In this document: positions 1 to 35,592 of the stretch, piece by piece
Numbering within the stretch: the first letter of the stretch is position 1
Layout of the letters: every line of letters begins with the position of its first letter
Source of the DNA: a virus
Reading direction: 5' to 3' (one strand)
Length of the DNA stretch: 35,592 bases
Virus record (IMG/VR): IMGVR_UViG_3300030329_004172
Location: 1 to 35,592 of that record
Notes under the pieces: generated by a model
Databases searched by the model: none
Told to the model about the DNA's origin: nothing
The model's input: only the letters and a program-made list of their open reading frames with translations
Program-made: the position numbers and the translations under genes

Positions 1-1
1 T

Positions 2-172
2 ATTATAGGTTTTATTGCATTTGCAATAATGTGTGTGATTATGATAATAGACTTACTAACTGGTTATACAGGTAAAGATTTGGTAATTAACGAATTTGTA
101 TACGATTCTTTTGTATATGTGGTGTTAGGTTGCTTTGGTATAAGCGGTATAGAAAAATTTGCTAAAAAATAA
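2..172 (+). CDS. Small membrane protein, C-terminal part (5' end outside window)
   Basis: An open frame enters from the left edge and encodes the last 56 residues of a protein. It starts with a hydrophobic stretch (IIGFIAFAIMCVIMIIDLL), then a short loop TGYTGKDLVINEF, a second apolar stretch (FVYVVLGCFGISG) and a basic tail ending KFAKK. At least two membrane segments are therefore visible. The next gene, a 3-TM-type holin, begins seven bases after the stop, so this protein may belong to the lysis module, for example as a second holin or antiholin. I do not recognise a family with certainty; the holin-like role rests on size, topology and neighbour only. Confidence 0.65.
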   Translation: MIGFIAFAIMCVIMIIDLLTGYTGKDLVINEFVYDSFVYVVLGCFGISGIEKFAKK

Positions 173-178
173 AATTAA

Positions 179-571
179 ATGAGTATATTAAATAAAGTAT
201 TTTCAGCTGGAGCTGGCGATCTTGTAAAAAACGTAGGCGGAGTTTTAGATAACTTAACTACAACTAAAGAAGAAAAGCTAGAAGCTGAAAGAAAAATCAA
301 AGATATGATTATGGGTTACGAAGCAGAAATGCAAAAACAAGTAACCGAAAGATGGAAGTTCGATATGAATTCTGATTCGTGGCTTTCAAAAAACATCCGT
401 CCATTAACCTTAATATTTCTTGTAATATCTACAGTGTTGATAATATTTATCGATGCTGGAGCATTACAATTTGAAGTTAAGTCTAGCTGGATAGATTTAT
501 TACAATTAGTATTAATAACGGTGATCGGCGCTTATTTCGGCGGACGCTCACTAGAAAAAGTAAAAAAATAA
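179..571 (+). CDS. Holin, 3-TM (GTA-holin-like) family
   Basis: This 130-residue protein has an amphipathic, coiled-coil-prone first half (about residues 28-60, rich in E and K). A linker follows containing ERWKFDMNSDSWLSKNIRP and then two strong membrane spans (about 73-95 and 104-121), with a basic tail SLEKVKK. The order (helix, R-W..D...SDSWLSKNIRP, hydrophobic pair) is the pattern I associate with phage holins of the 3TM/GTA type. Such holins permeabilise the inner membrane at the end of infection and let a lysin reach the wall. No endolysin is visible in this window. The start has only the A/T leader AAAATTAAAT before it. Confidence in the family is good; the lysis role is inferred from the family. 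Confidence 0.75.
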   Translation: MSILNKVFSAGAGDLVKNVGGVLDNLTTTKEEKLEAERKIKDMIMGYEAEMQKQVTERWKFDMNSDSWLSKNIRPLTLIFLVISTVLIIFIDAGALQFEVKSSWIDLLQLVLITVIGAYFGGRSLEKVKK

Positions 572-575
572 AATT

Positions 576-1028
576 ATGGGACAAAATTCAACAGAAGTAG
601 CTTATGGCTTTGGTCAATTTGGATCAACATTTATGAGTGGAGACGGGGCTATATTAGATTTAACTGGAACTACAGCTAAATATTATGTGTGCGCTATAAC
701 AATGCTTACAGACGTACAGTTTGGTGGTACAGGAGCTTCAGGTTTAGGTATATTAGATGGTGGACCTAATAATGGTATAGGTACAACGCACTTTGCTTCA
801 GCAGAAGATACACAAACTTTAGACACTGACTGGGGTGCGGCAACTCACGAAGGCGATAATGATAGTGATCTTGTAGTCTTAGATGGTTCTGGCACAACGT
901 TTCCAAAAGGTATAACTATATACGGTATGTATGATTATATAGAATTGCACTCTGGAGATGTTATATGCTACGTGGCACCAAGACCAGATTATAAAGAAAG
1001 ACTTAGAGCGAAAAAGATAACAACATAA
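576..1028 (+). CDS. Small beta-rich phage structural protein (unknown role)
   Basis: This 150-residue protein is rich in Gly, Thr and Asp and predicted mostly beta by eye, with no membrane segment or signal peptide. Its C-terminal part reads GITIYGMYDYIELHSGDVI followed by CYVAPRPD. This resembles the short 'G-hydrophobic-YG...SG-hydrophobic-Y' ending seen in many small phage head or tail decoration proteins, but I cannot name a family. It starts four bases after the holin gene, and its stop overlaps the start of the lectin-domain gene as TAATG, so the two are probably translated together. A role as a decoration or fibre-associated protein is inference. Confidence 0.65.
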   Translation: MGQNSTEVAYGFGQFGSTFMSGDGAILDLTGTTAKYYVCAITMLTDVQFGGTGASGLGILDGGPNNGIGTTHFASAEDTQTLDTDWGAATHEGDNDSDLVVLDGSGTTFPKGITIYGMYDYIELHSGDVICYVAPRPDYKERLRAKKITT

Positions 1029-1831
1029 TGTTAGGATTAGGTAGTACATTAATAGGAGGAGCGGTTGTATCAGCAGATTTTACAGCTGCTAGCATATCAA
1101 GCTTAGATCTTTGGTATGACTTTAGCACTTTAACAGGTTCTGACGGAGATGCTGTTTCTAGTTTTGCTAACGGCGGTGATGCTGGTAGTGATTACAACTT
1201 AAGCCAAGGTACAGCTGGTAGAAGACCACTTTTAGAAACAGGAGACATGGCTTTAAATTCTCTTAAATTTGACAACAATGATGACAGGCTATCTTTAGAC
1301 AATGTTTATGTGACCACTGACCAAACTTTTACTTTTTTTGTAGTTTTTGAAACAGGACAAGCTGGTACTGATATTTTTATGGGCGGTGATAATACCGTAA
1401 ATAATGAAAACTTTATTTCGTTAGCAGGTGCAAATGGTGTAGCTATACAAACAAGGTTTAACGGTGTTACTGGTGGTGCAAACAACAACACTGTGACAAC
1501 TAAAACAGACGGAACAGAATCAGGAGGAACAAATGGAGATGGTGATCACACGTTTAGAGAAAATACACCAGAAATAATGGTAATGACAAGAGCCGCTGAT
1601 GAAGAAATGAGATTTTATAATTTTGAAGGAACTTTAATTTGTACAGAAGACAGTGCTACTAATAACAGCTCTAATACCAACTTTAGAGTTCAAACTATAG
1701 GCGCAGATGGTGGAGGTTCTGGCGCACATCAAGGAACAATAGGCGAAATAGGTTTATATAATAAAGTTTTAAGTTCTGGCGAAATATCTAGCTTAACTAC
1801 TCATTTAGCTTCTAAGTGGAGCGTAACATAA
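1028..1831 (+). CDS. LamG/concanavalin A-like lectin-domain protein
   Basis: This 267-residue protein starts in the TAATG overlap with the gene upstream. After a Gly-rich N-terminus, from about residue 24, it follows the ConA-like lectin/glucanase (LamG jelly-roll) pattern. SSLDLWYDFSTLTGSDG is followed by a strand ending in RRPLLETGD, LKFDNNDDRLSL, and TFTFFVVFE. The closing segment is IGEIGLYNKVLSSGEISSL, ending in a helix (LASKWSV) that is typical of these domains. Jelly-roll domains in phages usually bind host glycans as part of fibres or decorations. No signal peptide is convincing, so it is likely a virion component. Carbohydrate binding is inferred from the fold, and the exact virion location is unknown. 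Confidence 0.75.
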   Translation: MLGLGSTLIGGAVVSADFTAASISSLDLWYDFSTLTGSDGDAVSSFANGGDAGSDYNLSQGTAGRRPLLETGDMALNSLKFDNNDDRLSLDNVYVTTDQTFTFFVVFETGQAGTDIFMGGDNTVNNENFISLAGANGVAIQTRFNGVTGGANNNTVTTKTDGTESGGTNGDGDHTFRENTPEIMVMTRAADEEMRFYNFEGTLICTEDSATNNSSNTNFRVQTIGADGGGSGAHQGTIGEIGLYNKVLSSGEISSLTTHLASKWSVT

Positions 1832-1861
1832 ACAATTATTAACAATTAAATTAAATTAAAT

Positions 1862-2146
1862 ATGGCAAAAAAAGAAAAGATGGTTGACTTAAAACCAAAA
1901 GCAGAAAAAATAACAGACGATCAGTTGAAGATGTTACAAAGTTCTGTAAGTATTATAAATCAAACTCAAATGGAAATAGGTAGATTAGAAACACAAAAGC
2001 ACAATATGCTACATAATCTAGCTCAAAGCCAAAAAGCTTTAATAGACATGCAAGATAAGTTTAAAGAACAATACGGAACTTTTGATATTAACATAACTGA
2101 TGGTTTAATAAATTACAACAATGAGCAAACTGATAAGAAAGATTAG
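1862..2146 (+). CDS. Conserved small coiled-coil phage protein, unknown function
   Basis: This 94-residue soluble protein has a charged N-terminus (MAKKEKMVDLKPK), a central helix of heptad-like character from about residue 17 to 68 (for example IGRLETQKHNMLHNLAQ), and a C-terminal segment KEQYGTFDINITDGLI. The arrangement of helix followed by 'YG..xINI.DG.I' is one I associate with small unknown proteins next to head genes in marine phages, but I know no function. The leader AATTAAATTAAAT contains no Shine-Dalgarno. The last 26 bases overlap the next gene in another frame. A role in head assembly is only suggested by location. Confidence 0.65.
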   Translation: MAKKEKMVDLKPKAEKITDDQLKMLQSSVSIINQTQMEIGRLETQKHNMLHNLAQSQKALIDMQDKFKEQYGTFDINITDGLINYNNEQTDKKD

Positions 2147-2342
2147 TGTAGGCAAAGACTACAAAAACGACGCTATGCACTATTCTGTTGGTCAGGAAGT
2201 ATATGGTGGACACACTATATGCGATATTATAGAAGAAGAACATAAGTTTTCTATTTATATTAAAAAAAACAAAGATGTTCTACCTTGGAAAGACTTTAAC
2301 AAAAACATGGCTGTTTCTGTAGAGTATAATTTAGAATACTAA
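2121..2342 (+). CDS. Conserved small phage protein, unknown function
   Basis: A 73-residue soluble protein that begins inside the last codons of the gene upstream and ends in a TAATG overlap with the GroES-like gene. Its sequence alternates short strands: LIRKISVGKDYKNDAMHY, VGQEVYGGHTICDI, FSIYIKK, then VLPWKDFNKNMAVSVEYNL. This looks like a compact beta-sheet domain. The combination 'RKISVG.DYK..AMHY.VGQ' and 'WK.FN.NM.VSVE' gives it the look of a conserved family of marine phage genomes. I recognise no activity. The tight overlaps on both sides argue that it is real and translationally coupled. Confidence 0.6.
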   Translation: MSKLIRKISVGKDYKNDAMHYSVGQEVYGGHTICDIIEEEHKFSIYIKKNKDVLPWKDFNKNMAVSVEYNLEY

Positions 2343-2932
2343 TGCGTAGCGTTTACAACTTTGTTGTAACACCAAAAGGCGACAGGTATAACAACAAAAA
2401 GAAAATAGGTGGTTCGGAGTTAATTATTAATACTGAAATATACAATCATCAATACGTTAATAGAGAGGCTGTTGTTGTTTCAACTCCAATTGTTGGTGAG
2501 ACAAACATTAAGGTTGGTGATACTGTTATTGTGCATCATAATGTTTTTAGAAGGTGGCATAATCAATACGGTATAGAAAAAAATAGTAGAAGTTATTTTA
2601 ATGATAATACTTATTTAATAAATCACGATCAAATCTTTTTGTATAAAAAAAACAAAAAGTGGATTACACCAAAAGGCTACTGTTTTGTTAAACCTTTAAA
2701 AGCCGTAAATAAATTTAACACTGAACGTGAAAAACCTCTACAAGGTATAGTTAAATACTCAGATGGAACAGTTGATGTTGATGACTTGATAGGTTTTACA
2801 CCAAACAGCGAATATGAGTTTATTATTGATAACGAAAAATTATATAGAGTTTTATCTAAATTTATTACAATTAAATATGAATACCAAGGAAACGAAGAAG
2901 CGTATAATCCAGGCTGGGCACAAAGCGGTTGA
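2342..2932 (+). CDS. Putative phage co-chaperonin with two GroES-like modules
   Basis: A 196-residue protein. Residues about 5-105 can be laid over GroES. A first strand FVVTPKGDR is followed by a polar loop with IGGSELIINTEI, where the GroES mobile loop carries GGI(V/L)L. Then come a strand AVVVSTPIVG, the segment IKVGDTVIVHHNVF (compare KVGD-IVIF in GroES), and a final LINHDQIFLYK strand. A second, weaker copy begins at ITPKGYCFVKPL and runs through LQGIVKYSD, DDLIGFTPNSEYEFII and LYRVLSKFITIKYE. Phage GroES-like proteins (T4 gp31 is the classic) cap host GroEL so that the capsid protein can fold, which suits this position just upstream of the head genes. Starts in a TAATG overlap. The GroES reading is by eye, and the second module is less certain than the first. 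Confidence 0.6.
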   Translation: MRSVYNFVVTPKGDRYNNKKKIGGSELIINTEIYNHQYVNREAVVVSTPIVGETNIKVGDTVIVHHNVFRRWHNQYGIEKNSRSYFNDNTYLINHDQIFLYKKNKKWITPKGYCFVKPLKAVNKFNTEREKPLQGIVKYSDGTVDVDDLIGFTPNSEYEFIIDNEKLYRVLSKFITIKYEYQGNEEAYNPGWAQSG

Positions 2933-3152
2933 AGAACTAATTAAAGTGGCTAAAGAAGCTATTGTGGATAGCGATGAAGACATATCAGCCGATAGATTAA
3001 AAAACGCAGCAGCTACTAAAAAGTTAGCTATATTTGATGCGTTTGAAATATTAAACAGAATCCAAGAAGAAGAAAACATATTAGAAGGTAAACAACCTGA
3101 AGAAAAAAAAGAGCGAGTGTTTAAAGGATTTGCAGAAGGAAGATCTAAGTAA
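2877..3152 (+). CDS. Candidate terminase small subunit
   Basis: I place the start at the ATG at 2877, giving 91 residues (MNTKETKKRIIQAGHKAVEE...). An earlier ATG at 2814 would add a stretch that simply shadows the upstream gene. The protein is helical and charged: IIQAGHKAVEELIKVAKEA, then SADRLKNAAATKKLAIFDA, EILNRIQEEENILEG and a basic tail FKGFAEGRSK. It directly precedes the large terminase in a TAATG overlap, is of the right size, and has the helix-rich, basic-ended make-up expected of a DNA-recognising small subunit. I see no clear helix-turn-helix signature, so the assignment rests mainly on position. It overlaps the GroES-like gene by 56 bases. Confidence 0.55.
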   Translation: MNTKETKKRIIQAGHKAVEELIKVAKEAIVDSDEDISADRLKNAAATKKLAIFDAFEILNRIQEEENILEGKQPEEKKERVFKGFAEGRSK

Positions 3153-5365
3153 TGTACGAGCAAAGTTTATATAAAATAATAGAACCTGTAAAAAAGACCA
3201 CCATAAGTAGGCTTAACAAAGGTAAAAAGTGGAAGTACGGCTACAACAAAGAACACGATTTAGTTGTTATTTCTAAAACTGGACAAATAGGTGATATATA
3301 TGAAATACAAGGTTTAGCTATAGCTTTACCAAAACAACCTAAACTGGTTTTTAAACACGAGAAAAACAAATGGGTGAAGTTAGATCAACCTAAAGAAATA
3401 AGTAAACTAAAAACTATATTTGACTGGAGATTATATCCAGAAGAATCAAAAGAACAGTGGTACGATTATATAGACGAAGAATTTAAACGAAGAGAAGAAG
3501 GTTTTTGGTTTACAAATAAAAACAAACCAACATACATAACGGGTACACATTACATGTATTTACAATGGAGTAAAATTGATGTAGGTGCTCCTGACTTTAG
3601 AGAAGCTAACAGGTTGTTTTATATATTTTGGGAAGCTTGTAAAGCTGATAAAAGGTGCTACGGTATGTGCTATTTAAAAAATAGACGTAGTGGTTTTTCT
3701 TTTATGTCTTCTGCAGAAACAGTTAATTTAGCCACTATATCAAGTGATAGTAGATATGGGATACTTTCTAAAACTGGTAGCGATGCTAAAAAAATGTTTA
3801 CAGATAAAGTTGTTCCTATATCAGTTAATTATCCTTTTTTCTTTAAACCGATACAAGATGGTATGGATAGACCTAAAACAGAGTTAGCCTACAGAGTACC
3901 AGCTAGTAAGTTTACACGAAAGAAAATAACAGACAACGTTAAACTTGAAGAACTAGAAGGTTTAGATACAACCATAGACTGGAAAAACACGGGTGATAAT
4001 AGCTATGATGGTGAAAAACTAGCGCTATTAGTACACGATGAAAGTGGTAAATGGGAAAGACCTGATAATATATTAAACAACTGGAGAGTTACAAAAACAT
4101 GTTTGAGATTAGGTAGTAGGATTATTGGTAAGTGTATGATGGGTTCTACTAGCAACGCTCTTGATAAAGGTGGAAACAATTTTAAAAAATTATATTATGA
4201 TTCAGATGTCACGAAAAGAAATAGAAATGGACAGACAAAGAGCGGTTTATACTCTTTGTTTATCCCAATGGAGTGGAACTATGAAGGATTTATTGATGGA
4301 TTCGGACTTCCTGTTTTTACTAACCCAGATCATGACGTTGTCGGACCAGATGGAGAATTAATAGATGTTGGTGTAATAGATCATTGGCAAAATGAAGCAG
4401 AAGGTTTAAAGTCAGATCAAGATGCTTTAAATGAGTTTTACAGACAATTTCCAAGAACCGAAGAGCACGCGTTTAGAGACGAAACAAAAAACAGTATATT
4501 TAATTTAGTAAAAATATACGAACAAATAGATTATAACGAAGAAATGTCAAGAACACTTGGTGTTTCTGTAGGTAACTTTCAGTGGGTTAACGGTATTAAA
4601 GACACACAAGTTATTTTTTATCCCGATCCTAAGGGAAGATTTAAAGTAAGTTGGATACCACCAACTCATTTACAAAACAAAATTGTAATAAAAAACGGTA
4701 TAAAATATCCTGGTAACGAACACGTGGGTGCATTTGGTTGTGACTCGTACGACATATCAGGAACCGTAGATGGTCAAGGTTCTAAAGGAGCGTTACACGG
4801 CCTAACTAAATTTAGCATGGAGGACGCTCCTGCAAACAGCTTCTTTTTAGAATACTTATCACGACCACCTACGGCAGAAATATTTTTCGAAGATGTGTTA
4901 ATGGCTTTAGCCTTTTACGGTATGCCAATACTAGCGGAAAATAACAAACCAAGACTTCTTTACTATTTAAGAAGAAGAGGTTATAGAGGGTTTAGTATGA
5001 ACAGACCTGATAAAGTTTGGAACAAGTTGTCTTCTTCAGAAAAAGAAGTAGGCGGTATACCAAACTCAAGTGAAGACATAAAACAAGCTCACGCTGCTGC
5101 TATTGAAATGTATATACAAAATCATGTTGGCGTTAAAACAAATGGTGATATAGGTGACTTGTATTTTAATTCTTTATTAAACGATTGGGCTAAATTTGAT
5201 ATAAACAAAAGAACTAAGTTTGATGCTACTATAAGTTCTGGTTTAGCTATAATGGCGTGTAACAGACATTTGTACGCTCCTAACGCTAAAATTGAAAAAC
5301 CTAAATTAAACATAAATATTGCTAGATATAAAAACACAGGCAATACATCTAAAATAATAAAATAA
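3152..5365 (+). CDS. terL: Terminase large subunit (DNA packaging ATPase/nuclease)
   Basis: A 737-residue packaging motor. An N-terminal region of about 170 residues precedes the ATPase. The nucleotide loop is a deviant Walker A, LKNRRSGFSFM around residues 175-185, recalling the lambda-type KSARVGYSK rather than GxxxxGK(S/T). Walker B is LALLVHDE with D296 and catalytic E297, followed by GKW. A coupling motif MMGSTSN is at about 329-335. The C-terminal RNaseH-like nuclease shows GAFGCDSYD with D531 as first acidic residue, and D691 in RTKFDATISSG is a candidate later one. Terminases cut concatemeric DNA and pump it through the portal. The gene lies between the small-subunit candidate (TAATG overlap) and the portal (two bases apart), as usual. 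The family is secure; the packaging strategy cannot be read here. Confidence 0.9.
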   Translation: MYEQSLYKIIEPVKKTTISRLNKGKKWKYGYNKEHDLVVISKTGQIGDIYEIQGLAIALPKQPKLVFKHEKNKWVKLDQPKEISKLKTIFDWRLYPEESKEQWYDYIDEEFKRREEGFWFTNKNKPTYITGTHYMYLQWSKIDVGAPDFREANRLFYIFWEACKADKRCYGMCYLKNRRSGFSFMSSAETVNLATISSDSRYGILSKTGSDAKKMFTDKVVPISVNYPFFFKPIQDGMDRPKTELAYRVPASKFTRKKITDNVKLEELEGLDTTIDWKNTGDNSYDGEKLALLVHDESGKWERPDNILNNWRVTKTCLRLGSRIIGKCMMGSTSNALDKGGNNFKKLYYDSDVTKRNRNGQTKSGLYSLFIPMEWNYEGFIDGFGLPVFTNPDHDVVGPDGELIDVGVIDHWQNEAEGLKSDQDALNEFYRQFPRTEEHAFRDETKNSIFNLVKIYEQIDYNEEMSRTLGVSVGNFQWVNGIKDTQVIFYPDPKGRFKVSWIPPTHLQNKIVIKNGIKYPGNEHVGAFGCDSYDISGTVDGQGSKGALHGLTKFSMEDAPANSFFLEYLSRPPTAEIFFEDVLMALAFYGMPILAENNKPRLLYYLRRRGYRGFSMNRPDKVWNKLSSSEKEVGGIPNSSEDIKQAHAAAIEMYIQNHVGVKTNGDIGDLYFNSLLNDWAKFDINKRTKFDATISSGLAIMACNRHLYAPNAKIEKPKLNINIARYKNTGNTSKIIK

Positions 5366-5367
5366 AT

Positions 5368-7788
5368 ATGGCAAATTACGGTGTAAAAAGTTATTTTCCA
5401 AGTCAAGCTGTTAGTGATCTTGAAAAGATGAGCTATGAATACGGTTTAAAAATAGCTAAAGCTATAGAGTCTGAGTGGTTTCATCACGACAGAAACAATA
5501 ATAAGTACCTTAACAATTTAAATGATTTTCACAAACTAAGGCTTTACGCTAGAGGAGAACAATCAATACAAAAATATAAAGATGAGTTATCTATAAATGG
5601 TGATTTGTCTTATTTAAATTTAGACTGGACGCCTGTACCTATTATACCTAAGTTTGTAGATATAGTGGTTAACGGTATCGCGGAAAGAACTTACGATATA
5701 AAAGCTTACTCTCAAGATCCTTATGGCGTACAAGAACGCACAGAGTACATGGAAGGTATTATGAACGATATGCAGATGAAAGAGTTTGACGCGGTCGCTG
5801 CTGAAAGATTAGGTATAAACACTAGAGAAAGTGAAATGAAGGTTTTGCCAGAATCACCAGAAGAGTTAAGATTACATATGCAGCTTAACTATAAGCAAGC
5901 TGTAGAAATGGCAGAAGAACAAGCTATAAATGTTTTAATGGATGGTAATAATTACGAGTTAATAAAAAAGAGATTTTATTATGATTTAACTGTTTTAGGT
6001 ATTGGTGCTGTTAAAACTTCGTTTAACACATCAGAAGGCGTTACTATAGATTACGTTGATCCTGCTGACTTAGTTTATTCTTATACAGATTCACCTTATT
6101 TTGAAGATTTGTATTATGTTGGAGAAGTTAAGTCTATACCTGTTAATGAACTAGTTAAACAATTTCCTTTTTTAACAGAAAGTGAAATAGAAGAATTACT
6201 TAAAAATAAATATTATAATAGAAACAATTATAAAAGTAGATATTCCGCGAACAAAGAAGATAACAATAAAGTACAAGTTTTGTATTTCAATTACAAAACT
6301 TACATGAATGAAGTTTACAAAGTTAAAGAAACAGGAACAGGTGGTGATAAAGCTATAGAAAAAGACGATACATTTGATCCGCCGGTAAACAAAGAAGGTG
6401 GATACGAAAAATTATTAAGATCTGTAGAGGTTTTGTATGAAGGAGCTGTGGTTTTAGGTACTGATAAATTACTTAAGTGGGAAATGGCTAAAAACATGAT
6501 GAGACCTAAAAGTGATTACACTAAGGTGAAAATGAACTATAACATAGTTGCTCCTAGAATGTACGATGGTAGAATAGAATCTTTAGTTAAAAGAATAACC
6601 GGCTTTGCTGACATGATACAGTTAACGCATTTAAAGCTACAACAAGTTATGTCGCGTATGATACCTGATGGTGTTTACTTAGACGCCGACGGTTTAGCTG
6701 AAATAGACTTAGGTAACGGAACTAATTATAATCCACAAGAAGCACTTAACATGTTTTTTCAAACAGGTTCTGTTATAGGTAGATCTTTTACCAGTGAAGG
6801 TGATTTAAACCCTGGTAAAGTACCAATACAAGAAATAAGAAGTAATAGTGGTGGTGCTAAACTACAAAGTTTAATTCAAACTTACAATTACTACTTACAG
6901 ATGATAAGAGATGTAACTGGTTTAAATGAAGCTAGAGATGGTAGTATGCCAGATAAAAACGCTTTAGTAGGTGTACAAAAACTAGCGGCTGCTAATTCAA
7001 ACACAGCAACAAGACATATATTACAGTCAGGTTTATTTTTAACAGCTGAGATCGCTGAGTGTTTGTCGCTAAGAATATCTGATATATTAGAATATTCACC
7101 AACAGCTGATGCGTTTATACAAGCAATAGGTTCACATAATGTAGCAACATTAGATGAGATGAAAAACTTACACTTGTATGATTTTGGTATATTTATAGAT
7201 TTAATGCCAGATGAAGAAGAAAAAGCTATATTAGAAAATAATATTCAAATGGCGCTTCAACAAAAAAGTATAGAACTTGAAGACGCTATTGATATTAGAG
7301 AGATAAAAAATTTAAAGCTAGCAAATCAACTTTTAAAAATAAGAAGAGGTAAAAAAGAAGAAAAAGACAGGCGTATGCAAATGGAAAACATACAAGCTCA
7401 AGCTCAGTCTAACGCACAGGCAGCTCAAGCTGCAGCGCGATTAGATATTCAAAAAGCTCAAGCTAAAGCGCAAACTGAAGCTCAGTTATCTCAAATGCAA
7501 GCACAGCTTGAAGCGCAAAAAATGGCGCAAGAAGTTGAAGCTAAAAAACAATTAATGGCTTTAGAGTTTCAATACAACATGCAACTAAAAAACATGGAAG
7601 TTGAAGGTTTAAAGACTAGAGAAAAACAAAAAGAAGATAGAAAAGACGAGCGAACTAAAATACAGGCTACGCAGCAATCAGAACTTATTGATCAAAGAAA
7701 AACAGGTAAACCACCTAAAAGCTTTGAGTCAGCAGGTAATGATATAGTGGGTGGTGGTTTCAGTTTAGAAGCCTTTGAGCCGAGATAA
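5368..7788 (+). CDS. Portal protein
   Basis: An 806-residue protein, right after the terminase, with portal-like organisation. The alpha/beta wing carries SYLNLDWTPVPIIPKFVDI and YDLTVLGIGAVKTSFN, then the DYVDPADLVYSY segment often found in portals. Stem and crown-like helices hold LVKRITGFADMIQLTHLKLQ, QTYNYYLQMIRDVTGLNEAR and LVGVQKLAAANS. The C-terminus, from about residue 674 to 740, is an Ala/Gln-rich coiled coil (QAQAQSNAQAAQAAARLDIQ and similar), which in podovirus portals forms an extended barrel inside the head. A dodecameric portal nucleates the shell, anchors the terminase and then holds the neck proteins. The leader AATAAAATAAAT lacks a Shine-Dalgarno. The assignment rests on motifs, size and position and is strong. 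Confidence 0.85.
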   Translation: MANYGVKSYFPSQAVSDLEKMSYEYGLKIAKAIESEWFHHDRNNNKYLNNLNDFHKLRLYARGEQSIQKYKDELSINGDLSYLNLDWTPVPIIPKFVDIVVNGIAERTYDIKAYSQDPYGVQERTEYMEGIMNDMQMKEFDAVAAERLGINTRESEMKVLPESPEELRLHMQLNYKQAVEMAEEQAINVLMDGNNYELIKKRFYYDLTVLGIGAVKTSFNTSEGVTIDYVDPADLVYSYTDSPYFEDLYYVGEVKSIPVNELVKQFPFLTESEIEELLKNKYYNRNNYKSRYSANKEDNNKVQVLYFNYKTYMNEVYKVKETGTGGDKAIEKDDTFDPPVNKEGGYEKLLRSVEVLYEGAVVLGTDKLLKWEMAKNMMRPKSDYTKVKMNYNIVAPRMYDGRIESLVKRITGFADMIQLTHLKLQQVMSRMIPDGVYLDADGLAEIDLGNGTNYNPQEALNMFFQTGSVIGRSFTSEGDLNPGKVPIQEIRSNSGGAKLQSLIQTYNYYLQMIRDVTGLNEARDGSMPDKNALVGVQKLAAANSNTATRHILQSGLFLTAEIAECLSLRISDILEYSPTADAFIQAIGSHNVATLDEMKNLHLYDFGIFIDLMPDEEEKAILENNIQMALQQKSIELEDAIDIREIKNLKLANQLLKIRRGKKEEKDRRMQMENIQAQAQSNAQAAQAAARLDIQKAQAKAQTEAQLSQMQAQLEAQKMAQEVEAKKQLMALEFQYNMQLKNMEVEGLKTREKQKEDRKDERTKIQATQQSELIDQRKTGKPPKSFESAGNDIVGGGFSLEAFEPR

Positions 7789-7796
7789 AAAAATTA

Positions 7797-7818
7797 TTAA
7801 CTATTATTATATTATATT
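7797..7818 (+). promoter_or_regulatory. A/T-only leader with ATTAT repeats before the scaffold gene
   Basis: The short gap before the scaffold start consists only of A and T and ends in TATATTATATTATG, where the last ATG is the start codon. The identical 14 bases precede the gene at 10664. There is no Shine-Dalgarno-like purine run. An unstructured A/U leader is the known type of ribosome entry in Bacteroidota. Whether the repeat also acts as a promoter cannot be told from sequence. Confidence 0.4.
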
Positions 7819-9039
7819 ATGGCAAAAACCAAAAAAGAAGAGGTGGCTCAAGAAGCTAAACCTCAAGAACAACCTAAAGAAAACGTTACTAAGGTTGATC
7901 TAAGTAAATTTGAAAGTAAAGACGACGATAATGTTGTCAAAGTAGATTTAAGTAAAACACAAAAAACAGAAGAAGATGCCGTTCAGAAGCAAAGCACAGA
8001 TGAGGTTCCTGTTCGCGACGAATCCGAAACTAGCGAAAAAGTGGTCGAAGAAGTCGTCGAAGAAACAGATAAAAAACCTACCGAACAAAAAGAAGAAAAA
8101 AAGGAAGAAGTAGTTTTAGAAGAAATTACAAGTGAAGAGGTTGAAGAAAAAGTAGAAGAGTTAGAAGAAAAAATAGAAGAAGCTGTAGAAAAGGCAGAAA
8201 CCGAAGGAAAACCTTTACCAGAAAACATAGAAAAGCTGATGAAGTTTATGGAAGAAACTGGTGGTGATTTACAAGACTACGTAAGATTAAATCAAGATTA
8301 TAGCAAGTTAGATGATAAACAAATTGTTTACGAACATTACAAACAAACAAAACCTCATTTAACTAACGAAGAAATAAACTTTCTTATAGAAGATTCTTTT
8401 TCGTACGATGAAGAAATAGACGAAGAAAGAGACATTAAAAGAAAAAAACTAGCGTATAAAGAGCAAGTTGCCAGCGCTAGGGCCTATTTAGACGGGCAAA
8501 AGTCTACGTACTATGAAGAAATTAAAGCTGGTTCAAAGCTTACGCCTGAACAACAAAAAGCTATTGATTTTTTCAACAGGTACAACAAAGAGTCTGAAGA
8601 GACAAACAAAGTTGTAAAACAAAATCAAAACGTTTTTAATAAAAAAACTAACGATTTATTTAATGCTAATTTTAAAGGTTTTGAATATAACGTTGGTGAT
8701 AAAAAGTTTAGGTTTAACGTGAAAAACTCACAAGATGTAAAGGAAGCTCAAAGTGATCTTAACAAGTTCGTCTCAAAGTTTGTTGACGAAAACAAAACTT
8801 TAAAAGATGCTAAAGGCTACCACAAGTCTTTGTTTACGGCTATGAACGCTGACGCTATAGCAAAACATTTCTACGAGCAAGGTAAAGCAGATGCTTTAAA
8901 AGACAGCATAGCTAAATCTAAAAACATAGACATGAACCCTAGGCAGTCTCATGGAGAGATAAATGCTGGTGGTGTAAAAGTTAGAGTGTTAGGCGATACA
9001 TCTTCAGATTTTAAATTTAAAATCAAAAACAATAAATAA
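7819..9039 (+). CDS. Capsid assembly scaffolding-type protein
   Basis: A 406-residue, strongly charged protein between portal and major capsid, the usual place of a scaffold. The first 140 residues are almost entirely E, K, D, V and T, with a short duplicated element (TKVDLSKF and VKVDLSKT) and long Glu-rich helices (EEVEEKVEELEEKIEEAVEK). The middle (about 140-260) is helical, with LQDYVRLNQDYSKLDD and LTNEEINFLIEDSF. A region around 280-300 holds GFEYNVGDKKFRFNVKN. The C-terminus is basic (FKFKIKNNK), as expected for a scaffold's capsid-contact tail. Scaffolds guide shell curvature and then leave the procapsid. No protease fold is visible in it. The assignment rests on composition and place. 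Confidence 0.75.
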   Translation: MAKTKKEEVAQEAKPQEQPKENVTKVDLSKFESKDDDNVVKVDLSKTQKTEEDAVQKQSTDEVPVRDESETSEKVVEEVVEETDKKPTEQKEEKKEEVVLEEITSEEVEEKVEELEEKIEEAVEKAETEGKPLPENIEKLMKFMEETGGDLQDYVRLNQDYSKLDDKQIVYEHYKQTKPHLTNEEINFLIEDSFSYDEEIDEERDIKRKKLAYKEQVASARAYLDGQKSTYYEEIKAGSKLTPEQQKAIDFFNRYNKESEETNKVVKQNQNVFNKKTNDLFNANFKGFEYNVGDKKFRFNVKNSQDVKEAQSDLNKFVSKFVDENKTLKDAKGYHKSLFTAMNADAIAKHFYEQGKADALKDSIAKSKNIDMNPRQSHGEINAGGVKVRVLGDTSSDFKFKIKNNK

Positions 9040-9058
9040 CAATTAAAAATTTAAAATT

Positions 9059-10576
9059 ATGGCAATAACTGCAGGAGGTAGTTTAAATAGTGTGCCTTCT
9101 CCACAGAAGCAAGCACTAAATAATAACTACATCGATTTTACGTCAACAGGTTCGAATAGTGCGAACTGGGGACAACAATACCTGCCTGACTTAATGGAAA
9201 AAGAAGCTGAAGTGTTCGGTACAAGAACTATTTCTGGTTTCTTATCACAAGTTGGTGCAGAAGAAGCTATGACATCTGATCAAGTTGTTTGGTCTGAACA
9301 AGGTAGATTACACTTAGCTTACACATGCTCTATGATTGACGCTGACCAAGGAATTGGTGGTGATAATCCGGGTTGTGAAATTGAAATATTACTAGATATG
9401 GATGGTCAAGATCCAGGAACTAACCACGGTATACGTGTAAACGATACTGTAATCGTTGCTGGTGGAACTGGTCAAACTTTCAAAGGTATCGTAACACAAG
9501 CGTCTGCTGGTTCAACTAACATAGAGGTTGTTCCTTATGATGCTAATGACTCTGTCATTGCTGATGGTACTGACAACTGTACTATTATGGTTTACGGTTC
9601 TGAGTTTGAAAAAGGTAGATCTTACTTAACAGCAGATGGTTATACTGATGCTGGTGCTTATGGTACAGCTACTGATCAAAGAGGAGCTAACGAACCTAAG
9701 TTTCAAACTTTTACTAACAAACCAATTATCTTAAAAGATTACTACGAAGTATCAGGTTCTGACGCTTCTAGAATTGGTTGGGTTGAAGTTACTTCTGAAG
9801 GTGGTGCTTCTGGGTACTTATGGTACTTAAAAGCTGAAGCTGACACAAGAGCTAGATTTACTGATTATTTAGAAATGGCAATGATTGAAGGTGTTAAAGC
9901 TTCAGGAACAAACGACGCTGATTTAATTCTTGGTGGTAACGGTAACGAAACTGGTACTGAAGGTTTATTTTCTGCTATTGAAACTAGAGGTAACTTAACT
10001 TCTGGTATTACAGGTGTTAACGCTGCTACTGATTTAGCTGAATTTGACGCAATACTTGCTGAATTTGACAAGCAAGGTGCTATTGAAGAAAACATGATGT
10101 TTGTTAATAGAACTACTAGTTTAGCTATGGACGACATGTTAGCTTCTATGAATTCTTATGGAGCTGGTGGTACTTCTTACGGAGTATTTAACAACTCTGA
10201 AGACATGGCACTTAACTTAGGTTTCTCTGGTTTTAGAAGAGGTTCTTACGACTTCTATAAATCTGACTTTAGATACTTAAACGATTTTGCTACTAGAGGA
10301 GCTATAAACGCTGTTGCTGGTGCAAGCGCTATCAGAGGGGTTATTATCCCAGCTGGTACGTCTTCAGTTTATGATCAACAAGTTGGTGCTAGTATGAGAC
10401 GTCCTTTCTTACATGTAAGGTATAGAGCTTCTCAAACAGATGACAGAAGATTCAAAACTTGGGTTACAGGTTCTGTTGGTGCTGCTACATCTGCTTTAGA
10501 TGCAATGCAAATTCACATGTTATCAGAAAGATGCTTAATCGTACAAGGTGCGAACAACTTTATGTTAATGAAGTAA
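9059..10576 (+). CDS. Major capsid protein
   Basis: A 505-residue protein following the scaffold. Codon use looks cleaner and more uniform (many GGT, GCT, ACT), as expected for the most highly expressed gene. After a flexible start comes a helix with WGQQYLPDLMEKEAEVFGTR, then GFLSQVGAEEAMTSDQVVWS, a pattern seen at the N-arm of marine phage HK97-fold capsid proteins. The centre carries beta-rich segments (GIRVNDTVIVAGGTGQTF), a spine-like helix around ARFTDYLEMAMIEGVKAS, and the C-terminal half ends in MQIHMLSERCLIVQGANNFM. The gene is followed at once by a strong terminator, which fits a separately dosed late transcript. The N-terminal Lys/Arg processing site, if any, is not evident. Confidence 0.85.
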   Translation: MAITAGGSLNSVPSPQKQALNNNYIDFTSTGSNSANWGQQYLPDLMEKEAEVFGTRTISGFLSQVGAEEAMTSDQVVWSEQGRLHLAYTCSMIDADQGIGGDNPGCEIEILLDMDGQDPGTNHGIRVNDTVIVAGGTGQTFKGIVTQASAGSTNIEVVPYDANDSVIADGTDNCTIMVYGSEFEKGRSYLTADGYTDAGAYGTATDQRGANEPKFQTFTNKPIILKDYYEVSGSDASRIGWVEVTSEGGASGYLWYLKAEADTRARFTDYLEMAMIEGVKASGTNDADLILGGNGNETGTEGLFSAIETRGNLTSGITGVNAATDLAEFDAILAEFDKQGAIEENMMFVNRTTSLAMDDMLASMNSYGAGGTSYGVFNNSEDMALNLGFSGFRRGSYDFYKSDFRYLNDFATRGAINAVAGASAIRGVIIPAGTSSVYDQQVGASMRRPFLHVRYRASQTDDRRFKTWVTGSVGAATSALDAMQIHMLSERCLIVQGANNFMLMK

Positions 10577-10591
10577 GCATTTAACTTAGAT

Positions 10592-10639
10592 AAAAAGGGC
10601 GTCATGCATGTAAACGCTCTACGCCCTTTTTATTTTTTT
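10592..10639 (+). terminator. Intrinsic terminator after the major capsid gene
   Basis: An 11-base-pair perfect stem, AAAAAGGGCGT (10592-10602) with ACGCCCTTTTT (10621-10631), encloses an 18-base loop and is followed by ATTTTTTTA. The A-run on the left arm means the reverse transcript would also end in U, but no reverse genes exist here. It lies 16 bases after the capsid stop and is the clearest transcription signal in the window. Confidence 0.85.
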
Positions 10640-10663
10640 ATTAATTTTATTATATATTATATT
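10640..10663 (+). promoter_or_regulatory. A/T-only leader repeating the scaffold leader
   Basis: Directly after the terminator T-run, the sequence is purely A/T and ends in TATATTATATTATG including the start codon at 10664. This is the same 14 bases as before the scaffold gene. Since transcription should mostly stop just upstream, a promoter could lie here, but I see no recognisable Bacteroidota -33/-7 pair (TTTG / TAnnTTTG). It may serve only as a translation leader. Confidence 0.35.
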
Positions 10664-11503
10664 ATGGAAAAGAAAAAAGAAACAAAAAAAAAGGTAGAGG
10701 TACCTGTTGTTGAAACACCAGTTGTTGAAGCAACAAAACCTAAAAAAGTTGAACTTAAAAAAGTTGAACCTAAAAAAACTGATTGGGAAATAAAAAATAG
10801 AGTTTACTATTTAAAAGGAAACAAAAAACCGCTTAGTAGATCTATAAGAGCTTCTAATATTTATTATTTTGACGAAGAAAAAGGCTATGAAAGAGAGTTA
10901 AAATACTGTGTAAATCAAAAAACTCCTTTTGTTGACGAAATGAAAGGCGATCAAAGATTAGAACACGTTGTTTTTAGAAACGGTGCTTTGTATGTAGAAA
11001 AAGAAAAAACTACACTACAAAAGCTTTTATCCTTATATCATCCACATAGAGACAAACTTTATTATGAATATAATCCAGTTAAAGAAGCTAGTGATGAAAT
11101 ACAAGATTTAGAATTAGAGGCAGATGCTATTTTAGCAGCTAGAGATATGAATATTGAAATGGCTGAAGCGATAATGCGTGTAGAGATCGGCTCTAAAGTA
11201 TCTAAAATGAGTTCTAAGGAGCTTAAAAGAGATTTATTAATATTCGCTAGAAAAAATCCTGTTTTGTTTTTAGAGTTATCTAAAGATGACAATGTTCAAC
11301 TTAGAAACTTTGGTATTAAAGCTACTGAGTTTAAAATTATTAAATTATCAAAAGATCAAAGACATTTTTTATGGGGATCTAATGATAGAAAAATAATGAC
11401 AGTTCCTTTTGACGAGCATCCATATACTGCTTTAGCGCATTGGTTTAAAACTGATGAAGGTATGGAAATTTACAAAAATATTGAAAAAAGATTAAATAAT
11501 TAA
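10664..11503 (+). CDS. Conserved phage protein downstream of capsid, unknown function
   Basis: I choose the ATG at 10664 (279 residues). An upstream in-frame ATG at 10604 lies inside the terminator loop and would add a hydrophobic artefact encoded by the T-run. The N-terminus is Lys/Glu/Val-rich and repetitive (PVVETPVVEA; KKVELKKVEPKK), probably disordered. The ordered part follows from about residue 35 (WEIKNRVYYLKGNKKPLSRS), with LKRDLLIFARKNPVLFLELS, DDNVQLRNFGIKATEFKII and a C-terminal DEHPYTALAHWFKTDEGM. This looks like a conserved neck-region protein of marine phages. I know no function, and its place between capsid and adaptors suggests a head-completion or connector role. Confidence 0.65.
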   Translation: MEKKKETKKKVEVPVVETPVVEATKPKKVELKKVEPKKTDWEIKNRVYYLKGNKKPLSRSIRASNIYYFDEEKGYERELKYCVNQKTPFVDEMKGDQRLEHVVFRNGALYVEKEKTTLQKLLSLYHPHRDKLYYEYNPVKEASDEIQDLELEADAILAARDMNIEMAEAIMRVEIGSKVSKMSSKELKRDLLIFARKNPVLFLELSKDDNVQLRNFGIKATEFKIIKLSKDQRHFLWGSNDRKIMTVPFDEHPYTALAHWFKTDEGMEIYKNIEKRLNN

Positions 11504-11520
11504 TCACACCGTAGTGGTAT

Positions 11521-11536
11521 TCGCCCTTCGGGGCGA
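11521..11536 (+). other. RNA hairpin with cUUCGg tetraloop between genes
   Basis: TCGCCC (11521-11526), TTCG loop, GGGCGA (11531-11536) forms a 6-bp, GC-rich stem with the exceptionally stable cUUCGg tetraloop, in otherwise A/T-rich surroundings. No T-run follows, so it is not a standard terminator. It could protect or separate RNA ends upstream of the neck genes, or act as a weak pause site. Confidence 0.6.
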
Positions 11537-11562
11537 TTACTAACTACAATTAAAAACAAATT

Positions 11563-12258
11563 ATGGTATCAGTAAACACAGTGTATCAAACAGTATTAGC
11601 GCTAGCTAATAAAGAACAAAGAGGCTACATAACTCCACAAGAGTTTAATTTACATGCTAACCACGCTCAGCTAGACATATTTGAGCAATACTTTTATGAT
11701 TTAAATCAATTTAAAAGAGTACCAGGTAACCAAAGCAGTTATGCTGATATGACAGATTTAATAGAAGACAAAATACAAGTGTTTAAAAGAGGTGAAGATA
11801 ATATTACTAATGGCGTGAACTTAAGCGCTTTAAGCACAGATCTGTACAGAATATCAGGTGTTACTTACGACACTGATAGTGGTGTTAAAGTTTTAGAAAG
11901 AATAAAATACGAAGATTATCGTAAAATAAACCAAGCGCCTTTAACTAAACCTACAGCTAGTAGACCTGTATATTGGATAAAAAATGAAAAAATATTTTTT
12001 GCTCCTGATTTAGGTACATTTCAAATACGTTATATAGTTAAACCAACACCTCCTAAATGGACATACATTGTTGTTAATGAAAAACCTTTATACAATCACG
12101 GTGCTAGTGACAGAAACGATTTTGAGTTACACCCATCAGAACAAACAACTCTTATAATAAAAATTCTAAAATTATCTGGTGTTACTATAAAAGATAACAA
12201 TTTAGTTTCAATAGCAGCACAAGAAGAAGTAAAAAATATTCAACAAGAAAAATCATAA
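11563..12258 (+). CDS. Head-tail adaptor / ring-type neck protein 1
   Basis: A 231-residue protein starting with VNTVYQTVLALANKEQRGYI, then TPQEFNLHANHAQLDIFEQY. This is the start of a helical adaptor of the type that sits below the portal in podoviruses and crAss-like phages. A central beta part (YRISGVTYDTDSGVKVLERI, VYWIKNEKIFFAP and FQIRYIVKPTPPKW) is followed by a helix with HPSEQTTLIIKILKLSGVTI and a polar tail. The pairing with the next gene, which ends in a similar helical region, and their place before the nozzle protein support a neck role. The assignment comes from pattern and order; I cannot tell which ring it is. Confidence 0.65.
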   Translation: MVSVNTVYQTVLALANKEQRGYITPQEFNLHANHAQLDIFEQYFYDLNQFKRVPGNQSSYADMTDLIEDKIQVFKRGEDNITNGVNLSALSTDLYRISGVTYDTDSGVKVLERIKYEDYRKINQAPLTKPTASRPVYWIKNEKIFFAPDLGTFQIRYIVKPTPPKWTYIVVNEKPLYNHGASDRNDFELHPSEQTTLIIKILKLSGVTIKDNNLVSIAAQEEVKNIQQEKS

Positions 12259-12262
12259 ATAA

Positions 12263-13600
12263 ATGGGATTATTAGACGGTACAAATCAACAAGAATATTA
12301 CACAGGAAACGACTTTGGCGGTTATCAGTTTGTTTCTTTAGAAGACATCATAAATCAGTTTATGATTATTTATGTTGGAGAAGATAAATTAATATCTAGA
12401 GCTAGAAGATTAGATGTTGCTTTTCACGCTCAAAGAGCCTTAGCTGAATTATCATTTGACACTTTTAAATGCACTAAATCGCAAGAAATAACATTGCCTG
12501 ATTCTTTAACTATGATGCTACCGCAAGACTACGTTAACTACATAAGTTTATCTTGGTTAGATGATTCAGGTATACAACACACTTTATATCCAACTAGCAA
12601 AACATCAAATCCAACACCTATATTACAAAACGATGATGGAGATTATGCTTTAACAGCTGTTGGTACTTTAGTAGATGGTTCTAGCAGTATAACTTTAAAC
12701 AGCGAGTATAAAAATGTTTTAGTTGGTATGTTAGTGTCTAGTCCTAATATACCTGCTGGATCTATAGTTGCTAGTACAGCTAACGCTAGTAGTATTACAA
12801 CTATAACAATTACTGATGCTAACGGCACAGACGCTTTAGCTACTTATTCTGGTGATGAAACTTTAACGTTTACACCACAAGATGATTCTTTAATAATAGA
12901 AGAAGAGTCTGCTTTTATTTTAGAAAATGCAACTTGGTCTGTAAATGAAGATAAAATAACTCAATCACCAAATACAGGCGTTTCAGATATTAAAGTTGGC
13001 ATGTTGGTTTCTCACAAAGATTTTCCGCAAGGCACAACTGTTGTTGATGTTAACGGCGCTGTTATTACTACTTCCAGCGCGGCTACATTAGCTTCTACTA
13101 GTACTACTAACGAAGTAACTTTTGTTTCAGCCAACGGTAACTCTACCACTTGGAACACTTACAAGGGTGCAACGCCAGCAGAAAATCAAAAAGATGATTT
13201 TAACTATGATGACGATAACTACGATTTAAACATAGGTCAAAGATACGGTATACACCCGCAACACGCTCAAATAAATGGTTCTTTTTATATAGATGAAATT
13301 AGAGGAAAAATAAACTTTTCATCTAATATTTCTGGAAAAAATGTAATATTAAAATATATAAGTGACAGTTTAGGTACTGATGATGAAATGAAAGTTCATA
13401 AATTTGCTGAAGACGCCATGTACAAACACATACTATGCGATGTTATGTCTGCTAGAAGAGGTGTTTCATTTGGTGCTTTAAGACAATACAAGAAAGACAA
13501 GTTTGCTGCTGTTAGAAAAGCTAAATTAAGATTATCAAATATTAAAATAGAAGAAATAACTCAAATACTTAGAGGCAAATCTAAGTGGATAAAACACTAA
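12263..13600 (+). CDS. Neck/adaptor protein 2 with inserted beta modules
   Basis: A 445-residue protein four bases after adaptor 1. The ends form the core: the N-terminal helices carry VSLEDIINQFMIIYVGEDKL and ARRLDVAFHAQRALAELSFD, followed by LPQDYVNYISLSWLDDSG. The C-terminal part has GSFYIDEIRGKINFS, VILKYISDSLG and the helix VHKFAEDAMYKHILCDVMS. This is the gp11-like arrangement of short-tail adaptors. Between about residues 135 and 310 two beta modules are inserted, each with a VGMLVS...(I/F)P.G(S/T).V motif at residues 154 and 245, about 91 residues apart. A similar module occurs in the 472-residue protein at 21945. The insert probably projects from the neck. The adaptor role is inferred from fold pattern and position. 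Confidence 0.65.
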   Translation: MGLLDGTNQQEYYTGNDFGGYQFVSLEDIINQFMIIYVGEDKLISRARRLDVAFHAQRALAELSFDTFKCTKSQEITLPDSLTMMLPQDYVNYISLSWLDDSGIQHTLYPTSKTSNPTPILQNDDGDYALTAVGTLVDGSSSITLNSEYKNVLVGMLVSSPNIPAGSIVASTANASSITTITITDANGTDALATYSGDETLTFTPQDDSLIIEEESAFILENATWSVNEDKITQSPNTGVSDIKVGMLVSHKDFPQGTTVVDVNGAVITTSSAATLASTSTTNEVTFVSANGNSTTWNTYKGATPAENQKDDFNYDDDNYDLNIGQRYGIHPQHAQINGSFYIDEIRGKINFSSNISGKNVILKYISDSLGTDDEMKVHKFAEDAMYKHILCDVMSARRGVSFGALRQYKKDKFAAVRKAKLRLSNIKIEEITQILRGKSKWIKH

Positions 13601-13603
13601 AAT

Positions 13604-16600
13604 ATGCCAGAAATTAAAAACAGTTTCACTCAAGGTAGAATGAATAAAGACTTTGATGAGAGACTTATACCTAACGGACAATATAGAGACGCTCTAAATA
13701 TACAAGTTTCAACATCTGAAGAGTCAAATATTGGAACAGTGCAAAATATATTGGGTAACGAAAGAGTTGAAAATTTAATTCCTGCTTCTGAAAATTATAA
13801 ATGTATCGGTAGTATCGCCGACGAAAAAAACAATAAATTATACTGGTTTGTAACTAAAAAAAGCGCACCTAGAGTTGACGCTATAGTTGAATATAGAAAA
13901 GGTTTTGATGCTAAGCTTGTTTTGGTTGACAATAAAGCAGGTACAGTTGATGCAATATTAAAGTTTCCTGATAATATAATAACAGGTATAAACTTAATAG
14001 AAGACATGTTGTTTTGGACAGACAACATAAACGAACCTAGAAAAATAAACATAGAAAGATGTAAACAAGGAACTAGCGGTACATTAAACAACCCAGTACA
14101 CACAAAGTTGTTTGTTAACGGTGCTATAGTTCAAGAAAACAACACAGATGTTGATTTAACAGAAGATCATATTACTGTTATTAAAAAAAGACCTACTAAG
14201 GCTCCTACTGTAAATGTAAACACGGTTTCTGGTGATGTTGAAGATCCTTTATTTGAAAAAACTTTTTCAAGGTTTGCTATAAGATATAAATACGAAGATA
14301 ACGAGTACTCTGCTTTTAGTCCTTTTACTGATATAGTTTTTAGTGCTAAATATAAAGAAGGTTACGATAAAGATAATTCTTTTTCTATAGAAGAGCCATA
14401 CAATACAGCCATGCTTAACAGTATAAAATCTATAGAGCTAAGCGATTTTGTCGCACCTGATATACCTAAAGATGTTGTTCAAGTGGATATACTTTATAAA
14501 AAAGAAGATTCACCTATAGTTTACTCTATAGCTAGTATAAAAAGCACCGACGATGAATTTACAGATGATGGTTCTTCATCTGCTTCTAATTTTAAAGGAA
14601 AATATACAGTAGAAAAAGAAAACATTTATGCTGCTGTTCCAGAATCACAACTGTTAAGGCCTTGGGATAATGTACCTAGAAACGCTTTAGCTCAAGAAAT
14701 AACTGGAAGCAGATTAATATACGGTAACTATATTCAAAACTATGATTTAGGTGTAGATGAAAACAACAATGTTATAACACCTTCGCTAGATGCTGGTTTT
14801 GGTTTAAGAAATAATAATGATAATTTTTACGATGCAGGTTTACCTTCGTTAAAATCGCAAAGAAACTACCAGCTAGGTGTTGTGTTTGGCGATAAATACG
14901 GCAGAGAAACACCTGTTTTTTCTTCTACAGATTCAGCTATACGTATACCTTGGGAAGATTCAAATTTAGGTAAATGTGCTAGTACTTCTTTACAGCTTCA
15001 GGCTAATCTTACCTCAAGTGTTCCAGCTTGGGCAGACTACTATAAATTTTACGTAAAAGAAACTTCAGGCGAGTATTACAACTTGGTCATGGATAAAGCT
15101 TATGTACCTACTTCGGATATAGATGAAGAAGAAGAGTATGGCCATATTTGGATGTCTTTTCCTTCTTCTGATAGAAACAAAATAACGGAAGAAGATTTTT
15201 TAATATTAAAAAAGAAAATAGGTGTAGGTGAGCAGCAAATACAAACTGATAATAAATACAAAATTATTGATGTAGCTAATAATGCACCTGATTCTATAAA
15301 ATACAAATACGTTGGATTAGGATCAGTGTCTAACACTGACGGTAGTGACACTACACAGTTAACAGATGATATTTTAACTGAATCAGCTAACAGAATAGAT
15401 AAACAAGTAGACACTTTAATTGTAGATAAAACAAACTGGGAAACAGAAACTAGCGCTGAAATTTTTTCTAATATTCAAGACACTTATGTTTCTTGGGTTA
15501 AAACAACAGGTACGGCACCTAATAAAATAACACAAGCTTCAAAAAGATATAAAATAGCTTCACAAAAAACAGGTACATATGATTTCAAACTAGAAGAAAA
15601 AATATCTGAAAAAGACGCCGCTCTAGCTGCGCACGCTACAGACTCTACTTTACTTGATGCTGATATAACTTTTAAAATAGAAAGAAAACAGTTAAAAGAC
15701 ATGGACGAGTTTTCAGGTAGATTTTTTGTTAAAGTTGTGGCTGATGATACTGTAAATTCAAATATAGAAAATAGTGTAACTACAGAGTTGTTAGATAATC
15801 ATGTTGTTGTTGCTCAAAGAGACACTTTTTGGTTTGCTGATACTAGAGCTACAACAGCTAACGATGAAGATACTGGTATAGTTAATTCTTTAGGTTTAGG
15901 AACTATACCTACTGGTACCGATGCTATTACCGCTAAAAACGGTGCTGTAACGCCTTTAACTAACACAGCTACAGCTTGGGGAACTTTAGAAACTTATGTA
16001 AACAATAAGTTTTTTATAGATAGCATGTATTTTTGTGCTGGACAAAATTCACCTAACAATTACGCTAGAGACGCTGGTAGTATTTTCAGAGGAACAACTA
16101 ATCAATACGCGGGTATAGAGTGGACTAATAGAATACAAGAATTTTCTGCTTCTAACGACGCTTACGCTCAAGGTATAAATTCTGGTGGTCATAGATGGTG
16201 GCCATTTGATTTTGACGACAACAACGCGGCAATACCTCACACAAGCGTTATTGTAACTAACGAAGATCCAACTGTAAACATTAACGGTATGGATGGTTTT
16301 GTTAAAACCTCTGAAGGTTCACCACTTGTTAGTGACGATGGTTTTAAAAGATGGAGAAAAGAAGGGCCTTTAGCTACGGTTGGTTTTCCTAACGCTGATT
16401 ATTCTTTTGATGAAACATACGGGCCTAATGATGGTAGAGAAAGGTATTTTATACATTTATCGTTTTTAGCACCAGGTGCTGATTTAGTTCCTGACGCTAT
16501 AGATATAGATGGTGCTACTTTAAAAGGTAACAGTAGTTTAGCTGTACACTTACAAGGTATTTGGGGAGGTGGTGTATTTTGTAACGAAACAGGTACTAAA

Positions 16601-19600
16601 TTAGGAGATTCTAGCGATCGTATAATAGAATTTGAAGGTAACTACAATGACGATAATGATCCTGTTAGAAATTCACCTGGGCCTGGTTTTGGTCAAGGTT
16701 ACAATGAATCTTATACCGAACTACACAACAATCAATGGAATCCAGCTTATCCAGCTAGCAGAGATGAGGACGGCTTAATACAAGATTTTGTATCTAATAT
16801 AGCCGTAGGTAACAGATTTAAGTTTGATGGCGACACAGACGAAACTGTTTATACAATATTATCTAAATCAATTAAAAAAATATATAATCACACTCCATGG
16901 AGAAAAAGAAAAATATACGATGGCACTAGCTTTGTTTTTGGTGGTGACAGTGTAGAAGAGGCGGCTGTTACTTGGGCCGCTAACGCCGATACTAATGGTA
17001 CACCAGCTGACACATCTGGTAACACTGAGCATGAAGATTTAGAAGAAAAAATTAAAGAATTTGGTCAAGCTGACAACAGAAGAATATGTTATATTATAGA
17101 AGTAGACAAAGATCCTACAGATCAAACTTATAACCCTTTAGGTAATGCTGACGTTGACACGGCACTTAGTATACAGTTTGTTGAAAGTGATTCTAGAATA
17201 TTATCTGGAAGTGTATCAAGGCAATCAGCTATATGGGAAACAGAAGCTAAAAAAGAAACTGATTTAAATATATATTACGAGGCCAGTGACGCTATACCAA
17301 CTAATTTAACTTTACAAAACAATGAAGTTTTTGCGCCTATTGGCTGTGTGGTAGACTTTTTTGATATACCACAAGCTAAAAATGGTGCTACTAATATACT
17401 GGAAGATGTTTTGCTAGACTCTTGGGATTCTGCTACAGAAATAACGCTAAGCCCTGGGTTTAACCAATTTGATTCTAGCAATACAGCTATAGAGTATAGA
17501 GGTTCACAACTAAGGTTTTACAAAAAAGATGGCAGTTATGTTACAGCTAGAGTTTCACCAGAAGACACGGCTTACGATGATTTAGACGCTGGAGACAATG
17601 TTACTAAGTTTGTTGTAACAGATATTGTTAACCCTGAATTTGAAGTAGGTTTAAGCTGGTATAATTGTTTTACTTTTGGTAACGGTATAGAGTCTGATAG
17701 AATAAGAGATGGTTTTAATGAAATGCAAATAACTAATGGAGCTAAAGCTTCATCAACAACAGAAGAGCCTTATCAAGAAGAGCATAGAAAACATGGCTTA
17801 ATATATTCAGGTATATACAACTCTAACTCTGGTTTAAATGAATTAAATCAGTTTATAATGGCTGATAAAATAACAAAAGATTTAAACCCTACTTTTGGTA
17901 GCATACAAAAGTTGTTTCAAAGAAGAACAAGTTTAATTTCTTTTTGTGAAGACAGAGTTGTTCAAATACTTTCAAACAGAGACGCTTTATTTAACGCTGA
18001 TGGTAACCCTCAATTAATATCATCAAGCGCTGTACTAGGTGATGCTACTCCTTTTATAGGTGACTACGGTATATCAAGAAACCCAGAATCTTTTGCTAAA
18101 GAATCTTATAGAGCTTATTTTACAGATAAACAAAGAGGCGCTGTTTTAAGGTTATCTAATGATGGGCTAACGCCAATATCTGATGCTGGTATGCATGATT
18201 GGTTTAGAGATAACTTAACTAGCGCTGGATTTTTAATAGGTACCTATGATGAATATAAAAAAGACTACAACTTAACTTTATCTAGGCCTATACTACAAAA
18301 CTTATTAGTTAACGCTGACGTATCAGCAGGTGTTGCTGTAGAAGAAACTATACCTTTGCCAGAATTTATAATAGACGGCGGTATAAACAACGGTGATCCT
18401 GTAAATTTACCTGTTATAGATGAAACAAACATGTCTATCGTTAATGAAGAAATAGAAACAACTACTGATATTGTTAATTACTCGGCTATAGATGCTGGAA
18501 CTTTACAAAGTTTTGTAGCTGAAATACCTGCTGTAGCCCCGATTGACCCTGTTTTTGAGCAAGGAATTAGTAGCATAAACACAAGCGGTACACCTTATTC
18601 TGCTACAGCTTATGATGGTACTGGTTTTAATGTGTTTTCCAACAATTACAAAACTTTAGCTCAAGGTGGTACCACTAACGGTAACCCGTTTGAAGATTTC
18701 ACAGGTGACACACCGACGGCTAGATTAAGAAGAAGAAATTATACTGGTGATGACAACAATAATAGTTACTTGAGTAATCAAAACAGCCCAGATTCTAATA
18801 TAGATGGGCCTATAGGCTCTAACAATTATGTAAATTATACCGTTGGTGGTGGCGATTATGATGTTGCTTTTGGAAGCGGAAGTGTAACTAGCGACAACAA
18901 CAAAGGTAACGTTCACTACAACACAGACACTCCAGGTGGTTTTTTAGGAATAATATTTAGACATGAATATTCAAACCATCAGTTGGGTAAAGGTAACGAC
19001 TTTAGAACTACAGGCAACAATGATGGTTCCAGTTGGTTAGAGTTTCCTAGAGATTACGACGATGATAATGAAGCGGTACCGGCAGATGTTTTAGCAAAGT
19101 TTACTACAGCAAAAAACAACACTATATTTAACGGTGAAGAATTAGAAATACAATTTAGAATTAGAACAAGACAAGATGGTTTAGATAGATCAAACACTAA
19201 CGATCGTTTTGGTGGTTTTGAAATAACACTTTTTGATGGTCAAAATCAAGTAGCTAACAGTATAATACATAATCCTGGCGCGGCTGTTTCAACTATATCA
19301 GATCCTTTTAGTGAAACGTTACATACGCCTGAAGATACTGGCAACGATATAGATGATTCTGGTGCGTTACATTTAGGTTTTCAAGATGACTCTCAAGTTC
19401 AATTTGCAGACGTAAGACTAAACAACGAAAATTATAATCATAAATGTTATTTTAAATTTAAAGACACAAGCTTGGTAGACGCTAACGGTAACTTAAAAGA
19501 CGGTATAGTGATTGAAAATCTTATAATAAGATTAAGATTTAAAACATCTGATCACGATGAAGATCAGGCTTACACTTTAAGAGACTTTACCGCAAGAAAA

Positions 19601-21934
19601 ATATTTAGATTAGCTGAGCCTGGTGTTGAAGAGGTTATTAACGAACCTGAGATACAGGCTTTTCCACCTGTAGACATACCAGCTTACACACAAGTAACGC
19701 ATAATTCTATTGTTGGTTGGAACTCTGCTACCAGTGGAGTTGTTTTTAATCCTACAGCTATATCAACTTACGGCAACGATACAGGTGCTCCGACATCTCA
19801 AACTTATGTTACATCACAAGTACCTTTAACTACAGCTACAGCTTTAATACCTCCTGGTTTTGATTTAAACACAGGTACAGGTGCTCCAGCAGCGTTAAAT
19901 TTTAGTGACGGCGCTTACACTACAGACGATAAATTTGATATAGACGCCACAAGCAACGATGTTATTATTAATCAAGTTTTAGCAACGCCTTATGTGGTAG
20001 GTAATTTTTACTTACTAGACTTATATTGTGACACAGCCGCTATAACAGGCGAAGCCTTAGTCCACGGTGTTGCACCTAGCTCTGGTGTTGCGCAAGGGGA
20101 TCAATTAGATGATCATTTTGGAACAGTTTACATCAACAACAATATAAACAGTATAAAGTTGGTTTCAACCACTAGAACATCATCAGAATACGGTACAGGC
20201 ACAGACACAGTTTTAAGAGCTATATTTAAAGTGCAAAGCGGTAGTTATATAGCAAACAACAACTTATTAGGTGCTCTTAATTTAGAATTTACAGATGATT
20301 TTGTAGGTGAAATAACAAAAGTTAAACTAATAAACATATCTACAACTTCATCATCTGGTCAAGCTACTCACTGGAACATGGATACCAGCGCTTTAAACCA
20401 AACACACTCTTTAAGTTTACCTACACTTTACTATGGTGGTAACAACTCTTATTCTGGTTTCAACTGGGATGGTGGTAGAGAGGTTAATTTTATAAATCAA
20501 ACATTTACACCTTCTTTAGGTGCCGCTAGCACGGCAACTTCAGCAGACGGCTACAGTTTGGTGTTTACAATATCAGAAGCTGTTGATATAAACGGAACAT
20601 CGTTAGGCGCTGTTGATGGCGAATTACAAGGCTTTGTTCATTGCGCACATGACGGTACAAGCTGTACTGGTTTCAGTTTTACGGGTATAGATACAGCTGG
20701 AGATTACGAAATAACGGGTAATTTTGATGGTTCAGCTCCAACAATTATTTCAGCTCCTACCGGGTCTGCTGTTTTAGTCACTTCGTCTACCGAATCAGAT
20801 GCTAGTTTAGCTAATCAAATTTACTTCAACCCTGTAGATAATGCTGATTTTACAGGTAATATAAATAATATTTCTTTAGTAGATATAACAAACTTTTTTA
20901 GCGGTGGTACTGCTAGCGCTTTTGCTTTTGGTGGCTTTAACACAACAACTCAAGATTTTATACAGTTTGACTTAACTAATGAAAACATACAATTTAATTC
21001 AGCTCCAGCAGCTGGCGGTGTGGCAGACGGCCCTGTTAGGTTAACACAATACATACCTAACGTTTTAAACACTGGCGAAACATTTAGAGTTAAATTTGAT
21101 TATACTAATATAACTGGAGAGCTAAATGGTTATTACTTTAATAGCGCTGGCAAAGGATTTAGACTAGACACTATTAGCAACACTGGTGTTTACAATCAAA
21201 GATTTGAAATAGGCGATGATAATCATGATGACAGCACTACAGGAATTTGGCCTAACGGTGAATTGAAAAACACATTTGTTATTTATGTTCAAACAGGTGA
21301 TGTTTCAGGAACAATAGATAATTTAGTTTTACAACAAGAGTTTCCTGGTTACGAACCAACTACTGTAACTTATAGTGAAGACGTTAAAGGTTGGGTAAGT
21401 TTTAAATCTTTTGGTGGTGTTAATATTAACGGAGAAGAATTAACGCTTGATTATGGAGTTAGTTTAGCTAAAAAGTACTTTACAATGCACCAAGGGCGTT
21501 TGTATGAACACCACATGCAAGGCGCGCCTAGAAACACTTTTTACGGTATATTTGTACCATCAACTTTAACAGCCGTTTTAAACGAATCACCTTCTATTGT
21601 AAAAATATTTAACACTTTAAATTACGAAGGCAGCCAGTCTAAAGTTAAGCTTTTTGAAACTAAAACAACAGACGATGATATAAACGAAATACAAGAAACT
21701 TTAAGCAATATAAATATTCACAACAGCACTCAAGCTAAAGATGGTTGGGCTGTAGACACGAGTTTAGGTGGATATATAAAAACAGACAAACAACAAGGTA
21801 CATTAATAGAATTTATAGAAAAAGAAGGTAAATGGTTTAATTACATTAGAGGTGATGGCTCAGATGTTAAAACAGCTGATTTAAGCTTCCAAGGTTTAGG
21901 TATAGTTACTAACACACCTACTATAGGTTCATAA
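13604..21934 (+). CDS. Giant tail nozzle / stabilization-type protein with inserted binding modules
   Basis: A 2776-residue protein. The opening MPEIKNSFTQGRMNKDFDER, then LIPNGQYRDALNIQVSTSEE, is characteristic of the tail tube/stabilization proteins of crAss-like and related short-tailed phages, whose core is a beta-propeller-like nozzle (compare T7 gp12). Propeller-like blades follow (KNNKLYWFVTKK, LIEDMLFWTDNINEPRKINI). A middle core segment holds FQRRTSLISFCEDRVVQIL (about 1440-1460) up to YDEYKKDYNLTLS (about 1550). The core resumes near 2587 (VTYSEDVKGWVSFKSFGG to VKIFNTLNYEG). About 1000 residues between are Gly/Thr/Asp-rich jelly-roll-like modules, probably glycan binding, and a further insert lies around 640-1250. 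The protein should form the tail nozzle and present receptor-binding parts. Core assignment is strong; the insert role is inferred. Confidence 0.8.
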   Translation: MPEIKNSFTQGRMNKDFDERLIPNGQYRDALNIQVSTSEESNIGTVQNILGNERVENLIPASENYKCIGSIADEKNNKLYWFVTKKSAPRVDAIVEYRKGFDAKLVLVDNKAGTVDAILKFPDNIITGINLIEDMLFWTDNINEPRKINIERCKQGTSGTLNNPVHTKLFVNGAIVQENNTDVDLTEDHITVIKKRPTKAPTVNVNTVSGDVEDPLFEKTFSRFAIRYKYEDNEYSAFSPFTDIVFSAKYKEGYDKDNSFSIEEPYNTAMLNSIKSIELSDFVAPDIPKDVVQVDILYKKEDSPIVYSIASIKSTDDEFTDDGSSSASNFKGKYTVEKENIYAAVPESQLLRPWDNVPRNALAQEITGSRLIYGNYIQNYDLGVDENNNVITPSLDAGFGLRNNNDNFYDAGLPSLKSQRNYQLGVVFGDKYGRETPVFSSTDSAIRIPWEDSNLGKCASTSLQLQANLTSSVPAWADYYKFYVKETSGEYYNLVMDKAYVPTSDIDEEEEYGHIWMSFPSSDRNKITEEDFLILKKKIGVGEQQIQTDNKYKIIDVANNAPDSIKYKYVGLGSVSNTDGSDTTQLTDDILTESANRIDKQVDTLIVDKTNWETETSAEIFSNIQDTYVSWVKTTGTAPNKITQASKRYKIASQKTGTYDFKLEEKISEKDAALAAHATDSTLLDADITFKIERKQLKDMDEFSGRFFVKVVADDTVNSNIENSVTTELLDNHVVVAQRDTFWFADTRATTANDEDTGIVNSLGLGTIPTGTDAITAKNGAVTPLTNTATAWGTLETYVNNKFFIDSMYFCAGQNSPNNYARDAGSIFRGTTNQYAGIEWTNRIQEFSASNDAYAQGINSGGHRWWPFDFDDNNAAIPHTSVIVTNEDPTVNINGMDGFVKTSEGSPLVSDDGFKRWRKEGPLATVGFPNADYSFDETYGPNDGRERYFIHLSFLAPGADLVPDAIDIDGATLKGNSSLAVHLQGIWGGGVFCNETGTKLGDSSDRIIEFEGNYNDDNDPVRNSPGPGFGQGYNESYTELHNNQWNPAYPASRDEDGLIQDFVSNIAVGNRFKFDGDTDETVYTILSKSIKKIYNHTPWRKRKIYDGTSFVFGGDSVEEAAVTWAANADTNGTPADTSGNTEHEDLEEKIKEFGQADNRRICYIIEVDKDPTDQTYNPLGNADVDTALSIQFVESDSRILSGSVSRQSAIWETEAKKETDLNIYYEASDAIPTNLTLQNNEVFAPIGCVVDFFDIPQAKNGATNILEDVLLDSWDSATEITLSPGFNQFDSSNTAIEYRGSQLRFYKKDGSYVTARVSPEDTAYDDLDAGDNVTKFVVTDIVNPEFEVGLSWYNCFTFGNGIESDRIRDGFNEMQITNGAKASSTTEEPYQEEHRKHGLIYSGIYNSNSGLNELNQFIMADKITKDLNPTFGSIQKLFQRRTSLISFCEDRVVQILSNRDALFNADGNPQLISSSAVLGDATPFIGDYGISRNPESFAKESYRAYFTDKQRGAVLRLSNDGLTPISDAGMHDWFRDNLTSAGFLIGTYDEYKKDYNLTLSRPILQNLLVNADVSAGVAVEETIPLPEFIIDGGINNGDPVNLPVIDETNMSIVNEEIETTTDIVNYSAIDAGTLQSFVAEIPAVAPIDPVFEQGISSINTSGTPYSATAYDGTGFNVFSNNYKTLAQGGTTNGNPFEDFTGDTPTARLRRRNYTGDDNNNSYLSNQNSPDSNIDGPIGSNNYVNYTVGGGDYDVAFGSGSVTSDNNKGNVHYNTDTPGGFLGIIFRHEYSNHQLGKGNDFRTTGNNDGSSWLEFPRDYDDDNEAVPADVLAKFTTAKNNTIFNGEELEIQFRIRTRQDGLDRSNTNDRFGGFEITLFDGQNQVANSIIHNPGAAVSTISDPFSETLHTPEDTGNDIDDSGALHLGFQDDSQVQFADVRLNNENYNHKCYFKFKDTSLVDANGNLKDGIVIENLIIRLRFKTSDHDEDQAYTLRDFTARKIFRLAEPGVEEVINEPEIQAFPPVDIPAYTQVTHNSIVGWNSATSGVVFNPTAISTYGNDTGAPTSQTYVTSQVPLTTATALIPPGFDLNTGTGAPAALNFSDGAYTTDDKFDIDATSNDVIINQVLATPYVVGNFYLLDLYCDTAAITGEALVHGVAPSSGVAQGDQLDDHFGTVYINNNINSIKLVSTTRTSSEYGTGTDTVLRAIFKVQSGSYIANNNLLGALNLEFTDDFVGEITKVKLINISTTSSSGQATHWNMDTSALNQTHSLSLPTLYYGGNNSYSGFNWDGGREVNFINQTFTPSLGAASTATSADGYSLVFTISEAVDINGTSLGAVDGELQGFVHCAHDGTSCTGFSFTGIDTAGDYEITGNFDGSAPTIISAPTGSAVLVTSSTESDASLANQIYFNPVDNADFTGNINNISLVDITNFFSGGTASAFAFGGFNTTTQDFIQFDLTNENIQFNSAPAAGGVADGPVRLTQYIPNVLNTGETFRVKFDYTNITGELNGYYFNSAGKGFRLDTISNTGVYNQRFEIGDDNHDDSTTGIWPNGELKNTFVIYVQTGDVSGTIDNLVLQQEFPGYEPTTVTYSEDVKGWVSFKSFGGVNINGEELTLDYGVSLAKKYFTMHQGRLYEHHMQGAPRNTFYGIFVPSTLTAVLNESPSIVKIFNTLNYEGSQSKVKLFETKTTDDDINEIQETLSNINIHNSTQAKDGWAVDTSLGGYIKTDKQQGTLIEFIEKEGKWFNYIRGDGSDVKTADLSFQGLGIVTNTPTIGS

Positions 21935-21944
21935 AATAAAAATT

Positions 21945-23363
21945 ATGTTTAAATTACCAATACAATATTACGGAGGAGGGGAAGAAGGAGGTAGATCAAC
22001 ACCACCTCCATCTAAAGATGATGAAACTGGTGGAGACACTCAAGTTGTAAAACTAGGCAAAAGAGTAGCTACTGTTGATACCACTATAAAAGTGCCTACT
22101 GTATCTTCTGTTAAAATAAACACAGGTAGTTTAAAAGCCATATCCGCTGGTAGGCCTTTAACTATAAAAGGAGACGAGGGCGCTGAAGTTATAATTAATA
22201 TAGTTGCTACTTCTGGTAGTGATCTTGGTAAGTTTTACAATTTTACTACAAACTCTTTTGATGATTTAGCTAAGTTTGATAATCAAAACAACTTGCGAGC
22301 AGTTATAAAAAACGGAGTTTTTACATCACAGATAAATTTTCCAGCTAGCGGCGGTGATAGTTATAACATTATAGTAATAGCACCAGGAGACAAAGATACT
22401 AGATTAGCTGGTGGTATAAGCCGTGGCGGTAATGTTACCGCTAAGTCAATATCTAGAGTTGCTAACGCTGAGGTTACGTTGTCTATGTCTACTGATAGCG
22501 CTGCTGACGGTACGGCTAACTATGCTACTTTTCCTACTGACGTTACGTCTACAAACTCTCCAGTTAAAACAGGTAACACTCCTGTTACAATAGACTGGAC
22601 GGTAACTAATGTTTCTTCAGACGCGGGCGGTTTTGGTTTAAAATTAGCTAGTGACGAAACTTTAAAAGATTTTGATTGGAATAGCGCTTGGTATTGCTCA
22701 ACTACAGAAAACGTATCAGATAATCCAGCTGGTGACGGTGTTAGTAGTAGCACTGTTGTGGTAGCTGATTTAACAGATCTTTATGTTGGTTTACAGTTGA
22801 TTTATCACAAAGGAACAACAGCACCCTCAGCAACAACGTTTATAAAAAGTATAGATGTTTTAACAAAAACTTTAACGTTCTCTACTTCACAAGCTTTTGA
22901 AGACGGTGAAACTATGACTTTTAGAGGTTACGGTAAAAGATTAATAAACAAATCCACTGGTTTAGATGTTGATTTTGGTAAATTTACAGCTACAGCTGCA
23001 GAGTTAACTAAAACTGTTAGAGATGGTGGTGGTGGCGTTACTGACGCTGTAGACGGAAATAGCACCACTATAAGTTTAAACGGCACTTATGGCATAGCTG
23101 GTGGTAATACTGTAACTTACAAAGGTGCTGGTGTTGATAACTCAGCCGCTAACGCGGTAACATCTGTTAGTGCTAGCTCTTCTGCTGGTAGTATGGTGGT
23201 ACAAAATGCACAAACGCTAACAGCTGGAACTAAGTTGATATTTAAAGGTTGTTCTCAAACAGTAAAAATAAAAGGTAGAGTACTTATTAAAAAATACCCT
23301 ACAAGCAATAAAACTATATATTTAGATTTAGATAAATTTATAACAGTGGGCGCAGGCTCTTAA
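21945..23363 (+). CDS. Beta-modular virion protein
   Basis: A 472-residue protein starting MFKLPIQYYGGGEEGGRSTP. The first 30 residues are Gly/Pro-rich and probably flexible. The rest is beta-rich with Ig-like character (AEVIINIVATSGSD; YNIIVIAPGDKDTR; VTIDWTVTNVS). At about residues 268-325 there is a module with VADLTDLYVGLQL, SIDVLTKTLTFS and DGETMTFRGYG. It matches the inserted modules of adaptor 2. A second related copy ends in LTAGTKLIFKGC, followed by QTVKIKGRVLIKKYP. Position after the nozzle and before the internal proteins makes it a tail or fibre component, but no known family is recognised beyond the module likeness. Confidence 0.6.
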   Translation: MFKLPIQYYGGGEEGGRSTPPPSKDDETGGDTQVVKLGKRVATVDTTIKVPTVSSVKINTGSLKAISAGRPLTIKGDEGAEVIINIVATSGSDLGKFYNFTTNSFDDLAKFDNQNNLRAVIKNGVFTSQINFPASGGDSYNIIVIAPGDKDTRLAGGISRGGNVTAKSISRVANAEVTLSMSTDSAADGTANYATFPTDVTSTNSPVKTGNTPVTIDWTVTNVSSDAGGFGLKLASDETLKDFDWNSAWYCSTTENVSDNPAGDGVSSSTVVVADLTDLYVGLQLIYHKGTTAPSATTFIKSIDVLTKTLTFSTSQAFEDGETMTFRGYGKRLINKSTGLDVDFGKFTATAAELTKTVRDGGGGVTDAVDGNSTTISLNGTYGIAGGNTVTYKGAGVDNSAANAVTSVSASSSAGSMVVQNAQTLTAGTKLIFKGCSQTVKIKGRVLIKKYPTSNKTIYLDLDKFITVGAGS

Positions 23364-23373
23364 AACAAAAAAA

Positions 23374-23718
23374 ATGATTATAGAATTAGAAAAAGACATA
23401 CATAACATATCTTTGCAGTTAGGCGACATTGTTTACGCTGTGTCAGCGCCCACGGAACAACAAGATCAAAAAACTTCTACTGGTGATATAAAAAAAGTAG
23501 GTACGGTTATTGGTATTAGCGGTAATCAAATAACCGTAAAAGATAGTAGCGTTACTTATACGCCACAACAAGATGAGTTTATTATGTTTTCAAAAGACAA
23601 AAACGCTAACAACACAAGTTTGATTGGTTATTATGCGGAAGTTAAGCTAACAAACGATTCAACTGAAGAAGCTGAATTATACGCTTTAAGCTCTGAAATA
23701 GCTCAATCTAGTAAATAA
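23374..23718 (+). CDS. Small SH3-like conserved virion protein, unknown function
   Basis: A 114-residue protein, MIIELEKDIHNISLQLGDIV at the start, then GTVIGISGNQITVKDSSV, a loop, DEFIMFSKDKNANNTSLIGY, and YAEVKLTNDSTEEAELYALS at the end. The alternation suggests a small beta barrel of SH3/KOW-like type. Its combination of 'FSKD..N.TSL.GYYAEVKL.N.S...AEL.A.SSEI' resembles a conserved protein seen in marine tailed phages, where I recall only structural annotation. It sits among virion genes and has no signal or membrane part. The role is unknown; a plug, hub or decoration part is possible. Confidence 0.6.
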   Translation: MIIELEKDIHNISLQLGDIVYAVSAPTEQQDQKTSTGDIKKVGTVIGISGNQITVKDSSVTYTPQQDEFIMFSKDKNANNTSLIGYYAEVKLTNDSTEEAELYALSSEIAQSSK

Positions 23719-23759
23719 ACAATAAAAAGTGTAATTATAAAGTAATAAAAAACAATAAT

Positions 23760-24620
23760 ATGGAATTTCACCCTAAATATCGCAAACAATTATTTATAGG
23801 CCAGGTTATAGCGGCTTTTGTAGGTGCTAGCTCTGCTAGTAAAGCAAGAAAAGAAGCGGCGGCTAGAGCTGAAGAACAGTCACAAAAAGCACTAGAACGT
23901 CAAAAAGCTGCTAGAGCTAGAGTAGAAGAACAAAAAGCCAGATACGCACAGTATCAGTTTCAAAATCCTTTTGAAGGTATGGAAAACCCTTTTGAAGATT
24001 TAAAAGTTAGTACAGAAGCAGCTGACTTTCAAATGGAACAAGCGGCACAACAAAGAGCGAATATTATGGCTGGTTTACGTGGTGCAGCTGGTACTAGTGG
24101 TATAGCTGGTTTAGCGCAAGCGTTAGCTAACCAAGGTGTAATACAAGCAAGACAAGTTTCAGCTGATATAGCTAGACAAGAAGCAGCAGGCCAATTAGCT
24201 ATGGCTAAGGGCGCTATGGCTATAGATCAACTAGAAAGACAAGGTCAAGCGGCTGTACAACAAGCTGAATCAGCAAGAGAAGCTACAATACTGGGTATGG
24301 AGTATGGTGCTTTAACTGGCGCTAGTCAAGCACAACAGCAAGCTTCACAAAATCAAATGTACCAAGGTATAGCCGGTATGCAGATGCAACAACAAAACAT
24401 GTTAGCATTAGCTAGCTTATCAGGTGTAGATGGGCCTTTAAGTAATTTATTTGGCGGTATGGGTGGTCAACAAAGAGTAAACGTAGGTGTACCACTAGGG
24501 TTACCAAGTAGTGCGGCAGCCGCAACAGGTGGTTTAATGGGTAGTTTGACTCAAGATCCAGTTTTAACACAACAAATAACTACGCCTTCTTATTATAATA
24601 TAACAGATCAAAACCAATAA
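23760..24620 (+). CDS. Internal (ejection) virion protein candidate, Ala/Gln-rich helical
   Basis: A 286-residue protein with a short hydrophobic N-terminus (QLFIGQVIAAFVGASSASKA), a basic coiled coil (about 28-62, EEQSQKALERQKAARARVEE), and long Ala/Gln-rich helices (ANIMAGLRGAAGTSGIAGLA, DIARQEAAGQLAMAKGAMAI, QAQQQASQNQMYQG). The C-terminus is Gly-rich. This composition and the short amphipathic start are usual for small internal or ejection proteins of podoviruses such as T7 gp14, which line an envelope channel. It heads the run of three internal-type genes leading to the polyvalent protein. There is no motif that proves this; the role is inferred from composition and order. Confidence 0.6.
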   Translation: MEFHPKYRKQLFIGQVIAAFVGASSASKARKEAAARAEEQSQKALERQKAARARVEEQKARYAQYQFQNPFEGMENPFEDLKVSTEAADFQMEQAAQQRANIMAGLRGAAGTSGIAGLAQALANQGVIQARQVSADIARQEAAGQLAMAKGAMAIDQLERQGQAAVQQAESAREATILGMEYGALTGASQAQQQASQNQMYQGIAGMQMQQQNMLALASLSGVDGPLSNLFGGMGGQQRVNVGVPLGLPSSAAAATGGLMGSLTQDPVLTQQITTPSYYNITDQNQ

Positions 24621-24622
24621 AC

Positions 24623-26392
24623 ATGGCAATAACAATAGCAGGAAAAGCAGATAACACATTAGTAAAAATGTCGGCATTAGCCGAAATGGCAGATAAACCA
24701 GCTGACACTTCAGCGGTATCAGATGCCTTGTTAGAATCATACGGTCAGTTTATGATCGGTATGGGTAAAGTATATGATAACGAAATGGCTAAGTTGGAAG
24801 CTGAAAAAAAACCACTAGAAGATGTTTTCGGTAAAGTTATATCAGAAGTTAGTAACGGAACTTATACTAACGAAGAAATAACACAAGTACAAGGTTACAT
24901 AGATCAACTTAGAGAACAATATAAAGCTATACCTAGAGGTAAAAAAGGTGAAACACAGCGCCAACAATTACAAGCTCGTATAAATAAATTTTACAACAGC
25001 TACGAAGCTGGTGGTGGTGAAAACTTAACTTACGCTAAATTGATAGATAATGGCGAGTATGATGCAAACAATATGGAAGGCTTTATAAAAGGCAGAAGAA
25101 TAAGCAACGCCGAGTCTATGGAAATATTTAACAAGCTTGGTAGTAAAGATTATCAATTAAGTTTTGAAAACGACGAAAAAAATTATAGAATAAAGTTGAA
25201 AACCGGCGAAACGATAAATGTAGCACAAAGCGAGCTTAGTGGTATATTTGCCACAGATCAACCAGATGCTGAAGGCAACTACGACACCGTTGATGCTTTT
25301 TACAAAACATTAGGTCAAGCTGAAGGTTCTGTTTGGGACGCCACCGAAGCCAGTAATAACATACAAAAGAAAGTTTTTACAACAGATGGCGCTTTTGCTT
25401 ATATAATAAAAAGAGCGCAAGGTTCAGCGACTATGTCTTTTCATGAAGCTTTACACAAAGAACAAGGCTTTATGACAGCTGAAATGTTTAAAACTTTAGG
25501 CGAAATAGATCCTAAGCTTTTAGAAAAATACGATACAGATGGTGATGGAGATTTAGATGCCGGTGATTTTCAAAATCCAGAAAATTACAAAAAGCTAATT
25601 AGCATTTTAACAAACACTAAAGATCCTGATTTTAACAGAAAATGGGCTTATAAGTTTGCTGCAGACTGGCACGCTGGTAAAATGAAAGACTCTTTTGACG
25701 CTGGTGAAAAAATGAGGAAAAAAGGCGGCGGCGGTGGCGGCGGTGGTACTACCACTTACCCTTGGGGAGCTAATAAAGGGCAGTCTAGACCTATTGAGAA
25801 TATACTATCATGGTATCAAGGCGATATGGATTTAAATACTCTTAATAAATCTTTAGGAGGAGATGAGATAATTTATGATGAAGATACTGAAGAGTGGATA
25901 TATTACGATCTTTCTTCTGGAAATGAAATTCCTATATCTACAGGACCTGGCGTAGATGGTGAGCCGATATTAAATATTATATCAAAACTTTGGAAAAACA
26001 ATAGTACAGCTTATGGTAACAAGATGGTTGACTTTGATTGGGACGCTTTAGAATTTAACGCTGAAATAGCAGGTGCTGGTGATGATCAAAATAAAAATAA
26101 AAAAACAAGCGAAGGCCCAACTCTAAAAGCTTTAATGTTGAAACAAGGAGATTATCAGTTTTTAAGCAACAATGATCGTAGAAAACAATTGAAAGATTTT
26201 ATAAATAATACATATGATTTTGGAGATAAAAAAGTTAGGGTTGCTATGGGGCTAAGGGCATCTCCAGGACAAAATGTTCAAATTATAACTAAATTTGCAG
26301 GAGGAGGACAAGAAAGAACAAAGTTTACGTTTACGCAAAAAGGATTTGCAGATCTACGTAAATATTTAAAAGATTTACAAGAAAATAAATAA
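24623..26392 (+). CDS. Internal virion protein candidate with EF-hand loop
   Basis: A 589-residue mostly helical, hydrophilic protein two bases after the gene upstream. Early helices hold SDALLESYGQFMIGMGKVYD and NEMAKLEAEKKPLEDVFGKV. At residues 304-315 a canonical EF-hand loop reads DTDGDGDLDAGD, with D at positions 1, 3, 5 and 12 of the loop, so calcium binding is plausible. An eight-Gly run (368-375) separates the two halves and probably acts as a hinge. The C-terminal half has FDWDALEFNAEIAGAG and RKQLKDFINNTYDFG. It lies between two ejection-type genes, so I infer an internal virion or tail-channel component. No overall family is recognised. Confidence 0.6.
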   Translation: MAITIAGKADNTLVKMSALAEMADKPADTSAVSDALLESYGQFMIGMGKVYDNEMAKLEAEKKPLEDVFGKVISEVSNGTYTNEEITQVQGYIDQLREQYKAIPRGKKGETQRQQLQARINKFYNSYEAGGGENLTYAKLIDNGEYDANNMEGFIKGRRISNAESMEIFNKLGSKDYQLSFENDEKNYRIKLKTGETINVAQSELSGIFATDQPDAEGNYDTVDAFYKTLGQAEGSVWDATEASNNIQKKVFTTDGAFAYIIKRAQGSATMSFHEALHKEQGFMTAEMFKTLGEIDPKLLEKYDTDGDGDLDAGDFQNPENYKKLISILTNTKDPDFNRKWAYKFAADWHAGKMKDSFDAGEKMRKKGGGGGGGGTTTYPWGANKGQSRPIENILSWYQGDMDLNTLNKSLGGDEIIYDEDTEEWIYYDLSSGNEIPISTGPGVDGEPILNIISKLWKNNSTAYGNKMVDFDWDALEFNAEIAGAGDDQNKNKKTSEGPTLKALMLKQGDYQFLSNNDRRKQLKDFINNTYDFGDKKVRVAMGLRASPGQNVQIITKFAGGGQERTKFTFTQKGFADLRKYLKDLQENK

Positions 26393-26395
26393 AAA

Positions 26396-29300
26396 ATGGC
26401 TGACAGAAAAAGATATAAATCGTTTAAAGATGCACCTGATTTTGACACAGACTCTTCTTTAGGTTTGTTTGCAAGAAACAGAAACACTAAAGAACAAGAA
26501 GAAAATAAAACAGGTTTAGATAAAATATTCAATATAGGTAGAGAATATTTAGATGCTGTAGTCGGTGGTTGGAAGACTGGTAGGGTAACAGAAGAGTATT
26601 TAGAAGTTTTTAAAGGTGATTTTAGTGACGAAACTATAGGCGCTATGATTAAAGCTGGAGACGAGTTAAACGCGTTGCCTCAAAGCGAAAGAATGATGGA
26701 CTTTCTTGAAAGAGCCAAAGACAAAAGTTTTTTTGGCGCTTTAATAGAACTAGCTAAAAAAGACGGGGCTTTGATAGCTTCACAAGTAGCTTTACAATCT
26801 ATGTCTATGATGGCTGGTGCTGTTTACGATAGTGGTGTAGATTTATCTCAAGGTAAAACACCTGACATTTTTGGTTATATGGCAGCGGGAGCTGGTATAG
26901 GTGCTGGAACTGGAGCTGGTGTTGGTACTTTTGTTCTTCCTGGTATTGGAACAGCGTTTGGTGCTGTCACTGGTGGTGCTGGCGGTGCTTTAGGCGGTAT
27001 TTCCACTGGATTAGAAAATGGTTTAACTTTTGTAGAATTGCTTAAAGAAGAGTTAGCAGCTATAGATCAAGACATGACAGAAGAAAACGCTAAAAACTGG
27101 TTGCAAGACAAAGAAAATTATAAAAAAATAAAAAACAAAGCTTTAAAAAGAGGTTTGACTATTGGGGCTGTTGATATGTTTACCGGTATAGCTTCAGGTG
27201 GTGCGGCTAAAGCTATAACGGGTACAGGTACACAAATAGGTAAAAAGTTAACCGATCTACCTATAAAAACACAAAGATTAGCTCAACTAGGAACTGGTGC
27301 TGTCGTAGAGGGTGCTGGTGGTGGTGTTGGTGAATTTTTAGGACAAAAAGCAGCAGGTCAAGAAATAAACACCGCTGATATAATATTAGAAGCTTTTGCT
27401 GAAACGCCTGGCGCGGCTATAACAACACTACCGGCTATGTTCAGTAAAACACCAGAGTATTTTATAACAGAAAATGGTAAAAAAATAAAATACACTAAAA
27501 AACAATTTTTAAACGCTATAGATGGTTTAGACGATAGCGCTTTAGCTACATTGGGTATTGATATAAAAAATGATGATAATTTTAAAGCTCAGTTGTATGA
27601 CAGAATGAACTCTTCTTTTTTAAGAACACAAATAGATCCTAGAGTAAAAGACGAAAAAACAATAAACAAAATAATAGAGTTAGAAAAAGAAGCTCAAAAG
27701 TTATACGGTAACAAAACCGTATCAGGTAAAGAAAGATTAAAAGAAGTAAAAGCAGAAATAAAAGAGTTAACGCAAACAGACGCTAAAATGACCGCGGCTG
27801 ATAGAGCTAAAGTTAAAGAAGCTGAAGAAATAAAAAGAACTAGAGAGCAATTAAATATATCAGAAAGCATAGAGTTTGCTGAAACTCAAGGCGAAAGAAT
27901 AGGTAAATCAGTTTTAGTTGTTGAAGACAACGAATCAGCACAAGACGTTTACAATCAATTAATACAAGCTGCTCCAGATCAATTTAAAGCGAAAGACATT
28001 ACTGGTCAAGACGGTTTTATAGTTGGTGACGTTATTGTTATAAACAAAGATATAGCTGGTAAAAGTGGCGCTATAAGTGTTGGATCTCACGAGTTGTTAC
28101 ATGGCGTGTTAGCTAAACATTTAGAACAAATAGGCACAGAAGGTGCTAGGGCTCTTATAAAAGATTTTAGAAAAGTACTAAGTAAAAAACAAGAACAAGC
28201 AGTTTTACAAAGATTAGAAGATAATTATGTTTTTTTAAGAGACAAGAAAGGTGAATTTATATTAGATGAAAAAGGCAACAAAATAAAAGACGCTGATTTT
28301 GATATAGAAACAACAGACGAGTGGTTTACAGCTTTCTCTGATGCTATAGAAAAAGGCGAAATAACTTTTGATGAAGGCATTTTTAGTAAAATTAAAAATA
28401 CAATACATGAAATATTAAGAAAATTTAATTATTTAAAAGAGTTTGAAACTGGTAGAGGCGCTTACAACTTTTTAAAAGAATATAGTAAAAATATAGAAGC
28501 CGGTAAGTTAGGTAAAAGAGCTATGGCTTTAGCTGGTGAAGGTGTAGCTGTAGAAGGTATAAAAGCGTCTAAGTCTAGTGCTGATAGAGTAAATAAACTT
28601 TACGACGACAGAGGCGTAGAAGCTGCTGGAGATATATCTGTAGAATATAGAGGTATGGCTGAAAACATATTTAACAGAGCTGTTGATATGGCTGAAGGTG
28701 ATATAAAACAAAACTTAAAAGACAACAAAGAAGATATAATAGCTGGTATACTTTACGATCCTGGCACTGAAACTAGAAAAGGTAGAACTGTTTTAGGTTT
28801 GGTAAAAGATTACCCTGCTTACGTTAAAAAACAACAAGAGGCTGGTAAACCAGTAGCACCGTTAGCAGGTTTTATAAACAACATGTTACCAGACAGAGCT
28901 AAGGAAATTTTTAAACCTTACGGTGTAGACATGGCTGTAACTAAGTCTATAACGGATGAAAAAGTAGCTAGAGAGGTAGCTAAAAAAGAAGCCAAAGAAG
29001 ACATAGAAACAAAAATAGATACAAAAGAAAAAGGCCCAAGAGAATTAAAAAGTTTAGACGATGTTAATTTAAACGATGAAGGTGTAATAGCTGAAGAAAT
29101 TTTAAATAAAGTTAACGAACTAGTACAAACAAATCCTAAAAATTTAAAACAACAGTTATTGGCTTTAGTTGAAAAAGAATTTACCAACGCTATTAAAACG
29201 CAAATGGGTGGAATAAGTAAAGTTAAAGGCGAGGTGGTTGTTAGTGAAGAATATAAGGCTTTTCACGCTTTAGAGTTTGACAATATAGTAAAAGCTTTAC

Positions 29301-32300
29301 CTATTAGCGTTATTAAAAAAAATTATAACAATTTATTTGAAATAAAAAAGTTAGCTAGAGAAAAAGATAAAAGAGTAGATCCTGTAACTGGTAAAGTAAC
29401 TTACCCAGGTAAAGGTATATATCAAGTTGATCCAGTTAAAAAATCAGTGTTTGGTAAACACTTTTTAATAGGTGGTTATACAACTTTATTAGCAAGACAA
29501 AAAAAGTTAGCAGAGCACATGGCTACAGCTAAAGCAAAAGCAGCTGTAGACAATTACATAGAAGAAAACTCTAACGACATAAACGCTGTTGTTAGATCAC
29601 AATTAGAACAAGCTTTAGAAATTTTAGATAAACAAAAAGGTGAAAACAGAAGTTTTGACAATATTAAGTTTCACAAATCTATAATGAAAGAAACAATAAG
29701 TTTGTTTAATACTGGTAAATACGGCACAATGGGTAACGCCTTAGAACAAGCTTTAATGAACCATATAAAAAGATACAACATACCTGGTTTAAGATTTACT
29801 GTAGAAGAAACAGGAGAAAAAGGCGGTATGGCTGACTTGGTTTTTGACTTTGGTAACGTGCGTTATAACGTTGAAGTAAAAATGACCGACAAGGTTCCTA
29901 TGGGTAGTACTTCGGTTAATAAATATGATGTAAATAAAGACTTGAGTTTTGATTTATCTAAATCAGATAATGAGCTTTTAAATGTTGTAGCAGAAAAGTT
30001 AATGAAAAAAGCTAAAAAGCAAATTAAAGCTTACGTAGAAAGAGCTAATGAATTAATAGAAGAATATAACCAAGAGTACAACGACAATTATAAACCAATT
30101 GGCGAAATTGGTCCTGATATGGTAAAGAAAAAAGCAGTTATGCCAGAACCCGTGTACGATCAGTTAAAAAACGAGGGGTATGGTGCGGCTATAAACAGAG
30201 TTTTTGAAACAGGTGATGAAAAAATAGTTGTTAAGCACTATGCACTTAAACAAGCTATTATTGACGGTAAAAAACAACTAGCTCCAGTAAGACAAATAGA
30301 AATATTAGGGCAGTTTTTTAGATTATCAGACGAAAGCCCTTTTGACTCTATAGTTCCACTTTTAAAAGGTAAAACAAAGTCAAGATTAAGAGTTGATAAA
30401 CTTTCTAGACAGATAAAAAAAGACGGTAAAAAGTTAAAGTTTAAAAACAAAAATGGTCATGGTGAAGTTCCTTTTAAACTAAGAATAACGCATACTTTTA
30501 CAGAAGTAACAAACAGTTCTCCTTATTCGTTAAGTAGAAAAGAAGATTTACTAGCAATTTTACCTAAGTATTCTAGAACAACACCTGGTTACTCAAAAGG
30601 TTTAAACTTGTTATCAAAAGCCGCGGTTAACAGTAGAAACACGGTTAAATATAGTAAGTCAAGAGGTATGAGTACTTTTGATTTTGACGAGACACTTATA
30701 ATAAAAGGTAAAAACTTTGTTACAGCTACAGATCCTGCAAGTGGTAATACTATAAGGGTTAGCTCAGAGCAGTGGCCTACTAAAGGCACAGAGCTAGCAC
30801 AACAAGGTTATGAATTTGATTTTACAGACTTTGTAAATGTAAGAGGTGGTATTGATGGTCCTTTGTTACAAAAAATGAAAAACCAAATAAAAAAGTTTGG
30901 ACCTAAAGATGTTTTTGTTTTAACTGCTAGGCCAGCTAAAAGTGACACAGCGATACACGGTTGGTTAAAAACAAAAGGTATAAACATACCTATAGAAAAT
31001 ATAGTTGGCTTAGGTAATAGTACTGGTGAAGCTAAAGCCACATGGATGTTACAAAAGTTTACAGAAGGTTATAATGACATGTATTTTGTTGATGACGCTT
31101 TATCTAACGTTAAGGCTGTTAAAAACGTTTTAGATCAACTAGATATAAAATCAGATGTTCAACAAGCTAAAATCAAGTTTAGTAAAACAATAAACTCTGA
31201 CTTTAACAGTATATTAGAAGAAGTTAAAGGTGTACCTAAAGATGAAATAATAGACAGAGTTACAGCTAAAAAAATGGGAGCTAAAAAAGGTAGATTTAAT
31301 ATATTTGTACCGCCTTCTAACGAAGATTTAAATGGCATATTATATATGTTTATGGGTAAAGGTAAAAGAGGTGAACAACATAAACAGTTTTTTAAAAAAG
31401 CATTAGGTGATCCTTTAAATAAAGCTTATAGAGAGTTTTACAACGCTAGACAAGCTATAGCTAACGATTTTAAAGCGTTAAAGAAAAGAATACCAAATGT
31501 ACGTAAACAGCTTGCAGCTAAAGTACCAAACACTAATTTTGATGTTTCTGACGCTATAAGAGTTTATTTATGGGACAAATTTGGTTTTGATATACCAGGT
31601 ATATCAGAGGCTAATCAAAAAAAGTTAGTTAACTTTGTAAACGATAATAGTGATGTTAAAGATTTTGCCGAAACATTAAGCGTTATTTCTAAAGTTGAAG
31701 AAGGCTACGTTACGCCTAGTGAACACTGGATAACTGAGTCAATACAAGAAGATCTAATAAAAGCTACAGATAAAGTACGTAGATTAGATTTTTTTGAAGA
31801 ATTTTTAACTAACGCAGATATAATATTTTCTGAAGAAAATTTAAATAAAATAGAAGCTATATACGGAACTACCACAAGAGATGCTATATCGGACATGATG
31901 TATAGGATTAAAAACGGTACTAATAGAAGTTTTGGTAGCAATAAGTTCGTAAACGAATTTATGAACTGGATAAACGGCTCTATTGGCGCAACTATGTTTG
32001 TTAACGTTAGATCTTCCGTGTTACAGACTTTGTCTACTTATAACTTTATAAATTGGACAGACAACAATCCGTTTAAAGCGGCTAAGGCTTTTGCTGATCA
32101 ACCTCAATTTTGGAAAGATTTTGCAATGCTGTTTAACTCTAACATGTTAAAACAAAGAAGAAAAGGTTTAAAGTCTGACATTAACGCTTCAGAAATAGCT
32201 TCTTTTGTTAGAAAGTCAGATCGCCCTGTAAGAGCTGCTATAAATTGGTTACTAAGTAAAGGTTTTTTACCTACACAAATTGCAGATAGTTTTGCTATTG

Positions 32301-33241
32301 CTGCTGGTGGTGCCACAATGTTTAGAAATAGAGTTAACACTTACGTGAAACAAGGTTTTTCGGTCAAAGAAGCTGAAAATAAAGCTTTTTTAGATTTTGC
32401 TGAAATCGCAGAAGAAACACAACAGTCTGCAAGACCAGATAAAATATCACAACAACAAGCATCTGTATTAGGTAGATTAATACTGGCTTTTCAAAATACA
32501 CCTATACAGTATATGAGGTTAACTAAAAAAGCTATGTTAGACTTAGTTAATCGTAGAGGCGATGCTAGAACTAACATATCTAAAATAATTTATTACACCT
32601 TTGTTCAAAACGCTATATTCTACAGTATGCAGTCAGCTTTATTCGCTTTAGCTTTTGGTGACGATGATGATGAAAAAGATGAGTTTTTTAAAAAGAAAAA
32701 ACAAAGAGTGGCTAACGGTATGATGGATACTATATTAAGAGGTATGGGTATTGGTGGTGCTGTTGTGTCTACAATAAAAAATATGGCTATAGAGTTTGCT
32801 GAGCAAAGAGGTAAAAAGTATAATAGAGATGAAGGTGCTTTAATAATAGAAGCTTTAAATTTATCTCCGCCTATTGGTATAAAAGCTAGAAAAATAGATG
32901 ACTTTCAAAAAGGTTTTTTTTGGAACGAAGATGTTATGAAAGAAATGGAGTTGTTTAACTTAGAAAATCCTATTTGGGACGCTACTAGTAGTTTGGTTCA
33001 AGCAACAACTAATGTGCCTTTAAACAGGTTGTACAAAAAAGCATCTAACATAAGTGAGGCTTTAAACGCTGAAAACGAAACGTGGCAAAGAGTAGCTTTA
33101 GCTTTAGGTTGGAGTAAGTGGAATCTTGGTATAAAAAGTGACGAAGTTGATAAAGTTAAAGAACAAATAAAAAAAGAAAGACAAAGTGGAACGACTAACG
33201 CTAGAGAAACATTTAAAAGAACAAGAAAAAAAGGATTTTAA
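26396..33241 (+). CDS. Polyvalent ejected protein: zincin, PD-(D/E)XK-like and HAD domains
   Basis: A 2281-residue protein, three bases after the EF-hand gene. A Gly-rich hydrophobic region (about 161-209) could insert in a membrane. A zinc metallopeptidase motif HELLH (H565, E566, H569) is followed by E642 in TTDEWFTAFSDA, a candidate third ligand. A PD-(D/E)XK-type nuclease motif follows: D1147 in GGMADLVFDFG and E1160-x-K1162 in YNVEVKM. A complete HAD phosphatase set then appears: D1429-F-D1431 in STFDFDETL, T1510 in LTARP, K1547 in GEAKA, D1566/D1567 in YFVDDAL. The remaining 700 residues are helical with apolar stretches (LGRLILAFQNTPIQYMRLT; IIYYTFVQNAIFYSM). This matches the 'polyvalent protein' class of phage-injected multidomain proteins (Iyer and colleagues). 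It probably enters the cell with the DNA. Activities are inferred from motifs. Confidence 0.75.
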   Translation: MADRKRYKSFKDAPDFDTDSSLGLFARNRNTKEQEENKTGLDKIFNIGREYLDAVVGGWKTGRVTEEYLEVFKGDFSDETIGAMIKAGDELNALPQSERMMDFLERAKDKSFFGALIELAKKDGALIASQVALQSMSMMAGAVYDSGVDLSQGKTPDIFGYMAAGAGIGAGTGAGVGTFVLPGIGTAFGAVTGGAGGALGGISTGLENGLTFVELLKEELAAIDQDMTEENAKNWLQDKENYKKIKNKALKRGLTIGAVDMFTGIASGGAAKAITGTGTQIGKKLTDLPIKTQRLAQLGTGAVVEGAGGGVGEFLGQKAAGQEINTADIILEAFAETPGAAITTLPAMFSKTPEYFITENGKKIKYTKKQFLNAIDGLDDSALATLGIDIKNDDNFKAQLYDRMNSSFLRTQIDPRVKDEKTINKIIELEKEAQKLYGNKTVSGKERLKEVKAEIKELTQTDAKMTAADRAKVKEAEEIKRTREQLNISESIEFAETQGERIGKSVLVVEDNESAQDVYNQLIQAAPDQFKAKDITGQDGFIVGDVIVINKDIAGKSGAISVGSHELLHGVLAKHLEQIGTEGARALIKDFRKVLSKKQEQAVLQRLEDNYVFLRDKKGEFILDEKGNKIKDADFDIETTDEWFTAFSDAIEKGEITFDEGIFSKIKNTIHEILRKFNYLKEFETGRGAYNFLKEYSKNIEAGKLGKRAMALAGEGVAVEGIKASKSSADRVNKLYDDRGVEAAGDISVEYRGMAENIFNRAVDMAEGDIKQNLKDNKEDIIAGILYDPGTETRKGRTVLGLVKDYPAYVKKQQEAGKPVAPLAGFINNMLPDRAKEIFKPYGVDMAVTKSITDEKVAREVAKKEAKEDIETKIDTKEKGPRELKSLDDVNLNDEGVIAEEILNKVNELVQTNPKNLKQQLLALVEKEFTNAIKTQMGGISKVKGEVVVSEEYKAFHALEFDNIVKALPISVIKKNYNNLFEIKKLAREKDKRVDPVTGKVTYPGKGIYQVDPVKKSVFGKHFLIGGYTTLLARQKKLAEHMATAKAKAAVDNYIEENSNDINAVVRSQLEQALEILDKQKGENRSFDNIKFHKSIMKETISLFNTGKYGTMGNALEQALMNHIKRYNIPGLRFTVEETGEKGGMADLVFDFGNVRYNVEVKMTDKVPMGSTSVNKYDVNKDLSFDLSKSDNELLNVVAEKLMKKAKKQIKAYVERANELIEEYNQEYNDNYKPIGEIGPDMVKKKAVMPEPVYDQLKNEGYGAAINRVFETGDEKIVVKHYALKQAIIDGKKQLAPVRQIEILGQFFRLSDESPFDSIVPLLKGKTKSRLRVDKLSRQIKKDGKKLKFKNKNGHGEVPFKLRITHTFTEVTNSSPYSLSRKEDLLAILPKYSRTTPGYSKGLNLLSKAAVNSRNTVKYSKSRGMSTFDFDETLIIKGKNFVTATDPASGNTIRVSSEQWPTKGTELAQQGYEFDFTDFVNVRGGIDGPLLQKMKNQIKKFGPKDVFVLTARPAKSDTAIHGWLKTKGINIPIENIVGLGNSTGEAKATWMLQKFTEGYNDMYFVDDALSNVKAVKNVLDQLDIKSDVQQAKIKFSKTINSDFNSILEEVKGVPKDEIIDRVTAKKMGAKKGRFNIFVPPSNEDLNGILYMFMGKGKRGEQHKQFFKKALGDPLNKAYREFYNARQAIANDFKALKKRIPNVRKQLAAKVPNTNFDVSDAIRVYLWDKFGFDIPGISEANQKKLVNFVNDNSDVKDFAETLSVISKVEEGYVTPSEHWITESIQEDLIKATDKVRRLDFFEEFLTNADIIFSEENLNKIEAIYGTTTRDAISDMMYRIKNGTNRSFGSNKFVNEFMNWINGSIGATMFVNVRSSVLQTLSTYNFINWTDNNPFKAAKAFADQPQFWKDFAMLFNSNMLKQRRKGLKSDINASEIASFVRKSDRPVRAAINWLLSKGFLPTQIADSFAIAAGGATMFRNRVNTYVKQGFSVKEAENKAFLDFAEIAEETQQSARPDKISQQQASVLGRLILAFQNTPIQYMRLTKKAMLDLVNRRGDARTNISKIIYYTFVQNAIFYSMQSALFALAFGDDDDEKDEFFKKKKQRVANGMMDTILRGMGIGGAVVSTIKNMAIEFAEQRGKKYNRDEGALIIEALNLSPPIGIKARKIDDFQKGFFWNEDVMKEMELFNLENPIWDATSSLVQATTNVPLNRLYKKASNISEALNAENETWQRVALALGWSKWNLGIKSDEVDKVKEQIKKERQSGTTNARETFKRTRKKGF

Positions 33242-33243
33242 TT

Positions 33244-34278
33244 ATGAAAAAACTATTAATACTATTTTTACTATTATCTAACTTGGCACACTGCCAAGAC
33301 TTTTTAAAGAAAACATTTAAGTTTTCTACATTTTACGTAGCAGCTAATGGTGGTACGTCTATATCAGATGTAGATATATTTTCTGTTACTGATGGCTTAC
33401 AAACACAAACTATAAAAACGCCTTTTGATTACAACTTTACTTTTGGTGTTAGAAAAATAGCTAGGTTTGGTTATGAAAACAGAGCTAACACGTTTTACGA
33501 TGGTACTGAGTCTTCTTTTTCTGATGCAGCTACTATAGGTAAAGTAAAGGGTTTTGAATTTTTATTTGAAGCTGATATAAAAAGGCAAGAAGGTGTAGAT
33601 TATTTAGATCAAAACCACTTTTTAAGGTACGTAGCGCCTAAATGGATATTTAAAACAGAGTACGTACAAGACGGTTTTGCTGATATAGAGTATTTTGAAG
33701 CTTCACAAAGATACAGACATAAAATAAATAATAAACTTTCGCTTAATGCTGGTGTACTAGAACGTTTCGCAGAGCCTTATGGTTATGATCCGTTAGAAGC
33801 TTGGACGCTAGCTACAGGTGATATACATTACACTTACTTAGCGATACAAGAAGGTTACAACATAGATGTGTACAATAGTATATATACAAACCCTGGTGGT
33901 GAAGTGGTGGCTACAAATGTAGAAGTTTGGGAAGCTGTAGCGGTACCAAACATGTTGTCTGATTACGTTGAGCGTAAAAAAGATGAATTACCTGTACAAT
34001 GGAATTATTCGCTAGTATTAGGCTTTGATTATTATCATTACACTAAAAGCTTTTGGTTACACGGTTGGGGTAATTTACTACCTTATCATTATGATTTAGG
34101 AAACGAATATTCTTATCATAATTACGTAGGTGATCAATGGTATGACTACTCAGGTGGTTTAATCTTTGGATATAAAATAAATAAAAACTTGGGTATATTT
34201 GCAGAAGGTAAATATAATAAATATTGGAATAGAGAGTGGTACGACTTTAAGTGTGGAGTAAATTATGTAATCTTCTAA
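33244..34278 (+). CDS. Outer-membrane beta-barrel-like protein with signal peptide
   Basis: A 344-residue protein with a clear Sec signal (MKKLLILFLLLSNLAHCQ, cut probably after Q18). The -1 residue before Cys is His, so a lipobox is not satisfied. The mature part alternates polar and apolar residues with many aromatic ones (FKFSTFYVAANGG; FDYNFTFGVRKIARFGYEN; FEFLFEADIKRQ; YSLVLGFDYYHYTKSFWLHG) and ends in GVNYVIF. A terminal aromatic residue is the usual barrel-assembly signal of outer-membrane proteins. A phage gene for an envelope barrel could block superinfection or alter host uptake. It starts two bases after the polyvalent gene. No family name can be given; barrel topology is inferred by eye. 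Confidence 0.6.
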   Translation: MKKLLILFLLLSNLAHCQDFLKKTFKFSTFYVAANGGTSISDVDIFSVTDGLQTQTIKTPFDYNFTFGVRKIARFGYENRANTFYDGTESSFSDAATIGKVKGFEFLFEADIKRQEGVDYLDQNHFLRYVAPKWIFKTEYVQDGFADIEYFEASQRYRHKINNKLSLNAGVLERFAEPYGYDPLEAWTLATGDIHYTYLAIQEGYNIDVYNSIYTNPGGEVVATNVEVWEAVAVPNMLSDYVERKKDELPVQWNYSLVLGFDYYHYTKSFWLHGWGNLLPYHYDLGNEYSYHNYVGDQWYDYSGGLIFGYKINKNLGIFAEGKYNKYWNREWYDFKCGVNYVIF

Positions 34279-34304
34279 AGTATAACCCCTTAAATAATAA
34301 AATT

Positions 34305-34475
34305 ATGAACTTTATAAATTCGTGGCAAAAAGGAAACAAAAAAGCTAAATATGAAATATGTATAAGATTAGGCAGAATAACCGTGTTTGAAGTAAACTTC
34401 TGCGCATGTGCTTGTGATGAAACTTCTTGTGCTAAATTTAGACTTATGTTACTTAACTTTGGATTTGAAATATAA
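34305..34475 (+). CDS. Cys-rich microprotein, unknown function
   Basis: A 56-residue protein from the ATG at 34305, preceded by AATAATAAAATT, the leader form shared with other genes here. The upstream in-frame ATG at 34251 lies inside the barrel gene and is less likely. The sequence is basic at the start (MNFINSWQKGNKKAKYEICI) and carries a dense Cys cluster, CACACDETSC, then a hydrophobic end FRLMLLNFGFEI. The cluster could bind a metal, or could simply be a short structural motif. No signal peptide and no known relative is recognised. Its start site and the short spacing to the next gene (five bases) are the main support. Confidence 0.5.
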   Translation: MNFINSWQKGNKKAKYEICIRLGRITVFEVNFCACACDETSCAKFRLMLLNFGFEI

Positions 34476-34480
34476 TAAAA

Positions 34481-34762
34481 ATGGCAAAAGAATTAAATGA
34501 AGATACTTCCTTTAAAATAAGTATTAAAACCTTAGGTGGTATCGCTGTACTAATATTTACACTAGTAGGTATGTGGTTTACGTTGCAGGCTGACATAGAA
34601 GAAGCTAAAACACTACCAGAACCTGAAGTTTCTAAAATGGAGTTTCAAATGAAAGATAAAATGGTGCGCGATGCTGTTTTAAATACAGAGAAAAATGTAG
34701 AGAAGCTAGAAGAGCGTATGATTAGGATAGAAGATAAAATGGACAAATTAATTTTAAGATAA
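34481..34762 (+). CDS. Membrane-anchored coiled-coil protein
   Basis: A 93-residue protein with a polar N-terminus (MAKELNEDTSFKISIKTL), one membrane span (about 18-36, GGIAVLIFTLVGMWFTLQ) and a coiled-coil C-terminal half (about 55-93, KNVEKLEERMIRIEDKMDKL). One span plus a coiled coil is the shape of i-spanins and of small membrane organisers. It also looks like a conserved unknown of marine phages, with an ADIEEAKTLP(E/P)xEVS(K/R) linker. It lies next to exported proteins, so a lysis role is possible. There is no lipoprotein partner in this window, and I do not call it a spanin. Confidence 0.6.
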   Translation: MAKELNEDTSFKISIKTLGGIAVLIFTLVGMWFTLQADIEEAKTLPEPEVSKMEFQMKDKMVRDAVLNTEKNVEKLEERMIRIEDKMDKLILR

Positions 34763-34763
34763 T

Positions 34764-35126
34764 ATGAAAGATACTTGGAAATTAACGGCAACTTATTTAT
34801 TAATAATAATATTAATGTTGATAAGTGGTATAGCTATTGGACAAAACATTTGTAAAAAAGATGTATGCGTTGTTGAATTTAACGCTAGCTGGAACGAACA
34901 AAACTCTGTAAAGTACTTAGATAACTTGACAGACTGTGGCGTTAAACGTATAAGTATAGATGATGGTAGTTGGCAGTCAGATTATGATATAGTTGTTGTG
35001 CCTACCATTATAGTTTTTAACGGAGAAGAAGTTAAACGGTTTCAAGCTGATGTAAGTTTTTCAATGAAAGCTAAATTAGAAGAAGTACAAGCCGTTGTTG
35101 ATGAAATATTAATGAGTAGTTTCTGA
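34764..35126 (+). CDS. Exported thioredoxin-fold protein lacking the CxxC
   Basis: A 120-residue protein starting MKDTWKLTATYLLIIILMLI, then SGIAIGQ, which is either a signal peptide cut near residue 27 or an N-terminal anchor. The rest follows thioredoxin order: a strand CVVEFNASW at 35-43, where thioredoxin has ...F.A.WC; then a helix; IVVVPTIIVFNGEEVKRFQA with the cis-Pro P80 before the last strands; and a C-terminal helix. The active-site position reads WNEQN instead of WCGPC, so disulfide chemistry by the usual route is not possible. Cys at 30, 35 and 58 may form a structural disulfide outside the membrane. The function is unknown. The stop overlaps the next start as TGATG. Confidence 0.65.
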   Translation: MKDTWKLTATYLLIIILMLISGIAIGQNICKKDVCVVEFNASWNEQNSVKYLDNLTDCGVKRISIDDGSWQSDYDIVVVPTIIVFNGEEVKRFQADVSFSMKAKLEEVQAVVDEILMSSF

Positions 35127-35485
35127 TGTACACTTACAAAGCAAAATTAGATAGAGTTGTTGATGGCGATACTGTTGACGCTTACATAGACTTAGGATTT
35201 GATATTAGCGTACATAAACGTATCAGGTTAGCTGGTATAGACTCACCAGAGTCTAGAACTAGAGATCTTGAAGAAAAAGCTAGAGGTTTAGCTTCTAAAG
35301 ATAGGCTAATTGATTTATTAAAAGATGGTAAGTTTACTTTAGAAAGTAAAGAAGTAGGTAAATACGGTAGAGTACTTGGCGTTTTACTTATTGACGACGC
35401 TAATAACAATTTTATAAATATAAATAACACCTTAGTGGAAGAAGGTTATGCTGTAGAATACTGGGGAGGTAAAAAGAAAAAATAA
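35126..35485 (+). CDS. Staphylococcal nuclease (SNase/TNase) domain protein
   Basis: A 119-residue protein that is almost only an SNase OB-fold domain. The catalytic set can be aligned: VVDGDTV with D15 (Ca site), IRLAGIDSPES with R34, D39 and E42, and VGKYGRVLGVL with R82, equivalent to D21, R35, D40, E43 and R87 of the staphylococcal enzyme. It should hydrolyse DNA and RNA phosphodiesters in a calcium-dependent way. There is no signal peptide, so it is presumably cytoplasmic and could break down host nucleic acid, although it lies among secreted-type genes. A lysine-rich tail GGKKKK follows. The start overlaps the upstream stop (TGATG) and its stop overlaps the next start (TAATG), so the three are coupled. 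Confidence 0.85.
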   Translation: MYTYKAKLDRVVDGDTVDAYIDLGFDISVHKRIRLAGIDSPESRTRDLEEKARGLASKDRLIDLLKDGKFTLESKEVGKYGRVLGVLLIDDANNNFININNTLVEEGYAVEYWGGKKKK

Positions 35486-35592
35486 TGAGAGACTTTATAT
35501 CAATAATATTATTTACTTTATTTCTGCTCTTGTTTGGGTGGAATTTTATGAACGCTCAATGTCCTGCAGGTACTTGGAGTTTAAATGTTACT
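35485..35592 (+). CDS. Exported protein, N-terminal part (3' end outside window)
   Basis: Starting in the TAATG overlap with the nuclease, an open frame runs to the window edge. Its first 36 residues read MRDFISIILFTLFLLLFGWN, then FMNAQCPAGTWSLNVT. That is a signal peptide ending in NAQ, a typical cut site in Bacteroidota, with the mature protein opening CPAGTWSLNV. Too little remains to name it. It continues the run of exported or membrane products at this end of the window. Confidence 0.6.
   Translation, partial: MRDFISIILFTLFLLLFGWNFMNAQCPAGTWSLNVT

Follow-up and report, generated by a model that had tools for sequence, protein, structure and literature searches.

A divergent module insert in the muzzle protein of a crAss-like phage as a probable accessory adhesion arm

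The muzzle protein of a crAss-like phage is interrupted, at a tight turn of its C-terminal region that probably lies within a propeller blade, by an insert of 1026 residues, which we consider likely to be an accessory adhesion arm. The protein is encoded in the window, by which we mean the whole 35,592-nt stretch of IMG/VR virus record IMGVR_UViG_3300030329_004172; the muzzle gene and its parts, its two downstream neighbours and the LamG/ConA-like protein lie on its plus strand. The insert spans residues 1560–2585 (18281–21358), it changes faster than the rest of the protein, and its predicted fold resembles that of carbohydrate-binding modules (CBMs).

RESULTS

The muzzle gene and its setting

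A single uninterrupted ORF (13604–21934) encodes the 2776-residue protein. Judged by its sequence it is the crassvirus muzzle protein, which the first-pass annotation had called a nozzle: it matches PHROG 14478, and the Pfam family crAss_MUZ_C (PF25729) matches residues 2642–2751 with 39.5 bits, above the cut-off of 27. The late gene block runs, in order, from terminase-like, portal-like and capsid genes through two ring-type proteins to the muzzle ORF, the names being taken partly from synteny with phi38:1 and elemoC. The 231- and 445-residue ORFs immediately upstream match phrog_14543 and phrog_13977 and occupy the ring position of relatives, so the muzzle gene follows the ring proteins; an SU10_adaptor match at these ORFs is below its cut-off. 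The named phages nearest to the muzzle protein, at ~28–34% identity over the matched parts, have Cellulophaga, Flavobacterium, Maribacter and Tenacibaculum as hosts and belong to Pervagoviridae, Pachyviridae and Elemovirus, groups whose records are not labelled with the order Crassvirales.

Downstream lie a 472-residue ORF (21945–23363), which stands beside long and short muzzles alike, and a 114-residue ORF (23374–23718) of the phrog_18548 family, to which the muzzle C-terminal part also belongs. The C-terminal part matches the start of that family (2–101) and the 114-residue ORF its end (169–239), so that in phi13:2-like phages the two form a single protein. The 445-residue ring-type protein (12263–13600) is a second tail protein carrying an added module, an insert of ~130–190 residues at about residues 135–335, when compared with its 285–303-residue relatives. 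Elsewhere in the window, a 196-residue ORF just upstream of the terminase-like gene (2342–2932) matches a PHROG annotated as co-chaperonin GroES (E 1.5e-14). A probable cargo protein of 2281 residues (26396–33241), whose sole match is phrog_32588, contains HExxH-like (HELLH) and DFDET motifs picked out by eye. A 344-residue ORF (33244–34278) with no family match has a signal-peptide-like start and, by eye, a beta-barrel look, and is possibly a phage-encoded outer-membrane protein.

Boundaries of the insert

We collected loci using as queries the muzzle N-terminal part (80 best of 142) and core residues 1345–1559 (80 best of 299), and searched all ORFs of these loci with profiles of both flanks made from 15 relatives. 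The muzzle core covers residues 1–1559 (13604–18280); the left profile ends at 1559, and the matches of relatives mostly stop at 1559–1561. The right profile covers residues 2586–2676 of the C-terminal part (2586–2776; 21359–21934), and the insert is the gap between the two profiles. Among 101 ORFs with both flanks, counting the window itself and a few duplicate contigs, this gap measures 3–26 residues in 31, 74–167 in 6 and 660–1442 in 64. The first-pass annotation had placed about 1000 residues of beta modules between residues ~1550 and ~2587, at 18240–21370, and these limits agree with the measured ones to within about 50 nt; its three quoted peptides all occur in the translation of the ORF. 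It had also suggested a comparison with shorter homologues. The segment is absent from the 31 ORFs with the shortest gaps, so that a colinear region without short versions, the outcome that would have spoken against an insertion, is not what the family contains.

The long relatives were recovered by scanning with the neighbouring core, not with the insert; over residues 1345–1559, those found with that query (80 best of 299) are 69–87% identical to the window. The window's insert has a blastp match at E <= 1e-3 to each of the other 59 distinct long inserts, and insert profiles run against the collected loci have no matches except in muzzle inserts. A pattern scan of viral contigs using the insert found no relatives, phmmer found no match among the ORFs of the first-collected loci, 50,697 phage records contained none at E 10, Pfam contained none and sequence searches of the PDB gave no useful match.

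Predicted modules and their fold

An AlphaFold model of residues 1500–2690, built on 47 alignment rows (mean pLDDT 72, pTM 0.43), shows four predicted beta-sandwich modules, mostly at pLDDT 80–94, which bears out the 'jelly-roll-like units' noticed earlier. The insert opens with two lead segments, at residues ~1563–1580 (18290–18343) and ~1583–1600 (18350–18403). These are followed by a putative outward linker (~1601–1655; 18404–18568) and by the innermost and most variable stretch (~1656–1810; 18569–19033), which is modelled mostly with low confidence (pLDDT about 31–66, the poor part being ~1655–1808). Module M1 (~1811–2006; 19034–19621), a putative returning linker (~2007–2045; 19622–19738) and module M2 (~2046–2250; 19739–20353) come next in the model, and the main parts of M3 (~2268–2432; 20405–20899) and M4 (~2437–2584; 20912–21355), placed by the model and by structure alignments, complete the insert. 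M3 and M4 are related to each other (hhalign 97%).

Among the matches listed by VIA-align for the window model, carbohydrate-binding modules predominate: the best is a hyaluronan-binding module (Z 11.7), CBM4-2 and CBM16 score near 10.8, and a porphyran-binding module scores 10.2. Insecticidal toxins, glycosidases and other proteins with the same fold are also among the matches listed. A second model, of the 660-residue insert of the relative L116, has the same hyaluronan-binding module as its best match (Z 12.6), and its first 13 matches include CBM16 and the phage tailspikes K2-2 and CBA120 TSP4. In both models the single-module rows align 120–148 residues at about 3 Å. Foldseek with the window model returned low TM scores only, over long stretches, and the five of 60 distinct long inserts scanned against Pfam matched no CBM family at E <= 10. 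The models point to a CBM-type beta-sandwich fold for the insert modules, although a shared fold shows no function.

Nesting of the outer modules

The structure alignments suggest a nested chain path. Of the 50 rows for the window model, 23 begin at model residue 60–66 and end at 1080–1085, in M4, and another 21 go from 78–87 to 928–933, in M3; just 118–159 residues are aligned in these rows, and six rows span two modules. Because the rows start at the beginning of the insert and end in M4 or M3, the first lead segment is probably the first segment of M4 and the second, in the window model, that of M3, the remainder of each module following about 700–900 residues later (about 500–650 in L116). 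In the L116 model, 48 of 50 rows run from 60–73 to 712–716; the pattern joining the second lead segment to M3 is not replicated there, the listed rows being taken up by M4. An N-[IL]-x-N...G motif, its expression formulated after seeing the rows, is found in the lead in 45 of 47 rows, with a second copy in 14. Taken with the comparisons below, the models make it probable that M4 and M3 are nested.

The same modules could form an ordinary tandem row without nesting, preceded by a lead segment that is a flexible linker. Such a layout is simpler, it would suit the low to middling model confidence of the lead segments, and the second motif copy occurs in only those 14 rows; we nevertheless regard it as unlikely, since alignments begin in the lead in both models and close relatives diverge in a matching manner. 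Between L169 and L170, lead residues 1–40 diverge (65 and 50% identity) as the M3–M4 part does, and lead residues 61–140 stay at 85–100%. Between L159 and L153, the inner block alone diverges (20–65% in most windows), with lead residues 1–60 at 95–100%. L111 and L116, moreover, lack the innermost block only (M1 and its neighbour). Over 24 close pairs, which are not independent, the identity of lead1 correlates with that of M3 at 0.59, M4 at 0.21, M1 at -0.45 and M2 at -0.41; lead2 gives 0.41, -0.01, -0.25 and -0.05 for the same modules, and lead3 gives 0.59 for M1, 0.24 for M2, -0.34 for M3 and -0.53 for M4. Across all 990 pairs there is little correlation, and lead2 sides with M2 (0.15) more than with M3 (-0.02).

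Divergence and block exchange

Divergence within the muzzle protein is greatest in the insert, and blocks of the insert are exchanged between near relatives. The median identity of 18 relatives to the window is 17–38% in residues 1601–2600, compared with 28–77% elsewhere, where residues 601–900 (28–34%) are nearly as variable as the insert. Over 46 rows, identity is 19% in residues 1661–1830, 23% in M1, 21% in M2, 27% in M3 and 31% in M4, and 77% and 55% in the two flanks. The right flank is better conserved than M4 in 19 of 19 close pairs, and M4 better than M1 in 15 of 18. The cores of L169 and L170 are mostly 92–100% identical (70–90% in part); identity falls to 15–65% in the M3–M4 part and then returns to 85–100%. 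Between L159 and L153, most of the differences fall in the innermost part. Hypervariability of this kind might come from a diversity-generating reverse-transcriptase system, but the differences fall in module-long blocks and a PF00078 reverse transcriptase is found in none of 33 records, which may be fragments, leaving this origin with a negligible probability.

Gain and loss of the insert

A tree of 128 rows over 368 columns requires three changes for the long state, and in the AU test on it a single long clade is not rejected (p 0.11). As this tree was too weak for the test, a set of 1398 columns and 75 rows was made and its tree rooted on seven outgroup rows. Here a single clade of long forms is rejected (p 6e-7), as is one clade of the eight short rows (p 4e-76); the groups tested were named after the first tree. 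The short L167, L009, L160 and L151 are basal in the second tree, L142 comes next beside the long L121, and the short L106, L107 and L113 lie deep among long forms. Both trees require three changes and differ in where they place L009, L151, L160, L167 and L142, which in the 368-column tree form one group among long forms. Duplicates (L090, L100, L101, L147, L108) and a fragment (L089) were left out. On the simplest reading of these sequences, the interleaved long and short forms reflect one gain and two losses. The genes next to the muzzle are the same in short-muzzle as in long-muzzle relatives, with no visible replacement nearby where the insert was lost, and the insert appears, from this pattern, to be dispensable in evolution.

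The insertion site and its other occupants

The C-terminal core of the 15 relatives aligns with crAss001 gp44 (hhalign 95.6%, E 1.1e-8) and places the equivalent of the site at ~residues 1199–1201, a tight turn; the profile excluded the window protein, which aligns with the profile's 15 relatives. The SU10 nozzle was tried as a homologue of the core and rejected (profile alignment 4.8%, no similarity detected). The crAss001 muzzle is described as a propeller of seven blades, with IG1, IG2 and the crass fold breaking into it as far as residue 1021 (PMC10172136). The insertion site would thus follow these interruptions, probably in one of the last propeller blades. Length variation of muzzles through insertions is already known, and PMC10172136 names the crass and IG2 domains as places of such insertions; the site of the present insert is a different one.

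In 32 loci the left and right flanks are encoded by different ORFs, of which the second begins at the junction (distance -47 to 1714 nt), so that the C-terminal part is a separate ORF. Complete left-flank ORFs without a right flank continue for 282–1318 residues beyond the left flank in 36 of 36 cases. Four of these extensions were scanned for domains: that of phi13:2 contains a Big_9/cadherin domain (E 4e-21), L052 and L062 contain 8 and 11 thrombospondin type 1 (TSP1) stretches (E 2e-103 and 1.5e-140), and no family was found in L030. The adhesion-type modules mounted at this junction thus vary from lineage to lineage, cadherin/Ig in one and TSP1 in another.

TSP1 repeats are known chiefly in animals and animal parasites. 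The arrays are fused to the muzzle at the junction in L052 (13460–16681), L053 and L062 (13460–17413), and their base composition is the same as that of their surroundings. A second place for added modules is the muzzle C-terminus: L010, L014, L016, L022, L025 and L083, which have no insert, carry extensions of 770–1225 residues there, some with fn3, LRR or TSP3 matches.

DISCUSSION

We propose a built-in gripping device as the probable role of the insert, since it is a fast-changing, sugar-binding-like arm that is absent or replaced in relatives. In the predicted arrangement, the chain would pass out through the first segments of M4 and M3, form the innermost stretch, M1 and M2, and return through M3 and then M4. 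M4 would be the base of the arm, seated on the muzzle, and the innermost part its tip. If true, the nested layout is an unusual build for an arm whose two ends both sit at the base. The arm is presumably exposed on the virion, in about six copies around the tail tip if the muzzle is a hexamer like that of crAss001, and its modules may recognise cell-surface glycans or receptors of a similar kind, either before the muzzle gate opens or as it does so. In the crAss001 muzzle, exposed loops are proposed to touch the cell (PMC10172136). Several points speak against adhesion: such beta-sandwiches also occur in non-adhesive proteins among the matches listed, the insert has no Pfam match, its loss leaves no visible replacement nearby, and residues 601–900 of the muzzle come close to it in variability.

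Modules of this kind might instead be structural, decorating or stabilising the tail tip or holding neighbouring tail proteins without host binding. They sit on a tail-tip protein, and phage tails commonly use large tandem beta domains as structural elements; scaffolds, however, are expected to be conserved, yet no other part of the protein is as divergent as the insert, which is absent in near relatives, and this makes a structural role decidedly unlikely. The first-pass annotation had gone further and proposed that receptor binding is built into the nozzle rather than carried by separate fibres. The first half of that proposal is plausible, given hypervariability, block exchange and the predicted CBM-like fold; the second half is unsupported. 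The window encodes a candidate separate adhesin, a LamG/ConA-like protein (1028–1831; PF13385 E 2.4e-5, 24.9 bits against a Pfam cut-off of 27.6, and 28.3 bits in a six-frame search) that also matches the virion structural protein family phrog_10356 (E 1.2e-9). It has no close relative among 37 other records. LamG domains turn up in 7 of the 24 records searched, alongside long muzzles as well as short ones, and the short-muzzle L106 encodes a 1153-residue protein with three of them. That the insert alone binds the receptor in place of tail fibres is very unlikely: its divergence and CBM-like fold would fit, but the separate LamG protein, the short relatives with the same neighbours and the losses on the tree argue against it. 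The adhesion arm that we favour need not be the only gripping device of the phage.

More broadly, one tight turn of the muzzle may be a general socket for adhesion arms in crAss-like phages of aquatic Bacteroidota, a host group suggested by cultured relatives, and it would accept nested CBM-like, TSP1 or cadherin/Ig arms. We offer this generalisation tentatively, with slightly less belief than doubt. If true, arms on the gate protein would tune host range, and recognition and gate opening would be joined in one molecule. The proposal touches the question of how crAss-like phages trigger muzzle opening, and natural long, short and split versions, the short and split ones in cultured phages, make gate-borne recognition testable. 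In the open-access papers searched, among them PMC10136315, PMC11054128 and PMC12386605, we found no description of this insert, of the split or of the TSP1 arrays.

Among known systems, the insert modules resemble CBM4, CBM16 and the CBM70-type hyaluronan-binding module 4d0q in their beta-sandwich type (Z 10–12.6); they differ in that sequence identity in those alignments is low (mostly 8–20%), in having no Pfam match and in being probably nested. The gp44 protein of the Bacteroides phage crAss001 belongs to the same family and aligns in its C-terminal region, but it has 1371 residues and no insert at this turn. The Cellulophaga phages phi38:1 and phi13:2 have core and gene order in common with the window. 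In the short muzzle of phi38:1, however, the site holds 3 residues instead of 1026, and in phi13:2, unlike the single ORF of the window, the gene is split there and has a 501-residue extension, on gp120, with the Big_9/cadherin domain. The SU10 nozzle, as described in PMC9509320, is like the muzzle a tail-tip protein with a propeller, one loop of which docks short tail fibres; there, receptor binding resides on the separate fibres, not on the nozzle.

Follow-up and report, generated by a model that had tools for sequence, protein, structure and literature searches.

A giant multi-domain protein, probably of the phage polyvalent type, encoded at the end of the virion cassette of a marine crAss-related virus

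Phage-type polyvalent proteins were described by Iyer and colleagues in 2017, with the zincin as their commonest domain (PMC5512222). The same authors described the prepackaging cleavage of P1 DdrB and discussed self-processing by the zincins of both DdrB and phage N4. In N4, the giant and injected virion RNA polymerase gp50 carries a zincin and, downstream of it, a further domain within the C-terminal encapsidation region (PMC5512222). A second point of reference is crAss001, in which the muzzle gene is followed by genes for cargo proteins, whose chains are stored in capsid and tail. The cargo protein gp45 is expected to exit N-terminus first and partly unfolded, and the crAss001 muzzle has ring-joining and propeller domains in common with the T7 nozzle (PMC10172136). 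The giant virion proteins of crAss-related phages are almost entirely unannotated.

The window analysed here is an entire virus record of 35,592 bases, which may be only part of the genome. Its source is a marine virus that infects bacteria and is related to the crAss-like and flavobacterial phages; its portal is 45-55% identical to the portals of ctfjg026 (a spring-water podovirus), Maribacter phage Panino and the Flavobacterium elemo phages. The order of genes is terminase large subunit, portal, major capsid protein, connectors, muzzle, small proteins and giant, with the following features.

3152..10576, + strand: cassette of terminase large subunit, portal, scaffold candidate and major capsid protein
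13604..21934, + strand: muzzle/tail-tip protein, 2776 aa (crAss_MUZ_C E 8e-10; phrog_14478)
23760..24620, + strand: candidate internal virion protein, 286 aa; its relatives elemo gp20 and phi38:1 gp99 are both annotated as virion structural proteins
24623..26392, + strand: 589-aa gene directly upstream of the giant, positional counterpart of phi38:1 gp100
26396..33241, + strand: P0001, gene of the giant, putatively polyvalent protein, 2281 aa, ATG start

The phi38:1 counterpart of the muzzle-like protein has 1324 aa, roughly half as many. Directly behind the giant in most relatives, and at 33244-34278 in the window, stands a 344-aa protein with a signal-peptide-like start and no PHROG match. 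A small endonuclease gene at 35126-35485, staphylococcal-nuclease-like by sequence (phrog_452 E 1e-36), also lies close to the giant in some of the relatives.

A first scan of viral contigs gave 60 loci with relatives of P0001, and further scans enlarged the set to about 85, across which the motifs described below are conserved beyond chance. Complete relatives are 2243-3936 aa long. The block from residue 1403 or so to 2260 is kept among them at 40-62% identity, and the first 1400 residues are highly variable. In loci that reach far enough, the arrangement muzzle - g114 - g286 - giant - g344 - g93 - g120 is largely kept. Outside this set the protein is hard to place by conventional searches: tblastn of P0001 against named phages returned zero matches at E 1e-3, neither phmmer nor profile searches with P0001 or its core reached significance among solved structures, and a Pfam search found no polyvalent or LPD family above cut-off. 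Matches to the BT_3987-like and ribosomal S8 families of Pfam fell below threshold and were disregarded. The family is new, and the kind of phage protein to which it probably belongs has already been described.

We favour the reading that P0001 belongs to the phage-type polyvalent proteins: together with its two partners encoded upstream, the chain probably enters the head and is injected as infection begins. Like the proteins of Iyer and colleagues, it joins unrelated domains, among them a zincin, in one chain (zincin, PD-(D/E)XK nuclease, HAD phosphatase and a helical half), is encoded with the late genes of the portal-terminase region, varies in architecture between relatives and has a related predicted C-terminal fold. 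It differs from them in its near-constant HAD phosphatase, in forming a family outside Pfam and in belonging to marine crAss-related podoviruses; neither 'phosphatase' nor 'haloacid' occurs in the main text of their paper (PMC5512222). The first-pass annotation had proposed just such an injected polyvalent protein on the strength of peptidase, nuclease and phosphatase motifs. The polyvalent assignment was supported by the three enzyme domains, the virion cassette, a predicted C-terminal fold resembling that of proteins annotated as PolyVal/LPD, and LPD14, which is found upstream of the zincin in four relatives (best E 1e-5). One further relative has a glucosaminidase in that position.

The domains of P0001 are located as follows.

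26870..27808, + strand: aa 159-471, N-terminal region rich in glycine zippers, a candidate for a membrane/channel or leading-end segment (phrog_32588 E=4e-36)
28013..28549, + strand: zincin metallopeptidase domain, aa 540-718
28088-28102, + strand: HELLH, residues 565-569
28319-28321, + strand: third ligand E642
28598..29074, + strand: aa 735-893, linker domain in a divergent copy; the version in relatives is reminiscent of sigma-70 region 2 (weak lead)
29720..30571, + strand: PD-(D/E)XK nuclease fold (predicted), aa 1109-1392
29744-29881, + strand: codons of E1117, D1147, E1160 and K1162
30656..31180, + strand: HAD phosphatase domain, aa 1421-1595, with D1429, D1431, T1510, K1547, D1566 and D1567
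31181..33175, + strand: aa 1596-2260, C-terminal domain, conserved and all-helical, predicted to fold as other phage polyvalent proteins do in their C-terminal parts

All the residues singled out from the sequence at the outset, namely H565ELLH569, E642, D1147, E1160 and K1162 as well as the HAD set D1429/D1431, T1510, K1547 and D1566/D1567, lie at those positions in a single reading frame, which runs uninterrupted across the 2281 residues (26396-33241, +). Two AlphaFold models were used to examine folds, one of aa 500-1427 (mean pLDDT 72.8) and one of aa 1401-2281 (mean pLDDT 77.7). Foldseek alone against the PDB gave no match at E <0.001 for either model, and our statements about folds are based on re-scoring with VIA-align and on BFVD.

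The zincin is near-constant among relatives. From composition, 0.013 HExxH motifs would be expected per protein; among the 60 relatives longer than 1500 aa there are 61, with exactly one in 59 of the 60, placed 904-1340 residues ahead of the HAD motif LTAR. A conserved glutamate aligns with E642 in at least 90% of 36 alignment rows. The model of aa 500-1427 predicts the layout of polyvalent-type zincins, a small sheet (strands 6-10, 41-44 and 47-51), an HExxH helix (63-95) and a glutamate in a second helix (143-153), which E642 opens. The proposed zincin is strong by sequence, although its fold support is weak, with Z about 3-4 in VIA-align for known zincins, for lethal factor and for PPEP-3. 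Lethal factor endopeptidase is also where the N4 zincin led Iyer et al. (PMC5512222).

The nuclease sits within an exchangeable module, aa 850-1400, confined to P0001, L001, L038, L039, L067, L068, L070, L072 and L074, and is a minority feature among relatives, unlike the zincin and the HAD domain. E1117, E1141, G1143, G1144, A1146, D1147, E1160 and K1162 are identical in nine of nine carriers at an overall identity of about 26-34%. The best fold match in the 500-1427 model is HhaI endonuclease (Z 8.4, 196 residues aligned, VIA-align), followed by Holliday junction resolvases (Hjc, Z 4-5). The arrangement E...D-x(n)-(D/E)xK on a predicted alpha-beta core is that of the PD-(D/E)XK superfamily, and the nuclease first suggested by a motif thus has good fold evidence in addition to complete residue invariance among its carriers.

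For the HAD domain the fold evidence is clear. The model of aa 1401-2281 places a HAD domain ahead of an all-helical half, with DxD, Thr, Lys and DD on a predicted Rossmann-like fold. Across the 50 aligned cores T1510, K1547, D1566 and D1567 never vary, and D1429 is present in 45, the other five having gaps there. The complete catalytic set recognised at first sight stands in a predicted HAD fold. It is near-constant among relatives, with motif I complete in most. A sub-threshold family, DUF2608, which we take to be HAD-like, appears in this region in 34 of 50 members and gives mild support for the HAD assignment only. The top fold match is the 3'-phosphatase of T4 Pnkp (Z 12.5, rmsd 2.4, 126 aligned, VIA-align), which the P0001 domain resembles in predicted fold and motif set at only 14% sequence identity; many other HAD phosphatases score Z 9-11.

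The helical half was searched against BFVD. Outside the circle of near relatives, matches with E values of 1e-14 to 1e-5 were obtained to many phage proteins, and the annotation of several of these reads PolyVal ADP-ribosyltransferase, ART-PolyVal-like or large polyvalent protein-associated domain. This match between predicted folds, which came from an unselected search, is the strongest tie of P0001 to polyvalent proteins. It also bears on the idea that P0001 is purely a takeover protein, made early and unpackaged. The enzyme content by itself would suit such a protein; the C-terminal fold in common with other giant polyvalent proteins speaks against it, as does the genomic position, since the giant invariably closes the series of large genes in the virion operon, a place where phi38:1 and the elemo phages encode large proteins annotated as structural. 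We regard an unpackaged protein as very unlikely. Packaging of P0001 we infer from its position in the cassette and, by analogy, from the crAss001 cargo genes behind the muzzle.

Position relates P0001 to several described giants. By position and description it resembles crassvirus gp45/gp46 and the RNA polymerase cargo gp47, gp49 and gp50, whose genes lie directly behind the muzzle; unlike gp47, gp49 and gp50, it has no detected RNA polymerase module. By description it is also like N4 gp50, a giant protein with a zincin ahead of a C-terminal domain, but no polymerase module was found in P0001. The syntenic virion cassettes of phi38:1, elemo and ctfjg026 hold gp101, gp18 and a 3859-aa protein, respectively, in the same place. 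No homology of the core (HAD and C-terminal half) to the giants of phi38:1 (gp101), elemo (gp18), Panino or ctfjg026 was found by HMM. The N-terminal region is common to P0001 and the ctfjg026 protein (E=1e-8, small database) and, at profile level, to only six of 48 relatives. As the source of phrog_32588, phi38:1 gp101 was ruled out, its match being to phrog_22602. The literature found on phi38:1 virion proteomics makes no mention of gp101.

Initially, P0001 had also been supposed to fill the place of the large T7-type ejection protein, with virion channel and takeover enzymes possibly fused. As with T7 gp16, the gene closes the cassette of internal virion proteins and lies after the nozzle/muzzle gene, so the positional part of this proposal held, and P0001 has a glycine-zipper-rich N-terminal region. 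Other results speak against the remainder: a Pfam search found no gp16-like lytic transglycosylase in P0001, no membrane helix was found, in that no 19-residue window has a mean hydropathy of at least 1.4, and the N-terminal region recurs at profile level in only the six of 48 relatives mentioned above. A T7-type channel role is thus partly supported, by position only.

A related explanation takes P0001 as a virion maturation and ejection protein, with a zincin that acts in assembly only, a channel built from the helical half and the N-terminus, and an incidental nuclease and HAD domain. The T7/crAss ejection-cassette position would fit this, as would the glycine-rich N-terminus (a glycine-zipper-rich stretch spans residues 159-205 or so) the pairing of a near-constant zincin with variable cargo, and the cleavage of P1 DdrB before packaging (PMC5512222). 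Catalytic residues of the HAD domain and the nuclease are, however, kept at 30-60% identity, unrelated enzyme modules are swapped in the same place, which fits cargo better than scaffolding, and the negative search for a membrane helix counts here too. On balance we judge this explanation unlikely.

The exchange of modules is concentrated between the zincin and the HAD domain. A different linker family is common to 40 other sequences that are without the nuclease module. A tree of the core requires six changes for the nuclease and four for the kinase described below, and it places the nuclease-free L012 among nuclease carriers with strong support; cargo is therefore exchanged while the core is inherited. 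The linker domain behind the zincin (L004:10625-11017, with similar places in about 27 relatives) is a weak lead towards sigma-70 region 2 at the level of sequence. Its profile in relatives has an RNA polymerase sigma factor as top PDB match (E 3e-4) and RpoH as second (0.15), and one relative matches Sigma70_r2 at E 0.06. A profile-profile comparison of the linker with the sigma factors of one genome aligned in register and was not significant.

Ten relatives (L022, L023, L024, L026, L027, L028, L029, L032, L035 and L052) have, just before LTAR, a zeta-toxin/AAA_33-type P-loop kinase where the HAD nucleophile segment would otherwise stand. Pfam Zeta_toxin/P-loop kinase matches were obtained in at least seven relatives. 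The later HAD motifs are conserved in the ten carriers, where the HAD may possibly be a dead domain kept as a scaffold. A complete HAD followed in tandem by the kinase is found in L056 (1832-13642). These arrangements invite a narrower form of the injected polyvalent reading, with which it is compatible: the HAD domain, together with the kinase in some relatives, could be an injected end-healing enzyme of the Pnkp kind, acting on tRNA or DNA that host defences have cleaved. The T4 Pnkp 3'-phosphatase as best fold match argues for it, as does the AAA_33/Zeta_toxin kinase, which adjoins the HAD in ten relatives and follows a complete one in L056. Yet the kinase displaces the HAD nucleophile segment in those ten and the complete pair exists only in L056; the Z scores of many other HAD phosphatases, and the names given to the kinase by Pfam and one UniProt entry (zeta-toxin/UDP-GlcNAc kinase), likewise point away from it. 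End healing is thus conceivable and, in our estimate, rather improbable.

Returning to the injected polyvalent protein, a course of events can be proposed. Firstly, the conserved helical C-terminal half would load the chain into the virion, a role we suggest because of its conservation, its predicted fold match to polyvalent proteins and the encapsidation region of N4. Secondly, by analogy with crAss001 gp45, the chain might pass through the muzzle partly unfolded with its glycine-rich N-terminus leading. Thirdly, the zincin may split the chain into separate enzymes, at packaging or after entry, or may cleave a host protein. Finally, the PD-(D/E)XK domain would cut a nucleic acid, presumed to be its substrate, and the HAD domain would remove phosphates, for which the ends that host defence nucleases leave on nucleic acids are the most plausible site.

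A bolder version would have an undescribed phage family inject a modular multi-enzyme protein, in which zincin, HAD domain and C-terminal loader form a chassis around a cargo bay. The cargo would include the nuclease, the zeta-toxin-like kinase found in place of the HAD nucleophile segment and, directed at host RNA polymerase, a domain like a sigma factor, of which the window has a degenerate copy. As a whole this is quite doubtful; were it true, end repair and transcription takeover would start before phage gene expression. If the proteins are injected, marine crAss-related phages would provide, on one common chassis, a naturally occurring range of protein cargoes that can be exchanged. The family also makes testable what the zincin of polyvalent proteins targets and which part directs packaging, for which the C-terminal half is a candidate, and it yields a list of new enzyme modules, likely for counter-defence.

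Some of the related loci (L074 and L076-L082) come from MAG bins of Maricaulis, Aliivibrio and Woesearchaeota and are probably misbinned phage contigs. Host assignment from the bacterial and archaeal bins was rejected, since the taxa involved are numerous and unrelated and the hits resemble phage contigs that were binned with MAGs. At L060:8414-15536 the giant is split into three frames relative to its close relative L025, by assembly error or genuine frameshifts.
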